Origin: Gammaproteobacteria bacterium
GTDB lineage: Bacteria; Gemmatimonadota; Gemmatimonadetes; Longimicrobiales; Gaopeijiaceae
DNA: 64,000 bases
NCBI GenBank assembly: GCA_028821195.1
Contig: JAPPHB010000063.1
Span: 5,365-69,364 of the forward strand
Direction of reading: 5' to 3'
Shown here in pieces: positions 1 to 64,000 of this stretch. The position numbers and the translations under genes were made by a program. Every line of letters begins with the position of its first letter. Positions within the stretch are counted from its first letter, which is position 1. Under the pieces are notes generated by a model. That model searched no databases. It had not been told where the DNA came from and worked only from the letters and a program-made list of their open reading frames with translations.

Positions 1-1
1 C

Positions 2-55
2 GCCGAGCACTTCGGGGAGGAGCGTGAGCGGAGTGCGGCGCAGGACGGCAGCTGA
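2..55 (+). CDS. 3' end of an unidentified gene (partial)
   Basis: An open plus-strand frame enters from the left edge and stops at TGA 53-55, leaving 17 charged residues (AEHFGEERERSAAQDGS). It ends 14 bases before the SDR start, on the same strand, so it is plausibly the tail of an upstream operon gene. Too short to identify, and it could be chance. Confidence 0.3.
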   Translation, partial: AEHFGEERERSAAQDGS

Positions 56-69
56 GACGGGGGAGAGCC

Positions 70-930
70 TTGTCCGGTTCCCTGAGGGGGCAGATCGCCG
101 TCGTGACCGGGGCCAACTCGGGGGTGGGCCGGTCGGCGGCGGAGATGCTCCATGGAGCCGGAGCCCGCGTCACGATGGTGTGCCGCAGCCGCGAACGCGG
201 CGAGCGAGCGCTGGCGGAATTGCGGGCGAGCGCGGCGGTCGAGCCCCGGATCGAACTGGAGCTCGCGGACCTCTCCCGGCAGGAGGATGTACGGGATCTG
301 GCTGAGCGGCTTGCCGCGCGGCTCCCGGCGATCGACATCCTGGTCAACAACGCCGGCGTCACGCGGCCGCAGTGCGTGCATTCGCCGGAGGGATTCGAGC
401 TCACTTTCGCCACCAACCACCTCGGACACTTCCTGCTCACCCGCCTCCTGCGCGAGCGAATTGAGGCCGGGCGCGGACGCATCGTCAACGTGAGCTCGCG
501 GGGGCACCGGAGCGGCGATCTGCGGCGGGCGGGGCTTGAGGACATCGCCCGCGGCCGGGCGTGGGAGGGGGCGCTGCAGGCCTACGCCGACTCGAAGCTG
601 GCCAACGTGCTTTTCACCCTGGAGACCGTCCGGCGTTGGGGGGCGCGCGGAATCACGGCCAACGCGGTGCATCCCGGCGTGCTGGCTACTGAGATCTGGA
701 AGAAGACGTCGCTGGCCCCGCGCCTGCTGCTGCTGCCCTTCACCTGGTTCATGTCGAGCCCGGATGTGGGCGGCAAGGCCGTGATGAATCTCGTCGAGGA
801 TCCCTCCCGGGACGACGTGACAGGCCGGTACTTCCACGTCCGGCGGGAGGAAGGCCCGAGCGCGCAGGCGCGCGACGACGCGCTGGCGTGCGAGCTCTGG
901 GAACGCAGCGTGGAGTGGACGCGCGGCTGA
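70..930 (+). CDS. Short-chain dehydrogenase/reductase (SDR)
   Basis: A 286-residue NAD(P)-dependent oxidoreductase with a Rossmann fold. The cofactor motif TGANSGVG lies at residues 13-20, NNAG at 93-96, the catalytic serine in VNVSSRG at 142-143, and the YxxxK pair is Y172/K176 (YADSK). The layout and length resemble retinol-dehydrogenase/WW-domain-oxidoreductase-like SDRs, but the substrate cannot be read from sequence. Translation probably starts at TTG 70, because GGGAGAG lies just upstream and the frame gives the expected N-terminus before the glycine motif. It is followed after 43 bases by a STAS-domain gene, with no clear functional link. Confidence 0.85.
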   Translation: MSGSLRGQIAVVTGANSGVGRSAAEMLHGAGARVTMVCRSRERGERALAELRASAAVEPRIELELADLSRQEDVRDLAERLAARLPAIDILVNNAGVTRPQCVHSPEGFELTFATNHLGHFLLTRLLRERIEAGRGRIVNVSSRGHRSGDLRRAGLEDIARGRAWEGALQAYADSKLANVLFTLETVRRWGARGITANAVHPGVLATEIWKKTSLAPRLLLLPFTWFMSSPDVGGKAVMNLVEDPSRDDVTGRYFHVRREEGPSAQARDDALACELWERSVEWTRG

Positions 931-973
931 TGCTCATTAGTTTGTTGGCGACTCACTACCAAAGGAGACCATC

Positions 974-1318
974 ATGAGGATCGATATCAAATGGCGTCAG
1001 GAGGGTGACATTGCGATCGCGTTCATCCTCGGTCGCATCGACAGCGCCAGCAGCGATCGCTTCCAGGCCCTGATGGAGGAGGGGCTCAGTTCCGGTCCCC
1101 GGTCCCTGCTAATGGACTTCGAGCGGGTATCGTACATCAGCAGCGCCGGGCTTCGCGTCTGCCTGGTGCTCGCAAAGCGACTCCGCGGTACCGGGCAGGC
1201 CTTGGCGATGTGTTCGCTGTCCGATGTCAACCGGGAGATCGTGGCTGTGAGCGGCTTCGACAAGCTCATCATGGTGCACGAGGACCCGGAGAGCGCGATT
1301 GCGGCCATGAGATCCTGA
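974..1318 (+). CDS. STAS-domain protein (anti-sigma factor antagonist type)
   Basis: A 114-residue protein that is a single STAS domain. The family's regulatory loop appears as YISSAGLR (about residues 54-61), where SpoIIAA-type antagonists carry a phosphorylatable serine; S56/S57 are the candidates here. Such proteins switch partner anti-sigma kinases. No anti-sigma kinase or PP2C phosphatase is present in the window, so the partner must be elsewhere. The start is ATG 974 with AAAGGAGA about 7 bases upstream. The next gene is a small helical protein on the same strand 56 bases downstream, probably co-transcribed. Confidence 0.85.
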   Translation: MRIDIKWRQEGDIAIAFILGRIDSASSDRFQALMEEGLSSGPRSLLMDFERVSYISSAGLRVCLVLAKRLRGTGQALAMCSLSDVNREIVAVSGFDKLIMVHEDPESAIAAMRS

Positions 1319-1374
1319 TCGCGCGGCCGCTCACATGCCCTCCCCCATACCCACATTCTCCGCAGGAGCAAACC

Positions 1375-1653
1375 ATGACCGATGGCAGCGAGAAAACGAT
1401 TAACCTGAAGAAGGCGTTTGACCAGAACATCGTCGGGGAGAACATTCTCGAAATCGCCGAGTTCGCCGTGGAAAAGTACGAGTTTCGCCACGACTCGACA
1501 CTCTCCGACGAAGTCCGGGAGGCGGCGCTGAAGGAGGCCGCCCAGGCTCTCTGGAAGATGGTCGAGGAGCTCCGGCTGCGGCGCAAGCAGATCTTGAAGC
1601 GGATGTTCGACCTGGCGGATGCAGCGGTAAAGGGGGCTGTCGAAGACGGATAG
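1375..1653 (+). CDS. Small helical protein downstream of the STAS gene
   Basis: A 92-residue soluble protein starting at ATG 1375 with AGGAG 7 bases upstream. It has no signal peptide or membrane segment. Its composition is strongly helical and charged (for example LKEAAQALWKMVEELRLRRK), consistent with a helical bundle or coiled coil. I do not recognise a family. Its place behind a STAS gene suggests a shared transcript and perhaps a partner role in the same signalling module, but that is inference. Confidence 0.65.
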   Translation: MTDGSEKTINLKKAFDQNIVGENILEIAEFAVEKYEFRHDSTLSDEVREAALKEAAQALWKMVEELRLRRKQILKRMFDLADAAVKGAVEDG

Positions 1654-1663
1654 CGCCGCCCGG

Positions 1664-2578
1664 CTACCAACTCCTCCATCCGCGCCCGCGGTGTCCGAAG
1701 TCGAAGCGACCCGGGTGCAGGCACTCCGCCAGGATCTCCGCCGACTCCACCACGCGCGGCCCCGGCCGGTTGAAGTACTGGTTGCCGTCGGTGATCACCA
1801 CTCGGCCCTCGCGAACAGCGGAGAGCCGGCGCCATTCCGGCCGGGCGGTCAGCGCGGGCATCTCCCGCTCGGCCCGCTCGATGTCGAACCCGCAAGGCAT
1901 GACCGCGATCACGTCGGGGTCGGCAGCGACGAGTTCATCGATGTCCCGATAGCCGGAGTGCTCTCCGGCCTCCCCGAGCGGGTCCACTCCCCCGGCGCAA
2001 TCCACCAGCTCCGGCACCCAGTTGCCCGCCATCATGAGTGGGTCGATCCACTCGATGCAGGCGATGGAGGGCCGCCGCAGCGTGCGCGTGGCGTGGCGGA
2101 GCACCTCGAGCCGGCCCGTCAGGCGCGCCACCAGTTCGTCGCCGCGCGACGGCTCCCCGAGCGCGGCCGCGACCGCCCGGATGTCGCTCCACACGTCGCC
2201 CAGCCCCATCGGCTCGAGCGACACGATCCCCGGCTGCGAGCGCACCAGGTCGCACACCGCGCGCTCCACGTCCCGCAGGCTCACCGCGCACACCTCGCAC
2301 TGGGTCTGGGTGACGATGACGGTCGGGGCCAGGCGATCGAGCAGGACCGGGTCGACGCTGTACACCGACAGGCCGTCGCGGACGATCGCCTGCACCTGGT
2401 CGTCGATGGCCCGACTGGAGGCCTCCACCTTCACCTTCGAGCTCGAGCAGGTGGGCAGCCGCACGACGCCGGGGGGGTAGTCGCACTCGTGCGACCGGCC
2501 CACGAGCTCGCGCTCGAAGCCCAGCGCGCACACGATCTCGGTCGCGCTCGCGATCAGCGAGACGATCCGATGCGGCAT
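1664..2578 (-). CDS. BtuF-like cobalamin-binding protein
   Basis: A 304-residue protein of the periplasmic helical-backbone metal/cobalamin-binding class. It opens with RIVSLIASATEIVCALG, typical of BtuF-like proteins, followed by VGRSHECDYP and the segment VTQTQCEVCAVS. There is no clear signal peptide at the N-terminus, as in many non-proteobacterial 'cobalamin-binding protein' annotations, so it may be exported atypically or act in the cytosol. It is the last gene of the riboswitch-led operon btuB - DUF6580 - btuF-like and begins 25 bases after the DUF6580 stop. No BtuC or BtuD gene is in the window. The start is ATG at 2578. Confidence 0.82.
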   Translation of the reverse strand: MPHRIVSLIASATEIVCALGFERELVGRSHECDYPPGVVRLPTCSSSKVKVEASSRAIDDQVQAIVRDGLSVYSVDPVLLDRLAPTVIVTQTQCEVCAVSLRDVERAVCDLVRSQPGIVSLEPMGLGDVWSDIRAVAAALGEPSRGDELVARLTGRLEVLRHATRTLRRPSIACIEWIDPLMMAGNWVPELVDCAGGVDPLGEAGEHSGYRDIDELVAADPDVIAVMPCGFDIERAEREMPALTARPEWRRLSAVREGRVVITDGNQYFNRPGPRVVESAEILAECLHPGRFDFGHRGRGWRSW

Positions 2579-2603
2579 ACAGGTGTCCTGGCGGTCCGGG
2601 ATG

Positions 2604-3209
2604 CTACGTGCGGCCGGACGCGAACCGGTAGAGCGGGATCGGTGCCGGATTCCTCAGGGCCACGCGGCTGAACAGGAGCGGCAGGAAGACCGCCATGCTG
2701 ATCAGGGTGTTGCGGAAGAAGGGAATCGCGCGCACGTAGCAGTCCACCAGTCCGGAGAGCGTCTTCGGGTAGAGCAGACCGTCGCCGAAGGCCCATACGC
2801 CGAAGTTGGTGATCACGAAGAACCCGACCGACGACGCCAGCCCGGCGCCCGCGACCCGCATCCACGAAGTCTCGCCCCGCAGGGCGAATCCCGTGGTCGC
2901 CACCAGCGCGAGCGACAGGTAGACCAGCGGCTGGTCGGGGTAGAACGCCCAGTCGACCCGGCCGGTCAGCGCCAGGATACCCAGGTCGCCCAGCAGCCAT
3001 GCGGCGAACGGGAGCAGGTACGCCGTCCGCGCGCGCGCGAAGAACGCTCCGCCGAACAGGCAGAGCGGCAGCATGGGCGAGAAGTTCCACGGATAGGTGG
3101 TCCGGTCCGGGTCGATCGACATCCCGAACTGCGCCAGCAGGTATGGCGCCAGGCGCGCGCAGACGGCCACGGCGACAATCGCCACAATCACGGAAAACCG
3201 CGGTTTCAT
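2604..3209 (-). CDS. DUF6580-type putative membrane transport protein in the B12 operon
   Basis: A 201-residue integral membrane protein with about five or six hydrophobic segments. Recognisable pieces are NFSPMLPLCLFGGAFF (residues 42-57), a SVGFFVITNFGVW segment (128-139) and a C-terminal block from YPKT to the segment AIPFFRNTLISMAVFLPLLF (147-180), which I associate with the DUF6580 family. The start is ATG 3209, chosen because GGAGG lies just upstream; a longer frame exists but begins inside the btuB 3' end. It lies between btuB and btuF-like genes with gaps of 31 and 25 bases and no BtuCD present. It is therefore a candidate inner-membrane B12 permease, by analogy with BtuM/ECF S-type proteins of similar size. 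Cysteines C17, C50 and C157 are notable. Confidence 0.72.
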   Translation of the reverse strand: MKPRFSVIVAIVAVAVCARLAPYLLAQFGMSIDPDRTTYPWNFSPMLPLCLFGGAFFARARTAYLLPFAAWLLGDLGILALTGRVDWAFYPDQPLVYLSLALVATTGFALRGETSWMRVAGAGLASSVGFFVITNFGVWAFGDGLLYPKTLSGLVDCYVRAIPFFRNTLISMAVFLPLLFSRVALRNPAPIPLYRFASGRT

Positions 3210-3240
3210 CTCGATTCCTCCCTGTTTGCTGTTCTCGGTC

Positions 3241-5208
3241 CTATCCTTCTCCGCCGCCCACCACCAAGCTCCCGCCAACGTAGACGGCCCGCCCGGGCGC
3301 GGCGAATCCCCACACCTCCTGGTAGGATTCGTCCAGCAGGTTTTCCACGCGCAGCGTCAGCCGCATCCCCGGATTTCGCGCGCCTGAGCGCAATGCGAAG
3401 CTCGCCGCCAAGTCGACCACGGTGTAGGCGGGCAGCGTCACCGGGTTGGCCGGCCAGATGCTGAAGTCGCGGTCGCTGCGCTCTCCCGTGCGCCGAACGC
3501 TCGCGTCCAGCCCGATCCCGCTCGCGACCTGGGCGAAGGCGCTCGCCCCGATGGTGTGCCTTGGCCTGCGCAGCAAGGGCTCGCCCTCCACGAACGTCGC
3601 CGACGGGCCTTCGTCGAAGCCCGAGTCCTCCACTTGCGTGTCCAGGTACGTGTAGAAGCTCGATAGCCGAACCCGGCTGGCGGCAACCGACGCCTCCGCC
3701 TCCAGCCCGCTGCTGCGCGCCCTGGCCACGTTGTGGTAGTGGGGGCCTCCCGGCTCGGGCGGCGAGAAGGTGTACTGGATGAGGTTGCGGTAGCTCTGGT
3801 TGAATCCCGTGAGCGACAGCCGGGCGATGTCCCCCAGTTCCTGGTCCAGCCCCGCCTCAAAGCTGGTCGATTCCTCCGGTTCGAGCTCCGGATTGCCGGT
3901 CGCGAAGCCGGTGGCATACGTCTCGTAGAAGGTGGGTTCCTTGATCCCGGTCCCCGCCGACGCCCGAAGACGCGTGCCCGAGGAAGCGGCGCGCCAGGCA
4001 GCACCCGCGCGCCAGGTCATCGCCGAGCCGAAGCGCTCGTTGTCCTCGAGACGCACCCCGGCATTCAGCGCCGCTGGCCCGCGGAACTCCGACAGTTGCG
4101 CGTAGAAGGCCCGGTTTCCGCGCTCGTTGCGGGAGTTGGCCGCACTCGGGCCGTATTGGGAGAGCGATTCGCTGAAGTCGCGCACCGACTGCTGCTCCAG
4201 TTCGTAGCCGGTGGCGACCGAGGTTCCCTCGCCGGGACGCCAGATGGCTCGCCCACCGACCGTCGTCCGGCGCAGGTCGGCGAGGCTCTTGAAGCCATGG
4301 AAGCCGAGCGTGTCGGCCGGACCGTCCGGAGCGTCATCGGTGCCCGAGTCCGACTCGTGGACGTTGACTCCGAACCGGGTTTCGAAGACGTCGTTCCAGC
4401 GCCGGCCCGCATCGACGTTGATCGACAGCGCGTCCCCGAAGCTGTGGGCGTTCTCGTCCACCAGGTTTCCGGATCCGTCGGTGGGGTAGTGGAAGCGCCG
4501 ATCCTCGTAGCGCACCGAAACCGAAGCGTCGGTCGCATCATCAAGCTGCCCCTGGACCCGGCCCGTGGCCGTGGAATGGAGGAACTGGTTGTTGAACTCG
4601 AGGATGCCGTCGGTCTGGTTCCTCCCGACGGAGAAGGCGTAGGAAAGCGAGCTCGTTCCTCCCGAGAGCCCCCCCTGCCAGCGCCGGGTGCCGTAGCTGC
4701 CTCCCTGGAACGAAAGGTCCTCCCGGGACCGGCCGTTTCCCCGCCGGGTGAAGATCTGGATGACCCCGCTCACCGCGTCGGAGCCGTAGAGCGCGGAGGC
4801 GGGCCCGCGCACGACCTCGATGCGTTCCACGTTGTCGGTGGTGAGCGAGGCGAAGTCGAAGGCGCCGCCGGGCTCGTTCACGCGCACCCCGTCGATCAGC
4901 ACCTGCACATAGTCCGACTCGCCTCCCCGCACGAAGAGCGAAGTGATGGCGCCGAACGAGCCCCCCCGGACCAGCGCCACGCCCGGCAGCTGGCGCAGGG
5001 CGTCGGCCACGTATTCGATGCCGGCCCGCTCCAGTTCGGCGCCGTAGAGGATGGTCGTGTGGGCCGCGGCGGCCCATTCGGGCTGGGGTAGCCGGTTGGC
5101 GGTGACCACCAGCCCCTGCAGGTTGCCCGGTTCCTGGGCGGCAACGGGCACGGCAAGGCAGGCGGTGGCGACGGCGGCGGCAAGGCGGGCGGATCGAGCA
5201 CAGCTCAT
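3241..5208 (-). CDS. btuB: BtuB-type TonB-dependent vitamin B12 receptor
   Basis: A 655-residue outer-membrane receptor. It has a signal peptide (residues 1 to about 24, ending VPVAAQ), a TonB-box-like stretch LQGLVVTANRL, a plug domain (about 50-165, including GSDAVSGVIQIFTRRG) and a C-terminal 22-strand-type barrel with alternating aromatic segments. Length matches BtuB (about 600-650 residues). The start is ATG 5208 with AGGAG 6 bases upstream. A cobalamin riboswitch occupies the leader, which supports cobalamin specificity over a generic siderophore receptor. It is the first gene of an operon with a DUF6580 membrane protein and a BtuF-like protein. Confidence 0.9.
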   Translation of the reverse strand: MSCARSARLAAAVATACLAVPVAAQEPGNLQGLVVTANRLPQPEWAAAAHTTILYGAELERAGIEYVADALRQLPGVALVRGGSFGAITSLFVRGGESDYVQVLIDGVRVNEPGGAFDFASLTTDNVERIEVVRGPASALYGSDAVSGVIQIFTRRGNGRSREDLSFQGGSYGTRRWQGGLSGGTSSLSYAFSVGRNQTDGILEFNNQFLHSTATGRVQGQLDDATDASVSVRYEDRRFHYPTDGSGNLVDENAHSFGDALSINVDAGRRWNDVFETRFGVNVHESDSGTDDAPDGPADTLGFHGFKSLADLRRTTVGGRAIWRPGEGTSVATGYELEQQSVRDFSESLSQYGPSAANSRNERGNRAFYAQLSEFRGPAALNAGVRLEDNERFGSAMTWRAGAAWRAASSGTRLRASAGTGIKEPTFYETYATGFATGNPELEPEESTSFEAGLDQELGDIARLSLTGFNQSYRNLIQYTFSPPEPGGPHYHNVARARSSGLEAEASVAASRVRLSSFYTYLDTQVEDSGFDEGPSATFVEGEPLLRRPRHTIGASAFAQVASGIGLDASVRRTGERSDRDFSIWPANPVTLPAYTVVDLAASFALRSGARNPGMRLTLRVENLLDESYQEVWGFAAPGRAVYVGGSLVVGGGEG

Positions 5209-5299
5209 GTCGGCTCTCCTCTGCCGCGGAAGAAAGAGGAGTTGCCGACCAACGCGAACGCGCTTTGGAAGGCGCCCCTCACCTCCCCGCGGAGGTGGT

Positions 5300-5510
5300 C
5301 GAAAAGGGCGCCGGACGGGCTCGTCTCCTGGCTTGAGGCCTCCGGTCCCGCCTTCCCGGGCTCGCTTCGGAACCCGGTGGCACATCGGAGCCGGAGTTGT
5401 TCGGGAAAACCCGGACCTCATCACAGTGGCGGGGCCGCGCCGGATTCGCACCGGCTTCCGTGGGCCCCTCCGGCCTCTGCTACGCCGGGATTCTAGCCAG
5501 CGGCGTGAAG
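5300..5510 (-). promoter_or_regulatory. Cobalamin riboswitch (B12 element) in the btuB leader
   Basis: Read on the minus strand, positions 5460-5421 give the conserved adenosylcobalamin-binding core: GAAGCCGGTGCGAATCCGGC followed by GCCCCGCCACTGTGATG. Further downstream, 5336-5320 contain the B12-box-like AGCCAGGAGACGAGCC. Order, spacing and strand are those of cobalamin riboswitches, and the element ends about 90 bases before the btuB start. The outer P1 boundaries are approximate. When B12 is plentiful, such elements usually repress the downstream transporter by attenuation or by hiding the ribosome site. Confidence 0.93.
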
Positions 5511-5529
5511 GGGGTCAACGGCGGGGACG

Positions 5530-6660
5530 CTACAGGGGAGCCTCGTAGAGGCGGTAGGTGCGGTAGATCCTGCCCCCCATCCGCTCGATTGCGGCGTTCA
5601 TTCGGTGGTTGCCCTCCAGGATCCAGGACATGTCCGCCTCCGTCATTCCTGCTGCGCTGGCGTTTCGGAACAGCGCGAGGTAGAGGAGCGCATCGATGCC
5701 CTTGCCCCGCCACTTCTCCAGGAGCCCCAGAATGAGGACGCGCAGGCGGGTGATCCTGCGCTTGTGAACCAGCAGCTTCATGATCGCGAGCGGGGTGAGC
5801 CGTCCGTTGAGCTTGTGCAGAACCTGGTTGAAGTCCGGAAAGGCGACCGCGAGCCCGATCACCTCCCCTGCGGGGGTTTCTGCGAAGAGAACGAGGTTCG
5901 GGTCGATGATCGGCTTCAGTTCGGCGGCCATGTGATCGATCTCGGCGTCCGTCAAGGGGACGAACCCCCAGTTCTTCCTCCAGGCGGAATTGTAGAGTCG
6001 CCGAACGAGGGCGAGTTCCTCGTCGAACCTCGACATTTCCAATGTGCGGATGCGGATGCCGTAGCGGTGGGTCACGATTCTCTCGGCGCGAAACAGGTAT
6101 TCGGGCCAGTTCCCCGCCACGATGTGCCAGGCGTAGAGGTCTTTCACCTTGCGGAGCCCGCAGCCCTCGAGCAGGGCCGGATACCAGGGCGGGTTATGAG
6201 CCAGAAGCAGTGCCGGCGGCCCCCTGTCTCCTTCGACGAGGAGGCCGGTGGTCTCGTTGGTGGAAAAGCTCGTCGGGCCGCGCATGGCTGTGAGACCGCG
6301 TTCGCGGAGCCATCCGCGAACCGCCCTGAACAATCCCTCGGCCACCTGCAGATCGTCAATGCACTCGAACCAGCCGAAGAAACCGACCGCCTCCCCGTGC
6401 ACCCGTTCGTGATTCCGGTTGCGGATCGCGCAGATGCGCCCCACCACTCTGCCGCCACGGAGTGCGAGCCAGGGCTGGACCTCGGAGTGAAGGTGGAAGG
6501 GATGTCTTGCCGTGTCGAAGGCGGTGCGGACGTCCCGCTTCAGGGGCGGCACCCAGTCGGGGTCGGCGCGATAGATCGACCACGGCAGGTTGATGAAGCG
6601 CCGGAGGTCGGCGCGGCTTTCTACCGGGACGACGACGGGCGAAGAAGTGGGACTTGTCAT
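5530..6660 (-). CDS. GNAT-superfamily acyltransferase-like protein
   Basis: A 376-residue cytoplasmic protein that resembles the large conserved bacterial 'GNAT-like' family beginning with a WSIYRADPDWVPPL segment (residues 27-40). An acetyl-CoA pyrophosphate-loop-like motif, WRGKGID, lies at 317-323, followed by a helix and a final segment with EGNHRMNAAIERMGG. The N-terminal half also looks like a degenerate GNAT domain (AIRNRNHE and GFFGWFE at about 78-99), so the protein is probably a tandem GNAT fold. The substrate is unknown. It precedes the btuB riboswitch on the same strand, 20 bases from the RNA's 5' edge, but the riboswitch makes btuB independently regulated. Confidence 0.72.
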   Translation of the reverse strand: MTSPTSSPVVVPVESRADLRRFINLPWSIYRADPDWVPPLKRDVRTAFDTARHPFHLHSEVQPWLALRGGRVVGRICAIRNRNHERVHGEAVGFFGWFECIDDLQVAEGLFRAVRGWLRERGLTAMRGPTSFSTNETTGLLVEGDRGPPALLLAHNPPWYPALLEGCGLRKVKDLYAWHIVAGNWPEYLFRAERIVTHRYGIRIRTLEMSRFDEELALVRRLYNSAWRKNWGFVPLTDAEIDHMAAELKPIIDPNLVLFAETPAGEVIGLAVAFPDFNQVLHKLNGRLTPLAIMKLLVHKRRITRLRVLILGLLEKWRGKGIDALLYLALFRNASAAGMTEADMSWILEGNHRMNAAIERMGGRIYRTYRLYEAPL

Positions 6661-6705
6661 GGCTGGCGTCTTGCGCCCTCGGTGACCCAGCAGTACCCCC
6701 GTTCC

Positions 6706-6767
6706 AAACCGCTTACACAGTCGCCAAAACGCTTAGAAACAAGCTTCTGGATTCAGAATCGCTTACG
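6706..6767. promoter_or_regulatory. Three helically phased CGCTTA repeats upstream of the GNAT-like gene
   Basis: On the plus strand, CGCTTA occurs at 6710, 6730 and 6760, each preceded by an A-rich triplet (AAAC, AAAA, GAAT). The spacings of 20 and 30 bases are about two and three helical turns, so all copies would face the same side of the DNA. They lie 50-107 bases upstream of the GNAT-like start at 6660, in an unusually A/T-rich stretch for this genome, so this is probably the promoter and operator region. The regulator is unknown. Confidence 0.4.
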
Positions 6768-6839
6768 CATGCAATCGCCAGCCCGTCAGCCCATGGATGC
6801 ATCGCCGCTTGAATGTCGGGAAGAGTTCGTCCTCGGGGC

Positions 6840-8147
6840 CTACCGCTCCACCTGGTTGCCCGCGATCCACACCGATTCGATGGAACGCATGTTCATGATG
6901 TCGGCGAGAGGATCCTCCGCGACGACGATGAAATCGGCCCACTTCCCGGACTCGAGGGTGCCCACGTCGTCGAGCTCCAGGCAGGCGGCGGCGTCGCGGG
7001 TGGCCGTGGCCAGGATCTGGGCGGGAGTGAGGCCGGCGTTGGCCATGATCTCCATCTCCATGTGCTCGAAGAAGCCCTGGAAGCGCCCGACGGGACCCGT
7101 GTCGGTTCCGAAGGACAGCGTGACCCCCGCGTCCGAGGCCGCCTTCAGGTTGTCGAGGGCGACGTCCAGCGCCTCCTCGTAGAGCGCCGCCGAGCGGCTC
7201 TCGAGGAACGAGCGCCGCCGGTCCTCCTGATCCAGCCCGGCCACCTCCTCGGCGTTGGCGTGGCGCGTGAAGAAGTCGTCGAAGAAGAAGTCGGGCTGCT
7301 CCCGGTAGATGAAGGTGGACACCTCGCGGGTGAGGGTGGGGCAGTAGCAGACCCCGGCTTCGGCTATGAGGTCGATGAATTCCTGGTCGATGGGCACGTC
7401 GCGCACGCTGTGGGCGAGGAAGTCGGCGCCCGAGCGCAGCAGGTCCTTGCCGTCGTCCAGATAGAAGAGGTGGGCCGCCAGGCCGACGCCCATCTCGTGC
7501 GCCGCGTCGATGGCCGCGCGGTAGGCCTCGGGAGGCATCTTGGTGCTGGCGCCCAGATTGTCGTCCACCCGCAGCTTGAGCCAGTCGGGGTTGAGGCGCG
7601 CGTTGTCGGCGACCTCGGCGCGCACCTCCTCGGCGGTCGAGCCGGTGAGGACCGGCCCCGCCATGAGCAGGCGCGCGTGCGTCAGACCGGAGTCGTCGTT
7701 GTTGGCATCCCGTACGCGCATGCTGGGTTCCGTGCCCCCGCCCAGGCTGTTCACCGTGGTGACGCCGTAGGCCGCGTACAGCCGCAGCTCGTTTCGGACG
7801 GCCTCGTCGGCGGCTTCTCCCTCAAGCCCGCCGGCGGTGCGGCCTACGTGGCCGTGGGTGTTGATGAGTCCGGGCACCACGTGCCGGCCGCTCAGGTCGA
7901 CCTGCTCGGCGCCCTCCGGGATCTCCACGCCGGCGGCCGGACCCACCGCCTCGATGCGCCCGTCCCTCACCACCATCGCCGCGTTCCCGACGGGGTCGCC
8001 CCCGAGGCCGTCGATGAGGCGCATGCCGGTGAAGGCGACCACGCCGTCCGGGGATGGTGCGTCGGCGGGAGCGCAGCCGGCGAGCGTCAGGACAAGCAGG
8101 AGGGCAGCGATACCGTGGATTGAGCGAGGCGGTGGATGATCGAACAT
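6840..8147 (-). CDS. Amidohydrolase-family lipoprotein (imidazolonepropionase/prolidase-like)
   Basis: A 435-residue secreted metal-dependent hydrolase. The N-terminus is a lipoprotein signal with lipobox LAGC (C25). The TIM-barrel metal motif THGH is at 97-100 and is followed in order by AHLFYL, LAHSVRD and the terminal aspartate in FGTDTGP. A lysine in DWLKLRVDD is a candidate bridging residue. The fold and motif set match the imidazolonepropionase/Xaa-Pro dipeptidase-like branch common in protein-degrading bacteria. A natural substrate such as a cyclic amide or peptide cannot be assigned. It lies 200 bases downstream of the lactate permease on the same strand; that gap has room for its own promoter. 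Confidence 0.85.
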   Translation of the reverse strand: MFDHPPPRSIHGIAALLLVLTLAGCAPADAPSPDGVVAFTGMRLIDGLGGDPVGNAAMVVRDGRIEAVGPAAGVEIPEGAEQVDLSGRHVVPGLINTHGHVGRTAGGLEGEAADEAVRNELRLYAAYGVTTVNSLGGGTEPSMRVRDANNDDSGLTHARLLMAGPVLTGSTAEEVRAEVADNARLNPDWLKLRVDDNLGASTKMPPEAYRAAIDAAHEMGVGLAAHLFYLDDGKDLLRSGADFLAHSVRDVPIDQEFIDLIAEAGVCYCPTLTREVSTFIYREQPDFFFDDFFTRHANAEEVAGLDQEDRRRSFLESRSAALYEEALDVALDNLKAASDAGVTLSFGTDTGPVGRFQGFFEHMEMEIMANAGLTPAQILATATRDAAACLELDDVGTLESGKWADFIVVAEDPLADIMNMRSIESVWIAGNQVER

Positions 8148-8347
8148 GCGAGACCGTCCTTTTCGCGGGCGAAACTTCGGCTGGAGGCCGCGGAGGCGAG
8201 CCTGAACGCGGCGACCCCCGCCTCATTCAAGAGATTGGCCCGCCACACCCCGGTCAAGGATATACGCGCCCGCCCCTGCCCGCGGACTCACCGTCGGGGG
8301 CGTGGTTGGACGATGTGCGGATCGGTCGGCGATGCGGGCGCGCCGGG

Positions 8348-10060
8348 TCAGGGACTACCGCCGCCCGCGGCCATCAGCGGATCGGCCAGGCCGATGACGT
8401 GCACCGCGATCAACCCCAGCACGCCAATGACCGTGAGGTAGTAGATGGTGGGCAGGATGGTCTTGCGCAGCGTGACCCCCTCCTGCCCGAGCAGGCCCAC
8501 CGTGGCGGACGCGGCCACCACGTTGTGGATGGCGACCATGTTGCCGGCGGCCGCTCCGACGGCCTGCAGTGCCACGATCATCGCGCTCGACACCGCCAGC
8601 CTTTCGGCCACCCCGTGCTGGAAGAGCGAGAACATGAGATTGCTGACCGTGTTCGATCCGGCGATGAAGGCCCCCAGCGCCCCGGTGACGCCCGCGAACA
8701 TCGGCCACACCTGCCCCACGTTGTCCGCGACCCAGGCGGCCATGGCGATGGGCATGCTGACCAGGTCGGCCGCGTTCACGCCCGACTGGATGTAGATGCG
8801 CACCATGGGTACGGTGAAGATGAGCACGAAGCCCGCGCCCAGGAGCACGCGCGACGACTTGGTGAACGCCCGCTGCAGCTCGGTGAACTTCATCCGGTGC
8901 AGGAAGAAGGTCACCGCGACCACCGCGATCAGGATGGTACCGGGCAGGTAGAGGGGCGTGGTAGTGGCGGTGATGTCGGTGCCGAACACGTTCGCCCAGG
9001 TGATGGCGGGGGCGCGCAGCCAGTTCTGCACGGGCAGCTCCGACAGCCGGCTCAGGACCAGCAGCACGGCCAGCAGCGCGTAGGGCGCCCAGGCCATCCC
9101 CACGGAGACCCGTTTGTCGTCGTCCTCCAGGTCCTGCCGCGCTTCCAGCCCGCTGGCCCAGCCCTGGCCCCAGCGGCTCCGCTCCGGGAAGTCCCAGGTA
9201 TCGGCCGGAATCAGGAACCCCCGGCGTGCGGCGAAGATCACGATCGCAAGTCCGACCGGCGCACCCAGCAGTGCGGGGAATTCCGGCCCCAGCAGCCATC
9301 CCGTGAACATGTAGGGGACGGTGAACGCCACCCCCGCGAAGAGCGCGAAGGGGAAGATCGACAGCCCCTCCGTCCACGACCGGTTGGCGCCGAAGAAGCG
9401 GGTGGTCATGACGATCATGAAGGTGGGCATCAGGGTGCCGGCGATCGCGTGCAGGACCACGACCCGGTCGGTCACCAGCCGCAGGAAGTCGTCCATGGTG
9501 ATGCCCGCGGCGAGCAGTTGGGCGTCGAAGGCCTCTCCCCCCAGGCCGCCCTGCACGCCCACCAGCACGGGCGTGCCCACGGCCCCGAAGGTCACCGCGG
9601 TGCTCTGGATCATCATGCCGATCATGACCGCGCCGGCGGCCGGGAAGCCCATCGCCACCATTAGCGGCGCTGCCACCGCGGCCGGCGTGCCGAACCCCGC
9701 CGCGCCCTCGATGAAGGACCCGAACAGCCAGGCGATGATGATGATCTGAACCCGGCGATCCTCGCTGATGCTGCGGAAGCTGCGCCGGATCGCGGAGACG
9801 CCGCCCGACTGTTCCAGTGTGTTCAGCAGGAGAATCGCGCCGAAGATGATGACCAGCAGATCGAAGGTCAGGAACAGCCCCTGGACCGACGACGCCGCGA
9901 CGCGCACCGGAGCCACCTGCCACGCCGTCAGCGCCACGACGACGGCCGAAACGTAGGCGATGGGCATCGCGAACTTCGCCGGTACCCGGAATCCGACGAG
10001 CAGGGTGCCCCCGATGAGAATGGGAAGGAGCGCGAGCGCGGCCTGAACGCCTGGTGACAT
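8348..10060 (-). CDS. lctP: L-lactate permease (LctP family)
   Basis: A 570-residue polytopic inner-membrane protein with 12-14 hydrophobic segments. The family hallmark [19 protein letters not shown] lies around residues 113-131, with [14 protein letters not shown] after it and [15 protein letters not shown] near the C-terminus, as in LctP/GlcA lactate-glycolate:proton symporters. Length matches the family (about 550). The start is ATG 10060 with GGAGG-like purines upstream. No lactate dehydrogenase lies nearby, so the transported acid (lactate, glycolate or another 2-hydroxyacid) is not fixed by context. Confidence 0.92.
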
Positions 10061-10230
10061 GGAAGCCTCCGGGTTGAATCGCCTGACGGACCGCGCGAAT
10101 GTGCGTCTCTGCCTCCCGTGCGGGCAAGCGGAGGGCCATGCGACGCAGGACGCGGCTTTGCGTTATCGTTTCCCCGGCAAGCGGATGCCGGGGGACGAGA
10201 ATCCGGAGAGGGCACTTGAGGAGGCTTGAT

Positions 10231-11607
10231 TTGTTGGGGCGTTGGCGCGGGCTGCTGCCGCTGCTGGTGGTCCCAACCCTGGCGGGATGCGAGCGGGCCA
10301 GCGATCCGGTCGAGCCCGCCGCCGGGTCCCCGGCGGTCGCCATCACCGTAGTGTCCGGCGGGGGTCAGCCGGCCTTTGTCGGCACCCGGCTCGACGAACC
10401 GATCGTGTTCCGCGCCGAGGATGCGGGAGGGCTGCCGGTCGCCGGCATCCCCGTCGACTTCGTGACGACCCCGGGGAGCGGCCTGGTGGAGCCCGCTCGC
10501 GCCACCACCGACCAGAACGGCGACGTGGCGATCACCTGGACCGTCGGATCCGATCCGGGGACCCAGACGGTGCTGGTCACGGGGGGCCTGGCCGCCACGG
10601 CGATCCATGCCTGGGCAGTCGACCTGGAGGCGGAACTCGAGGTCCTTTTCGCGCCGCCGACCGCCGACGAGATCGCGGCTGTGCGCGCTGACTGGGCGGA
10701 TCGCGACATCTCGCCTGCCGCCCTGACCATCGAGTTGACCGAAGCCTATTCCCTCTTCGGTTCCCCGGCGACGCTGCGGGTGGTGTCTCACGAGGTCGGC
10801 GAGGCGCGTCACTACGGAGCGATCGTCGTCCCGAAGTCGGGGAAGGCGGCCAGCCTGCCCGTCCTGATGTACCTGCACGGAGGCGACAACGGCGTCGACG
10901 TGGACGATGTCCAGTTCCTCGCCTTCGCGCTCGGGGAGCTGCGCGACAGCTTCGTGTACGTGGTTCCGTCGTTCCGCAGCGAGCCCCTGGAGCATGACGA
11001 CCGGGAGTGGGTCTCAACCGGTCCCGGCGGGCACTGGGACTACGACGTGGACGATGCCCTGGCGCTCCTGAACGTCGCGCTGGCGATCACGCCGCAGGCG
11101 AAACCCGAGGCCCTCAGCCTGGTGGGAGCCAGCCGGGGCGGAGGCGTCGCTCTTCTGGCCGGAATTCGCGACGATCGGGTCGCGAACATCGTCACCCTGT
11201 TCGGTCCCACCGATTTCTTCGACGAATGGGTGCGCGAGATCGTGCGCGAGGCGGCGCTGGGAATGCCGCGCGAACTCACCGGGGTGGCACACATGGACTC
11301 CACGCTCGTCCAGCCGTACATGGGAGGGCGGATCGAACTTGCCCGGGTGCGATTGGAGCTGGTTCGCCGCTCCGCCGTGCTGTTCGCCGAGGATCTGCCC
11401 GCCGTCCAGCTCCACCACGGGACCGGCGACGAGACCGTCTCCGTCAGCCAGGCCCACTCCTTGATCCGGGTCATGGAAACGCTCGGGCGGGAAGCACCGG
11501 AATTCGAGGCCTTCATCTACGAGGGCGCCGGACACGACGTCTTCGACCTGAACGGGGTCATCCCGCGCGCGGCGACGTTCCTGCGAAGAGCGCTGGGAGG
11601 GGACTGA
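10231..11607 (+). CDS. Lipoprotein alpha/beta-hydrolase with an N-terminal Ig-like (Big-1) domain
   Basis: A 458-residue secreted hydrolase. The start is probably TTG 10231, since GAGGAGG lies 6 bases upstream and the frame then gives a compact lipoprotein signal ending LAGC (C20). Residues about 30-125 resemble a Big-1/invasin-like Ig domain (VAITVVSGGGQPAFVGTRL, then DQNGDVAITWTVG). The C-terminal alpha/beta-hydrolase has an HGG oxyanion motif, nucleophile elbow GASRGG (S301), acid D400 in HGTGDETV and H435 in GAGHDVF, so the catalytic triad appears intact. Prolyl-oligopeptidase or esterase activity is plausible. It lies 6 bases before the trifunctional fusion gene. Confidence 0.8.
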   Translation: MLGRWRGLLPLLVVPTLAGCERASDPVEPAAGSPAVAITVVSGGGQPAFVGTRLDEPIVFRAEDAGGLPVAGIPVDFVTTPGSGLVEPARATTDQNGDVAITWTVGSDPGTQTVLVTGGLAATAIHAWAVDLEAELEVLFAPPTADEIAAVRADWADRDISPAALTIELTEAYSLFGSPATLRVVSHEVGEARHYGAIVVPKSGKAASLPVLMYLHGGDNGVDVDDVQFLAFALGELRDSFVYVVPSFRSEPLEHDDREWVSTGPGGHWDYDVDDALALLNVALAITPQAKPEALSLVGASRGGGVALLAGIRDDRVANIVTLFGPTDFFDEWVREIVREAALGMPRELTGVAHMDSTLVQPYMGGRIELARVRLELVRRSAVLFAEDLPAVQLHHGTGDETVSVSQAHSLIRVMETLGREAPEFEAFIYEGAGHDVFDLNGVIPRAATFLRRALGGD

Positions 11608-11613
11608 GGCGCC

Positions 11614-14600
11614 ATGCGAGTGCGGCCCGACTTCACGACCGCCGAGGCGGAGGCTCTGGCCAGGGACCGCTACGGCATCCTGGCTCGCGCCAGAGAAATC
11701 CCGAGCGAGCGGGACCGGAACTTCCTGCTCCGCGCGACGGGGGACGGGCGGAGTTCGAGTCGGGAGCCGAGCGAGGGGGCGAGAGAATCCGGAGCCGAGG
11801 GCGGCGCTGACGCGTTCGTGCTCAAGATCGGGAGCCCGGAGGAATCCCGGGCGTCGCTGGAGATGCAGGGCGCGATCCTGGCGAGGTTGGCGAAGCGATG
11901 GCTGGAGGACGGCGGTGCTCTGCGGTCGACGTTCCCCGCGGTGGTTCCCGATCTCGCTGGAGCCCCTCTCGCGACGGTTGAAAAGGGGGGAATTCACTAC
12001 CCTTTGCGCCTCGTCACCTGGCTGCCAGGCGTGCCGGTCGCGGAGGTGCGCCCGCAGAGTCCGGAGCTCCTGCGTTCCTGGGGAGGCGTGCTGGCCCGCC
12101 TGAACGCCGCCCTCGCCGACTTCGAGCATCCCGCGGCCGAGACGGGCTTCCACTGGGATCTGCGCACCGCGTCCTCCATCTTCGAGGAGCGGGTGGGGAG
12201 CGTGAAGCGAGAGGACCGCCGGGCGTTGCTGCGCCGCCGGATGGCGGACTGCGAGGAGAGGCTCGCGCCCCTGATCCCGGGCTTGCGCACCCAGGTGGTC
12301 CACGGCGACGCCAACGATTACAACGTGCTCGCCAATCGGGTCGAGGACACGCCCCCGGGCGGGCGCTACGGGGACCGGCGCGTCACCGGCATCATCGACT
12401 TCGGCGACGCCATGCGCACCTGGCTGGCTTCCGAGCCGGCGGTCGCGGGGGCCTACGCGATGCTCTCCAAGCGCGATCCCGTGGGGGCTCTGGCGCGGTT
12501 GTTGAGCGGCTTCCACGAGGAATATCCCCTGGGGGAGGAGGAAATCGCCGCCGTCTTCCCTCTTACCGGGATGCGGCTATGCCTGAGCGCCACCATGGCC
12601 GCCTGGCAGCGCGCCCGCGAGCCGGACAACGAGTATCTCAGCATCAGTGAGACGCACGTCTGGGAACTCCTGGAGCGCATGGACCGCGGGGAGGAGTTCC
12701 ACCCGGACTTCGTGCACTATCGGTTGCGCGAGGCCTGCGGACTGGAGCCGAACCCGCGTGCTCCGGGCCTGCGCGCATGGCTGAGGCGGCAGCGCGACGA
12801 AGGGCGCTTCGCCTCCGTGCTGCCGTCGGAACTGGCGGAGAGCCCACACACCGTCTTCGACCTGAGCGTGGGCAGCCGGTGGCTCGGCACTACGGGCGAC
12901 CTTGACGCGCGCGGCTGGACCGATCTTCTGTTCCGCCACATGCGGGCCGTTGGGGCTACCGTCGGGATCGGCCGCTACGACGAGGCCCGCCGCTGGTACG
13001 ACTCGGACGCCTTCGCCATCCGGGGCGAGGACGGGCTCGAGCGGCGGACGGTTCATGTGGGCATCGATCTCTTCGCGGAACCCGGCACACCGGTCCACGC
13101 TCCCTGCGATGCAATCGTCCACAGCTTGCGCGACAACGACGCTCGCCTCGACTACGGGCCAACCATCGTTCTGCGCCACGAGGGGGGTGGTGTCGGCGAG
13201 TGGTACACCCTCTACGGCCACCTCTCGCGCGACTCGCTGGCCGGACTAAGGCGCGGACAGCGGATCGCGGCCGGCGAGGAGATCGGCAGGATCGGGCCGT
13301 ATCCGGAGAACGGCGACTGGGCCCCTCATCTCCATTTCCAGCTCATGACGGACCTGCTGGGGCGCGAAGGCGACTTTCCCGGCGTGGCGCCGCCCAGCCA
13401 GCGCGAGGTGTGGCTCAGCCTTTCGCCGGACCCCAACCTGATGCTCGGGATTCCGGGTCTGACTCCGGCCAGGAAGAACGCGGCCTCGGAGTTGCTGGGT
13501 GCGCGCCGGAGGCTGCTGGGTCCCTCGCTTTCCATCTCCTACCGGCGTCCGTTGGAGATCGTGCGCGGCAGCGGCGCCTACCTGTATGACGACGGGGGCC
13601 AGCGCTACCTGGACTGCGTCAACAACGTCGCGCACGTGGGTCACGCGCACCCGCGCGTGGTGGAGGCCGGTCAGGACCAGATGGCTGTGCTCAACACCAA
13701 CACCCGCTACCTGCACGACAGCCTCACCGAGTACGCCGGACGCCTGGCGGCGACGCTGCCCGACCCGCTGGGCGTCTGCTTCTTCGTGTGCACCGGGAGC
13801 GAGGCCAACGAGCTGGCGCTGCGCATGGCGCGCACCCGCACCGGGCGCGAGGGCATGGTCGTCCTGGAGGGCGGGTATCACGGCAACACCAGTTCGCTGG
13901 TGCAGCTCAGCTCCTACAAGTTCGACGGGCCGGGGGGTGCGGGGCCGCCGCCCTGGGTGGCGTGCGTCCCCATGCCGGACGGCTATCGAGGCCGTTACCG
14001 GTCCTCCGATCCCGACTGCGGCGCGCGCTACGCAGAGGAGGTCGGTCGCGCCGTCGACGCGCTCGCGGGACGGCCCGCCGGCTTCCTCTTCGAGTCGATT
14101 CTGAGCTGCGGCGGCCAGATCGTGCTTCCCGACGGCTTCCTGGCGGACGCGTTCGAGCGCGTACGGGCGGCGGGCGGGGTGTGCATCGCCGACGAGGTGC
14201 AGATCGGGTTCGGGCGCGCCGGTTCGTCCTTCTGGGCCTTCGAGGACCACGGGGTGGTGCCGGACATCGTCACCATGGGCAAGCCCATCGGCAACGGCCA
14301 TCCGCTCGCGGCCCTGGTGACCACCCCGGAGATCGCCGATTCCTTCAACAACGGCATGGAGTACTTCAACACCTTCGGCGGCAACCCGGTGTCGTGCCGC
14401 ATCGGCCTGGCGGTGCTGGACGTGATCGAAGAAGAGAGGCTGCAGGACAACGCCCGGCGGGTCGGTGAGCGGCTGCTCGCGGGGCTGAAGGGCCTCGTGG
14501 AGCGCCATCCGATCGTCGGGGACGCGCGTGGCACCGGGCTCTTCCAGGGCATCGAGCTGGTGACGGACCGGGAGTCGCTCGATCCGGCCCCGCGCCACGC

Positions 14601-14772
14601 GACCTGCCTGGTCGAGCGCATGCGCGACCGCGGCATCCTGCTGAGCACCGACGGCCCGCTCCACAACGTGGTGAAGATCAAGCCGCCGCTGGTCTTCGAC
14701 GAAGACGACGCCGACCGGCTGGTGGGCAACCTCGACGAGGTGTTGGGGGAGGACGCGCTGCGCCTGACCTAG
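11614..14772 (+). CDS. Trifunctional fusion: APH-like kinase, M23-like domain, class III aminotransferase
   Basis: A 1052-residue cytoplasmic protein with three domains. Residues 1 to about 370 are an aminoglycoside/hydroxylysine-kinase-like phosphotransferase: H230-GDANDYN is the catalytic loop and IIDFGD (260-265) the metal site. About 440-610 is an M23/LytM-like domain with HVGID (H481, D485) and HLH (H572, H574). About 640-1050 is a class III PLP aminotransferase or phospho-lyase with the PLP lysine at K890 (TMGKPIGNG). Kinase plus AGXT2L-type lyase suggests phosphorylation then elimination of an amino alcohol, as with hydroxylysine or phosphoethanolamine. The role of the M23 part without a signal peptide is unclear. 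A low-complexity insert (about residues 48-67) breaks the kinase N-lobe. Similar fusions are known in proteobacteria. Confidence 0.85.
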
Positions 14773-14774
14773 CG

Positions 14775-14797
14775 GACTAAGCTAACAGAACTTAGTC
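14775..14797. terminator. Small inverted repeat between convergent genes
   Basis: GACTAAG (14775-14781) and CTTAGTC (14791-14797) form a perfect 7-bp stem with a 9-base loop between the stop of the fusion gene (14772) and the stop of the ATP-PPase (14792), which it overlaps. There is no T-tract. It is a weak candidate for a bidirectional terminator. Confidence 0.35.
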
Positions 14798-15619
14798 ATT
14801 TCCGGCCCACACCTTCACCAGGGTGTGAAACTCTCCGTTCTCGCCGAAGCGGTCCACGCCATCCGGCAGCCGCATCATCGCCTCGCGGTCGAAGCGCTGG
14901 CCGACGGCGAGAGCGCCCAGCGCCGCATCGGTCACGGCGGACACCTCGCAGATGACGCCGCTGGCCTCCAGATCCGCCATCAGCACCTCGTAAGGCACCT
15001 GCCAGATGGGGAAGTGGAGCGATGCGCCGCGCGTCTCCGCCAGATCCCGGAATGCCCCCGTGCGCCACTCGCGAATGTGTTCGAGGTGCAGATCGCCGAA
15101 CACGCAGCGGGTGATCGCGGGAATCGACGTGAGGGCTTCGGCGATGCGCGCCTCGTAGGCGAGGCCGGGATGCAGGGGAACGCCCATGAGGGGCACCCGC
15201 AGGTGCTCTGCCTGTCGGACCACCAGCTCCACCCGGAGCTCCTGGTGCGCGATCGTCCGGCTCGCCGCGTCGAAGGTCGTGAGGAGGACCACGGGGCGGG
15301 CCCCCTCGCGCAGCAAGGCCCGGTAGGCGAGAAAGCTGTCCTTCCCGCCGCTCCAGAAGAGCACGTCTACGGGCTCGGGCCCGGGGCGCAGCGGTGTGAG
15401 CCACAGCGGAGGCTCCACGGCCGCGACGCCCTCCCGGCCATCCACCCTCTCAGCCTCGTAGGGGCAGTGCCGGCACCCGCTCCAGCAGCAGCTGCCCCGC
15501 TCGCGCAGGCCGAACTCCGTGAAGACGGCGAGGCCAGTCTCCGGGTCGAGGTAGAAGGTCTCCCCGTTACTCGAAGCTTCTTCGTGAAGCCGGCCGGTGA
15601 TGGAACGATTGGATGTCAT
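14792..15619 (-). CDS. ATP-PPase of the diphthine-ammonia ligase type with an N-terminal DUF5522-like domain
   Basis: A 275-residue cytoplasmic protein. The N-terminus (to about residue 62) carries the DUF5522-like cysteine segment GSCCWSGCRHCPYE. The C-terminal domain begins with the PP-loop SGGKDS, followed by ITRCVFGDLHLEHIREW and a FPIWQ segment, as in diphthine-ammonia ligases (Dph6-like). Bacteria lack diphthamide, so the substrate must be something else; related bacterial proteins are uncharacterised adenylating enzymes. The cysteine cluster could bind metal. The start was set at ATG 15619 because the domain follows directly, although no clear Shine-Dalgarno is seen; an in-frame GTG at 15694 would add 25 residues. 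It converges with the fusion gene. Confidence 0.75.
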   Translation of the reverse strand: MTSNRSITGRLHEEASSNGETFYLDPETGLAVFTEFGLRERGSCCWSGCRHCPYEAERVDGREGVAAVEPPLWLTPLRPGPEPVDVLFWSGGKDSFLAYRALLREGARPVVLLTTFDAASRTIAHQELRVELVVRQAEHLRVPLMGVPLHPGLAYEARIAEALTSIPAITRCVFGDLHLEHIREWRTGAFRDLAETRGASLHFPIWQVPYEVLMADLEASGVICEVSAVTDAALGALAVGQRFDREAMMRLPDGVDRFGENGEFHTLVKVWAGND

Positions 15620-15768
15620 CGGAGGATGGCCTGCCCGCGAGACGGTGAACTGCGTTTCCGGGACCAGGGCACCAATACTATTGAGGGAGCCCACTGGCCA
15701 ACAGCGCCGTCAGGCGCGATGATGGCACGCGACCCCCATCCCGGACACAACGAATCCGAGAGCAGAAG

Positions 15769-16161
15769 ATGCACGTGTTTCCGCTGGCGACCCTCGACCG
15801 CGAACCCTCGGACCCGGCCAACTTCACCGGCCCCGGGAGCCTGCGCCGCATCGAGGGCGCGCTTTCCGCCGATCCGCGCGTCAACGTCTACCGCGTGCAT
15901 TTCGAGGCCCGCTCGCGCACCAACTGGCACACGCACAGCGGCCATCAGATGCTCTTCATCGTGGAGGGCCGCTGCCGATACCAGAAGGAAGGCGAGCCTG
16001 TCGGCGAAGCCGGACCCGGAGACCTCATCGTCGTCGAGCCCGGCGAGAACCACTGGCACGGCGCGGCGCCCGGCGGAGCGATGACCCACATCGCGCTCAA
16101 CGTGAACGCGGTTACGAGCTGGGGCGAGCCGGTGAGCGAGGACGAATACGATGCGGGGTAG
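15769..16161 (+). CDS. Cupin-domain protein
   Basis: A 130-residue single-domain cupin starting at ATG 15769. The metal motif appears as NWHTHSGHQ and the second cupin motif as ENHWHG, giving the usual three-histidine site. This is the carboxymuconolactone-decarboxylase/quercetinase-like small cupin type; the substrate is not determinable. Its last 11 bases overlap the next gene, so it heads a plus-strand run with the CC-terminal protein and the ArsA-type ATPase. Confidence 0.82.
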   Translation: MHVFPLATLDREPSDPANFTGPGSLRRIEGALSADPRVNVYRVHFEARSRTNWHTHSGHQMLFIVEGRCRYQKEGEPVGEAGPGDLIVVEPGENHWHGAAPGGAMTHIALNVNAVTSWGEPVSEDEYDAG

Positions 16162-16468
16162 CGAGCGTCAAATGGAGTCCGAAACCTGGATCCGCAAGAC
16201 CTTCCGGCGCGTGAGGAAGGGTCTCCGCGCCGCGGGCGAGATCTACGAGGGCATCTACTTCGCCCCCTATCGATCCCAGATCTATCGATCGTACCGCCAG
16301 GAGCGCGACACCTTCCTGCTGCTGGGATTCGCGGATCTGCTGGGCGCCCCCAACCCGGTGGCGTTCTACGCCCTCGAGATCTATCCCGACGTGATCGAGG
16401 AATTCCACCAGTGGCACGTGCGCATCGGCATGCCCCGTGCTCCCGACGGCGGATTCAGATGCTGCTGA
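16151..16468 (+). CDS. Small 'cory-CC-star'-like protein ending in Cys-Cys
   Basis: A 105-residue protein, basic at the N-terminus (WIRKTFRRVRKGLRAAGEIY), with an aromatic middle (YRSQIYRSYRQERDTF) and a hydrophobic patch. It terminates exactly in GGFRCC before the stop codon. The C-terminal Cys-Cys and a position directly upstream of an ArsA-type ATPase match the small family I recall as 'putative cory-CC-star protein'. The function is unknown; paired terminal cysteines could bind metal or be lipidated. The start is ATG 16151, with GAGGA about 8 bases upstream, overlapping the cupin stop; ATG 16172 is an alternative. Confidence 0.65.
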   Translation: MRGSERQMESETWIRKTFRRVRKGLRAAGEIYEGIYFAPYRSQIYRSYRQERDTFLLLGFADLLGAPNPVAFYALEIYPDVIEEFHQWHVRIGMPRAPDGGFRCC

Positions 16469-16489
16469 GAGCGACGTCGATCTGAGCTG

Positions 16490-17467
16490 ATGGCCAGGCC
16501 ACGGCGCATCCTCGACCGGGAGGTTCTCTTTTTCGGCGGCAAGGGCGGGGTCGGCAAGACCACCCTCGCCGCCACCATGGCGCTCGAGGCCGCGCGCGAG
16601 GGGCACCGCACGCTGCTGGTCTCCACCGATCCCGCGCACTCGACCTCCGACGTGCTCGAAACCCGGCTCGGCGGCACGGCCCGGGAGGTTCGCCCGCGGC
16701 TGTGGGCGCTCGAGATCGATCCCGCCGAGGAAGCCGACCGCTACATCGACGACGTGAAGGCGCGCATCGCCGACAGCACCCCGCCGCGCCTGATGGCGGA
16801 GGTCGAGCGCCAGATCGACATCGCGCGGGTGACCCCCGGCGCCGAGGAATCGGCGCTGTTCGACCGGTTCACCCGGATCGCCGAGGAGGCCGGCCACGCA
16901 TACGACCGGCTGATCTTCGACACCGCGCCGCTGGGGCACACGCTGCGGCTGCTCTCGCTGCCGGAACTGATGGATGCGTGGATCAGCGGGCTCATCTCGC
17001 GGCGCAGGAAGGTCAACGTGCTCGGGCGCATGTGGCGGAACGTGGCGGGCGCGGCGGCGGGAACCGAGGACTCCGGGGAGGATCCGGTGCTCGGCGCGCT
17101 CACCGAACGCCAGGCCCGCTTCCGCCATGCGCGCGCCCTGATCACGGACCCGCATCGCACCGGCTTCGTCTTCGTCGTCACGCCGGAGCATCTGCCCGTG
17201 GCGGAGACCGAGCGTTCGGTGAAGATGCTCGACAAGTACGGCATTCCGGTCGCGGCCATCTTCCTCAACCAGGTGGTGCCCGAGGACGCGGACGGCACGC
17301 TGCTGGGGGCCCGGAGGGAGCGTCAGCGCGAGTACGCGGATCGGGTGCGCAGGAGCTTCTCCAGGTATCCGGTGCACGCCATCCCCCTGTTCGATGGCCG
17401 GCTGCACGGGCTGGAGGAGCTGGAGCGCCTGGCGGGGACGTTGCCGATGTCGGAGCGCGCGACGTAA
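16490..17467 (+). CDS. ArsA/GET3-family ATPase
   Basis: A 325-residue SIMIBI-class ATPase. The deviant Walker A GGKGGVGKTT spans 16-25 with signature lysine K18. Switch I is DPAHS (47-51), and switch II is in DTAPLGHTLRLL. This is the single-domain ArsA/GET3 architecture used for tail-anchored protein targeting in eukaryotes and arsenite efflux in some bacteria. No ArsB, ArsR or ArsC gene lies near, so arsenic resistance is not supported. Pairing with the CC-terminal small protein upstream (21-base gap) suggests a protein or metal delivery role. CstA follows 87 bases later on the same strand. Confidence 0.85.
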   Translation: MARPRRILDREVLFFGGKGGVGKTTLAATMALEAAREGHRTLLVSTDPAHSTSDVLETRLGGTAREVRPRLWALEIDPAEEADRYIDDVKARIADSTPPRLMAEVERQIDIARVTPGAEESALFDRFTRIAEEAGHAYDRLIFDTAPLGHTLRLLSLPELMDAWISGLISRRRKVNVLGRMWRNVAGAAAGTEDSGEDPVLGALTERQARFRHARALITDPHRTGFVFVVTPEHLPVAETERSVKMLDKYGIPVAAIFLNQVVPEDADGTLLGARRERQREYADRVRRSFSRYPVHAIPLFDGRLHGLEELERLAGTLPMSERAT

Positions 17468-17554
17468 ACTGACCGTTCCGCGCCCGGCAGGCGGGCGAAC
17501 GCGTCTTGCTTCCGCAACACGTCGTCTCCGTGTCCCGAACAAAGGACGGCTTCC

Positions 17555-19324
17555 GTGAGTTCAATCGTACTGCTACTGGTCGGATTGTCCGCGTTTGCCA
17601 CCGGGTACCTGGTCTACTCCCGGTACGTCGCCCGCAAGATCTACCAGCTTGACCCCGACTTCCGCACGCCGGCGCACGAGTTCGAGGACGGGGTGGACTT
17701 CCTGCCCACCAACCGCAACGTGCTCTTCGGCCACCACTTCACCTCGGTGGCGGGGGCGGCGCCCATCGTGGGGCCGGCGATCGCGGTCATCTGGGGATGG
17801 CTGCCCGCGTTCCTGTGGGTGGTGTTGGGGACGATCTTCGCGGGGGCGGTGCACGACTTCGGCACGCTGTGGATTTCGACCCGGCACAAGGCGAACTCCA
17901 TCGGGACGCTGGCGGGAAAGATCGTGGGGGATCGCGGCCGGGTGCTCTTCATGCTGGTGATCTTCTTCCTGCTGCTGCTGGTGAACGCGGTCTTCGCGGT
18001 GGTCATCTCCAACCTGTTCATCGGCAACCCGGGGGCGGTGCTGCCGGTATGGGGCAGCCTCGTGGTCGCGATCACGGTGGGATTCCTGATCTACCGCTCG
18101 GGCGCCGGGCTGCTGCTGCCGTCGCTGGGCGCGCTGGCGGTGCTCTACTTCCTCATCTGGGTGGGCCAGTCGGTCCCGCTCGAACTGCCCGACTTCTTCG
18201 GCTTCGACCCGACCCCCGCCCAGCTTGAGGCTGCCGGGGGCGATCAGGCGGCGGCCGCGGCGGCCGCGACCACCGACGGCGTGCGCGCGGGCTGGGTCAT
18301 CGTCCTCTTCGTGTACGCCTTCTTCGCCAGCGTGCTGCCGGTCTGGCTCCTGCTTCAGCCCCGCGACTACGTCAACAGCCATCAGCTCTTCGTGGCCCTC
18401 GGCATCATCGGCCTCGGCATCATCTTCACCAACGCGCCGGTGGTGGCTCCCGCAATCAACACCAATCTGCCACCCGACACTCCCAACTGGTTCCCGCTCC
18501 TGTTTGTGACGATCGCCTGCGGCGCCATCAGCGGCTTCCACGGGCTGGTTTCGTCGGGGACCTCATCGAAGCAGCTCGACAAGGAGACGGATGCGCGTTA
18601 CGTGGGCTACGGGGGCGCGGTCGGCGAGGGATCGCTGGCGCTCACCGCGATCCTCGCGACTACAGCGGGCTTCGCGGTCGTGGTGGGGGTGGACGGCTGG
18701 CACGATCACTACGGTTCGTTCGCGTCGGCATCGGCAGGCGCCACCCAGGCGTTCGTGCAGGGGGTGGGGTTCCTGGCGCAGGGGATCGGCATTCCCCAGG
18801 GGCTCGCGGTCACCTTCGCGGCGGTGGTGGTCATCAGCTTCGCGGCCACCACCATGGACACCGGGGTGCGTCTGCAGCGCTACATCATCTCCGAGCTGGG
18901 GGCCGAATACGGGGTCAAGCTCGCGCAGAATCGCTGGATCGCGACCACGCTGGCCGTATCCAGTTGCGCCCTGCTGGCGCTCGGCGTCGACCGGGGCGCC
19001 GGGGGGATGCGCCTGTGGCCGCTCTTCGGCACCACCAACCAGCTCACCGGGGCGATGAGCCTGCTCGTCATCAGCCTCTTCCTCTTCAGCCTGAAGCGGC
19101 GGATCTGGGTGACGGTGATGCCGCTGGCCTTCCTGCTGGTGATGACGACGTGGGCCATGGTGATCAACATGATCGGCTACTGGACCAGCGAGACCTGGCT
19201 CCTGTTCGGCGTCGGCGGCGCGATCTTCGTGCTGGTGCTGTGGCTGGTGTTCGAGGCGCTGGCGGCGATTCGGTTGGCGATTGCCGCGAGCGGACCGGGG
19301 GCGCCCGCGCGCCGCGGGTCGTGA
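17555..19324 (+). CDS. cstA: CstA-family carbon starvation (peptide/pyruvate) transporter
   Basis: A 589-residue inner-membrane protein with many hydrophobic segments. The CstA hallmark is GHHFTSVAGAAPIVGPAIAV near residues 59-78, followed by GAVHDFGTLWISTRHK, and TNQLTGAMSLLVIS near the C-terminus. CstA proteins import pyruvate or peptides under carbon limitation. The start is GTG 17555 with AAAGGAC about 10 bases upstream. Its TGA stop overlaps an in-frame GTG of the M14 peptidase gene (GTGA), which would couple a peptide transporter to a secreted peptidase. Confidence 0.92.
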   Translation: MSSIVLLLVGLSAFATGYLVYSRYVARKIYQLDPDFRTPAHEFEDGVDFLPTNRNVLFGHHFTSVAGAAPIVGPAIAVIWGWLPAFLWVVLGTIFAGAVHDFGTLWISTRHKANSIGTLAGKIVGDRGRVLFMLVIFFLLLLVNAVFAVVISNLFIGNPGAVLPVWGSLVVAITVGFLIYRSGAGLLLPSLGALAVLYFLIWVGQSVPLELPDFFGFDPTPAQLEAAGGDQAAAAAAATTDGVRAGWVIVLFVYAFFASVLPVWLLLQPRDYVNSHQLFVALGIIGLGIIFTNAPVVAPAINTNLPPDTPNWFPLLFVTIACGAISGFHGLVSSGTSSKQLDKETDARYVGYGGAVGEGSLALTAILATTAGFAVVVGVDGWHDHYGSFASASAGATQAFVQGVGFLAQGIGIPQGLAVTFAAVVVISFAATTMDTGVRLQRYIISELGAEYGVKLAQNRWIATTLAVSSCALLALGVDRGAGGMRLWPLFGTTNQLTGAMSLLVISLFLFSLKRRIWVTVMPLAFLLVMTTWAMVINMIGYWTSETWLLFGVGGAIFVLVLWLVFEALAAIRLAIAASGPGAPARRGS

Positions 19325-22300
19325 GCGCGCTCCGGTCGGGGACCCTCCGGGTGCGGTTCCGGGCGGGCCGGAGCGGCGGAAGGAACGCAAGGAAGTACTC
19401 GCGGCGAATCGCGGGTTCAGGGGCGCGACCGCGGCGACTTGGGGTGGTCGGGTCCGTGTTCCTGTCGGCTATGGCTGCGGCGGCGTTGTGGGCGGGCGTG
19501 CCTCGAGCGGGTTTGGCCCAGGCTCCGGATGCCTCGGTTCCCGGTGACCTGACCACGCTTTTCGAGATCGGCGGCCTGGTGCTCGATACCAACGGCGACG
19601 AGGTGCCGGACTTCGTCAACGCCTCGCTGGTGACCGGTGAGACCCCCACGCCGGCCGAGACGCGCGCGGCCGCCGAGATCGCCGCCCGCCTGGGCTTCGA
19701 GACCATGGCGCTGGACCTGCCGGTGGCCCGCGGCACGGCGGCGGAGGGCGTGCTGGTCGTGGTCGGCCGGGGAGGGCTGGCTGCCTCGGGGCTGGTTTCG
19801 CCGGGGGTCGACCCGGCGTCGCTGGACGCCGGCGAGGGGGCGGTGGTGGTGCGCGAAGCCGATGGCCGCCGCTGGGTGCTGGTGGTGGGTGGGGATGACG
19901 AGGGGCTGGTCGCGGCCGCCCGCATGTTCGCGGGGGTATTGCCGCACACGCGCACTCTGTCGGCGCCGCTGCTGGGGGATGCGGGGGACGATGTGCGCGC
20001 GGCGCTGGAAGGATCGGGTGTCGAGGTAGAGGCGGTTCGGCTCTGGCAGGCCCGTGCGCGCGCCGGATCTGACGGGGTGAACCGTCTGATTGCGAACGTG
20101 GCAGTGGCGGCGGCCGACGTGGAGGAGGCGGCCGGGGTGCTGCGCGCGCTCGCCGCTGGAGAGGAGATCCCGACCGCGTCCGGGCAGGACGCGCCGACCG
20201 AGGAGGAAGCCGACCCGGCTGTCCCCGGGGCGGCCCCCTCCGGGCAGGACGACCCTCAGGAAACAGATGCCGCCGACCCGTCGGACGACCCGTTCGCCGA
20301 CCCCGGCCTGGGTTCCGTGGAGGTGCGCCTGGCGTCCGGTCCCGCGGTGCGCATCCCGGGCAGGGCCGCCCCGGACGCGCCCGGACCAGTCGCGGGTCGA
20401 CCGGGCAGCGGAGGGAAGGGGTCGCTCGACCTGTCCAACCTGTACACCCCCGACGGCCTGCTGGGCGACTCGGACAACAACGAGATCCCTGACCGCGTCG
20501 ACGCCCTGCTCGCCCCGGGCGCCGCCGCGGTGGAAGCGCTGCCCGACCTGGCCGCCCGCCTCGGGCTGGAGGCGACCGGGCTGGTGGTGCCGCTGGTCGA
20601 GCCCGCCGCCGCCCTGGACCGCCCGGCCTCCCGTCCCACCCTCGTGCTGGCCGGCACCGACAACCCGCTCACGCAACAGTTGGCCGACAGCGGCAGAGTC
20701 GACCTCGCAGGCCTCGAGGCCGGAGAGGGGCTCATCCAAATGGTTCCCGACGCCTTTGGCAGCAAGCCCTCGCTGGTCGTGACCGGGGGCGACGCCGCGG
20801 GAGCCCGGCGAGCCCTCGACCACCTCGCCCTCACCCTCCCCCACCTGGACGCCCGGGGCGACGACCGCCCCACCCTCGACCACGTGGAACAGGCTCTGTG
20901 GAGCGCGCTCTCCGGCCGCTCCCCCGCGGGTCAGGCGGCCATCGGCCTCTACAAGCTCGACCGCATCCTGGCCGATCTCGCCGGCCGCGACCTGGCCGCC
21001 GCCGAAATCCTCGTTTCGCTCGAGAAGCCCGACCCCGGCCTCGCCGACCTCATTCGCGAGCGGGCGGCCGCACCGGGCGCCGGCGAACTCGACGTGATCA
21101 TCGACGACCGCGACGTGCAGAACGCAGCGCCCATCTTCTCGGAATCCATCACCCTTCCCTCCGAGGTGGACCGCTTCCGCGCCATCGTCGAAGAAGACGT
21201 CCTCCCGGCCGTGGCGTCCGGCGAGGCCGTCACCATCCACGCCCGCCTGAGCGAACCACCCGAGGTGCGCCGCCGGCTGGAGGAAGAAGTCCGCACGGCC
21301 CTCCTCGAACGCGGCGCCGACCCCGAAGCCACCGTGGTGGAAGTCCGCTCGGCCTTCAAGCAGGGCTACTACTGGCTCCAAGAGGGCGTGCGGCCGCGGC
21401 TGGAAGGCGCCGACATCGGCGAGATCCTAATCCGCTTCCGCCGCAACGACCCGCCCGCGGAGTGGCCCCAGCAGGCCATCCACACGCCCGTGCGCTGGCT
21501 GCACGAGATCTTCCCCATCGACGAGGTGCTGGCGCGCGACCTGGGCATCGATCTCGACCGCATCCGCTTCGAGCAGATGCTGGAGGGCCCCACTTACGAA
21601 GTGATGGTCACGGATTCCAGCGGCGACGTCATCCTCACCGAGAGCTTCGATCCCAGGTGGGTGATGCGCCCGTACGTCGACCGCTTCCGCGACTACGAGC
21701 ACGTGCGCGTCACCACCGGTTGGATCGACGCCCGCGCCGGCGACCGCACACTCGCCGACGAGCGCATCATAACCGACCCGGAGCTGTTCTGGGACTACTA
21801 CCAGGGCACCACCCTCCCGGCCATCTACGACTACGTGATGGAGCTCCATGAGGGAATTCCGCGCGGTGGCAACGCCGACGCCCCCTTCTTCGGCGAGCTC
21901 GTGGTCGAAGCGCAGTTCAGCGAGCCCGACTACCGCCTGGACATCGACAACGAGATCCACTCCACCATGGACGCCCTCCACGAGGAGGTCTACTTCGGCA
22001 CCATCGAGTTCTTCGACCTGATCGGCCGCAACTCGCGAGGGCAGGGGCTCACCTTCCCCGGCCGCATCATCCCCGTGATGCTCCCGAAGTCCGACGGGGC
22101 CGCGGGCACCGCGAACATCTCCTTCTCCGGGTTCGCGACCTCCCGACCGGCGGTGGTCGTCAACTATCGCGAGAGCTCCGGCGCGACCGGCGAGATGCGC
22201 CTGGACATCCCGCGCATCACCATGGAGCGGCCCTCGGCCCGACGCGCGCACGTGCGCGAAGGCACCCCCGGCCTCTCCCACCTCGCGCTGCGCGTACGCG

Positions 22301-23745
22301 TCGACACCGACGCCGACATGCGCGACAGCCTGCTCGCGTACGCGCAGCCCCTGCAGGTCGACGAGCGCATGCTCTCCGCAGAGCAGGTGGAGGCGGCCAT
22401 CGGCCACATCGAGGCCATGCGCGCCCGCGGCATGTACGCGTCGGCGCTGGCGTTCCCCGGTCTGGGATCGCTGGAGTTGCACGCCGAGTGGACGCACGAG
22501 GAGGACCCCGAATCCCGCCGCACGGTGCATCTCGCCGTCAACGGCAACCCCGACCCGCTACCGGACTGGCGCGCGCTCCTCCCCGAGGGCTGGAGCTACT
22601 CGGGTGAGCGCCTGGTGCAGTGGGAAACGCCCATGCCGCCCCCGGAAGGGCATCGCATCCTGGCGCAGATGGGGGCGACCTTCGAGGAGGCGCGCGTCTA
22701 CAAGGCCGGCGAATCCTACCTGGGCAGGACCACTTGGGCGATGGACCTGATGCCGCCCATTACCGCCTCGCACTGGTCGCGCGCCAAGGCGACCACCCAC
22801 AAGCCGACCGTCATCTACTCGGTGCGCCAGCACGCCAACGAGGTGTCCTCCACCAGCCATGTGCTGCGCCATGCCGAGTTGCTCCTCACCGACCCGGAGC
22901 AGCGTCGCAGACTGGATCGTGTCAACGTCATCATCCACCCCTTCACCAACCCGGACGGCGCCCAGCTTGCGTACGACCTGTACCGCTCCACCCCCGATTA
23001 CATCCTGCATGCCGGATACCTGGGCTCGCTCGGCATCGACGTCAGCTCGGGCTCGGGCGACGACCATCCCATCTACCCGGAGTCGAAGGTGCGCGGAAGA
23101 CTCTGGGAGGCGTGGCTGCCGGACATCTTCCTGAACCCGCACGGCTATCCCTCGCACCAGGTGGTGCAGCTCTTCTCGGAGTTCATGGGGCTCGTGCGCC
23201 GCGGGCGCGTGACCGAGCGCAACTGGGGATTCAACAAGGGCTGGTTCATGCCCGGATTCGGCTACGTCGACAGCCCCGAGTTTCCGCGGCACCGGGACGC
23301 TGCCTTCCAATTGCGCGACTACATCACCCGGGGCATCAATTCGAACCGCGATGTCTTCGAGATGAACCAGCGCACCTACGCCCGCTACCAGCGCTACGGG
23401 GCCGACTTCCACACCGATGTCTTCCGTCTGCCCATGACCGACAGTGTCCTGATCCAGATGCCCCTCAAAGGGTCATCGGGAGGCGGCGGAGGCGGCTACA
23501 ACCCGCGGGTCACCATCTGGAGCGGCACCACCGAGGCGCCCGACGAGACCGCCCATGGCCCGTGGATGGAGCTGGTGGCGAAGGCCGGGCTTTCGTGGGA
23601 CCAGGCCATCCTCGACTACCTGTACGAGGGCGACCACAAGGTCGAGCGTTCCGGCTCCACCTTCTTCGGCGGAGTCACGCTGCGCATGAACCGCCCGCGG
23701 CCGCCCGAAGAGGAGGAAGAGGATCCGCCGCCGGTGAGTGACTGA
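19321..23745 (+). CDS. Very large secreted M14-family metallopeptidase with duplicated N-terminal modules
   Basis: About 1474 residues if started at GTG 19321, which overlaps the cstA stop; GTG 19444 or ATG 19471, nearer the signal segment LSAMAAAALWAGVPRAGLAQ, are alternatives. Two Ca-site-like motifs, DTNGDEVPD (89-97) and DSDNNEIPD (383-391), each open a similar module (ARLGFETMALDLPV versus ARLGLEATGLVVPL; LVVGGD versus LVVTGGD), so the N-terminal half is an internal duplication. The carboxypeptidase domain has the zinc motif HANE (H1171/E1174) in SVRQHANEVSS and a third ligand in NPHGYPSH (H1274 or H1279). It ends in an acidic E/P-rich tail. Probable role: extracellular protein or peptidoglycan-peptide degradation. 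Confidence 0.82.
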   Translation: MSALRSGTLRVRFRAGRSGGRNARKYSRRIAGSGARPRRLGVVGSVFLSAMAAAALWAGVPRAGLAQAPDASVPGDLTTLFEIGGLVLDTNGDEVPDFVNASLVTGETPTPAETRAAAEIAARLGFETMALDLPVARGTAAEGVLVVVGRGGLAASGLVSPGVDPASLDAGEGAVVVREADGRRWVLVVGGDDEGLVAAARMFAGVLPHTRTLSAPLLGDAGDDVRAALEGSGVEVEAVRLWQARARAGSDGVNRLIANVAVAAADVEEAAGVLRALAAGEEIPTASGQDAPTEEEADPAVPGAAPSGQDDPQETDAADPSDDPFADPGLGSVEVRLASGPAVRIPGRAAPDAPGPVAGRPGSGGKGSLDLSNLYTPDGLLGDSDNNEIPDRVDALLAPGAAAVEALPDLAARLGLEATGLVVPLVEPAAALDRPASRPTLVLAGTDNPLTQQLADSGRVDLAGLEAGEGLIQMVPDAFGSKPSLVVTGGDAAGARRALDHLALTLPHLDARGDDRPTLDHVEQALWSALSGRSPAGQAAIGLYKLDRILADLAGRDLAAAEILVSLEKPDPGLADLIRERAAAPGAGELDVIIDDRDVQNAAPIFSESITLPSEVDRFRAIVEEDVLPAVASGEAVTIHARLSEPPEVRRRLEEEVRTALLERGADPEATVVEVRSAFKQGYYWLQEGVRPRLEGADIGEILIRFRRNDPPAEWPQQAIHTPVRWLHEIFPIDEVLARDLGIDLDRIRFEQMLEGPTYEVMVTDSSGDVILTESFDPRWVMRPYVDRFRDYEHVRVTTGWIDARAGDRTLADERIITDPELFWDYYQGTTLPAIYDYVMELHEGIPRGGNADAPFFGELVVEAQFSEPDYRLDIDNEIHSTMDALHEEVYFGTIEFFDLIGRNSRGQGLTFPGRIIPVMLPKSDGAAGTANISFSGFATSRPAVVVNYRESSGATGEMRLDIPRITMERPSARRAHVREGTPGLSHLALRVRVDTDADMRDSLLAYAQPLQVDERMLSAEQVEAAIGHIEAMRARGMYASALAFPGLGSLELHAEWTHEEDPESRRTVHLAVNGNPDPLPDWRALLPEGWSYSGERLVQWETPMPPPEGHRILAQMGATFEEARVYKAGESYLGRTTWAMDLMPPITASHWSRAKATTHKPTVIYSVRQHANEVSSTSHVLRHAELLLTDPEQRRRLDRVNVIIHPFTNPDGAQLAYDLYRSTPDYILHAGYLGSLGIDVSSGSGDDHPIYPESKVRGRLWEAWLPDIFLNPHGYPSHQVVQLFSEFMGLVRRGRVTERNWGFNKGWFMPGFGYVDSPEFPRHRDAAFQLRDYITRGINSNRDVFEMNQRTYARYQRYGADFHTDVFRLPMTDSVLIQMPLKGSSGGGGGGYNPRVTIWSGTTEAPDETAHGPWMELVAKAGLSWDQAILDYLYEGDHKVERSGSTFFGGVTLRMNRPRPPEEEEEDPPPVSD

Positions 23746-23841
23746 GACGCGGAGTCGGGCCGCCCGCCGCCCCCCGCGATCCCGGACAGGCGGTAGCCGC
23801 GGAGGGCGCCGAGCCACCAGGTAGACTCCTGGCTTGAGGCA

Positions 23842-23875
23842 GCGTGATACTATTGGAGCATATCGCGTGATACTA
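23842..23875. repeat. Direct repeat GCGTGATACTA x2
   Basis: GCGTGATACTA occurs at 23842-23852 and 23865-23875, 23 bases apart. The second copy covers the stop codon of the HVO_A0114-like gene. The core TGATA also appears in the inverted repeat upstream of the same gene, so these may be binding sites or remnants of a duplication. Confidence 0.4.
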
Positions 23876-24265
23876 CCGATCGGCGCCGACCGCTTCGCTC
23901 GCCGTGCCGGTCAACGAGACATCAAGCCGCACATGGTCGTACGGCACGCGCGGCACCAGCGTGCCGCGCTCGCCCCGCCGCAGTTCCACCAGTCCGTATT
24001 GCGACATCGTCTTCAGCGTCCGTGACAGGTTCGACTTGCTCCGCCCGGCCATCTCCGCAAGCTCCGTGAGCGAACGCGGACTCTCCTGGGCGATCAGCTC
24101 CAGGAGGCGCCGGTTATGCTCCGACAGCAACTTCGCGAAGCTGTCGAGCGAAGTGAACCACACCTTCGGCTCACCCCTGGCGGGCGTGTGCTCGCCCCGC
24201 GCGATCGCCATGGTGCGCGCCTTCATCCGGTCGTAGTCGGCGATGCCGATCGTCAGTGTCCTCAT
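23873..24265 (-). CDS. HVO_A0114-like winged-helix DNA-binding protein (orphan antitoxin-type regulator)
   Basis: A 130-residue regulator. The N-terminal stretch ADYDRMKARTMAIARGE followed by PKVWFTSLDSFAKLLS is typical of the HVO_A0114 family. Residues about 65-110 form a MarR-type winged helix (RSLTELAEMAGRSKSNLSRT as recognition region). Such proteins usually act as antitoxin-like repressors beside a TumE-type toxin gene. No toxin reading frame lies on either side here, so it looks orphaned. A perfect inverted repeat 18 bases upstream of the start is a likely autoregulatory operator. Confidence 0.72.
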   Translation of the reverse strand: MRTLTIGIADYDRMKARTMAIARGEHTPARGEPKVWFTSLDSFAKLLSEHNRRLLELIAQESPRSLTELAEMAGRSKSNLSRTLKTMSQYGLVELRRGERGTLVPRVPYDHVRLDVSLTGTASEAVGADR

Positions 24266-24282
24266 GGAATCGATCCCCTTTC

Positions 24283-24301
24283 GTTATCATACTTTGATAA
24301 C
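24283..24301. promoter_or_regulatory. Inverted-repeat operator GTTATCA-N5-TGATAAC
   Basis: The perfect 7-bp arms GTTATCA (24283-24289) and TGATAAC (24295-24301) are separated by TACTT. It lies 18 bases upstream of the HVO_A0114-like start, in an A/T-rich island. On the minus strand it contains TATGAT, a good -10-like hexamer. Position and symmetry fit a dimeric repressor controlling its own promoter. Confidence 0.6.
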
Positions 24302-24444
24302 CAGAGGCAAGGCTAGAGTTGAATGGGATCGGTACGGACGCGAGCCTGCTCGCCGTCCGCAGCAGACGCCCCGGTCCTTCCATCATAAGATCCGCAGCGA
24401 CCTGGAACCTCCCTGACAGCCCAATTTCTGTAGTAACATTAATC

Positions 24445-24543
24445 ATGCGGATCGAGTTCGACGAGGCGAAACGCGCGGCCAAGATCATCAGCTTGAGGAG
24501 GGCCAATGAACGAGAACGACGGCTCTACGGCCCGAGGTCTTGA
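24445..24543 (+). pseudogene. brnT: Internally deleted BrnT toxin remnant
   Basis: A 32-codon frame from ATG 24445. Its first part, MRIEFDEAKRAAK, looks like the N-terminus of BrnT RNase toxins, and it runs straight into IISLRRANERERRLYG, which looks like the BrnT C-terminus. The central RNase fold (about 50-60 residues of a normal 90-95-residue BrnT) is missing, without a frameshift. Its end overlaps the brnA start by 38 bases, the usual BrnTA gene order. The product cannot be a working toxin. It might also be a short leader peptide that couples translation to brnA. Confidence 0.6.
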
Positions 24544-24763
24544 CCCGGACACCGCACCTGACCTCTCGAAGGACGGCTGGCCCGAGAAGTTCGCCAAGGC
24601 ACCCGTTCGTCGGGGGCGTCCCCCCAAGGCGCGGCCGAAGGTTTCGACCACCATCCGGCTATCCCCGGAGGTCATCGACCATTTTCGCGCTGGAGGCCGG
24701 GGCTGGCAGACGCGGATCGACCACGCCCTACGCGACTGGATTAAGCAGCACGAAGTTGCCTGA
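24506..24763 (+). CDS. brnA: BrnA-type antitoxin (ribbon-helix-helix)
   Basis: An 85-residue protein. The C-terminal half, KVSTTIRLSPEVIDHF followed by GRGWQTRIDHALRDW, is the characteristic BrnA block: a ribbon-helix-helix DNA-binding element in VSTTIRLS and a dimerisation helix after it. The N-terminal third (LSKDGWPEKFAKAPVRRGRP) resembles the BrnT-contacting segment. GAGGAGG lies 4 bases upstream of ATG 24506. In intact loci BrnA neutralises BrnT and represses the operon; here its partner is deleted, so only the repressor function could persist. Confidence 0.82.
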   Translation: MNENDGSTARGLDPDTAPDLSKDGWPEKFAKAPVRRGRPPKARPKVSTTIRLSPEVIDHFRAGGRGWQTRIDHALRDWIKQHEVA

Positions 24764-24854
24764 GGGGATCCAGCAATTCGCGTTTGACCCAGGTCAATCG
24801 GCGGGAGCCAAACAGGCGGAAACCGGCCGGCGGATCAACGCCACAGCACCACGT

Positions 24855-24893
24855 TTCGGCGCCCCCGTCTCTCCAACGAGCGGGGGCGCCGAA
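24855..24893. terminator. Strong GC hairpin between convergent genes
   Basis: TTCGGCGCCCCCG (24855-24867) pairs perfectly with CGGGGGCGCCGAA (24881-24893) over 13 bp, with a 13-base loop. It sits between the stops of brnA (plus) and the Ig-repeat lipoprotein (minus), 92 and 57 bases away. Neither side has a T-tract, so it may act as a transcript-end stabiliser or a Rho-assisted terminator. Confidence 0.55.
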
Positions 24894-24949
24894 CCCTGAC
24901 CTGCGGGCCGTCAGGGTGATCCGCGAAGACGGGATCGGTCACATCTGCG

Positions 24950-26593
24950 CTACGGCTGCTTCTCAAAGGTGTTGGTCTTGTAGTGCCCGGTCTCCTCGCC
25001 GATCCGCACGTGCCCGACCAGGCGGTAGGTGCCTGGCGGGAACTCCTCATCGTCGATGTTGATGGGGCAGACCGAGCCACCTGGGTTACTCGGGTTGTAG
25101 GTTGTCCCGGCTCGATGGGCCTCGTTGTTGTCTTGGGCGACGACCCAGCCGCTCCCCACCGCGCGCTGCCACTCAGACCAGATCACGCCGAAGGTCTGGC
25201 CGGCGACCTGGATGACCTCGATCTGGAGGCAGATGGAGAGCGCAAGGGGCGGGGCACCGGCTGCCAACTCCGCAAGTAGAACGCCGTCCTCCCTCACCGT
25301 GATTCCCGGCAAGCTGTCGTACTCCTCCTGGTGCACCCGCACCAAGATCGAATCCTGGGTGACCGACAGCCCGTCCTCGTTCGTGGCCGTCACCGAGAGC
25401 ATCGCCTCGCTGACGCCGACGCTGTCCGCGCCCGTGCCCTTCGTTGTCAACCTGCTGCCGTTCACGGCAGCCACCGCCACCGTCTCGTCCGAGGTCGCGG
25501 CCGTGTAGGTCAGGTCGCTGTCCTCCTGCTCGAAGTACGAAGACACGTCCAGCACCACCATACTGTCCACGATCATATCGTGGGTCGGGATCGTATCGAC
25601 GATCTCGGGCGGCACGGGGGGCGGCGCTACGGTCACGCCGAACATCAGGCTGGCCGAGAGCATGCCCGCATCCGACGCGGTCACGGTCACGGTGGCGCTC
25701 CCCGGTGCGACGCCCGTGACGGTCACCACGGCACCCTCGGTCGCCACCGTCGCGACCGCCTCATCCGAACTGGTCGCGGCATAGGTCAGTTCATCGTCGT
25801 CCGGGTCGCTGAAGTTGGCGCTAACGTCCACCGCCACCTCGCTGCCCGCGTCTACGGTCTGGTCGTCGATGGTCCCCTCCGCCACGGGCGGCTCGTTTGC
25901 TTCCTCGACGGTCACGCCGAACTCCTGGCTGGCCGAGAGCATGTCGGCGTCCGACGCGGTCACGGTAACGGTGGCGCTCCCCGGTGCAACCGCCGTGACG
26001 GTCACCATGGCGCCGTCGGTCGCCACGGTCGCCACGGTCGTATCGGAGCTGGTGGCCGCGTAGGTCAGTTCGTCATCGTCCGGATCGCTGAAGTGCTCAG
26101 TCACGTCCACCGTGGCCTCGGCGCCAACGACCAGGCCCACGTCGTCGATGGTCCCCTCCGCCACGGGCGCCTGGTTGGCGGCTTCCACCGTCACGCTGAT
26201 GCTCTGCGTCGCGCTCAGTCCGCCGGGGTCGCTTGCCGTCACGGTCACGGTCGCCGTTCCCGCGGAAACGCCGGCGATGGTCACGTTGCTCCCCGATACC
26301 GAAGCCGTGGCGACCGCGTCATCGGAGCTCGCCGCCGCAAACGACAGCGTGTTGCCGTCCGGATCGGTGAAGTTCCCGGCCACGTCGACGGTGACGCTGT
26401 CCCCGGCCGGGATTGTTTGCGCCGCGATGCTGCCCGTGGCGGTGGGCGCGCGATTCGCCGGCGGCGGGGGAGGTGGGGGCGTGGGAGGCGTGGTCGGGGT
26501 CGGTGTGGTTCCACCGTCACCGCCGCAGGTCGCCACCCACAAGGGGGCTCCCGCCGCAATCAGGACCAGGGCCAGGACTCGAAATGCTCGCAT
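24950..26593 (-). CDS. Surface lipoprotein with tandem Ig/cadherin-like repeats
   Basis: A 547-residue secreted protein starting at ATG 26593. The signal ends in a lipobox-like VATC (C23) and is followed by a TP-rich linker (residues 30-46). Three 93-residue repeats (47-139, 140-232, 233-325) and a degenerate fourth follow. Each carries FxDPDxxxLxxxAxSSD (a probable Ca site) and GxATVTVTASD, as in cadherin-like/Big domains. The C-terminal part (about 430-547) is unique, with a cysteine pair (SICLQIEV, GSVCPI). Likely a surface adhesin or ligand-binding protein. It is downstream of the TonB-type receptor on the same strand, with a 203-base gap. Confidence 0.8.
   Translation of the reverse strand: MRAFRVLALVLIAAGAPLWVATCGGDGGTTPTPTTPPTPPPPPPPANRAPTATGSIAAQTIPAGDSVTVDVAGNFTDPDGNTLSFAAASSDDAVATASVSGSNVTIAGVSAGTATVTVTASDPGGLSATQSISVTVEAANQAPVAEGTIDDVGLVVGAEATVDVTEHFSDPDDDELTYAATSSDTTVATVATDGAMVTVTAVAPGSATVTVTASDADMLSASQEFGVTVEEANEPPVAEGTIDDQTVDAGSEVAVDVSANFSDPDDDELTYAATSSDEAVATVATEGAVVTVTGVAPGSATVTVTASDAGMLSASLMFGVTVAPPPVPPEIVDTIPTHDMIVDSMVVLDVSSYFEQEDSDLTYTAATSDETVAVAAVNGSRLTTKGTGADSVGVSEAMLSVTATNEDGLSVTQDSILVRVHQEEYDSLPGITVREDGVLLAELAAGAPPLALSICLQIEVIQVAGQTFGVIWSEWQRAVGSGWVVAQDNNEAHRAGTTYNPSNPGGSVCPINIDDEEFPPGTYRLVGHVRIGEETGHYKTNTFEKQP
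25619..26455 (-). repeat. Three tandem 279-bp coding repeats
   Basis: The repeats encode the 93-residue Ig-like modules. The second and third are nearly identical around DPDDDELTYAATSSD and VAPGSATVTVTASDA, while the first is more diverged, which suggests a recent duplication of the middle unit. This region is prone to recombination and to assembly collapse. Confidence 0.8.
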
Positions 26594-26796
26594 TTGCGCT
26601 CTTGCTCCGCGTGGCTGGTGTGCGCTGCGCCTCCAACAGGCGCGGGCCGTCGCGCACGAGGAGATCCTCAGGCATGACGAGCCCGAACACACGCAAGGCT
26701 ATGACATGCTCGCAGAGCACGCAACGCGACAGGAACGCAGTCTGACGGCCCGCGGACGCGCTCCCCCGGCATTCGAAGCCGCGATGCGTCCGACCC

Positions 26797-29616
26797 CTAC
26801 CGCCCTCTCCGCGACCCCCTCCGGTTCATCGGCGTTCCCAGCCGGTACATCACTCGGAGCATGAAGTACTGTCCGAGCGAGTCCGTACGCGACTCCTGGA
26901 TGTAGTTCGCCGAATTGGTGATCGCGACGCCCTGGTTCTGGTTCAGGAGGTCGTAGGCCCGCAGCTCGATCTCGGCGCGCTCGTCGAGCACGCGCCGGGA
27001 GATGGCGGCGTCCCAGCGGGCGACGTTGCGCGCCCGGCCGAAGAGTCCCTGGTCGAAGACCCGGTGGCGGAAATCCGATTCCAGGGTCCAGGCGTCACCG
27101 ATGTGCCAGGTGGCTTCCGCGCGGTACTGGCTGTTGACGTAGCCGCGGTCGAGCTCCTGGTTCAGCGAGTACGCGACGTCGTTGAAGTTGAAGCTGACCG
27201 AAGCCCGCACGTCGATCCGGTCCTTCTCGCGGTTGTCCACCCCGATCTCGAGCGAGTTGCGCAGGATGCGGCTCTCGTTGGCCGCGTGGTTCACGAGCTC
27301 CGTCCCCTCCGAATAGCTGACGTCGTATTCGAACTCGACATCGATGCCCAGCTTCCTGATCGGGGTGTCGAAATTGGCACCCAGGCTGCCGGACCACTCG
27401 CCGCTGGTGTTGACCGGCATACGCGTCTGGAAGCCGCGCTCGTCGAAAACCCGCGACATCGAGATGTTGTTGTCGGTGTAGGTGAAGCGGGTGAAGGTGC
27501 GGAGGTTGATGAAGGTCACCTCGTTGAACAGACGGAAGTCCGCGTTGACCCGGTGCCGGTATTCCGGGCTCAGATCCGGGTTCCCGGAATAGATGTTGAG
27601 GGGATCCGTGTTGTCGGCGTAGGGCTGCAGCTGCGTGAGCGACGGTTCGCGGCTTGAGCCGTCGTACCGGATCTGGAGGGTTTGTCCTTCCTTGATCTCC
27701 TTCTTCAGCCGCGCGTTGGCGAGCAGGTGCGTATAGCCGTTGGCGATGGACGCGCCCCGGCCCAGGATGACGCCCTCGAAGTTGGATCTCTGGAGGCGAA
27801 TCCCGAGCGTGAGCCACGAGGTTTCGGTGTTGCGGCTGTAGCGCGTCCCGCCTTGGAGATAGGTGTAGGCTCGTTCGAATCCCGAACTCATCCCCGGGTT
27901 GTGAACCAGGGTGCCGTCGATGTGATCGTAGACCGCGTTGTTGCGGTCCTGGTGGGTCGCATTGCGCTGGCCGAAGAGCTCGACCGTGTGCCCTTCCGCG
28001 AGCGGCTGGGTCAGCGAGAGGCGCGCCGAATTGGTCCGGGTCCACCCCACGCGCGAGTGGTCCTGCAGGATCTCGCGCACATCGCCGGCATCGTCTTCGC
28101 CGTCCCTGGTGCGCCGCTCTCCCGTAACCAGCGAGGACAGGTCGGCGGAGACGTCGGAGTCCTCGAGGTCGCTCGTCAGCTCCGCGACGATGCTGCGGCC
28201 CTCTTCGTTCAGGCGCCTGCGCCAGGTGAGCCGTCCGTCCCCGCCCAGCTCGTTGCCGTCCACGAAGTAGTCGGTGGTGGCGGAGTTGAGCATGTCCCCG
28301 CCGAGGGTATGCGTTTGCCGGTTGGCGAACGAGGTCAGCGACGACGAGCGCGCATTGCCTCTCATGCGCAGGCGCAGCTCATGCCCTTCGGAGAATTCGA
28401 GTTGCCCGTTCAGGTCCAGGCGATGACTCACGTTGCCGGCCTCCTGTTTGCTGGTCTGATCGACCAGCGACGCGACATCCGATCCGAAGAGGGCGCGCTG
28501 CTGCAGGCTCCGGTCCTGGAGATTGTCCAGCTCCCTGATGGTGTAGCTGCCCCGCACCCAGGTCTCCTCGCTGAATTCCCGGCTTCCGTTTACCCCGAGG
28601 CTCATCGTCTCGGTGAGACCGTCGCTCGACCTCCCGCCCCCGCCCCCGGGCATGCCGGCGGCAAGATTCGGAAACCCGCCGCGGGAGCGTCCCTGGTTCA
28701 CGTTGTTCGCGTTTGCGGTCAGCGCCAGTTGGATGGTGGGCGAAAAGCGATTCAGGGAAAGCGAACCGTTGTACCTCGCTTCGCTGCCCACGGGCGCGGC
28801 GAGTCGGGCCCGGCTGCCCCCGTCACCGCCGATGTCGCCCCTGGCGCGGCCGAAGTACCCGGCTTTCGCCTCTTCCTTGAGCTTCAGGTTGATCGTGCGC
28901 TCCTCCTCGCCGTCGGGGATGCCCGTGAACTCGGCCATGTCCGACTCCTTGTCGTACACGGCGATCTGCTCGATGGCGTCCGCGGGCAGGTTCTCCATTG
29001 CGACCGTCGGATCGTCGCCGAAGAACTCCTTGCCGTCCACGAGGATTTTCGCGACCGCCTCGCCCTGTGCCGTGATCGACCCGTCGGCATCGACGTCGAT
29101 CCCGGGGAGTCGGCGCAGCAGCTCCTCGACGGTGGCGTTGGGCGGCGTCGGAAACGCCTGCACGTTGTAGCTGAAGGTGTCGCGCTGATTCACGAAGGGG
29201 ACGTGTTCCACGCTGACCACCACCGAGTCCACTTCCAGCGCCGTGACCGCCAGCGCCACTCTGCCGGCGTCCACGCCGGCGTTCGCGACATCGAAGTCGC
29301 GGCGCAGGGTCCGGTACCCGATCAGCGTGACCTGGAGGATGTAGCCGCCGGCGGGCAGGCCCTCGATCGTGAAGCGTCCGTCCTGGGACGAGAGGGTGTA
29401 CTCGGCCAGCACCGAGTCCGGCCTGGAAAGCACGACCACCATGGCGTTGTGAAGCGCCGCGCCCGCCGAGTCCGTGACGACGCCGCGCACCCAGTGCTCG
29501 CCCGGTGCCTGCGCGCTGGCCGCAGTGGCCTGCGCGAGCCCGCCGATCACCAGAATGGCAAGAGCCCGGCCTCCGACCGTGGGTCGGTGGCGGGCTCTCG
29601 CCTTGTTCCGCTTCAT
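26797..29616 (-). CDS. TonB-dependent-receptor-like outer-membrane protein with a carboxypeptidase-regulatory domain
   Basis: A 939-residue protein. After a signal peptide (to about residue 36, ATAASAQ) comes a CarboxypepD_reg-like beta-sandwich (about 42-115: VRGVVTDSAGAALHNAMVVV, GRFTIEGLPAGGYILQV). A plug domain follows (NATVEELLRRLPGIDVDADG and ILVDGKEFFGDD), then a long beta-barrel with FGRARGD-type turns. This layout matches the 'outer membrane beta-barrel'/SusC-like receptors of Bacteroidota and Gemmatimonadota. The substrate is unknown and no SusD gene is adjacent. The start is ATG 29616 with GGAGAGG upstream; GTG 29628 is possible. Confidence 0.87.
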   Translation of the reverse strand: MKRNKARARHRPTVGGRALAILVIGGLAQATAASAQAPGEHWVRGVVTDSAGAALHNAMVVVLSRPDSVLAEYTLSSQDGRFTIEGLPAGGYILQVTLIGYRTLRRDFDVANAGVDAGRVALAVTALEVDSVVVSVEHVPFVNQRDTFSYNVQAFPTPPNATVEELLRRLPGIDVDADGSITAQGEAVAKILVDGKEFFGDDPTVAMENLPADAIEQIAVYDKESDMAEFTGIPDGEEERTINLKLKEEAKAGYFGRARGDIGGDGGSRARLAAPVGSEARYNGSLSLNRFSPTIQLALTANANNVNQGRSRGGFPNLAAGMPGGGGGRSSDGLTETMSLGVNGSREFSEETWVRGSYTIRELDNLQDRSLQQRALFGSDVASLVDQTSKQEAGNVSHRLDLNGQLEFSEGHELRLRMRGNARSSSLTSFANRQTHTLGGDMLNSATTDYFVDGNELGGDGRLTWRRRLNEEGRSIVAELTSDLEDSDVSADLSSLVTGERRTRDGEDDAGDVREILQDHSRVGWTRTNSARLSLTQPLAEGHTVELFGQRNATHQDRNNAVYDHIDGTLVHNPGMSSGFERAYTYLQGGTRYSRNTETSWLTLGIRLQRSNFEGVILGRGASIANGYTHLLANARLKKEIKEGQTLQIRYDGSSREPSLTQLQPYADNTDPLNIYSGNPDLSPEYRHRVNADFRLFNEVTFINLRTFTRFTYTDNNISMSRVFDERGFQTRMPVNTSGEWSGSLGANFDTPIRKLGIDVEFEYDVSYSEGTELVNHAANESRILRNSLEIGVDNREKDRIDVRASVSFNFNDVAYSLNQELDRGYVNSQYRAEATWHIGDAWTLESDFRHRVFDQGLFGRARNVARWDAAISRRVLDERAEIELRAYDLLNQNQGVAITNSANYIQESRTDSLGQYFMLRVMYRLGTPMNRRGSRRGR

Positions 29617-29734
29617 CTTCCTCTCCACCCCAACCTCTTTCGGGTCCCTCCCAGGGGCGTCGGCCCGTGTTCGGAATCCCGCCGGCGCCCGGAGTTCCGC
29701 TCCGGAAGCGCCGGTCAGCCTTAAAGACTCCTTC

Positions 29735-30550
29735 CTACAGCGGTCTGTTGGGGTTTGCGATCGTGCGCCACATGTGCGCGACCGGGCTGTTGTCGAAGCC
29801 CAACCCTTCCTTCGGGTGCTTGAACTGGCGCCCGATGATGTCGGTGAACACCTCGATGTTCACGTCCATGCCGTCCTGGAACGCGTAGGTGTCGTTCACC
29901 GTGATGAGCCGCGACTCGGCGTAGTACCTGTGGTTGCGCGCGTACTCGTAGGCCTGCCTGATGTAGGGCTCCGGCACGTAGTCGTGCCCGAAGATGCGGT
30001 TGTACATCTCCGGATACTCGTATCCGAACTCATCGTCGGGATAGAAGCGCAGCGGCCCGTGATAGCGGATACCCCAGGCGATGCGCTCGTCCACGTAGGG
30101 CTCGATCAGCTGGGCGCCCCACCAGCCGTGGTCCACCTTGATCATGTTGAGCACGACGTCGTGCATCAGGCACGCGAAGATGGTGCGCTCGGGCTGCCCC
30201 GTGGTGAGCGCGTGGGTGGCGCTCTGCAGGACGTGGTTCGCGGGCGCGAAGCGGAGCCGGAAATAGTCGAGGAGATGCGGATTCTCCGGCATCGGCTCGA
30301 ATTCCTCTTCGCGGGGCTGGAAGAGCCGCCCGGTGCCTCGCGGCGCCCGGGGTCCCTCCTGCTCGAGCTCGTCGAGGGTGATGATGGAGCCGGCTTCACC
30401 GTCCGCCTCCCCTCGCCGTGCGGCGATCTTCTTGTCCAGCTCGTCTTCCATGTAGTGCTCGAGGGCCTCCGCCTTGTCCTCGTGGGACATGACGGCGAGA
30501 GCACCCGCGGGAAGGCTTGCGAGGAAGGTTTTGCGATCGACTTCCACCAT
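29735..30550 (-). CDS. HD-domain-like protein of unknown function
   Basis: A 271-residue cytoplasmic protein with no signal. The central part shows the spaced histidines of an HD fold: H106 (ANHVLQ), H113, the pair H130-D131 (ACLMHDVVLNMIK), H141 in DHGWWGAQLIEPY and H164 (GIRYHG). These could bind one or two metals, as in HD phosphohydrolases or myo-inositol-oxygenase-like oxygenases. The C-terminus is rich in Tyr/Phe/Asp. The start is ATG 30550 with GGAGGTCGAG directly upstream. I cannot assign a substrate. Confidence 0.6.
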   Translation of the reverse strand: MVEVDRKTFLASLPAGALAVMSHEDKAEALEHYMEDELDKKIAARRGEADGEAGSIITLDELEQEGPRAPRGTGRLFQPREEEFEPMPENPHLLDYFRLRFAPANHVLQSATHALTTGQPERTIFACLMHDVVLNMIKVDHGWWGAQLIEPYVDERIAWGIRYHGPLRFYPDDEFGYEYPEMYNRIFGHDYVPEPYIRQAYEYARNHRYYAESRLITVNDTYAFQDGMDVNIEVFTDIIGRQFKHPKEGLGFDNSPVAHMWRTIANPNRPL

Positions 30551-30660
30551 CTCGACCTCCAGCCAGGGTGAGCGGCTTGCATCCCGCCACCGATCCCCGG
30601 CGACGCGAAGAGCCTTGCATCCAATTGACTAGTAGGACGCGTACACGCGCGCGGCAAGCA

Positions 30661-30801
30661 ATAGCCGTATATTGGCACCCCGATCATCCGGGACTGGCGG
30701 CGACCGTCGCGCGACACAGATCGTTGCCGGCAGGCTACGTGCGGACCGCGCTGAAGCTCATCGGCCGCCTTGAACAGCTGAGCCAGGGGCGCTCTCCATG
30801 A
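30661..30801 (+). pseudogene. hicA: 5'-truncated HicA toxin remnant
   Basis: The frame ending at TGA 30801 contains YWHPDHPGLAATVARHRSLP followed by AGYVRTALKLIGRLEQL. This resembles the C-terminal half of HicA, with its HP-x-VTVPRH strand and the GTLRSILRQ helix. The N-terminal half with the catalytic histidine region is absent; upstream is the promoter region of the divergent HD-like gene. Its stop overlaps the hicB start by ATGA, the normal coupling in hicAB operons. Confidence 0.5.
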
Positions 30802-31037
30802 AGAATGTTGAGTACTACGCAGGGCTTTCCTACCAGGAAGACGTGAGCCTGGAGGATTGTACCGACGGCACCCGGTGCTACCTCGCGCGCGTCGTCGAGT
30901 TGCCCGGATGCGAAAGTCACGGAGACACTCCGCAAGCAGCCCTGAGGAACCTGCAGGAAGCGAAACGTCTCTTCATCGCGACCTTGCTGGAGAATGGGGT
31001 GAGACCTGCTGAGCCGTTCTCCGTCCAGATGCGGTGA
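30798..31037 (+). CDS. hicB: HicB-family antitoxin (short form)
   Basis: A 79-residue protein with the HicB core: YLARVVELPGCESHGDTPQA, then ALRNLQEAKRLFIATLLENG and a proline-containing end. This is the partially degraded RNase-H-like fold that binds HicA. A C-terminal DNA-binding domain is absent, as in short HicB proteins. The start at ATG 30798 overlaps the stop of the hicA remnant. With no intact toxin in the pocket it appears orphaned. Confidence 0.8.
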   Translation: MKNVEYYAGLSYQEDVSLEDCTDGTRCYLARVVELPGCESHGDTPQAALRNLQEAKRLFIATLLENGVRPAEPFSVQMR

Positions 31038-31068
31038 GGCGACGTTGTCCCGTTTTGCAGGCGCGAAA

Positions 31069-31100
31069 ACGGCCCGCCCCCCGGGCGGGGGACGGGCCGT
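31069..31100 (-). terminator. Intrinsic terminator downstream of the first LVIVD gene
   Basis: ACGGCCCG (31069-31076) pairs with CGGGCCGT (31093-31100), extended by C5/G5, between hicB (plus) and the LVIVD gene (minus). Read on the minus strand the stem is followed by TTTT, so it terminates the LVIVD-DUF305 unit and may also stop hicB transcription. Confidence 0.75.
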
Positions 31101-31121
31101 AGCTTCGGTGGGACTTCCCCG

Positions 31122-33131
31122 CTAACCTGCGTCTGCCAGTTCCCGCACGGCGTCCGCGAGCGTCTCCACCTTGGCGGCATCGAGCGCACCGCGCGCGTCC
31201 CCGCGGAGCGCATCGGCGAGCGAGCGCAACGCCGAGGCGCGCCCCGATCCCATCATGCCCTCGGCGGCAGCCAGTTCATCCCGCGCCGACGCGATTCGGG
31301 CCGCGTCCAGCCCGCGGTGCCGCTCGAGCTGGTCCAGGTAGGCCCGAGCCAGCGCGAAAGTGGCCGGCCACTCGAAGATGGGCTGGCCCTGGGAATTCAG
31401 ATGGGTCAACTGTACCGCGTTGGCGGCATCGATCTCGTTCTGCGTCATCGCCTCGCTGGGGACGAGCTCCAGGATATCCAGCCCGCGCGCGATCTCGGAG
31501 TTGACGATCACGCCGTTGTACCAGTAGACCGACCAGCTTCCGCCCATCCGCATCACCTCGCCGTCGACGGGCCCGCGGTCGAAGTACGCGATCTCCACCG
31601 GATTGGTGGGATCCGTCCAGTCGATCAGGGAGATGCCGCCCTGGTACCAGCCCTGGATCATGATGTCGCGGCCGGGGATCGGAATGAGCGAGCCGTTGTG
31701 CGCGACGCAATTCTCCTGCGGCGTCTGCGGTGCCGGCAGCTTGTAGTAGCTCTGGAACACCATCTCCCCGTCCTCGACGGTGAAGATCGCGTTGGCGCCC
31801 CACTCCGGCGGGTCGGAGGCACGGCACTTGGGCGCACCGCCGCCGCCCCACTCGTCGGTGAACATGACGGCAGTGCCGTCGTTGTTGAACGTGGCCGAGT
31901 GCCAGTAGGAGAAGTTGGAGTCGGCCACTTCGGAGAGCCGCACCGGGTTCTCGGGGTCGCTGATGTCGATCAGCATGCCGTACCCCTCGCAGGCTCCGCC
32001 CGCGAGCCCGATGGCCGGATACACGGTGATGTCGTGGCACTGGGTGGGACCGGTAGCCTCTCCATGCGCGCCGCCCGTCATCTCGGCCACCATCGCCGGG
32101 AGGGCCTCGCGCAACGTGGCGCTGTCGGCCGCGGTCGGCGGACCCTCGCCTCCGCGCTGGGCGACGATCTGCGCCAGCATCTGTTCGGCCGAAGGGTTGG
32201 GCAGGATCATCTGTTGGCCCATGATTTCCACGATGAAGGCGCCGCGCTCGCGGGCGGCCTCGATCTGGGCGAGATCGTCCGGCGCGGGGCCGTGCGTGGG
32301 GGGCGCCACCAGGTCCTCGAAGATGCGGGGCGAACTCACGATCGCGGCGCTCGCCGGATCGGCCAGCGGGACCCTGATGACCTCGATGCGGAAGAGCGCC
32401 GTGTTGGGATCCTCATCCGGGGGTGCGCCGGAACAGCCGGGCAGCTCTTCGGCGGGCCGTACCGGAGCCGAGCCGGAGACGTAGACGTACACGTTGTCGT
32501 CGTCGCCGGGGTGCTCGAGCACGGTGTGCGTGTGCGAGCCGCGGCAGGTCTGCACGTTGGCGACGTACTCGGGCGCGGTGATGTCGGAGATGTCGAAGAT
32601 GCGGATGCCGCGCAGGCGGTCGTGGCTCACGGCCTCCTCGATGCCGTCCCCGCCGCAGTCGAGCCGCCCGCCGAACCCCTCGCCCGACACGAACAGCAGA
32701 TGTTCGTAGACGGAGACGTCGCTCTGCGAGGCGGGGCACACATAGGTGATCACCGACTCGGGGCTGGCCGGATCGGAGATGTCCCAGATCTGGATGCCGT
32801 CGTAATTGCCCTGGATCGCGTACGGGCCGGTGAAGGCCAGGTCAGAGTTGGTCTGGCCCACGAAAGGCTCGGTCGGAGGCGTGGCCGAAACCAGCCGCAG
32901 GTTCCAGATCGCCTCGCCGGCGTCGAAGAGTCCGGGGGCCAGCCCCACGCGCGGGTCGGGCGCAGGGGGATTCACGCTCAGCGGCGTGAGACCCGCGGGG
33001 GTCATGCCGGTATCGGGCGACGAAAAGCCGCCGCACGCGGACAGGAGCACGAGCAGCGCCGCGCAGGAGAACAGGGCGCCGGGGGACGCCGGCGCTCGGA
33101 CGCGGTCACGCGTCGATGGAAGAACGGTCAT
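31122..33131 (-). CDS. LVIVD-repeat beta-propeller lipoprotein, copy 1
   Basis: A 669-residue secreted protein. The lipobox is LLSAC (C33). The body is a propeller-like repeat domain with LVIVD-type blades, such as YDGIQIWDISDPASPESV, LRGIRIFDISDITAPEYVA and GISLIDWTDPTNPVEIAYF. Histidine/cysteine-rich loops (TCRGSHTHT, GPTQCHDITVYP, ENCVAHNGS) could bind metal. The C-terminal 80 residues are helical. It has a tandem paralogue directly upstream (40-base gap) that is very similar throughout except for a central insert of about 70 residues (roughly 285-360) and the N-terminus. The function is unknown; family members are often found beside DUF305 or copper-related genes. Confidence 0.8.
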   Translation of the reverse strand: MTVLPSTRDRVRAPASPGALFSCAALLVLLSACGGFSSPDTGMTPAGLTPLSVNPPAPDPRVGLAPGLFDAGEAIWNLRLVSATPPTEPFVGQTNSDLAFTGPYAIQGNYDGIQIWDISDPASPESVITYVCPASQSDVSVYEHLLFVSGEGFGGRLDCGGDGIEEAVSHDRLRGIRIFDISDITAPEYVANVQTCRGSHTHTVLEHPGDDDNVYVYVSGSAPVRPAEELPGCSGAPPDEDPNTALFRIEVIRVPLADPASAAIVSSPRIFEDLVAPPTHGPAPDDLAQIEAARERGAFIVEIMGQQMILPNPSAEQMLAQIVAQRGGEGPPTAADSATLREALPAMVAEMTGGAHGEATGPTQCHDITVYPAIGLAGGACEGYGMLIDISDPENPVRLSEVADSNFSYWHSATFNNDGTAVMFTDEWGGGGAPKCRASDPPEWGANAIFTVEDGEMVFQSYYKLPAPQTPQENCVAHNGSLIPIPGRDIMIQGWYQGGISLIDWTDPTNPVEIAYFDRGPVDGEVMRMGGSWSVYWYNGVIVNSEIARGLDILELVPSEAMTQNEIDAANAVQLTHLNSQGQPIFEWPATFALARAYLDQLERHRGLDAARIASARDELAAAEGMMGSGRASALRSLADALRGDARGALDAAKVETLADAVRELADAG

Positions 33132-33171
33132 CGGGTTCCTCGATTCGAGTGGACGGATTCAATGTTGACGG

Positions 33172-35163
33172 TCATGAGGCAGCCAGGTCGCGCACCGCGT
33201 CGGCCAGCTTCGTCACCTTGGCGCCATCCAGCGCCCCGAGTGCATCCGAGCTCAGCGCGTCGGCCAGCGAGCGCAGTGCTGCACCCCGCGCCGGCCATGC
33301 CATTGCCTCGGCCCGGGCAAGCTCGTCCCGCGCCTCCGCGATCCGCGACGCGCCCAATCCGCGGTGCCGTTCCAACTGGTCCAGATACGCACGAGCCAGC
33401 GCGTAGGTTGCAGGCCACTCGAAGATGGGCTGACCCTGGGAGTTGAGCTCGGTCAGGCGCACCGAGTTGGCGGCGTCGATCTCGTTCTGCGTCATGACTT
33501 CGCTGGGGACCAGCTCGAAGATGTCGAGCCCGCGCGCGATCTCGGAGTTCACGATCAGCCCGTTGTACCAGTAGACCGACCAGCTGCCGCCGCTGCGCAT
33601 GACTTGTGCGTCCACCGGCCCGCGGTCGAAGAACGCGATCTCGACGGGATTGGCCGGATCGGTCCAGTCGATGAGGGAGATGCCGCCCTGGTACCATCCC
33701 TGGATCATGATGTCGCGGCCCGGAATCGGGATGAGCGAGCCGTTGTGCGCGACGCAGTTTTCGAGGGTGGTCTGCGGCGCCGGCATCTTGTAGTAGCTCT
33801 GGAACACCATGTCGCCGTCCTCGATGGTGAACACGGCGTTGGCGCCCCACTCCATGGGGTCGGACTCCCGGCACTTGGGCGATCCGCCGCCGCCCCACTC
33901 GTCGGTGAACATGATGGCGGTGCCGTCGTTGTTGAACGTGGCCGAGTGCCAGTACGAGAAGTTGGAATCGGCCACCGCGGACAGCCGGAACGGGTTCCCG
34001 GGGTCGCGGATGTCGATCAGCATGCCGTAACCCCCGCAGGCGCCGCCCGCGAGCCCGATGGCGGGATACACGGTGATGTCGTGGCACTGGGTCGGGCCGG
34101 TGTCGCCCCGGGGGGGGATCTGCGCTTCCAGCTGCGGGATCATTTGTCGCAGGGTGGCGCTGTCCGCCGCGGTGGGCGGGCCTTCGCCGCCGCGCTGCCG
34201 GACGATCTGTTCGAGCAGATCGGTCACCTGCCGGTCGCGCATCACCCTCGGCTGCCCGCGGACCTCCATGACGAAGGCGCCGCGCGCGCGCGCCTGCTCG
34301 ATCTCCTCGATGTCGGCGGGCGCGAGGCCATGGGTCGGAGGCGCAACCAGGTCCTCGAAGATGCGGGGCGAGCTCACGATTTCGGCGGCGGTCGGGTCGG
34401 CCAGCGGCACCCGGATGACCTCGATGCGGAAGAGGGCCGTGTTGGGATCCTCCTCGGGCGACAGTCCGGAACAGCCCGCGAGTTCCTCGGCGGGCCGGAC
34501 CGCGGACGAACCCGACACGTAGATGTAGACGTTCTCGTCGTCGCCGGGATGCTCGAGCGCGGTATGCGTGTGCGAGCCGCGGCAGGTCTGCACGTTGGCG
34601 ACGTACTCGGGCGCCGTGATGTCGGAGATGTCGAAGATGCGGATGCCGCGCAGGCGGTCGTGGCTCACCGCCTCCTCCACGCCCTGGTCTCCGCAGTCGA
34701 GTCGCCCTCCGAGCCCTTCGCCCGACACGAAGAGCAGGTTCCCGTGGACGGACACGTCGCTCTGCGAGGCGGGGCACACGTGGGTGACCACCGACTCCGG
34801 GCTGGTGGGCGTCGAGATGTCCCAGATCTGGATGCCGTCGTAGTTGCCCTGGATGACGTAGTCGCCGGTGAAGGCGAGGTCGGAGTTGGTGCTCCCGACG
34901 AATACCTCGGATGGCGGCGTGGCCGAGACCAGGCGCAGGTTCCAGGCGGCTTCTCCTGCGTCGAACAGCCCTGGGGCCAGGCCGACGCGCGGATCCGGGG
35001 TGGGCGCGTTCACGCGCAGCGGCGCGAGAGCGGCGGACGCCATGCCGGTGTCGGGGGACGGATTGGCGGAGCAGGCCGGCAGGAGCGCCAGCAGCACCGC
35101 GCACGACAGGAGCGCACCGGGGCGCGCGGGGACGCGGTCACGCGTCGATCGCTGGGAGGTCAT
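33172..35163 (-). CDS. LVIVD-repeat beta-propeller lipoprotein, copy 2
   Basis: A 663-residue paralogue of the preceding gene. The lipobox is LLPAC (C31), with the same blade motifs (IQIWDISTPTSPESVV, IRIFDISDITAPEYVA, GISLIDWTDPANPVEIAFF) and conserved His/Cys loops. Differences concentrate in the central charged insert and the extreme C-terminus. The start is ATG 35163 with GAGGAAG upstream. Together with the DUF305 gene 92 bases upstream it forms a three-gene minus-strand unit ended by the terminator at 31069-31100. Confidence 0.8.
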   Translation of the reverse strand: MTSQRSTRDRVPARPGALLSCAVLLALLPACSANPSPDTGMASAALAPLRVNAPTPDPRVGLAPGLFDAGEAAWNLRLVSATPPSEVFVGSTNSDLAFTGDYVIQGNYDGIQIWDISTPTSPESVVTHVCPASQSDVSVHGNLLFVSGEGLGGRLDCGDQGVEEAVSHDRLRGIRIFDISDITAPEYVANVQTCRGSHTHTALEHPGDDENVYIYVSGSSAVRPAEELAGCSGLSPEEDPNTALFRIEVIRVPLADPTAAEIVSSPRIFEDLVAPPTHGLAPADIEEIEQARARGAFVMEVRGQPRVMRDRQVTDLLEQIVRQRGGEGPPTAADSATLRQMIPQLEAQIPPRGDTGPTQCHDITVYPAIGLAGGACGGYGMLIDIRDPGNPFRLSAVADSNFSYWHSATFNNDGTAIMFTDEWGGGGSPKCRESDPMEWGANAVFTIEDGDMVFQSYYKMPAPQTTLENCVAHNGSLIPIPGRDIMIQGWYQGGISLIDWTDPANPVEIAFFDRGPVDAQVMRSGGSWSVYWYNGLIVNSEIARGLDIFELVPSEVMTQNEIDAANSVRLTELNSQGQPIFEWPATYALARAYLDQLERHRGLGASRIAEARDELARAEAMAWPARGAALRSLADALSSDALGALDGAKVTKLADAVRDLAAS

Positions 35164-35255
35164 GTCACTTCCTCATCTCGAGTGGATGTATCCGTCAGAA
35201 CAGGCGGGTGGCGGGTTGGCAGGCGGGTAGGTCGGAGGGGGCCGGCGCGTCCAGA

Positions 35256-35939
35256 TCACGGGCCGGGCGCCGTCATCTCCTCGAGCATCAGCTCCATGCG
35301 GGCGATCTCGGTCGCCTGATCGACCTGGATGTCGGAGGCGATCTTGAAGATGAAGTCGCCCTGGGCCGCGCCGTCGCTGGCGAAGAGGTCGTGCACCATG
35401 GTGACGGCGCCCTCGTGGTGCTGGATCATGTAGGTGAGGAAGAGCCGGTCGAAGTCCGCTCCGCGGGCCTCCCCAAGCTCGCGCAACTGCTCGGGCGAGA
35501 TCATCCCCGGCATGTTCATCGCGTGCTCCGGCCCGTGGACCATGAGCGTGCTGCCCTCGATGTGGATCTCGGGCACCGGAAGGCCCCGGTCGCGCAGCCA
35601 GCGCTGCATGATGTCGATCTCGTCGCTCTGGGCGTTGATGATGCGCGCGCACAGGACCTGGACCGCGGGGCTGGCGCCGTTGTCGGGCGCGAAACCCGCC
35701 ATGACCAGCGCCTGGGCGTGGTGCCCGATCATCCCTGTGATGAAGTGCACGTCGGCCTCGTGCGGGTTGAGCAGAAGGCTGTCGGCGCGCGCCTGGTAGA
35801 TGGCCTCGAGCCGCGCGACGCGGTCGGCGTCGGGGCGCGCGGCGGGCGCGGGAGCGCCCGGACCGGAGCCCGCGCATGCCTGGGTTGCGGCGAGCAGAAC
35901 GAAGAGCACGGTGCGGCGGGTATTCATGGCCTCCAACAT
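35256..35939 (-). CDS. DUF305-family (CopM-like) periplasmic protein
   Basis: A 227-residue exported protein with a lipobox-like TQACAGS after a hydrophobic stretch. It has the two DUF305 signatures, DVHFITGMIGHHAQALVMA and FLTYMIQHHEGAVTM, which form four-helix ferritin-like bundles with paired histidines and methionines (also MNMPGM). Cyanobacterial CopM of this family binds copper. The start is ATG 35939, or ATG 35927 (12 bases later, with GGAGG only 2 bases upstream). It heads the unit containing the two LVIVD propellers, suggesting a shared periplasmic or surface metal-related task. Confidence 0.82.
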   Translation of the reverse strand: MLEAMNTRRTVLFVLLAATQACAGSGPGAPAPAARPDADRVARLEAIYQARADSLLLNPHEADVHFITGMIGHHAQALVMAGFAPDNGASPAVQVLCARIINAQSDEIDIMQRWLRDRGLPVPEIHIEGSTLMVHGPEHAMNMPGMISPEQLRELGEARGADFDRLFLTYMIQHHEGAVTMVHDLFASDGAAQGDFIFKIASDIQVDQATEIARMELMLEEMTAPGP

Positions 35940-36005
35940 ACTAGGTTTGCGGATAGTTCGCTTCAGCGGTCGGCGGCGTCGGGCCTGTGTGGTATCACGA
36001 TCTCC

Positions 36006-37679
36006 TCACCGCCCCACCCCCTTTCGCGGAATGCGGGCATCCGCGATCGCGGCGTGATAGACGAAGGAAGCCATGATGACGGCGTTCTTCATCAGGTCGT
36101 CGATGGGGAGGGTGTCGTAGAAGTCGAGGTTGGTGTGGCCTCCCGTGCCGCCCACGCGCGCCTGCAGGAACTGGAAGGCGGGCAGGCCGGCGCGGTCGAA
36201 GGGCACGTGGTCGGTGCTGCCTACGCCCTGGGTCGAGAGCGTGGTCATGCCCATGTCGCGCAGCGGCTCCATCCAGGCCTCGAAGATGGGGCGCACGTGC
36301 TCGTTCTCCTGCAGCCAGACCCCCCGGTACTGACCGGGGCCGTAGTCCTGGTTGAAGTAGACAGAGAAGTTCTCGTACTCGCGGGTCGTGCCCGACATCG
36401 GATTGCCGAAATGCTGGCGCACGTACTCGCTGGAGCCGAACAGCCCCTGTTCCTCGCCGGACCAGAGCGCCACCCGGATCGTGCGTCGCGGCCGCGCGCC
36501 GATGGCGTTGAGGATGCGCGCGGCTTCGAGCATCACCGCCACCCCCGAGGTGTTGTCGCTCGCGTTGGGACTCGCGTGCCAGGTGTCGAAGTGAGCCCCC
36601 AGCATGACCACCTCGTGGGCGAGGTCGGTGCCGGGGATCTCGCCCACCACGTTGCTTGCCTCCGTGACGTCGTCCCCGTGCCGGTTGCGCACCTCCGCCT
36701 CCACGGTCACCGGGATGCCGCGCCGCAGGATGCGGTACATGCGGTTGTAATGCTCGGGGGTGACCGCCACCACCGGCACGGAGGCCAGGGTGGCGTCGCG
36801 CGACCAGCGGTCCATGCGGGCGCCGGGGCGGGCGAAGCCGCGCACCGCCCCCGGCCAGCCGCTGTTGGACTCGAGCACCAGCGCGACCCCTTCGTCGACG
36901 TAGAAGGCGAGCCGCTCGGCCGCGGTGAGGATGTCGAGGTTGGCCGGGGCATCGGGGTAGAGGCCGGAGAAGTAGTCGTCCGGCGCGGGTGCAGGCGGGA
37001 TCACGGCCTCGGCGAGCGCGCGCATCTCCTCGTCGGTGCGGCGCGGGGTGCCGGTCGCGAAGCGGCTCAGGTCGATGGCGGGGGGCGGGGTGGAGAGCAC
37101 GGCGCGGCCGCGCAGCGTCCCCCGGAGCGGTGCCAGGCCGGTCCAGGTGCGCACATCGGCGATGACGACGTCCAGCTCGAGCCTGCCGTCGGTGCCCGGC
37201 GTGTGGGCGATGGGGTAGGCCACCAGGGGCTGGTAGGCGGGCGCGGTCATGTGGACCGACACGTACTCGTTGTCCCAGCTCACCCCGTACGGCATGAAGG
37301 GCTCGCGCGCGACGTTCACGAGGCCGATGCGCTCCATTTCGCCGACCACCCAGCGCTGCGCCCGGTCCATGGCGTCCGAGTTAGTCAGGCGGCCGCCCAG
37401 CACGTCGGTCATGTAGGAGAGGGTGCGGGCCAGTTGCGAGCGCTTGAGCCCCTCCTCGCGGATGCGCGCGATCGTCGCCCGGTCGACCGGGAAGGCCGCG
37501 GCGGGGTCGGTGGGGGGCGCATTCTGGGTTGCCGCGGGCGCCGGGATGGCCAGAAGAGCCATCAGCAGGGCGGACGGCGGCATCCGCGTCAGCGTCCGGC
37601 CAGCACGACCTGTGCGCGAGGTTGCCGGGGGTGCCAGCGGGCTGTGGGGGCGTCCGGATGTGGCTGCGTGACAGGTCAT
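36006..37679 (-). CDS. Secreted M28-family aminopeptidase
   Basis: A 557-residue protein with a hydrophobic export segment at about 33-52 (MPPSALLMALLAIPAPAATQ). A PA-like domain precedes the M28 catalytic core. The co-catalytic zinc ligands are visible in order: GAHFDTW (H), NASDNTSG (bridging D), WSGEEQG (catalytic E and ligand E), then D and H in VGSTDHVPFD/GGHTNLD. It probably releases N-terminal residues from peptides in the periplasm. The start at ATG 37679 is 6 bases downstream of the serine hydrolase stop, implying translational coupling; ATG 37583 right before the signal is an alternative. Confidence 0.87.
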   Translation of the reverse strand: MTCHAATSGRPHSPLAPPATSRTGRAGRTLTRMPPSALLMALLAIPAPAATQNAPPTDPAAAFPVDRATIARIREEGLKRSQLARTLSYMTDVLGGRLTNSDAMDRAQRWVVGEMERIGLVNVAREPFMPYGVSWDNEYVSVHMTAPAYQPLVAYPIAHTPGTDGRLELDVVIADVRTWTGLAPLRGTLRGRAVLSTPPPAIDLSRFATGTPRRTDEEMRALAEAVIPPAPAPDDYFSGLYPDAPANLDILTAAERLAFYVDEGVALVLESNSGWPGAVRGFARPGARMDRWSRDATLASVPVVAVTPEHYNRMYRILRRGIPVTVEAEVRNRHGDDVTEASNVVGEIPGTDLAHEVVMLGAHFDTWHASPNASDNTSGVAVMLEAARILNAIGARPRRTIRVALWSGEEQGLFGSSEYVRQHFGNPMSGTTREYENFSVYFNQDYGPGQYRGVWLQENEHVRPIFEAWMEPLRDMGMTTLSTQGVGSTDHVPFDRAGLPAFQFLQARVGGTGGHTNLDFYDTLPIDDLMKNAVIMASFVYHAAIADARIPRKGVGR

Positions 37680-37684
37680 GTCGC

Positions 37685-39190
37685 TCACATCCCCGCAGGG
37701 CGCACGCTGTAGTTGTCGTTGCGCCACATGCGCATGCTGCCGTCGGGCATCTCCTCGAAGATGAACTCCTCGCCCAGGTCACCGTTGTCGCGCACGCGCC
37801 GGAAGGTGCCGTCCTCGATGTGACGAAGCCGGGTGAGGGAGCTGAGCGGGTTGTTGGTGGGGAGCGACAGCACCTGCACGGAGCCGTCCCACATCAGGAC
37901 CTCGCTCTCGCCGCCGAGGGGCCGCTGGTAGGTGCCGGTGTAGCGCTGCAGGTACGCCGGGCCGGTCACAGTCACGATGCGGGCCATGGCCTCCTCCATC
38001 GGCGAGTCGGCTTGGGCCCGTTTTGCGGCGGCCTGCAGCGCGGGCGCGACGATGTCGAACGCGGTCTGCGCGAACTGGCGGGAGTTCACGCCCTGGCCGT
38101 TGGTCATGAAGGCCGTGGCGACCTTGTCCTGCGGGCGCAGCAGCAGGTGGCTGCGGTACCCGGGGCACGAGCCGCCATGGCCCACGAAGGTGTCGTCGTC
38201 GGACTTCCACACCGAGAAGCCCAGCCCGTAGGTGGTGTTGCCGTCGGGCTCGGACCAGTGCACGCGGTGCATTTCGCGCAGCGTGTTGCGGTCGAGCAGG
38301 GCATCGCCCCCCTCGAGCACCCGGAACTGCCACGAGGCGAAGCGGCCGAGATCCTCCACCGTTGAAATGAAGCCGGCGGCCGGGCTGATGCCTCGTACCC
38401 AATAGTCGGGAATCACATGGCGCTTGCCGTCGCGCCCGCGTGCCGTGTAGCCGGTCGCCAGGCGGTTGCCGCGGAAGCGGTCTTCCAGGTCGGTGAAGGT
38501 GCTGGTCATCCCCAGCGGGTCCAGGATGTTCGCGCGGACATAGTCGTCGTAGCTCTGTCCGGAAGCCTCGGCCACGATCTCGCCCGCCAGGGTGAGGGCC
38601 AGATTCGAGTACTGGAAGTACGTCCGAGGGGGGTAGAGCATCGTCTGCGTGGGCAGCGTCTCGACGATCTTCTCGTGAGTCGGGAAGGGGTAGTCGGGGC
38701 CTGTCCAGTAGGGCACCCCGGCCTCGCGCGGCAGGCCCGAGCTGTGCGTGAGCAGGCCCTCGATGTCGACCGGGCCCGCCTCCGGGTACTTGTCCTGGAT
38801 GTTGAACCAGTCCAGATGCTTCGCCACGGGATCGTTCAGCGCCAGCTTGCCCTGGTCGCGCAGCTGCAGCACGCCGACGGCCGTGAAGAGCTTGGAGATG
38901 GAGCAGATCGAATACATGGTGGAGGGCGTCGCCGGCTCCCCGCTCTCGACGTGCGCGAAGCCGTAGCCCTTCGCCCAAACCAGCTCCTGGTCGTGGACCA
39001 CAGAGAGCGAAGCTCCGGGGATGCCCCCGTAGGCCTGCGCGGCGTCCATCCAGATGTCCAGGAGATGGAGGGCCGTCGCGACTTCGGCGTCGTCGGCAAG
39101 CGACTGCTGTGCTTCGGCTGGAGGCGCTGACAGCAGAAGAAGCGCCAGGGTGGCCACGCCGGCTTGTTGGCGGATTCGGTGGTGTCTCAT
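37685..39190 (-). CDS. Serine hydrolase of the beta-lactamase/PBP (S12) family
   Basis: A 501-residue exported protein with a signal peptide ending PPAEAQ (to about residue 28). The S12-type catalytic set is present: SISK (S97/K100), YSN within YFQYSNLALTLAG, and HGG in FVGHGGSCPGYRS. A C-terminal lipocalin-like region (about 400-501) follows. Members hydrolyse D-amino acid peptides, esters or beta-lactams; the substrate is unknown. The start is ATG 39190 with GAGGAGG 8 bases upstream. It forms an operon with the M28 aminopeptidase. Confidence 0.88.
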   Translation of the reverse strand: MRHHRIRQQAGVATLALLLLSAPPAEAQQSLADDAEVATALHLLDIWMDAAQAYGGIPGASLSVVHDQELVWAKGYGFAHVESGEPATPSTMYSICSISKLFTAVGVLQLRDQGKLALNDPVAKHLDWFNIQDKYPEAGPVDIEGLLTHSSGLPREAGVPYWTGPDYPFPTHEKIVETLPTQTMLYPPRTYFQYSNLALTLAGEIVAEASGQSYDDYVRANILDPLGMTSTFTDLEDRFRGNRLATGYTARGRDGKRHVIPDYWVRGISPAAGFISTVEDLGRFASWQFRVLEGGDALLDRNTLREMHRVHWSEPDGNTTYGLGFSVWKSDDDTFVGHGGSCPGYRSHLLLRPQDKVATAFMTNGQGVNSRQFAQTAFDIVAPALQAAAKRAQADSPMEEAMARIVTVTGPAYLQRYTGTYQRPLGGESEVLMWDGSVQVLSLPTNNPLSSLTRLRHIEDGTFRRVRDNGDLGEEFIFEEMPDGSMRMWRNDNYSVRPAGM

Positions 39191-39469
39191 CGGGGCATCC
39201 TCCTCGAGATACTGCGGAGCGGGCTTCAAGGGCTGGGAGCGTTCGGAGAGGCGAAATGGCATGTCCGCGTCCCTGGCAGGATACAGTGTAGTGCGTGCCG
39301 TCCTACGCGGACAACGGCGGATTCCCGTGCGGACACGGGCTCCGGAGGCCCGACCTCGGCGTCCGCGGCGTCCGGGCCGATTCACGCGCGCCCGACAGGC
39401 TCCCGTTGCGCCCGGACGGCGCGTAGAATGTGAGTTCGAGCGAGATCTGTTCCGAAGGAGAAGACGACA
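39191..39469. promoter_or_regulatory. Divergent intergenic region (279 bases)
   Basis: This spacer lies between the divergently transcribed serine hydrolase (minus) and VPS10-like protein (plus). Both ribosome-binding sites lie in it (GAGGAGG on the minus strand; AAGGAG at 39455-39460 on the plus strand). TAGAAT (39424-39429) is a -10-like hexamer for the plus gene, but a convincing -35 at proper spacing is not visible. I see no other structure. Confidence 0.4.
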
Positions 39470-42400
39470 ATGAACTCCAATGAGTGGCGGTGTGCGGTGT
39501 TCACCTGGACGGCTGTGACCGCTGTGCTGATCATGGCCTGGCCCGCGGATGCCGCGGCGCAGACGGATGCGGCGAGGATCGAGGCCGCGGTCGCCAGCCT
39601 GGAGTGGCGCAACATCGGTCCGACCATCATGGGCGGCCGGGTCTCGGACCTGGCCGTGGTGGAGTCCGACCCCGCCACCTTCTACGTGGGCACCGCGACC
39701 GGCGGGGTGTGGAAGACGGTCAACCACGGCACCACCTTCGAGTCGGTGTTCGAAAACCAGCCGACCCAGTCGGTCGGGGATGTCACCGTCGCGCCCTCCA
39801 ACCCCAACGTGGTGTGGGTCGGGAGCGGCGAGCCGCAGAACCGCCAGAGCTCGCCGTGGGGGAACGGCGTCTACAGGTCCACCGATGCCGGGCGTTCCTG
39901 GCGGCACATGGGGCTCGAGGAGACCCACCACATCTCCCGCATCCGCGTCCACCCGCGCGACCCGAACATCGTGTACGTGGCGGCGGTCGGGCGGCTGTGG
40001 GGCGCCAACCCCGAGCGCGGCGTCTACAGGACCACCGACGGCGGGGGGAGCTGGGAGCTGGTGCTCTTCGTGGACGAGGACACGGGCGCCATCGACCTGG
40101 CGATGGACCCGAACGACCCCGAGACCCTGTTCGCCGCGATGTACCAGCGCCGGCGCACCGGATGGGGCTTCAACGGAGGCGGACCCGGAAGCGGCATCTA
40201 CCGGACCACCGACGGCGGGGCCTCCTGGGTGGAGCTGACCGAGGGGCTGCCGGATGGCGACATGGGACGCATCGGGCTGGACATCTTCCGGGGTGACGGC
40301 AACCTGGTTTTCGCCATCGTGGAAGCCGACAAGCGCACGCCCGGGCAGGGATTCGGCGGGGGTGGAGGCGGCTCGTCGCAGAACGGCGTGTACCGCTCGA
40401 CCGACCGGGGCGAGACGTGGGAACAGATCAGCACGACCAATAACCGTCCCATGTATTACAGCCAGATCTGGGTCGATCCCACCGACCCGGAGCGCATCTA
40501 CACCGCCGGGTCGAGCCTCTTCAAGTCGCTCGACGGGGGCAACAACTTCACCCCCGACGCCGCGTCCGAAGTCCACCCCGACCACCACGCCATGTGGATC
40601 GATCCTGCGAACTCCGACCACATCATTCTGGGCGGCGACGGCGGCGTGTCGATCAGCTGGGACCGTTCCGACACCTGGCGCCAGCTGACCAATCTGTCCC
40701 TGGCCCAGTTCTACGAGATCGGCGTGGACATGCGCGACCCCTACCATGTGTGCGGCGGACTCCAGGACAACGGCTCCTGGTGCGGCCCGAGCGACACCTG
40801 GTCCAACCAGGGCATTCGCACCCGCGACTGGTACAACGTCGGGGGCGGCGACGGCTTCTACACGGTCATGCACCCGACCAACCCGCGCGTGATGTTCTCG
40901 GAGTCGCAGGGCGGCAACCTCATGCGCGTCGACCTGGTGACCATGGAGCGCACCCGAATGCGGCCGGTGGGGCGCCCGCTGGAGGACGGGGAAGACCGGG
41001 ATCTGCGCTGGAACTGGGACACCCCGGTGCTCCTCTCGCAGCACGACGGGACCGCCGTCTACGTGGGGAGCAACGTGCTCTTCCGCTCGCGCGATCTGGG
41101 GATGACCTGGGAGGAGATCAGCCCCGATCTCACGCACGCCATCGACCGCAGCGAGCTGGAGATCATGGGCGTCCTCGGCTCGGAGCCGCAGATGTCGGCC
41201 AACGATGGACAGGCCTCCTACGGCAACCTGGAGACGATTTCGGAGTCGCCTTTCGACGCCGGGTTGCTCTACGTGGGCAGCGACGACGGCAGGGTGCACG
41301 TAACGCGCGACGGAGGCGGCTCCTGGACGGACGTGACCGGGAACATCCCCGGGCTGCCCGAGCGCACCTACGTGAGCCGGGTGGTGGCGTCGGCGCACGA
41401 TCAGGGCACCGTCTACGCCACCTTCGACGGCCACCGCAACAACGACTTCGCGGCCCACGTCTACGTGAGCGACGACTACGGGGAGAGCTGGCGGCGCATC
41501 GTCGACGGGCTTCCGGCGACCTCGGTCAACGTCGTCGCCGAACACCATCGCACGGCCGGCCTGCTCTTCGTGGGCCACGAGCTCGGAGTGTCCTTCTCGG
41601 TCGACGGCGGGGAACAGTGGGTGGCCCTCGACAACGGGCTGCCCGCGGTTCCGGTCGACGACATCAAGATCCACCCGCGCGAGAACGATCTCGTGCTGGG
41701 TACGCACGGGCGCGGCATCTACATCATGGAGGACATCGCGCCGCTGGAGGGTCTTACTGCCGAGGTGTTGGCGGCGAACGTCCACCTCTTCCCGGTGCGG
41801 CGCGCCACCTCGTACAACCCCTACACGCCACAGGGCTGGACGCCGGGGGTGTACGTGTCGCCCAACCCGGCGGCGGGGGCGCTGATCAGGTACTACCTCG
41901 GTGAGGACCTTCCGGCGGCAACGCAAGTGGCCGCGTCCTCCGAGGAGAACGGCGATGGGGACGACGGCTCCTCCGACGCCTCCGGCCAGCCGAAGATCAC
42001 CATTCTCGACGAAGCTGGCGAAGTGGTGCGCGAGCTCACCGGGGCGGGGGCCGCGGGCATCCGGCAGGTGCGGTGGGATCTGCGCATCGAGCCTCCCTAC
42101 ACGCCGTCAGGTCCGCCCCAGCAGTTCGGCGGAGGCTTCGGGGGTGGCCAGGCGCGCGGCCCGCGGGTGCTTCCCGGCACCTACACGGTGCGGCTGGAGG
42201 CCGCCGGCGTCACACAGGAAGAACAGGTGGCGGTGCGCCTGGATCCGCGGGTCGAGATGAACCGAGCCGATCTGGAGGCCCGTCAGGCGGCGCTGATGAG
42301 CGCCTACGACCTCGCGGGACCGGTCTACGAGGCCGGGCAGGCCGTCCAGCGCGTCACCACCCAGCTCATGGAAGTCAGCGCGCTCCTGCGGGAGCAGGAG

Positions 42401-42712
42401 GAGGGGCGGGAAGACCTGAGCGATGAGGTGAGCGCCCTGCTCGAGGAGGCACGCGAACTGAGGGGCGACATCAACCAGGCGGCCGCGGGAGCGCGGGGCG
42501 CGGGCGCCATCGAGTCGTCCAGCTCGCGCCCCACGGCCGACCAGCTCTGGCAGCTCGACCAGGCCTGGGAGAAAGTGCCGCCGCTTATCGAACGCCTGAA
42601 CGAGATCGTGACCGGTGAGATGCCCGCGCTCTACCGCCGGCTTGACGAGCTGGGGATCCGCCCCGACCCGGGCGAGGCGGTGACGATGCCGATGCGGCGG
42701 CGCGGGGAGTAA
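39470..42712 (+). CDS. Large secreted VPS10/sortilin-like beta-propeller protein
   Basis: A 1080-residue exported protein (signal peptide to about residue 31, ADAAAQ). It is built from BNR/Asp-box blades, repeatedly showing S/TTDGGxSW-type motifs (YRSTDAGRSWRHM, YRTTDGGGSWELV, YRTTDGGASWVEL, HVTRDGGGSW). These form the ten-bladed VPS10-like propeller found in many soil-bacterial glycosyl-hydrolase-like exoproteins. A C-terminal FlgD-like sandwich (about 840-920, VVRELTGAGAAGIRQVRWD) precedes a helical end. The exact activity is unknown. The start is ATG 39470 with AAGGAG 9 bases upstream. Confidence 0.85.
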   Translation: MNSNEWRCAVFTWTAVTAVLIMAWPADAAAQTDAARIEAAVASLEWRNIGPTIMGGRVSDLAVVESDPATFYVGTATGGVWKTVNHGTTFESVFENQPTQSVGDVTVAPSNPNVVWVGSGEPQNRQSSPWGNGVYRSTDAGRSWRHMGLEETHHISRIRVHPRDPNIVYVAAVGRLWGANPERGVYRTTDGGGSWELVLFVDEDTGAIDLAMDPNDPETLFAAMYQRRRTGWGFNGGGPGSGIYRTTDGGASWVELTEGLPDGDMGRIGLDIFRGDGNLVFAIVEADKRTPGQGFGGGGGGSSQNGVYRSTDRGETWEQISTTNNRPMYYSQIWVDPTDPERIYTAGSSLFKSLDGGNNFTPDAASEVHPDHHAMWIDPANSDHIILGGDGGVSISWDRSDTWRQLTNLSLAQFYEIGVDMRDPYHVCGGLQDNGSWCGPSDTWSNQGIRTRDWYNVGGGDGFYTVMHPTNPRVMFSESQGGNLMRVDLVTMERTRMRPVGRPLEDGEDRDLRWNWDTPVLLSQHDGTAVYVGSNVLFRSRDLGMTWEEISPDLTHAIDRSELEIMGVLGSEPQMSANDGQASYGNLETISESPFDAGLLYVGSDDGRVHVTRDGGGSWTDVTGNIPGLPERTYVSRVVASAHDQGTVYATFDGHRNNDFAAHVYVSDDYGESWRRIVDGLPATSVNVVAEHHRTAGLLFVGHELGVSFSVDGGEQWVALDNGLPAVPVDDIKIHPRENDLVLGTHGRGIYIMEDIAPLEGLTAEVLAANVHLFPVRRATSYNPYTPQGWTPGVYVSPNPAAGALIRYYLGEDLPAATQVAASSEENGDGDDGSSDASGQPKITILDEAGEVVRELTGAGAAGIRQVRWDLRIEPPYTPSGPPQQFGGGFGGGQARGPRVLPGTYTVRLEAAGVTQEEQVAVRLDPRVEMNRADLEARQAALMSAYDLAGPVYEAGQAVQRVTTQLMEVSALLREQEEGREDLSDEVSALLEEARELRGDINQAAAGARGAGAIESSSSRPTADQLWQLDQAWEKVPPLIERLNEIVTGEMPALYRRLDELGIRPDPGEAVTMPMRRRGE

Positions 42713-42738
42713 GGCCAGACGCGCTCCGCCCGCAAACC

Positions 42739-42753
42739 CTGACGTTACGTCAG
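42739..42753. terminator. CTGACGT-T-ACGTCAG palindrome at a convergent junction
   Basis: Seven-base arms with a single-base centre overlap the stop codon of the CDP-alcohol phosphotransferase gene (minus) and lie 27 bases after the VPS10-like stop (plus). The loop is too short for a standard RNA hairpin, so it may equally be a protein-binding palindrome. There is no T-tract. Confidence 0.25.
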
Positions 42754-43479
42754 CCTTCGCGCGATCCACACCGTGCGGAAGACCGCGGTGGCCACCGTTC
42801 CCACCGCGGTCACCACCAATGCGCCCAGCAGGACCGTGCCCGGGTCGCGCCCCAGGAGCGCGGCGCCGGTGCCGTCGAGGATCGCGCCGAAGCCGATCAG
42901 CAGGAGCCGCTCGGCGCGCTGCATGACGCCCGCCGTGCACAGCACCCCCTGGCTCTCGCCACGTGCGCGTGCATAGCTCACCAGCAGCGAGCCGCCCAGC
43001 GCCGCGGCCACCACCGCGACCGCCCCACCCGAGGCGCGAAAGGCCACCGCCAGCCCGACGAACGCGGCCACCTCGGCGAACCGGTCGATGGTCGAGTCCA
43101 GGAACGCCCCCCGCGGCCCTGCAAGGCCTCGCGCCCGCGCAACCCGCCCATCCATGGCATCCGCGACGCCGCTCAGCAGGACCGCCCAGCCTCCCATCGC
43201 GAACCGCCCCGAGGCGAAGAACCACCCCGCCGCCGCGCCGAAGGCGAACCCCAGCAGGTTGTAGAAGAGGGGCGAAAGGCCGAGGAGCAGCGACGCCCGC
43301 TCCACCGGCCGCACGAACCAGAAGAACCAGCGGCGCACGAAGGATCCGAGCACGAACTTGCCCCGGGCCGAGGACTCGAGCGCGTCCCTCGCGCGGTTGG
43401 CGCCACTCAGCACGAAGACCGGCATGGTGGCAAGCGCAATCCCCACGATCACGACCAGGGCCGTCAACTCGGATCTCAC
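42745..43479 (-). CDS. CDP-alcohol phosphatidyltransferase
   Basis: A 244-residue integral membrane enzyme. The full CDP-alcohol phosphotransferase signature D-x2-DG-x2-AR-x8-G-x3-D-x3-D is present: DAMDGRVARARG, then GAFLDSTID. This family transfers a phospho-alcohol from a CDP-alcohol to another alcohol (phosphatidylinositol, phosphatidylglycerol or ethanolamine phospholipid synthases). Its GTG start at 43479 overlaps the upstream TGA (GTGA), so it is translationally coupled to the nucleotidyltransferase-like gene. With plsC it forms a three-gene lipid headgroup unit. Confidence 0.88.
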   Translation of the reverse strand: MRSELTALVVIVGIALATMPVFVLSGANRARDALESSARGKFVLGSFVRRWFFWFVRPVERASLLLGLSPLFYNLLGFAFGAAAGWFFASGRFAMGGWAVLLSGVADAMDGRVARARGLAGPRGAFLDSTIDRFAEVAAFVGLAVAFRASGGAVAVVAAALGGSLLVSYARARGESQGVLCTAGVMQRAERLLLIGFGAILDGTGAALLGRDPGTVLLGALVVTAVGTVATAVFRTVWIARRLT

Positions 43480-44510
43480 GATGACCGGGTACCGTTGGCT
43501 GCTCGCGAGCCCGGGCTTGCGCCGGCCTGGGCCCCGGGTCCCGGGCGCCTGCGGCCATCCGCGGACGTCTGTTCCCCTCGCGCTCCCGCGCGCGCGGCCC
43601 GCAACACCCGCAACGCCTTGGGAAGCAGCAGCGGAAACGGAAAGCGCCGCTCGAGGGGTGTGATCTCGAACGTCATCCCGGTGCGCCGCTCCACCTTGCG
43701 CACGATGTAGGGGAACCAGCTGTCGAAGGTCAGCATGTGCTTGACCCAGCGGGTGGTGGCGCGCGCCTTGCTGATGCCGAAATACGCGTTCAGCCTGAGC
43801 TGGGCCACGGACGACGCGGGACGAGTCGCGCGGTACTTGCCGTTCGATCGCTCGAGCACCCCGGACGCGACCTCGGCCTCGAGGATGGGCGTGTAGATGC
43901 CGCGCAGTGTTTCCCGCTGAGCCTCGTACACGGCGCTTACCCGGCCTCCGCGTTCCGGCCGGATCTCTCCGGCGTACGAAATCTCGAGCATGCGCCGGCA
44001 GAAGTCGTCCACGGAAAACGAGCCCTCCAGGAACGGAAGGGTCCAGTCGAGCACCATCCGCCTCGCCCCGGCGATCAGCTCCTCGACCCACGCGGCCGCT
44101 TTCGGGTCGCGGGCATGCACCACCGAGATGTGATGCGCCATGCGGCCCAGGCAGAAATGGTCCAGGCGGCGCGGCCCGAGTTCCCGCTGGAAGTCGGCGC
44201 GCGAGAGCACGAGGCACTTGGCCAGCGGACCGTCAGGCGGAGCGGGCCAGAAGGCGATCACGGTCGGAGCCAGCACCCGGCTCACGGTCGCCAGCAGGCC
44301 CGCGCTGCGCGCCGTGTAGCCGCCTTCGGAGAGCGCGCGATAGAACGCCCCGTAGTCGTCAACGACGACGATCAGGTCCCAGGCGCTGTGCCGGTCCGGG
44401 CTTGCCGACACGAGCCGCGAGCCGTACGCGAGCACGGCCACCAGGCCGTCGCCGCCGGTGTTTCGCAGCCCGGAAACCAGGTGCTCGATGGATGCCTCCA
44501 TCCCGTTCAT
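43476..44510 (-). CDS. Tam41-like nucleotidyltransferase (putative lipid cytidylyltransferase)
   Basis: A 344-residue protein with a nucleotidyltransferase-fold start: VAVLAYGSRLVSA then SAWDLIVVVDDYGAFYRA. This resembles the YGS...D-x-I-x-x-VDD region of mitochondrial Tam41-type CDP-diacylglycerol synthases. Later conserved pieces are LDHFCLGRMAHHISVV and NAYFGISKARATTRW. The overlap with a CDP-alcohol phosphotransferase downstream and plsC upstream (ATGA on both sides in effect) strongly suggests it makes the CDP-activated lipid used next. The exact substrate (phosphatidate, ceramide phosphate or another) is inference. The C-terminal 40 residues are low complexity. Confidence 0.68.
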   Translation of the reverse strand: MNGMEASIEHLVSGLRNTGGDGLVAVLAYGSRLVSASPDRHSAWDLIVVVDDYGAFYRALSEGGYTARSAGLLATVSRVLAPTVIAFWPAPPDGPLAKCLVLSRADFQRELGPRRLDHFCLGRMAHHISVVHARDPKAAAWVEELIAGARRMVLDWTLPFLEGSFSVDDFCRRMLEISYAGEIRPERGGRVSAVYEAQRETLRGIYTPILEAEVASGVLERSNGKYRATRPASSVAQLRLNAYFGISKARATTRWVKHMLTFDSWFPYIVRKVERRTGMTFEITPLERRFPFPLLLPKALRVLRAARAGARGEQTSADGRRRPGPGAQAGASPGSRAANGTRSS

Positions 44511-45331
44511 GCGGGCTCCGCCGCCGCGGGGACGCCCCGCATTTCGCCGAGCATTCCGGTCATGACGCCCCGCATCTCCCCGATGAACGCATCCAGATCG
44601 TCGTCCGCCGCGGGTGACTCGAAGGGTCCCCGGCACTCGACTCGGGTGCGCATCAGCGGTAGGTTCCCGAAGAAGTCCCCGAGTCGCGTCCACTTCCACA
44701 ATCCGTCCGCCACCACCACGTACACGCTCCAGCGGCGTGCCGCCAGAATGGTCGCCAGCCCCAGCTTCTTGAAGGGGCCGATGCGACCGGTCCTGCTCCG
44801 GGTTCCCTCCGGGTAGATGATGAGGGGATGCGTGGAGGCGGCCGCCTCGCTGCGAAGCCGGTTCAACTCGCCGCGCAGGGTTGCTCTCGCATCGACCAAG
44901 GGGTATCGGTACAGCCTTGTCATGTGGGATATTAGGGGTACGCCGCGTGCGTATCGGCGGCGCGTCACGATGCGGGGGTAGACGCCGTGCATCGACGCGA
45001 CGACGAGCGGGATGTCCAGCAGCGACTGGTGGTTCATGAGTACCAGCACGCCGGCGGTTGCCGGGATGTCCGGCAGCTCGCCGAAACGGACCCCGCCCAT
45101 ATGACGAAGAAAAAAAATGACCACATGAGCCGTGAAGCGCTGCCACCCGGTGAGCAGAGCGTCACGATTCCCCGGCAGCAATCGCGCCATGGGTGCGATC
45201 AGGAGGCGCTGAATCACGTCGCAAGCCAGCAGAGCCGCGCCGAGCGCGGTCAGGGTCGAGGCGCCACGGAGGTCCAATGACGTGTCCTGTATGGCGGGTG
45301 TGGTCCGATCGGAAGAACATCGGGCAAACAT
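44507..45331 (-). CDS. plsC: PlsC-like acyltransferase (1-acylglycerol-3-phosphate type)
   Basis: A 274-residue membrane-associated acyltransferase. Motif I is NHQSLLD (NHxxxxD), and motif III EGTRSRTG is followed by PFKKLGL. Both are diagnostic of LPAAT/PlsC enzymes. A hydrophobic N-terminal segment anchors it. Its TGA overlaps the start of the nucleotidyltransferase gene (ATGA). The ATG 45331 used here abuts the divergent ATG 45332, leaving no room for either ribosome site, so the true start may lie further in. Confidence 0.87.
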   Translation of the reverse strand: MFARCSSDRTTPAIQDTSLDLRGASTLTALGAALLACDVIQRLLIAPMARLLPGNRDALLTGWQRFTAHVVIFFLRHMGGVRFGELPDIPATAGVLVLMNHQSLLDIPLVVASMHGVYPRIVTRRRYARGVPLISHMTRLYRYPLVDARATLRGELNRLRSEAAASTHPLIIYPEGTRSRTGRIGPFKKLGLATILAARRWSVYVVVADGLWKWTRLGDFFGNLPLMRTRVECRGPFESPAADDDLDAFIGEMRGVMTGMLGEMRGVPAAAEPA

Positions 45332-46741
45332 ATGAGTGACAACGGAAACGCTAGCAGGAAATCCGCTTCGGCGTCAACGCGACGGGTGGCCCGCGACGGG
45401 ACCCGGGATGGCTTCGCCGCCGGGACGGACGGAAGGACGGCGGTCGCCCCGAGCCGGGCCGAGCCGGCGGATGAGCGGCCGCCGCTTCGCGGACTCAGCG
45501 ACTACGACTACACCAACTTCTACTTCGCGGCGGGCACGGATCCGTTCGGGATCCTGGAGCCGTTCGGCGAATGGTGGAAGGACGCCGAGTTCGACGGAGG
45601 CTACTACCTCTACGGGCTGCCGATGGGCTCTGCGCCCGCGACGCGCGTCGAGATCGGCGATCCCAAGACGAGCGAGACGCGCGAGGGACTGATCAACTTC
45701 GCGTCCTACAACTACCTGGGCCTTTCCTATCGTCCCGAAGTGATCGAGGCGGTCTGCGATGCGGTTCGCAAGTACGGCGCCGGAGCCTCGGGGTCGCCGG
45801 TGCTCTCGGGCACCATGGACCTGTACAAGCGGCTGGCGACGGAGATGGCGGACTTCAAGGGCAAGGAAGGCGCCCTCATCTTCCCGACGGGATACAGCGC
45901 CAACGTGGGGCTCATCTCGGGGCTGATGCGTCCAGGCGACCTGATCGTGGCCGACAAGCTGGCCCACGCCAGCATCGTCGACGGCATGATCCTCTCCAAG
46001 GCGACCTCACGTTTCTTCAAGCACAACAACCCGGAGGATCTCGACCGCAAGCTCCGCGGATTCAGCGGCAAGAAGCTGGTGATCGTCGAGGGCGTCTACT
46101 CGATGGACGGCGATGTCGCCAGGTTGCCCGAGATCGTCGACGTCTGCAGGAAGCACGGTGCGCGCCTGCTCATCGACGAGGCGCATTCCACCTTCGTCTA
46201 CGGTCCGAACGGCCGCGGCGTCGCGGAGCATTTCGGCCTCGACGACGAGGTCGATATCCACCTGGGTACCTTCTCGAAGAGCCTCGGAGGCTTGGGCGGG
46301 TTCGTCGCCGGCCCGGCGGAACTCATCTACTACCTGCGCGGCTTCGCGCGCTCCCGGGTGTTCTCGTGCGCGCTTCCGCCCCCGGTCACGGCCGGCCTGC
46401 TGAAGGCGCTGGAGATCGCGAGAGCCGAGCCGGAACTGCGCGATCGGCTCTGGGACAACGCCCGCTACATGCATGGGCTGCTCGGAGAAGCCGGCGTGGA
46501 CGTCGGCGATTCCACCTCGCAGGTGATCTCGATCATGATCCGCGACGACGCCGGCATCTTCCAGATCGCCGAGGACCTTCTGCACCAGGGGGTCTACATC
46601 AACCCGGTCCGCTTCCCCGCCGTGGGCAAGCACAAGTCACGCTTCCGCATGTCCATCTCGGCGGCGCACACCCGCTCCGAACTCGAGGAGGGCGCCGAAA
46701 TCATCATCTCCATCCTCCAGAAATACGGAAAATGCCCCTGA
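45332..46741 (+). CDS. Serine palmitoyltransferase-like alpha-oxoamine synthase
   Basis: A 469-residue PLP enzyme of the alpha-oxoamine synthase family, which condenses an amino acid with an acyl-CoA. The PLP lysine is K316 in GTFSKSLGGLGGFVAG. Other conserved elements are NFASYNYLGLSYRP and YGAGASGSPVLSGT upstream and the DEAHS-type acid DEAHSTFVYG. The N-terminal 50 residues are low complexity. SPT, AONS and ALAS cannot be separated by motif alone, but the lipid-enzyme neighbourhood favours a sphingoid-base (SPT) role. It begins a plus-strand run with an ADC-like protein (10-base overlap) and a lipid kinase. The start may be further in; no strong Shine-Dalgarno is seen. Confidence 0.85.
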   Translation: MSDNGNASRKSASASTRRVARDGTRDGFAAGTDGRTAVAPSRAEPADERPPLRGLSDYDYTNFYFAAGTDPFGILEPFGEWWKDAEFDGGYYLYGLPMGSAPATRVEIGDPKTSETREGLINFASYNYLGLSYRPEVIEAVCDAVRKYGAGASGSPVLSGTMDLYKRLATEMADFKGKEGALIFPTGYSANVGLISGLMRPGDLIVADKLAHASIVDGMILSKATSRFFKHNNPEDLDRKLRGFSGKKLVIVEGVYSMDGDVARLPEIVDVCRKHGARLLIDEAHSTFVYGPNGRGVAEHFGLDDEVDIHLGTFSKSLGGLGGFVAGPAELIYYLRGFARSRVFSCALPPPVTAGLLKALEIARAEPELRDRLWDNARYMHGLLGEAGVDVGDSTSQVISIMIRDDAGIFQIAEDLLHQGVYINPVRFPAVGKHKSRFRMSISAAHTRSELEEGAEIIISILQKYGKCP

Positions 46742-47394
46742 CCCGGTATCACTATTCCCAGGCCGTCAGCGCCTTTTTCGAGATCGCCACGTCGGACGCC
46801 CGGCGCATCCTTCCTCCGCACCTTCAACCGCTCGAAGTCCAGCACGAAGCCAGCATCCTCGCCGTCACTGCCTTCGACTTCACCGGCAGCATGGTCGGCA
46901 CCTATCAGGAGATCGTGCTCTCGGTGATCGTCCCGCCGCTGATCGCCCCGGGCCAGGGCATGGCGAAATCGGCGTTCTATCCCTTCCTCGTGGGCACGAG
47001 CACCGAGGCGTCGCGCGAGCACGCCATCGAGCGCTGGCACCTTCCGCACTACATGGAGGACCTCGACATCCGCTTCCTGCCTTCGGACGGGCGCATGCGC
47101 GTGGAGGTGCGCGAGGGCGATCGGCCGATCCTGGACTTCGAGGTCGCGGACCACGATTCGGAGCCTGTCGATCACCTGTACCAGTCGTTCATGGTCAATG
47201 GCGAAGACCGCTTCAAGGTGGACATCCACATGCGGGGGCCGCATAGCGAGCACGAGGAGGAGGCCGGGTCGCTGAAGCTCCACGAGCATCCGATGACCTC
47301 CCAGCTCACGCTGGACCAGGTGGCCACCTATCCGTTCCGCGAGCAGTGGATGACGGACGGCGTCCAGGTATTCGAGGAGCTCGAGCGCATCTGA
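46732..47394 (+). CDS. Acetoacetate-decarboxylase-fold protein lacking the catalytic lysine
   Basis: A 220-residue protein whose order of conserved pieces matches the ADC superfamily: ATSDARRILPPHLQPLE, YQEIVLSVIVPP, and REHAIERWHLPHY, where ADC has GRELSAYPKK. In true decarboxylases a lysine in that last segment forms a Schiff base; here the aligned residues are Trp/His, so another reaction or a binding role is likely. The start at ATG 46732 overlaps the SPT-like stop by 10 bases, indicating translational coupling. It may act on the 3-keto product or on an acyl intermediate; that is speculation. Confidence 0.6.
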   Translation: MPLTRYHYSQAVSAFFEIATSDARRILPPHLQPLEVQHEASILAVTAFDFTGSMVGTYQEIVLSVIVPPLIAPGQGMAKSAFYPFLVGTSTEASREHAIERWHLPHYMEDLDIRFLPSDGRMRVEVREGDRPILDFEVADHDSEPVDHLYQSFMVNGEDRFKVDIHMRGPHSEHEEEAGSLKLHEHPMTSQLTLDQVATYPFREQWMTDGVQVFEELERI

Positions 47395-48353
47395 GCGGCG
47401 GGGCGCGCACCTTCGTCATCTTCAACCCGGCCTCGGGGCACGGCCGGGGCGCGCGCCGCATCCCGCTCTACCGGGAACTTCTCGGCAGGCACCTTGCCTC
47501 GTGGGAATGGGCGGCGACGACGGCGCCCGGCGAGGAAGCCGAACTCGCGGACAGGGCCATCGCCGGGGGTGCGAAGCTGGTTGTGGCGGTCGGAGGCGAC
47601 GGCACCTGGAGCCAGGTGGCGGATCGCGTGGTGGCGGCCGGGCGCCCGGATGTCACGTTGGGACTGCTGGCTTCGGGAACCGGCAACGACTTCGGCAAGA
47701 GCCTCGGGCTCAGCTACGGCGACCCGGAGCAGGCCGTGGCGGCGTTGGCGGCGGGCCGGACCCGCCGTATCGATGTCGGGCGGGTGGTGTCGGAATGGCG
47801 GCCGGCCCCGCATCCGGAGGTGGATGACGCCGAGCCCTGGCGGGATGCGCCGCGCCACTTTCTCAACCTGGTCGGCTTTGGCTTCGACATCGCGGTGATA
47901 GATGCCACGCTGCGGGCACGCTTCCTGCGGGGGGCGGTCCTGTACAAGGTCACCGCGCTCCAGCAACTGTTCCTGTACACGAGTCCGCGGCTCCGCCTGA
48001 CGGACGGCGGTGGATGGAGCACGGAAGGACGGCATCTCATCCTCACGATATCGAACGGACGCATCTTCGGGGGCGGGTTCCCGATCGCTCCGGACGCGGA
48101 CCTCGAGGACGGTCGGTTGGACGCCTGCGCGATCGCCGATTCCTCGCCTCTCGGGCGCGCCCGCCTGTTCAGTCTGGCCGAGAAGGGCAGGCATGTGGGG
48201 GCGAAGGAGGTCTCTTTGCGTCAGGACCGCGCTTTTGCCGTACAGTTCGACGAGCGCGTACGTTACGAGGTCGACGGCGACGTGCATCAATCGAGCACGG
48301 GCGAGGTGCGGGTGGATGTCGTGCCGTCGGCGCTCCCGGTGATCGTTCCGTGA
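47346..48353 (+). CDS. Diacylglycerol/sphingoid-lipid kinase family protein
   Basis: About 335 residues. The DAGK-catalytic fold is clear: [23 protein letters not shown] (nucleotide loop) and [13 protein letters not shown], with [18 protein letters not shown] in the C-terminal domain. Such enzymes phosphorylate diacylglycerol, ceramide or sphingoid bases. Behind an SPT-like gene, a ceramide or sphingoid kinase role is attractive but unproven. The start is uncertain: GTG 47346 lies inside the preceding gene, while the domain could begin at CTG 47391 immediately at that gene's stop. Confidence 0.8.
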
Positions 48354-48363
48354 AGGAGGCTGG

Positions 48364-51300
48364 ATGGATCGCCTTGCTGCCGCTCCGCCGAGCACTGCTC
48401 AGCCCATCCGCGTAGTGACGGCGGCGTCGCTCTTCGACGGGCACGACGCCGCCATCAACGTGATGCGCCGGATCCTGCAGGATTCGGGCGCGGAAGTCAT
48501 CCATCTGGGGCACAACCGCTCCGCCCTCGAGATCGTGGAGTGCGCGGTCCAGGAGGACGCGCACGCCATCGCGATCAGCTCGTACCAGGGCGGGCACATG
48601 GAGTTCTTCACCTACGTGCGCGACCTGCTGCGCGAGCGGGGCGCGGACATCCGCATCTTCGGCGGTGGTGGTGGGACCATTCTGCCCGCGGAAGCCGAGG
48701 AACTGCACCGGCGTGGCATCGACCGGGTCTTCTCTCCCGACGACGGGCGGGCGATGGGGCTTCAGGGGATGATCGACGAGGTGCTGGAGGGCGCGCGTGC
48801 TTCGGTGCGCTCGTCGCTCGATGATCCGGAAGGGGAGGTGCGGGCGCTCGGGCAGGGGGACGTGGGCGCGGTGGCGCGCCTGATCTCGGCGGCCGAGAAC
48901 GGCTATCCGGGCGCGGACGAAGCGATGGAGATGGTGGCCGAGATGGCGGCGGCCCGGCGGGTGCCGGTGCTGGGCGTGACGGGCACGGGCGGGTCGGGCA
49001 AATCGTCGCTGGTGGACGAGCTGGTGCGGCGCTACCTGTCCGGCACCTCGGACGGCCGGGTCGCGATCATCTCGGTGGACCCGTCCAAGCGGCGGACCGG
49101 TGGCGCGCTCCTGGGCGACCGCATCCGGGTGAACGCCGCCAGCAGCCCGCGGGTCTACATGCGCTCGCTGGCCACCCGCGCCTCGAAGCTCGGCCTGTCG
49201 CCGCATGCGCGCCAGGCCGTGGACGTCTGCAAGGCCGCCGGCTTCGACCTGGTCATCATCGAGACGCCCGGGATCGGTCAGTTCGGCGCCGAGGTGGTGG
49301 GGCATTCGGATGTGTCGCTGTACGTGATGACGGCCGAATACGGCGCCGCCAGCCAGCTCGAGAAGATCGACATGCTGGACTACGCGGACGTGGTCGCCAT
49401 CAACAAGTTCGACCGCCCGGGAGCGCTGGACGCGCTCCGGGACGTGCGCAAGCAGTACCGGCGCAACCACCGCCTGTGGAGCGTGCCCGACGCGGCGCTC
49501 CCGGTGTACGGCACCGTGGCCTCGCGCTTCAACGATGCCGGCGTCAACCGCCTGTACCTGGCGCTGCTCGACCAGTTGCGGCGGAAGACCGGCGCGGCAC
49601 TCGCGACCGAGCGCGACCCCGTCGACGACGACCGCGCCGAGCACACGCCGATCCCCCCCGAGCGCACCCGCTACCTGGCGGAGATCGTGGAAGCGGGCCG
49701 CGACTACGGCCGCCGCGTCGACGAACAGGCCGCGCTGGCCCGCCAGCTTTATCAACTGGACGGGGCGATCCGGCTGCTGGGACAGGACGACAGTGCGGCG
49801 TCCCGTGCGGCCGCGTCCGGAAGCGGCGGCGCGACAGGCTACCGCGCGCCCGCAGCCGCCCGCGACGAACCGGAACAAGTCGCGCCCGAACTGCCTCCCG
49901 CAGATGGCGAGGACGAAGCGCTCGCCCGCCTGATCGACCTCTACCGGCAGACGCGGGCGCGGCTCGACCAACGCAGCCTGGCCCTGCTCGAGGAATGGCC
50001 GGCGGTGAAGCGCCGCTACCGGGCCGACACCTACGCCTACCAGGTACGTGGCCGGACGGTGGAGCGGAGTCTCTTCAGCGAATCGCTCGCCGGATCGCGC
50101 ATCCCGCGCGTGGTGCTGCCCCGCTTCCGCGACTGGGGCGAGGTGCTGCGCTGGCGGCTCACCGAGAACGTGCCGGGGGCGTTTCCCTACACCGCCGCGG
50201 TCTTCCCCCTGCGGCGCCTGGAGGAGCACCCGCAGCGCATGTTCGCGGGCGAGGGCGGCCCCGAGCGCACCAACCGGCGCTTCCACTTCCTCAGCCGCGC
50301 CAGCCTGGCCAACCGGCTCTCCACCGCCTTCGACTCGGTCACGCTCTACGGCGAGGACCCCGACGAGCGCATGGACATCTACGGCAAGGTGGGCAACTCG
50401 GGCGTGAGCGTGGCTTCGGTCGACGACGCCAAGAAGCTCTACTCCGGCTTCAACCTCGCCGACCCGTCCACCAGCGTGTCCATGACCATCAACGGGCCCG
50501 CGCCCATGCTGCTCGGCTTCTTCCTCAACGCGGCCATCGACCAGCAGTGCGAGCTCCACATCCGCGAGAGCGGTCTCGAGGCCGAGGTCGAGGAGCGCAT
50601 CCAGGCCCTCTATCGCGAGCGCGGCGTGGAGCGTCCCCGCTACCAGGGCGCGGTTCCGGAGGGCAACGACCGCCTCGGCCTGATGCTGCTCGGCGCGAGC
50701 GGCGACCAGGTCCTTCCGGCCGATGTCTACGAGCGCATCCGGCGCGAGACCCTCGCCGTGGTCCGCGGCACCGTCCAGGCCGATATCCTCAAGGAGGATC
50801 AGGCCCAGAACACCTGCATCTTCTCCATCGAGCTGGCGCTCCGGCTGATGGGCGACATCCAGCAGTACTTCATCGACGAAGGGGTGCGGAACTTCTACTC
50901 GGTTTCGATCTCGGGATATCACATCGCGGAAGCCGGCGCCAACCCCGTCACCCAGCTCGCGCTCACCCTCGCCAACGGCTTCACCTACGTCGAGTACTAC
51001 CGCTCTCGCGGGATGCGCGTCGACGACTTCGCGCCCAACCTGTCGTTCTTCTTCTCCAACGGCATGGACCCGGAGTATGTGGTGCTGGGTCGGGTGGCCC
51101 GCCGCATATGGGCGAAGGCGATGAAGCACGTCTACGGCGCCAACGCCCGCTCGCAGAGGCTCAAGTATCACATTCAGACCTCGGGCCGCAGCCTGCACGC
51201 GCAGGAGATCGCCTTCAACGACATCCGCACCACGCTGCAGGCCCTGTACGCCCTCTGCGACAACTGCAACTCGCTGCATACCAACGCCTACGACGAAGCC

Positions 51301-51864
51301 ATCACCACGCCCACCGAGGAAAGCGTGCGCCGGGCCCTGGCGATTCAGCTTGTCATCAGCAGGGAGCTGGGACTGTCGAGGAACGAGAACCCGCTGCAGG
51401 GCTCGTTTATCATCGAGGAACTGACCGACCTTGTCGAAGAGGCCGTGATGCGCGAGTTCCTGCGGCTGTCGGAGCGCGGAGGCGTGCTCGGGGCGATGGA
51501 GCGCATGTACCAGCGCGGCCGCATCCAGGACGAGTCGCTCGAGTACGAGTCGCGCAAGCACAGCGGAGAACTGCCCATCGTGGGGGTCAACACCTTCCTG
51601 GGTCCGGAGGGATCGCCCACGCGGGTGCCGGATGAAGTGATCCGCGCCACCACCGGCGAGAAGGACTACGCCATCGCGTCAAACCAGGCCTTCAGGGCGC
51701 GCAACCGGGGCCGTGCCGACGTCGCCCTCGACGAGCTGAGGCGGGAGGCGCTGGCGGGCGGCAACACCTTCGCCGCGCTCATGGAGGCCTGCAAGGTGTG
51801 TACGCTGGGGCAGATCACGGGCGTGCTGTACGAAGTGGGCGGGCAGTACCGGCGGAACATGTAG
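48364..51864 (+). CDS. icmF: IcmF: fused B12-dependent acyl-CoA mutase with its G-protein chaperone
   Basis: An 1166-residue cytoplasmic protein with the IcmF order. The N-terminal cobalamin-binding domain has [10 protein letters not shown] (H27 is the lower cobalt ligand). A MeaB-like GTPase follows (P-loop GTGGSGKS, K213; [22 protein letters not shown]). After an Ala-rich linker (about residues 475-530) comes a methylmalonyl-CoA-mutase-type TIM barrel with [11 protein letters not shown] and [12 protein letters not shown]. IcmF interconverts isobutyryl- and n-butyryl-CoA and can use isovaleryl- and pivalyl-CoA. It follows the lipid kinase by 10 bases, so it may supply branched or straight acyl-CoA to lipid synthesis. 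It needs cobalamin, which the btuB operon in this window could supply. Confidence 0.94.
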
Positions 51865-51890
51865 GGCGTGCACGGACTCCCGGAATCCGG

Positions 51891-52013
51891 ATGAAGTTCT
51901 TCCTGAAGCGTTTCGCGGGACGTTTCGCGCTCACGCTGCTGCCGCTCTTCTACCAGCAATGGCTGCGGCTTCGGGAGATCTCCGGGAGGCTGGCGAGGGT
52001 CGTGGGGTCGTAG
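51891..52013 (+). CDS. Possible 40-residue basic peptide
   Basis: ATG 51891 opens a 40-codon frame, basic and hydrophobic (MKFFLKRFAGRFALTLLPLF then YQQWLRLREISGRLARVVGS). It has no clear Shine-Dalgarno. It lies between icmF and the DUF5107 gene, on the same strand. It could be a small membrane-associated protein or chance. Confidence 0.2.
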   Translation: MKFFLKRFAGRFALTLLPLFYQQWLRLREISGRLARVVGS

Positions 52014-52055
52014 ATTACCCGAGGGCCATCCACGAGAGATACCGGACGAGGTGAC

Positions 52056-55000
52056 ATGTCATCAGACTGGCGATGGGCAGATAGCAGGGCGATTCGGCCG
52101 GAGCGCAGCGTCGAGCGACGCGCCAGGGTGGGACGTGCGGGCGCCAGGATGCCGTCAGTGGTACAACAGGGGCTACTGGGCGCGGTCGTGCTGTGCACGA
52201 TCCTGATCGCCGCCTCCTGCGCGCCCCCCGGGCCGCGCGCCCGCATCTCCGAAGAGGTGCGCGTCCTCGACACGTACCCGTTCTCCGACCCGAATCCCGT
52301 GCCGGTGCTCGCCACCGACCGCAGGCTGTATCCGTACCACACCTTCGAGGGATATTCCGCGACCCCGGAGCCGAGGGAATGGAAGGTGGTGCGGATGGAG
52401 AACGACCTCATCGAGGTCTTCGTCCTTCCCGAAGTGGGCGGCAAGGTGTGGGGGGCCGTGGTGAAGGCGACCGGCCACGAGTTCATCTACCGGAACGAGG
52501 TGATGAAATTCCGGGATATCGCCCTGCGTGGGCCGTGGACCTCGGGCGGGATCGAGTTCAACTTCGGGGTGATCGGGCACACGCCGGCCACCGCCACCCC
52601 CGTCGACTATGACCTGCGGGAGAACGCAGACGGGAGCGTGAGCGCCATCGTGGGCGCCATGGACCTCCCGTCGCGCACGCCGTGGCGCGTCGAGATACGC
52701 CTGCCCCCGGACCGGGCCGCCTTCGAGACGCGCGTACTGTGGTACAATCCGACCCCGCTGGAGCAGCCCTACTACAACTGGATGACGGCCGCGGCCTTCG
52801 CGCAGGACGACCTGGAGCTCTTCGTGCCCGGCAACGCCTACCTGGAGCACTCCGGGCGAGTGCGCCCCTGGCCCGAGGACCAGGACGGGCGCTTCCTGCC
52901 TCTCTACCGCAACAACGCGTTCGGGGGAAGCAAGTCGTACCACGTTGTGGGCGCGCTGAACGACTTCTTCGGCGGCTACTATCACGACGATGGCTACGGC
53001 TGGGGACACTGGGCGCCGCATGAAGAGATGCCCGGGCGCAAGATGTGGCTCTGGGCGCTGTCGCGCGAAGGCGGGATCTGGGAGGACCTCCTCACGGACA
53101 CCGACGGACAGTACGTCGAGTTCCAGGCGGGACGGCTGCACGTTCAATACCAGCCGGGGGCGGATCGCAACCCCGTCTCGCAGGCCGGGTTCGAGCCTCT
53201 CTCTGCCAGCCGCTGGACGGAGGTCTGGTTTCCGCTGGAGGGGACGGGCGGCCTGACCGACGCCTCTCCCCACGGCGCCATGCACGTCGAGCAGGAGGAT
53301 GGCCGCCTTCGCGTGGTGGTCCAGGCCTTCGGGACAAGTGCCGACACGGTGACGGCGTGGTCCGGCGGCGAACAGGTGGGGGCGCGCACGGTGGCGCTCG
53401 AACCGCTGGAGCCGGTGGTGGTCGAGTTCGACGTGGACCCCGACGGCCCTTGGCGCGTTTCGGCGCCCGGACTCGGTCTGGAGGGCTGCTCGAATCCGGG
53501 AGAGGCCGGGTTTGGCGGAATTTGCGGACTCGATGGTGATCGCGCGCTGTCCCGGCCGTTCGCGACGAACGCCGAGGCCTGGGATGCCCTCCCGGAGACG
53601 GATCGGCTCGTGTTCGAGGCACGAGAGCTGGCGCGTGGCCGGCTCTACCCTGAGGCGCGGGCGCTCTACGACCGGGCGCTCGCCGCCGAACCGTGGAATC
53701 GGCAGGCGCTGCTGGGTCTCGGCGCGCTGGCGCTGAGGTCGGCCCGCTACGAGGAGGGCTTCGTCCATGCGCGCCGTGCGCTCCAGCTCGACACGTACGA
53801 TCCGGAGGCCAACTTCCTTGCCGGGAACCTGTACCTCGCCCTGGGGCGCCGCGCCGACGCGCTCGACTCGTTCGGCTGGGCGGCTCGGTCGGTGGCCTTC
53901 CGGGCCGCGGCGCGCGTTCGGCTGGCGGAACTGGCGCTCGACGGTGGAGATCTGGCGGGGGCACGCCGCAACGCCGCGCTGGCGCTCGAACATGATCAGG
54001 GGAGCATTCCGGCGCGGGAAGTGCTGGCGATTGCGTCGCGTCTGGCGGGGGACGGGATCGGCGCGGCGCGCGTGCTCGCAGAGCTGCTCGAGCTTGATCC
54101 GCTCAACCATTTCTTCCTGGCCGAACGGTACCTCGCGGCGCGCGACGACCGATACGGAGAGTCCGCCGACGGAGCCGCTGCCCGCCTCGCCGCATCGATG
54201 CGGAGCGAGTATCCGGGGCAGACGCTGCTGGAACTGGCCGTGGGCTACGCGAACCGCGGGCTGCCGGACGATGCTACGCACCTGCTGGAGCTGGTCGACG
54301 AAGTGGGGGGCGGCCCGGTGCCCGCGGCGTGGCGCGCCTTCCTGGCTGACGATGCGGGCATGCTGAGCGGTGGAGTCGATCCCGCTTTCGCCTTCCCCTA
54401 CCGGCCAGAGACCCTGCCGGTGCTGCGCTGGGCGGCTGCCGAGGATCCGCACTGGGCCTGGCGCTACCTGCTGGGCCTGAACCTGTGGGCGCTCGATCGC
54501 GACGCCGAGGCCGCCGACCTGCTGGCAGCCCTCGGCGACGAACCCGACTACGGACCCGCGTACGCGGCGCGCGCCCACCTGACGGAGGCCATGGGCGGCG
54601 ACCCGGCGCCGGACTTCCGTCGCGCGGTGGCCCTGGATCCCGACAGCCGTCTCCTCCGCATCGCCCTCATCCGGCACCTGCAGGAAGCGGGCCAGTGGGA
54701 TGAGGCGCTGGAGACGTCCGGTCGGGGACGGGAACTCTTCGCGGGCGACTTCAACCTCGACCTCCTCCATGTGCGCGGGCTTCTCCAGGCGGGCGACCAC
54801 AGCGAGGCGATCCGGATCCTGACGGACACGCGCGTCCTTCCCTCGGAAAACGCCCGCGAGAGCCACCGCCTGTACGAGTTCGCGCATGTCGGGGCCGCGC
54901 TGGACGAACTCGATGCCGGGAATCGCGCGGCCGCTCGTGGCCATCTGGAGACGGCGCTCGAGTGGCCGGAATCGCTCGGGCAAGGCCGTCCCTTCGACCC

Positions 55001-55208
55001 GGACGAGCGGCTGGTGCGGTTCCTGCTCGGGGTCGTGGGGGACGATGCGGGCGGTGGGCCTGGGGCCGAGTCTGCGGATGCCGAGGCCGCGGACGCACTG
55101 CGCGCCCGCGCCGATTCGCTCGCCGGCGCGGCGTCGCCGACTGAAGTGATCGAGCGAGTCCTCGTCCGGCGGGCGCTCGCGGCGGCGGGACGTCTAGTCG
55201 GCAGGTAG
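52056..55208 (+). CDS. DUF5107-domain lipoprotein with TPR repeats
   Basis: A 1050-residue secreted protein. A hydrophobic signal ends in LIAASC (C55 from ATG 52056, C24 if ATG 52149 is used). About residues 70-480 form a DUF5107-type sandwich with VFVLPEVGGKVWGAVVKATG, FIYRNEVMKF, SGGIEFNFG and NNAFGGSKSYHVVG. The rest is TPR-like helical repeats (ALYDRALAAEPWNRQALLGLG, AGNLYLALGRRADALDSFG). Such proteins are thought to be periplasmic carbohydrate-related proteins or maturation factors, but the function is unproven. ATG 52056 has GAGGTGAC upstream, while ATG 52149 gives a more normal signal peptide. Confidence 0.82.
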   Translation: MSSDWRWADSRAIRPERSVERRARVGRAGARMPSVVQQGLLGAVVLCTILIAASCAPPGPRARISEEVRVLDTYPFSDPNPVPVLATDRRLYPYHTFEGYSATPEPREWKVVRMENDLIEVFVLPEVGGKVWGAVVKATGHEFIYRNEVMKFRDIALRGPWTSGGIEFNFGVIGHTPATATPVDYDLRENADGSVSAIVGAMDLPSRTPWRVEIRLPPDRAAFETRVLWYNPTPLEQPYYNWMTAAAFAQDDLELFVPGNAYLEHSGRVRPWPEDQDGRFLPLYRNNAFGGSKSYHVVGALNDFFGGYYHDDGYGWGHWAPHEEMPGRKMWLWALSREGGIWEDLLTDTDGQYVEFQAGRLHVQYQPGADRNPVSQAGFEPLSASRWTEVWFPLEGTGGLTDASPHGAMHVEQEDGRLRVVVQAFGTSADTVTAWSGGEQVGARTVALEPLEPVVVEFDVDPDGPWRVSAPGLGLEGCSNPGEAGFGGICGLDGDRALSRPFATNAEAWDALPETDRLVFEARELARGRLYPEARALYDRALAAEPWNRQALLGLGALALRSARYEEGFVHARRALQLDTYDPEANFLAGNLYLALGRRADALDSFGWAARSVAFRAAARVRLAELALDGGDLAGARRNAALALEHDQGSIPAREVLAIASRLAGDGIGAARVLAELLELDPLNHFFLAERYLAARDDRYGESADGAAARLAASMRSEYPGQTLLELAVGYANRGLPDDATHLLELVDEVGGGPVPAAWRAFLADDAGMLSGGVDPAFAFPYRPETLPVLRWAAAEDPHWAWRYLLGLNLWALDRDAEAADLLAALGDEPDYGPAYAARAHLTEAMGGDPAPDFRRAVALDPDSRLLRIALIRHLQEAGQWDEALETSGRGRELFAGDFNLDLLHVRGLLQAGDHSEAIRILTDTRVLPSENARESHRLYEFAHVGAALDELDAGNRAAARGHLETALEWPESLGQGRPFDPDERLVRFLLGVVGDDAGGGPGAESADAEAADALRARADSLAGAASPTEVIERVLVRRALAAAGRLVGR

Positions 55209-55381
55209 CGCCTTCAGCTTGCCGCAACCGGGCGGCCGATGGGCCGCGTTCGAGGTGAAGCTGGGGCCGTGAGACGAAGGACTTGGAACTCTCAGGCGTC
55301 AGGTTGCACATTGGTGCAGCCTGCGCCTGGCGACGTACGAGCCGCGCGGACGGAGCCCGACGGAACATGCAGGGGAGGATG

Positions 55382-56764
55382 ATGGACGCGGAGGCATTGG
55401 CGGCGGCGCTTGCGGAATGGCGGGAACGCCGGGCAACCATGCGTGAGGAAGATGACGAGCGGCTTTGGAGGAAACTGCGCCTCGAGTGGAATTACAACAG
55501 CAACCACATCGAGGGGAACACGCTTACCTACCACGAGACCAAGTTGCTGCTCATCTTCGGCCGCACGGCCGGTGGGCACCCGATACGGCACTACGAGGAG
55601 ATGAAGGCGCACGACGTCGCGATCGACCATACGCGACATCTGGCCAGCGCAGAGCGGGTCCTGGGCGAGGGCGACATCCGGGATCTGAACAAGATTCTTC
55701 TCAAGGAGCCGTTCTGGCACGTTGCACAGACTCCCGACGGGCAGCAGACGCGGAAGCGGATCGTTCCGGGAGAATACAAGACACAACCGAACCACGTACG
55801 AACTGCTACCGGGGAACTACATCGGTTCGCGGAGCCTGAGGAGACGCCCGCGCTGATGCAGGCGTGGGTCCATGACTTTCGGCGCGACTTGCACAATTCG
55901 GACGCCAGCGAGTCTCAACTGCCGCTGTTTCTGGCTCAGTCACACTGGAGCTTCCTGCGGATTCATCCGTTCGGTGACGGTAATGGGCGGACCGCGCGCC
56001 TGCTGACCAACTACGTCCTGCTGAGGTCCGGTTTGCCTCCGATGGTGATCAAGAGCGCCGAGCGGGACCGCTACATCGGGGCGCTGCAGAACGCCGATCT
56101 GGGTCGAGTGGCGCCGCTAGCGGGGTTCATGCTGGAGAGTGTCCTGTGGTCGCTTGGCCTTGCGATTCGAGCCGCGAAGGGAGAATCACTCCGAGAGAGC
56201 GAGGATCTCGGCAAGGAGATTGCTCTCTTCGTCCGACGCCACAGAGCTGATGAGCCGAAGGCGTCCGATGTCGAATTGCTGGACGATGTCGTTAGCCAAT
56301 GGATTCGTCCCACGCTTCAACGTGTCAAGGAGACGCTTGAGCCCTTGGGTGATTTGTTTGCGGCTAGCAGTTGGCAGTTCTTTGTCAAACGCGGTCAGGG
56401 AGATGTCGTCCAGGGCGTAGGCTTGTTCGAGAGTCGCCTGTGGGAAAGCCTGAAGGAGTCCTATGTGGCGGTGCCGGGATTTCGGCTCTCCAACGAACAA
56501 AGGCTCAGGTTGGAGAGCAGATCTCTTTGGCGGGACTACACGGGTCGCGAAGGGAAGACCTTTTCGCTTGAGCTCTTTCTCATCTGGGAATTCGACGACA
56601 AAGGGGTAGTGTTCGCGGTCGAGATCGACGGTAGGCGCATCTTCGTCCAACGTGTTCGTTACGCCGAGGTGCTGACGCTTGGTGCGGAAGCGGATCGCAC
56701 CGAGGACTTTGTCAGCCAGGCCATGATGGCCGAGATCGACCATCGTTCAGCGGAGCAAGAGTGA
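55382..56764 (+). CDS. Fic-family protein (putative AMPylator, class II)
   Basis: A 460-residue protein. The Fic active site HPFGDGNGRTAR occupies 195-206 (H195, D199, R203, R206), complete for AMP transfer to a hydroxyl. An inhibitory helix motif S40-NHIE-G45 ((S/T)xxxE(G/N)) precedes it, as in class II Fic proteins regulated by self-inhibition. The C-terminal 200 residues include a winged-helix-like or other unknown domain. Ambiguous starts: ATG 55367, 55379 or 55382, where AGGGGAGG lies just before. Base composition over 56200-56760 is visibly less GC-rich than the neighbours, suggesting later acquisition. The targets are unknown. Confidence 0.85.
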   Translation: MDAEALAAALAEWRERRATMREEDDERLWRKLRLEWNYNSNHIEGNTLTYHETKLLLIFGRTAGGHPIRHYEEMKAHDVAIDHTRHLASAERVLGEGDIRDLNKILLKEPFWHVAQTPDGQQTRKRIVPGEYKTQPNHVRTATGELHRFAEPEETPALMQAWVHDFRRDLHNSDASESQLPLFLAQSHWSFLRIHPFGDGNGRTARLLTNYVLLRSGLPPMVIKSAERDRYIGALQNADLGRVAPLAGFMLESVLWSLGLAIRAAKGESLRESEDLGKEIALFVRRHRADEPKASDVELLDDVVSQWIRPTLQRVKETLEPLGDLFAASSWQFFVKRGQGDVVQGVGLFESRLWESLKESYVAVPGFRLSNEQRLRLESRSLWRDYTGREGKTFSLELFLIWEFDDKGVVFAVEIDGRRIFVQRVRYAEVLTLGAEADRTEDFVSQAMMAEIDHRSAEQE

Positions 56765-56840
56765 CTCTGCCACGCTCCGACGCGGAATTGCGAATCCGCG
56801 ATTGAAATCGTTGCAAGGCCACGGCTGGGATCGTTGAGAA

Positions 56841-58883
56841 CTATCCCGGGAGCGGCTGTGGCACCCTCGCCAGTGCGCGCGCCTTCGCGACCACCGCCTC
56901 GGCCGTAATCCCGAACTTCTCGAACAGCACCGCGCCCGGCGCGGATGCCCCGAAGTGGTCGATGCCGACCGAGGCGCCGTGGTCGCCGGTCCAGCGGGTC
57001 CATCCGGCCGTGGTCCCCGCTTCCACCGAGACGCGCGCGGTCACCTCCGGGGGCAGCACCTCGTCGCGATAGCCCTGTGGCTGACGGGCGAAGAGGAACC
57101 AGCTGGGCAGGGAAACCACCCGGGTCGGCACGCCCTCCGCCTGGAGGACCGCACGCGCCTGCACGGCCACCTCCACCTCGGAGCCGCTGGCGATCAGGAT
57201 CAGCTCCGGGTCGCCGCCGTCCGCTTCCAGCAGGACGTATCCGCCCCGGTGCAGCCCGCTCGCGGGGGCAGCCTCATCCCGGTCGATGACTGCCACCGCC
57301 TGGCGGGTAAGGGCCAGGAAGCTCGGCCCGCCGGCGTACGTGAGCGCCGCCCGCCACGCTTCCGCCGTCTCGGGCCCGTCGCCGGGGCGCAGGTCGAGCA
57401 CCCCCGGGATGGCTCGCAGTGACATCAGCTGCTCGATCGGCTGGTGGGTGGGGCCGTCCTCGCCCACGCCGATGCTGTCGTGGGTGAACACGTAGGTGAC
57501 CGGCAAGTGCATGAGCGCCGCCAGCCGGATCGACGGGCGCATGTAGTCCGAGAAGATGAGGAAGGTGCCTCCGTACGGGCGCACCCCCCCGTGCAGCGCC
57601 ATCCCGTTCAGGATGCCGCCCATGGCGTGCTCGCGGACGCCGAAATGGATGGTGCGCGCGCCCGGCGTCCCGGCGAGCAGGTTGTCCTCCCAGGGCAGGG
57701 TGGTCTTGTTGGAGCCGGCCAGGTCGGCCGAGCCGCCCAGCAGGTTGGCGATGCGCCGGCCCAGCCCCTGAAGCACCTGCCCGGAGTACACCCGGGTCGC
57801 CAGCGGCTTCGGCGGCGCGCTCAGGTCGGGGATGTCCGCGTCCCAGCCGGCCGGCAGCTCGCCCGCCAGGGCCGCGCGCAGCTCTTCGGCCGCGACCGGA
57901 TGCGCCGCCCGGTAGGCCTCCCACCGCCCCCGCCACTCTTCCTCCAGCCCCGCACCCCACGCCGCCGTCTCCCGCCAGTGCGCCAGCGCTTCCGCCTCCA
58001 CGTGGAAGGGGTCGCGCGACGGGTAGCCCAGGTTGCGCTTGGTGGCGCCCACCTCCTCCACCCCCAGAGGCGCGCCGTGCGACGACGACGACCCCGCCTT
58101 GCCGGGGCTGCCGTACCCGATGGTGGTGCGCACGACCACCAGGGAAGGCCGCTCCGTCTCCGCCCTTGCCCCCGCGAGCGCCGTGTCGAGGGCGGCCAGG
58201 TCGGTGCCGTCGTCCACGCGAAGCACGTCCCACCCGTACGAGCGGAAGCGCTGCTCGTGGTCGGTGGAGCACGAGAGGTCCGTCCCGCCGTCGATGGTGA
58301 CCTGGTTGTCGTCGAACACCCAGATCAGCTTGCCCAGGCGCTGGTGGCCGGCGAATTCCGCCGCCTCGTGCGAGATCCCCTCCATGAGGTCGCCGTCGGA
58401 GCAGAGCGCCCAGGTGTGATGGTCGACCATCCTGTGCCCGGGCCGGTTGAACCGGTGCGCCAGCCAGCGCTCCGCCAGCGCCATCCCCACCGAATTGGCC
58501 ACCCCCTGGCCCAGCGGGCCGGTCGTGGTCTCCACCCCCGCCGTGTGCCCGTACTCCGGATGCCCCGGCGTGCGCGAGCCCCACTGCCGGAACTGCCGGA
58601 TCTCCTCGAGCGGCAGGTCGTACCCGGTCAGGTGCAGCAGCGAGTAGATGAGCATGGACGCGTGCCCCGCGGACAACACGAAGCGGTCCCTGTTGCTCCA
58701 CTCCGGGTTCGCCGGATTGTGACGCAGGTGCCGGGTCCAGAGCAGGTATCCCACCGGCGCCAGCCCCATCGGCGCCCCCGGATGACCGGAGTTGGCCTTC
58801 TGCACGGCGTCCATCGAGAGCACGCGCACGGCGTCGACGGCGAGGCGCGAGAGTGTGGGGTCCGGAAGCGGGGAAGCGGGCAT
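56841..58883 (-). CDS. tkt: Transketolase
   Basis: A 680-residue thiamine-diphosphate enzyme of the pentose phosphate pathway. Visible signatures are [13 protein letters not shown] (residues 31-43), [16 protein letters not shown] (109-124) and [19 protein letters not shown] (the ThDP/Mg loop). [10 protein letters not shown] and the pyrimidine-domain segment [20 protein letters not shown] follow. Length is standard. The start is ATG 58883 with GAGGAAAGG upstream. The leader contains a set of TGCGTA repeats. It lies downstream of leuS on the same strand (146-base gap). Confidence 0.95.
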
Positions 58884-58913
58884 TTCAGCCTTTCCTCAGG
58901 GTGCGGGAGCCAG

Positions 58914-58947
58914 TACGCAAAATGCGTAAATTGTGTAAAATGCGTAA
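58914..58947. promoter_or_regulatory. TGCGTA direct and inverted repeats in the tkt leader
   Basis: TACGCA (58914-58919) and TGCGTA (58923-58928) form an inverted repeat with spacer AAA. A second direct copy, AAAATGCGTAA, lies at 58937-58947, 18 bases from the first. The site is 31-64 bases upstream of the transketolase start and is A/T-rich against a GC-rich background. This is typical of an operator for a repressor or activator acting on tkt. Confidence 0.5.
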
Positions 58948-59029
58948 TCGACGGGTGGCGAGGCGGCGGCACGTCGAATCGGCGTAGATGGTTCGCGCGG
59001 CACGCCCGCGTTTCGGGAGGGAACCAGCC

Positions 59030-61483
59030 TCACCCGACCACCAGGTTGATCAGCCTGCCGGGCACGTAGATCACCCGTCGAACAGACCCGTTCTCGAGGA
59101 AGCGCGCGACGTTCTCCTGCTCGCGCGCGAGCGCCTCTGCGTCTTCCCGGCTCATCTCGGAAGGGCCCTCGATGGTGCCGCGCACCTTGCCGTTCACCTG
59201 AACCGCCAGCTTCACGATGCGCCGCCTGGCTTTCTCCGGGTCGTATCCGGGCCAGCGCGCGCGCCCGAAAACGCCGCCCTCGTGGCCGAGCCGCTCCCAC
59301 AGCTCCTCGGCGATGTGCGGCGCGAAGGGCGCCACCATCAGCACCACGGGCTCGATCTCGGCCCGCGCCGGCCGCCGTCCCCCCGCGCGCACCGCGTTCA
59401 GGTACTCCATCATCCCCGAGATGCAGGTGTTGTATTGGAGATCCGCGATCTGGCGCGTCACCTGCTCGATGGTGCGGTGCAGTTGCCCCTCGAGGCGGGG
59501 ATCGGGGTCCGCGTCGTTGTCCGCGGCGCGCAGCACGGCGTCCCAGAGCCTCCTCAGAAAGCCCAGCGGTCCCCGGATGCCGTCGTCGCGATAGTCCCCG
59601 CCCTCGGTGAAGGGTCCCAGGAACATCAGGTACAGGCGGAAGGTGTCGGCGCCGAACTCCTCGATGACCGGATCGGGCGTGACCACGTTGCCCCTGGTCT
59701 TCGACATCTTGCGCCCGTCCTTGACGATGATACCGTGGGCGCGGAAGCGGGTGAAGGGCTCCTCGAAGTCCAGCAGCCCGATATCGTGCAGCGCCATGGT
59801 GATGAAGCGCGCGTACATCAGGTGCAGCACCGCGTGCTCGTTGCCGCCGATGTAGCTGTTCACCGGCAGCCAGCGCCGGGTAATGTCGGGGTCGAAGGCG
59901 ATTGCGTCGTCTCCGACCGAGGGATAGCGCAGGAAATACCAGGAGCTGTCCAGGAAGGTGTCCGAGACGTCGGTCTCGCGGCGCGCGGCGGCTCCGCAGG
60001 CCGGACAGTCCACGCTGTACCACGACTCCACGCGCGCGAGCGGGCTCACGCCGTCGTCGTCGGGCTTGAAGTCCTCGACGCGGGGAAGGATCACCGGCAG
60101 TTCGCGCTCGGGAACCGGGACCGAGCCGCACTCGGGGCAGTACACGATGGGGATGGGCGGGCCCCAGTAGCGCTGGCGCGATATGCACCAGTCGCGCAGC
60201 TGGTAGTTGACCTGCTGCTCGCCCAGTCCCCGCTCCGCCAGATCGGCGGTGATGGCGGCCTTCCCCTCCGCGACGCTCATCCCGTCGAAGCGTCCGGATT
60301 TGACCATGTGGCCGGCGTCGTGGTCGGTGTAGGCTTCGTCGAGCGGGGTGTCGGCGTCCTCGTCCGGTCCCGCCACCACGCGCACCACCGGCAATCCGAA
60401 CTCGTTGGCGAACTCGAAGTCGCGCTCGTCGTGGCCGGGCACCGCCATGATCGCCCCGGTGCCGTACCCCGCCAGCACGTAGTCGGCGATCCAGATCGGG
60501 ATTTCGGCCCCGGTGGCGGGGTTCACGCAGTAGCCTCCGGTGAAGACGCCGGTCTTCTTCTCGCCGGCGGTCTTCTGGCGGCTGACCACGTCCATCGCGG
60601 CCACGCGGTCGACGTATGCGCGCACGTTCTCGCGGTGGGACGGGGCGGTGATGCGCTCCACCAGCGGGTGCTCGGGCGCGAGCACCATGTACGTCGCCCC
60701 GAAGATCGTGTCCGGGCGGGTGGTGAAGACCTCGATCACGTCATCCGAGCCGGCCACCGGGAAGACCAGCCGGGCGCCCTCGCTGCGGCCGATCCAGTTT
60801 GCCTGCGCCTTGCGCGTCGACTCCGACCAGTCGATGTGCTCCAGGTTGTCGAGCAGCCGCTGCGAGTAGTCGCTGATGCGGAAAAACCACTGCGCGATCA
60901 CGCGCTGTTCGACGGTGGCGTCGCAGCGCTCGCAGCGGCCGTCCTCGACCTGTTCGTTCGCCAGCACCGTCTTGCACGACGTACACCAGTTGACCGGCGC
61001 CTTCTTGCGCTCCGCGAGCCCGGCCTCGAACAGCTTCAGGAAGATCCACTGGGTCCAGCGATAGTAGTCGGGCGCCGTCGTGTCGACCGAGTGATCCCAG
61101 TCGAACATCCCCCCGATGCGGCGCAGCTGACGCGTGAAGTTGGCCACGTTCGCCGGGATCAGATCCATGGGATGCGTCCCGTGCTTCAGCGCGAAGTTCT
61201 CGGAGTGGATGCCGAAGGCGTCGAAGCCGATGGGTTCGAAGACGTCGTGCCCCTGCAGCCGCTGGAAGCGCCCGTGGATGTCCGCCCCGGTGAAGGCGTA
61301 GATGTTGCCCACGTGAAGCCCCTCGGCAGAGGGGTACGGGAACATCATCAGGTTGAAATAGGGCGACCGGGAACCGCGAAGCTCCTCTGTCGAGAAGGAG
61401 TTGGCGCCGCGTTCCTCCCAGATCCGCTGCCACTTCGCTTCGACCTGGGAGGGGGAGTAGCTGGGGGAGGACCTCTCTTCCAT
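59030..61483 (-). CDS. leuS: Leucyl-tRNA synthetase
   Basis: An 817-residue class I synthetase charging tRNA-Leu. The start is ATG 61483 (MEERSSPSYSPSQVEAKWQR) with AGGGGT just upstream; longer frames are not supported. The HIGH motif is the variant HVGN (57-60) within PYPSAEGLHVGN. KMSKS appears as KMSKT (592-596). The CP1 editing domain with zinc-like cysteine pairs (NWCTSCKT, GRCERCDAT; CPAC, CPECG) lies between. The C-terminal RARWPGYDPEKARR/VQVNGKVRG region is typical. It is slightly shorter than E. coli LeuRS. Confidence 0.95.
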   Translation of the reverse strand: MEERSSPSYSPSQVEAKWQRIWEERGANSFSTEELRGSRSPYFNLMMFPYPSAEGLHVGNIYAFTGADIHGRFQRLQGHDVFEPIGFDAFGIHSENFALKHGTHPMDLIPANVANFTRQLRRIGGMFDWDHSVDTTAPDYYRWTQWIFLKLFEAGLAERKKAPVNWCTSCKTVLANEQVEDGRCERCDATVEQRVIAQWFFRISDYSQRLLDNLEHIDWSESTRKAQANWIGRSEGARLVFPVAGSDDVIEVFTTRPDTIFGATYMVLAPEHPLVERITAPSHRENVRAYVDRVAAMDVVSRQKTAGEKKTGVFTGGYCVNPATGAEIPIWIADYVLAGYGTGAIMAVPGHDERDFEFANEFGLPVVRVVAGPDEDADTPLDEAYTDHDAGHMVKSGRFDGMSVAEGKAAITADLAERGLGEQQVNYQLRDWCISRQRYWGPPIPIVYCPECGSVPVPERELPVILPRVEDFKPDDDGVSPLARVESWYSVDCPACGAAARRETDVSDTFLDSSWYFLRYPSVGDDAIAFDPDITRRWLPVNSYIGGNEHAVLHLMYARFITMALHDIGLLDFEEPFTRFRAHGIIVKDGRKMSKTRGNVVTPDPVIEEFGADTFRLYLMFLGPFTEGGDYRDDGIRGPLGFLRRLWDAVLRAADNDADPDPRLEGQLHRTIEQVTRQIADLQYNTCISGMMEYLNAVRAGGRRPARAEIEPVVLMVAPFAPHIAEELWERLGHEGGVFGRARWPGYDPEKARRRIVKLAVQVNGKVRGTIEGPSEMSREDAEALAREQENVARFLENGSVRRVIYVPGRLINLVVG

Positions 61484-61566
61484 ACCCCTACTTTCGCGCC
61501 GGGCACAGCCTCTCGCAACCTCCGCGCCGGCCCCCGGCCGGCGCCCTCCCGGGTGACCGCGAGCGG

Positions 61567-61950
61567 CTACCCGCCTCCGCCGCTTCCCATGGTGGAAACC
61601 TCGATCAATCCGTTTTGGAAGCCTATCCCCCAGCGCATGGTGGCGTCGGCGGGGCTGTGAAAGCGAACCCACCGTACCTGGTCGGCGCCCAGCGTTTCCA
61701 GGATCGCCTTGGACTGCGCAGCTCCGCCATCAACGACCACGGACTGCGGTATGCTGCGCAGGTTGATCCAGCGGGGGCGCAGCTGACGGATCGCGTCGAG
61801 GAGCATCATGGTCGAATGGTTCGCCAACTCCTCGGCCACGATCAGGTCGGGATCCCGGCGGATCCCGTTAGAGCTGCCCGTGGACACGCACGCCTGGGCA
61901 AGCATGATGATCGACGCTGCGATCACGAGTCTCATTCCGATTCGTCGCAT
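61567..61950 (-). CDS. Small lipoprotein resembling an isolated TonB-receptor plug
   Basis: A 127-residue lipoprotein (signal ending MLAQAC, C21). Its mid-section SVVVDGGAAQSKAILETLG and end WVRFHSPADATMRWGIGFQN followed by GLIEVST parallel the end of TonB-dependent plugs (the DATARYGxxxxNGVIxVTT pattern). There is no barrel. Such short plug-like lipoproteins recur in Gemmatimonadota genomes, as I recall. A glycine tail closes the protein. The start is ATG 61950 with GGAGG upstream. Confidence 0.68.
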   Translation of the reverse strand: MRRIGMRLVIAASIIMLAQACVSTGSSNGIRRDPDLIVAEELANHSTMMLLDAIRQLRPRWINLRSIPQSVVVDGGAAQSKAILETLGADQVRWVRFHSPADATMRWGIGFQNGLIEVSTMGSGGGG

Positions 61951-62007
61951 GACGTCTGCCTCCGTCCAGGGGGGATTGCTACAGTTTGTCCAGGCGCGGA
62001 TGTGGTG

Positions 62008-63030
62008 TTACTCGCGGGGATCGGTGCCCAGGAAGCGGATCAGCTCCGCGTTGACGATGTCCGGCGCCTCCTCGTGGGGGTTGTGGCCGATGTTCGGGAT
62101 GAGAAAGACCCCCCCGTTGGGCAGGATCTCGGCGGCCCGGCGGGCGTTGGCGGGAAAGTCCGGTCCGTCGATCTCGCCGCCGAGGATCAGCGCCTTGGTC
62201 CTGATGTGCGGCCAGTCGTCCACGATGGTGTCCATCGAGCGCAGGTTGCCGCCGAGCCGGCGCACGTACGCGAGCCGGGGCCAGTCCCCGCTCAGCCGCT
62301 GGCCGTGCCGGATGCGCAGATGGTCCAGGAACTCCGGCTTCCACTCCACGTAGCGGCGCGTGTCGGTCCGCACGTCCGCCTCGTAGGCGCGCTGGAGGTC
62401 CGGGTCGGCGTCGATCTCGCCATCGAATGGACGAAACCCGCGCCCGGCGCGGTTGTCGGTCAGACCGATCTGGTTGATGGTGACCAGATGCGTCGTCTTC
62501 TCCGGATACAGGAAGGCGAAACGGGTCGCCATCTGCCCGCCCATGGAGTGTCCGATGACAGCCGCCTCGGAGATGCCGAGGTGTTCCATAAGCCTGGCCG
62601 TGTTCGAGGCGTGCAGGCTCATGCTGTACGGCAGAATCGGCTTGGACGATTTCCCCCAGCCGAGCCGGTCCTTCACAACGACGCGGTACCCCTCGTTGGC
62701 GAGGGCCTCGATCTGGCTCTTCCAGTACCACCCGTAGTAGCTGCCTCCATGGAGGAAGACCGCGGCGCGACCGTTCGCGGGCCCGACCGGAGCGATGTCC
62801 ATGTAGGCGATCCGCACATCCTGGTCGTAGACGCGCAGGTTCATGAACTCGACCGGATGCGGGTACTCGAACTCCTCCAGGTTGATCGAGATCGGCCCCC
62901 ACTCGGCGGGCGGCTCGGCGGGCGGGCTATGGGACTGCGCCGCGCCCGGATGCGGTGGGGCGAGGGCCAGCGGCGCGGCGAGTGACAGCGCGGCGCACAG
63001 GTGCGTCGTGGGGCATACGGTGGTGGTCAT
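62008..63030 (-). CDS. Exported alpha/beta-hydrolase
   Basis: A 340-residue protein with a signal-like N-terminus (to about residue 32, HPGAAQS). The nucleophile elbow is GHSMGG in EAAVIGHSMGGQMATRF; HGGSYYGWYW supplies the oxyanion loop. The acid is probably in GGEIDGPDF, and H in NIGHNPHEEAP completes the triad. The fold resembles epoxide-hydrolase/esterase-like enzymes. The start is ATG 63030 with AAGGAG 9 bases upstream. The substrate is unknown. Confidence 0.85.
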   Translation of the reverse strand: MTTTVCPTTHLCAALSLAAPLALAPPHPGAAQSHSPPAEPPAEWGPISINLEEFEYPHPVEFMNLRVYDQDVRIAYMDIAPVGPANGRAAVFLHGGSYYGWYWKSQIEALANEGYRVVVKDRLGWGKSSKPILPYSMSLHASNTARLMEHLGISEAAVIGHSMGGQMATRFAFLYPEKTTHLVTINQIGLTDNRAGRGFRPFDGEIDADPDLQRAYEADVRTDTRRYVEWKPEFLDHLRIRHGQRLSGDWPRLAYVRRLGGNLRSMDTIVDDWPHIRTKALILGGEIDGPDFPANARRAAEILPNGGVFLIPNIGHNPHEEAPDIVNAELIRFLGTDPRE

Positions 63031-63096
63031 TGGTCTTCTCCTTCGCTGCATGTCCACTGCCGGGGTCGGTTGGGGCGAATCTCGTCCATTGTACGT

Positions 63097-64000
63097 CTAT
63101 CCCGGGTTGCCGAGCACCTCGAACGGGTCCCCGGCTTCCCCGGTCCCCGCCTTGATCGCCGCGATGGCCGAGCCCAGATCACCGTCGTGTTCATCGAGCA
63201 GCGCCTGGAAGTCGGGCAGGCGGTGGTAGTAGCGCATGCGCGCGAGCAGCGTGGCGTTGTTGAGCGGAGTGTCCACGAAGCCCGCGTAGGTGCTGGCTTC
63301 GAAGGTCGGCTGCACTTCGGCGGTGAAGTGCTCGAGAGCCTCGGTGAAGATCCGTTCACGCGCCGACAGGCGTTCCTCGCGGGTGAGCGCGGCATCGCCG
63401 TAGACGCGCTCCAGGTCCGCCACCAGGCCGTCCAGGAAGACCGAGAACTTCATCGCATCGCCCCACCGCTGCCGCGCGCGCGTGCACCGCACGGTCGGGA
63501 TCTCGCCCGAGTCGGCGCAGAAGAACGCGGCCGCGCCGGCGTCGCCCACGAAGGTTGCGAAGCTCTCGTTGAAGCGGACGCTTCCCGGCACCCAGAGGTG
63601 GGCGTGCGAGACTTCGTGCAGGATCGTCTGCACCACCCCGATCTCGTCCTGCCGCAGCACCGTGGACATCAGCGGGTCCGAAAACCACCCCAGGGTGCTG
63701 AAGGCGGAGGTGGGGCGCAGCCAGGTGTCGAATCCCTCCTCTTCCAGCTTGCGCTGTTCGCCGAGGGCGTCGTCCAGGTCGAAGAATCCCCGGTAGGGAA
63801 CCCGGCCCACCACCGGAAACCACCAGGTCCTCGCCGCCAGGCGGTCCTTCTCGGCCGCGGAAAGCACCATCGCCAGGGTGTCGCGGTCGAGGTGGGTGTA
63901 CGTGGTGTACGAATCGCCGACATCCAGCCCCAGCTCGTCGATGGCGAACGCGCGCGCCAGGCGGGCAAAGGTGAGCTTGCCGCGCGTGCGGTCGTCGGTG
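63097..64000 (-). CDS. PF10023-type aminopeptidase (partial; 5' end beyond the window)
   Basis: The open frame continues off the right edge; about 300 residues are visible. The zinc site is HEVSH (HExxH) in QTILHEVSHAHLW, with the third ligand probably the glutamate in NESFATFVG. Upstream segments such as TWWFPVVGRVPYRGFFD and LGWFSDPLMST are the signature of the bacterial 'Aminopep' family. It adds another exopeptidase to the neighbourhood. The missing N-terminus probably contains a signal or lipoprotein signal. Confidence 0.87.
   Translation of the reverse strand, partial: TDDRTRGKLTFARLARAFAIDELGLDVGDSYTTYTHLDRDTLAMVLSAAEKDRLAARTWWFPVVGRVPYRGFFDLDDALGEQRKLEEEGFDTWLRPTSAFSTLGWFSDPLMSTVLRQDEIGVVQTILHEVSHAHLWVPGSVRFNESFATFVGDAGAAAFFCADSGEIPTVRCTRARQRWGDAMKFSVFLDGLVADLERVYGDAALTREERLSARERIFTEALEHFTAEVQPTFEASTYAGFVDTPLNNATLLARMRYYHRLPDFQALLDEHDGDLGSAIAAIKAGTGEAGDPFEVLGNPG

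Follow-up and report, generated by a model that had tools for sequence, protein, structure and literature searches.

A six-gene module predicted to build a sphingoid-base-type lipid with its own headgroup machinery

Six genes (PLSC, TAM, CDPAP, SPT, ADC, and KIN; Table 1) form one module, and there is about an even chance that they constitute a sphingolipid-building cassette that works like the CDP-DAG phospholipid pathway on a sphingoid backbone. The cassette and the adjoining icmF gene span positions 42745–51864 of the 64,000-nt stretch of DNA that was analysed (the window). The initial annotation had proposed a lipid locus of the sphingoid type that brings its own headgroup genes, which is supported by the SPT tree and by the six-gene module, and had linked the two gene units correctly; its inclusion of icmF is not supported, and a homologue of the ceramide synthase that it did not recognize lies in the window.

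Gene organization of the cassette

The positions and strands of the seven genes agree with those given initially. Counted from the first possible start codon in frame, PLSC and SPT begin on neighbouring bases (45331/45332) of opposite strands; since the N-termini of both proteins are poorly conserved among homologues, the true starts may lie further in, with space for a promoter. The icmF gene was rejected as a member, being located within 5 kb of ADC in only 7 of 80 loci, and these seven (L136–L142) are the nearest relatives of the window. A Vps10/BNR gene was likewise rejected (within 5 kb of ADC in 4 of 80 loci).

Table 1. Genes of the cassette, the adjoining gene, and the putative ceramide synthase gene in the window
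Gene	Position	Strand	Description
CDPAP	42745..43479	-	CDP-alcohol phosphotransferase, phosphatidyl-/archaetidyl-inositol-phosphate synthase type; predicted inositol-phosphate headgroup transferase
TAM	43476..44510	-	Tam41-like nucleotidyltransferase; predicted CTP:lipid-phosphate cytidylyltransferase
PLSC	44507..45331	-	Acyltransferase of lysophospholipid type
SPT	45332..46741	+	Alpha-oxoamine synthase, serine palmitoyltransferase-like
ADC	46732..47394	+	Acetoacetate-decarboxylase-fold protein without Schiff-base lysine
KIN	47346..48353	+	Lipid kinase of the DAGK/YegS family; predicted to act on ceramide or a long-chain base
icmF	48364..51864	+	Adjoins KIN; bystander
bCerS homologue (GNAT)	5533..6660	-	Homologous to bacterial ceramide synthase; separate locus, same window

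Conservation and co-occurrence

All six genes were found together in 28 of the 80 loci fetched, i.e. in 22 divergent arrangements and six same-strand runs (Acidobacteriota records). Records that contain the unit carry the labels Gemmatimonadota, Acidobacteria/Vicinamibacteria, Krumholzibacteriota, and Latescibacterota, and this recurrence across several labelled phyla indicates that the arrangement is real and beyond chance. These synteny calls are based on tblastn; a simple gene caller picked some wrong ORFs, such as one antisense over ADC in the window.

In a set of 200 genomes from the phylum, the same 35 yielded both SPT and ADC at the cut-offs used, so that the ADC-fold protein is present in exactly the SPT-bearing genomes, and TAM and the locus-type CDPAP were detected in the same 31. 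Both pairs are shared by 29 genomes, and the cassette genes are spread over 16 genera. The SPT/ADC/KIN and PLSC/TAM/CDPAP units are thus conserved together, as had been supposed. Of the 29 genomes that have both, 15 carry SPT apart from the TAM unit. Six genomes contain SPT–ADC without TAM. One genome (G127) contains TAM–CDPAP without SPT and ADC, and with no KIN in the stretch examined; another (G075) has kept KIN–TAM–CDPAP and yielded no SPT, ADC, or PLSC match.

Annotation covered 20 genes around the cassette and around separate SPT–ADC loci. These neighbours include an alpha/beta hydrolase, PaaX, cyclophilin/HEAT, an SDF symporter, aminotransferases, MFS, HTH, TetR, an ABC ATPase, a phosphodiesterase, and a racemase, among others. 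The sole lipid-carrier enzyme among them is encoded by an undecaprenyl-diphosphate-synthase-type gene beside ADC–KIN, whose gene cluster occurs in six loci.

Identity of the SPT-like enzyme

The SPT protein matches PF00155 (Pfam, 198 bits), and its best PDB matches are SPTs (288 and 259 bits), with a cysteate acyltransferase lower (207 bits); it reaches none of the NCBIfam SPT equivalog cut-offs (360.8/640, 342.8/500, and 277.2/670 bits). In a tree with few references and several long branches, in which the BioF rows are not one group, two SPT rows are partial (taken from printed PDB alignments), and the Thioclava row is cut at the locus start, a 97/97 branch separates the cassette SPTs and five SPT rows from seven BioF/KBL/ALAS rows, the SPT side comprising 10 cassette rows, the five SPT rows, and two unassigned rows. 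The five SPT rows are two solved SPTs, the R. mucosa SPT, which scores 613 bits against an NCBIfam equivalog cut-off of 500, its homologue from R. haemaphysalidis, and an SPT-like gene of Rubrobacter, which is under the NCBIfam cut-off. The cassette SPTs form their own clade beside these rows. Clustering with AONS, named initially as the outcome that would speak against a sphingoid locus, was not seen, and an AONS/KBL/ALAS identity is disfavoured by the tree; the AU test gave a p-AU of 0.071 for a clade of cassette proteins and BioF, i.e. no formal rejection. The enzyme thus groups with serine palmitoyltransferases, and its amino acid substrate is probably serine.

It is quite improbable that the enzyme uses cysteate, alanine, or glycine instead and yields another alpha-oxoamine, leading to a sulfonolipid-like or 1-deoxy lipid. 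The unreached equivalog cut-offs, the separate clade, and the constant ADC-fold partner are consistent with such a specificity, whereas the closest solved relatives are SPTs rather than the cysteate acyltransferase, and phosphorylation by KIN would need a hydroxyl such as the serine-derived C1-OH.

The ADC-fold protein

ADC scores below the Pfam cut-off for PF06314 (24.5 bits; cut-off, 29.8), and its profile gave chance-level matches only against PDB sequences. With its AF2 model (pLDDT 95.4), the best Foldseek match is acetoacetate decarboxylase 3bgt (E 5.9e-11), and ranks 1–24 (E <= 2e-8) are ADCs or ADC-like enzymes, some assigned by title and others that we take to be ADC-like; the next rank has an E of 0.016. 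The assignment made initially, weak by Pfam, is therefore borne out by the fold. At the alignment column that holds the YPK Lys of a Nostoc ADC-family protein, presumably the catalytic Schiff-base lysine of the family, 45 sequences have H (34), Y (8), T (2), or F (1), and the 80 scan loci have H (74) or T (2), with 4 unread by the pattern. A role as a true decarboxylase is disfavoured because this lysine is missing in 45 of 45 sequences.

The Foldseek matches also include secondary-metabolite enzymes such as MppR, in keeping with a cassette that serves secondary metabolism unrelated to membranes. This reading is very improbable, since the genes are constantly linked with those for a CDP-alcohol phosphotransferase and a cytidylyltransferase and occur in 16 genera of one phylum.

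Cytidylyltransferase and headgroup transferase candidates

TAM falls just below the gathering cut-off of PF09139 (23.3 bits; cut-off, 24), a family that matched none of 14 control genomes, Caulobacter included. Its profile found Tam41 as the best match among PDB sequences (E 0.01), and Foldseek with the AF2 model (pLDDT 89.8) returned Tam41 7ecd as the best match (E 1.9e-9), with ranks 1–5 all Tam41; the fold thus upholds a call that is weak by Pfam. The nucleotidyltransferase motif YGS...D starts from residue 29, and G30, S31, and D45 are invariant in 51 sequences. Roseomonas carries a homologue of TAM in its SPT cluster (hhalign, 99.7%); the genes grouped with it encode a kinase, a CDPAP, and permeases of the LptF/LptG type, and SPT and ACP are adjacent or close by. 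The window contains no match to the ACP or LptF of Roseomonas.

CDPAP matches PF01066 (Pfam, 40.8 bits), and the full CDP-AP motif is present in 58 of 58 copies. Its best NCBIfam match is AIP synthase (124.1 bits, under the cut-off of 180); neither the PIPSynth (95.7; cut-off, 170) nor the BT1523-type (86.3; cut-off, 350) cut-off is reached. Its acceptor block, which we take to be an inositol-phosphate-binding site, is common to two MIPS-adjacent PIPS and absent from PgsA/PssA. At 1e-10, CDPAP is the only PIPS-like match in 24 of the 31 TAM genomes, and MIPS is kept in all 31 (base rate, 180/200). Motif and distribution together lead us to predict an inositol headgroup for the cassette lipid, and the cassette would offer a place for inositol in organisms that have MIPS but lack the usual neighbouring PIP synthase.

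PLSC, TAM, CDPAP, and KIN could instead form a private phosphatidylinositol-phosphate path on glycerol, in which KIN is a DAG kinase and TAM a CDP-DAG synthase, the SPT–ADC product being separate and only co-regulated. Solved Tam41 chains carry the name CDP-DAG synthase, the locus CDPAP replaces the MIPS-adjacent PIPS in the 24 genomes above, and G075 keeps KIN–TAM–CDPAP alone of the six genes. We nevertheless consider this route unlikely. The window genome has a CdsA-type gene as well as PgsA and PssA, and making CDP-DAG would therefore require no further cytidylyltransferase; SPT–ADC is also present in 29 of the 31 TAM genomes, and in six loci all six genes lie in one run; and the TAM homologue of Roseomonas has SPT, ACP, and LptF/LptG-type genes as neighbours.

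Kinase, acyltransferase, and candidates for the missing steps

KIN matches PF00781 (92.2 bits) and PF19279 (82.5 bits) in Pfam and carries GGDGT at 83; searches with it matched neither the plasmid collection (at 1e-10) nor the Roseomonas loci (at 0.01). PLSC matches PF01553 (Pfam, 48.5 bits) and carries Hx4D at 101 and EGTR at 175, with NHx4D retained in 59 and EGTR in 46 of 61 copies.

A putative counterpart of the ceramide synthase that the initial annotation did not recognize, a bCerS homologue, is encoded in the same window, about 39 kb from SPT. It shares 38–44% identity with proteins encoded where SPT clusters carry bCerS, including 40% over 378 aa with the one at the CerS place in R. 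haemaphysalidis and 44% over 365 aa with a Rubrobacter gene located between an SPT-like gene and an oxidoreductase. The GNAT family to which it belongs is broad, with 42 plasmid records matched at 1e-20 and identities falling to about 25%.

Acylation might also take another course, in which KIN phosphorylates the reduced base first, PLSC, an LPA-acyltransferase homologue, is the ceramide synthase and turns long-chain-base-1-phosphate, an LPA look-alike, into ceramide-1-phosphate, and the bCerS homologue of the window serves something else. PLSC belongs to the cassette with its motifs largely conserved, the run KIN–PLSC–TAM–CDPAP in the six collinear loci matches this order, and bCerS was not near the cassette in the other cassette loci examined. 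PLSC-family enzymes, however, are mostly O-acyltransferases, no PLSC match was found beside the TAM units of L036, L037, and L047, and a bCerS homologue is present in the window; on balance this order appears rather unlikely.

No reductase general to the cassette was found, SDR and ADH genes each being present in few loci. An SDR gene lies directly upstream of SPT in two of the six collinear loci (L198 and L200), the former having no close relative in the window genome (13 matches, <=37% identity), and a zinc-type ADH gene follows KIN in L158, L213, and, by clustering, L181. The Roseomonas CerR query had no match within the window; weak relatives lie ~4 kb from KIN in L213 (35% over 175 aa) and L217 (29%), and none was found near the other cassette loci examined.

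Proposed pathway

From gene families, folds, motifs, co-occurrence, and gene order, we infer each chemical step of the sphingolipid cassette as follows. SPT would form a 3-keto long-chain base by condensing a fatty acyl thioester with an amino acid that is probably serine, and this base would be N-acylated by the bCerS homologue or PLSC. PLSC would contribute an acyl chain. ADC may work on, or pass on, the keto-lipid between SPT and KIN, and a further oxidoreductase would reduce it. KIN would then phosphorylate the lipid to ceramide-1-phosphate, TAM would convert this with CTP to CDP-ceramide, and CDPAP would swap CMP for inositol-1-phosphate, supplied by the MIPS of the genome, to give inositol-phosphoceramide phosphate. 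Somewhat short of an even chance, in our estimate, is the wider reading that largely uncultivated phyla make an inositol sphingolipid via CDP-ceramide or a CDP-long-chain base, mirroring glycerophospholipid steps, with the ADC-fold protein providing a new reaction or a hand-over between SPT and the kinase. Predicted phosphosphingolipid synthesis would thereby be extended to the records labelled with the four phylum-level names listed above.

Comparison with known systems

In the well-known inositol and choline sphingolipids, headgroups are added by exchange from glycerolipids. To our knowledge, a CTP-activated headgroup route of the ordinary phospholipid type is undemonstrated for sphingolipids, and the term 'CDP-ceramide' is absent from all 5.39 million papers searched. 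Bacteroides exemplifies the exchange: according to PMC9246714, BT_1522–1526 make PI on glycerol, and the AUR1-like BT_1522 is the inositol-ceramide synthase. The cassette has in common with these genes a PIP-synthase-like CDP-alcohol phosphotransferase, MIPS, and an inositol sphingolipid product (predicted here), but it additionally has a cytidylyltransferase and a kinase, suggesting direct use of a CDP-lipid; no PAP2-type Pfam match was found among the seven locus proteins. TAM shares the fold and the nucleotidyltransferase motif with mitochondrial and Firmicutes Tam41, differing in its Pfam score under the cut-off and in its predicted substrate, a sphingolipid phosphate. Unlike the bCerS of SPT clusters, the window homologue, a member of a broad family, is distant from SPT.

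The closest parallel is the ceramide phosphoglycerate gene set of Caulobacter (aasR, cerR, acpR, spt, and cerS; cpgA, CC_1159; cpgB, CC_1160; and cpgC, CC_1161). As described in PMC11324152, CC_1159–1162 include a kinase, a CDP-DAG-synthase-like protein, and a CDP-alcohol protein beside SPT; CC_1160 is an assayed ceramide kinase, the first headgroup lipid requires CC_1161, which has a CDP-DAG-synthase-type domain, and an NDP-activated ceramide was proposed, not shown. The CDP-AP gene CC_1159 is needed there for the second headgroup unit (CPG2), not the first (CPG), so this parallel does not show CDPAP acting directly on CDP-ceramide. The claim that no such cluster had been described thus fails for the trio beside SPT and stands, within the literature searched, only once PlsC, ADC, and a CDPAP of the inositol type are counted in. 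Both systems combine SPT with a lipid kinase, a CDP-DAG-synthase-like protein, and a CDP-alcohol protein, i.e. the cassette contains a CpgABC-type module, and the Roseomonas relatives keep CDPAP–KIN–TAM with SPT–ACP, the gene order of Caulobacter cpgABC–spt. In contrast to Caulobacter, the cassette has extra PlsC and ADC-fold genes, and its CDPAP carries the inositol-phosphate acceptor block. The cassette is best read as a variant of the Caulobacter-type phosphosphingolipid pathway, in which TAM may be likened to CC_1161 by role and gene order, and as a compact gene set it suggests what CC_1161-like proteins do.

Locus layout and source genome

All seven genes that the initial annotation had placed at 42745-51864 were found, with coordinates and strands unchanged (table below). 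When the first in-frame start of each gene is assumed, SPT and ADC overlap by 10 bases, PLSC and TAM by 4, TAM and CDPAP by 4, and ADC and KIN by 49. The source assembly (4.21 Mb, 140 contigs), whose segment C61:5365-69364 forms the window, is 99.57% complete and 5.89% contaminated, and it is regarded as a gemmatimonadotal MAG because the public MAG records nearest to it are labelled Gemmatimonadetes or, in some cases, Gammaproteobacteria. Three records with the latter label (L136, L138, and L139) encode an ADC 99-100% identical to that of the window, other near relatives being labelled Gemmatimonadetes, and their labels are probably wrong.

Features of the locus and of the surrounding window
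Feature	Position	Strand	Remark
bCerS-homologous GNAT protein	5533-6660	minus	
Sortilin-Vps10/BNR repeat protein	39470-42712	plus	PF15902, 112 bits; directly adjoins cassette
CDPAP, CDP-alcohol phosphotransferase (PIPS/AIPS type)	42745-43479	minus	
TAM, Tam41-like nucleotidyltransferase	43476-44510	minus	
PLSC, acyltransferase	44507-45331	minus	
SPT, serine palmitoyltransferase-like	45332-46741	plus	
ADC, acetoacetate-decarboxylase fold	46732-47394	plus	
KIN, DAGK/YegS lipid kinase	47346-48353	plus	
icmF	48364-51864	plus	
Protein with HPFGDGNGRTAR stretch	55283-56764	plus	presumably a Fic-domain protein, from this motif

Conservation of the cassette

In a sample of 200 genomes of the phylum, including that of the window, ADC (E ≤ 1e-5) and SPT (E ≤ 1e-100) were detected in an identical set of 35 genomes and adjoin by coordinates in all of them. 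TAM and the locus-type CDPAP (E ≤ 5.5e-58) likewise share a set of 31 genomes and are adjacent in 30, the pair in G086 lying at two contig ends. Both pairs are present in 29 genomes of 14 genera (Fisher p about 1e-26, for relatives that are not independent); two genomes (G075 and G127) contain TAM-CDPAP without SPT-ADC, and six (G027, G132, G139, G154, G169, and G188; G132 and G154 being 89 and 90% complete) contain SPT-ADC without TAM-CDPAP. By coordinates, SPT is located at the TAM locus in 14 of the 29 genomes and elsewhere in 15; G033, though spread over two contigs, was counted as unsplit on the strength of an SPT fragment of 36 residues next to its PLSC. All 15 split genomes possess two ADC copies, one by SPT and one by the TAM unit, and each half of the cassette therefore keeps its own ADC. 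KIN accompanies the copy by the TAM unit in all but G110 and G122, whose KIN lies with SPT-ADC. Unsplit genomes contain a single ADC (12 of 14) or three (G069 and G167). These data suggest a role for ADC both with the SPT product and on the kinase side. Further ADC-like copies in G069 and G167 (L056, L058, and L060) have no match to the other five cassette genes within about 20 kb.

When species genomes were scanned with the ADC profile, 80 loci of 140 relatives were retained, many of these loci being cut by contig ends. KIN, TAM, PLSC, CDPAP, and SPT were found within 5 kb of ADC in 66, 65, 62, 61, and 43 loci, respectively, and the Vps10 gene in 4. The icmF gene, which the initial annotation had included in the plus-strand unit, was found at this distance in only 7 of the 80 loci and was rejected as a member. 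The full six-gene set occurs together in 28 loci: 22 have the divergent order of the window, including copies labelled Krumholzibacteriota/Krumholzibacteriia (L158, L174, and L181), Latescibacterota (L172), and Vicinamibacterales (L213), and six, labelled Vicinamibacteria or Acidobacteria (L191, L198, L200, L204, L207, and L210), form a same-strand run, SPT-ADC-KIN-PLSC-TAM-CDPAP. Among the 65 loci in which TAM or CDPAP was matched, 33 lack an SPT match in the stretch examined. The six cassette genes are one module, without icmF, and the proposal that the two divergent units belong together is upheld by these 28 loci and by the 29 genomes containing both pairs.

Protein families

In a search of PDB sequences, the best solved relatives of SPT were serine palmitoyltransferases (288 and 259 bits), followed by a chain named AONS/KBL (248), another SPT (245), ALAS (237), KBL (233), cysteate acyltransferase (207), and AONS (197 bits); SPT scores under every NCBIfam SPT cut-off. 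The ten cassette SPTs form a single clade (100/100) in the tree, and a 97/97 branch separates seven BioF/KBL/ALAS rows from a group made up of this clade, two unassigned relatives, and five SPT rows. These five comprise two solved SPTs, the Roseomonas mucosa SPT (613 bits, above the NCBIfam cut-off of 500), the Roseomonas haemaphysalidis homologue, and the Rubrobacter SPT-like gene (444 bits, below the cut-off of 640). The clustering with 8-amino-7-oxononanoate synthases that the initial annotation had named as refuting its reading was absent, but constraining the cassette SPTs with BioF cost 15.8 log units at a p-AU of 0.071; tree and AU test lend support, short of proof, to a grouping with SPTs and not BioF.

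The five best PDB chains for the AlphaFold2 model of TAM (pLDDT 89.8) are all Tam41, headed by 7ecd from a Firmicutes bacterium (E 1.9e-9, TM 0.58/0.71) and including mitochondrial Tam41; the best PDB sequence match of the family profile is also Tam41, weakly (E 0.01). The ADC model (pLDDT 95.4) matches acetoacetate decarboxylases (3bgt, E 5.9e-11). The lysine position of ADC, located with the help of a YPK-bearing Nostoc protein of the ADC family (hhalign 96.3%), is occupied by His (34), Tyr (8), Thr (2), or Phe (1) in 45 sequences, and by His (74) or Thr (2) across the 80 scan loci, 4 being missed by the pattern. KIN contains DAGK_cat and YegS_C domains, with GGDGT in 64/64 copies; PLSC retains NHx4D in 59/61 and EGTR in 46/61 copies, and CDPAP the whole CDP-AP motif in 58/58.

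Evidence for a proposed inositol headgroup

The window genome contains a CdsA-type gene, PgsA and PssA above cut-offs, and one inositol-phosphate synthase (MIPS) gene without a CDP-AP neighbour; besides PgsA and PssA, the locus CDPAP was the sole CDP-AP detected. Across the phylum, MIPS usually has a different PIPS-like gene as its neighbour: among the first 30 non-locus rows, the two adjoin at all 23 MIPS places that were readable (the other 7 being unlisted). MIPS is present in 180 of the 200 genomes and in all 31 TAM genomes. More telling than this frequency of MIPS is that 24 of these 31 have no PIPS-like match (1e-10) other than the locus-type CDPAP, and 7 have another too; 158 of the 169 genomes without TAM have a PIPS-like match. 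Two of the 24 genomes, G069 and G116, show no CDPAP match in the stretch surrounding MIPS. The CDPAP block GGSLLVSY.RARGES.G..C..G.MQRAER, presumed from PIPS structures to bind inositol phosphate, recurs almost unchanged in the two aligned PIPS that adjoin MIPS (G188 and G017); PgsA, PssA, and the Roseomonas CDPAP lack it.

Candidate N-acyltransferase and reductases

The initial annotation had recognised no ceramide synthase here; a homologue of bacterial ceramide synthase (bCerS) is in fact encoded in the window. The GNAT protein that occupies the CerS position in the Roseomonas haemaphysalidis cluster matches 5545-6645 on the minus strand (40% over 378 aa), and the window protein matches (44% identity over 365 aa) a Rubrobacter radiotolerans gene flanked by an SPT-like gene and one for an NAD(P)-dependent oxidoreductase. 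G099 carries a 91% copy about 47 kb from SPT; no homologue was found in the stretches from G162 and G078. Ceramide-synthase function is not assured for the window protein, since this broad GNAT family has matches in 42 plasmid records at 1e-20; judged by homology, the protein is a good candidate for the 'missing' N-acyltransferase. On the Rubrobacter radiotolerans plasmid (L247:6231-9598), the run of SPT-like, bCerS-like, and oxidoreductase genes is followed by an LTA-synthase-family gene, apparently a sphingolipid operon in an actinobacterium.

The Roseomonas ceramide reductase (CerR) query gave no match in the window. Candidate keto-reductases are a short-chain dehydrogenase directly before SPT in L198 and L200 (best NCBIfam match mycolate reductase, 149.5 and 137.3 vs a cut-off of 380) and zinc-type dehydrogenases after KIN in L158 and L213, with a same-cluster gene so placed in L181. 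The former type is without a close relative in the window genome (13 matches, ≤37% identity). Weak relatives of Roseomonas CerR lie at L213:14133-15197 (35% over 175 aa), near a cassette, and at L217:14712-15815 (29% over 234 aa), near a TAM-CDPAP pair. According to PMC11334938, Spt-like proteins occur in about 40 phyla, some of which are suggested to have non-homologous replacements of bCerS and CerR.

Proposed pathway

We read the locus as a route, its chemistry being predicted, in which the SPT reaction would be followed by N-acylation (by the bCerS homologue or PLSC), reduction, a kinase step by KIN, CTP activation, and inositol-phosphate transfer. The SPT scores below curated cut-offs, an ADC without a step, and the late-acting CDP-AP of Caulobacter count against this sphingolipid reading. 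Its main rival, a private phosphatidylinositol route, would fit the single-contig genome G075, in which KIN, TAM, and the locus-type CDPAP are kept (L216:7338-10634) and SPT, ADC, and PLSC have no match in the stretch; either the cassette in L216 has decayed or this trio works on another lipid. However, a glycerolipid route is disfavoured by the CdsA-type gene already present in the window genome and by the six loci carrying all six genes as one run. The literature searches, which also touched parts of PMC11087976, PMC9246714, PMC9386255, and PMC10331486, returned neither the term 'CDP-ceramide' nor a description of the cassette.

Comparison with Roseomonas and Caulobacter

Plasmid genes matching the window TAM were found in 14 records, 12 from Roseomonas and 2 from Pseudomonas, and the TAM profile aligns with the gene of Roseomonas mucosa at 28% identity across 258 columns (hhalign 99.7%, E 2.8e-25). 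The gene order in Roseomonas mucosa is CDP-alcohol phosphotransferase, DAGK-family kinase, and TAM, and genes for SPT, ACP, and two permeases of the LptF/LptG type lie nearby; in Roseomonas haemaphysalidis, TAM adjoins SPT and ACP. The kinases and CDPAPs of Roseomonas and the cassette are alike only distantly: KIN has no match in the plasmid collection at 1e-10, nor any at 0.01 in the Roseomonas loci; CDPAP matches Roseomonas haemaphysalidis weakly (E 6e-4). Plasmids pDCB2 of Diaphorobacter (L239) and pPNP1 of Pseudomonas (L238) carry TAM homologues, LptF/LptG-type permeases, a CerS-type GNAT, and a kinase; the GNAT matches in L238 are in two pieces flanking an IS5-family transposase, and arsenic and mercury genes are close by in L239.

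By locus number, the order of the Roseomonas cluster is that of Caulobacter CC_1159-1163, as described in passages of PMC11324152. According to these, CC_1160 is a ceramide kinase, as assayed; CC_1161, with a CDP-DAG-synthase-type InterPro domain, is required for the first headgroup lipid, CPG, and 'might form' NDP-activated ceramide; and CC_1159 (CDP-alcohol domain) is required for CPG2, not CPG. The CC_1159 result counts against a simple transfer of the Caulobacter scheme to the cassette.
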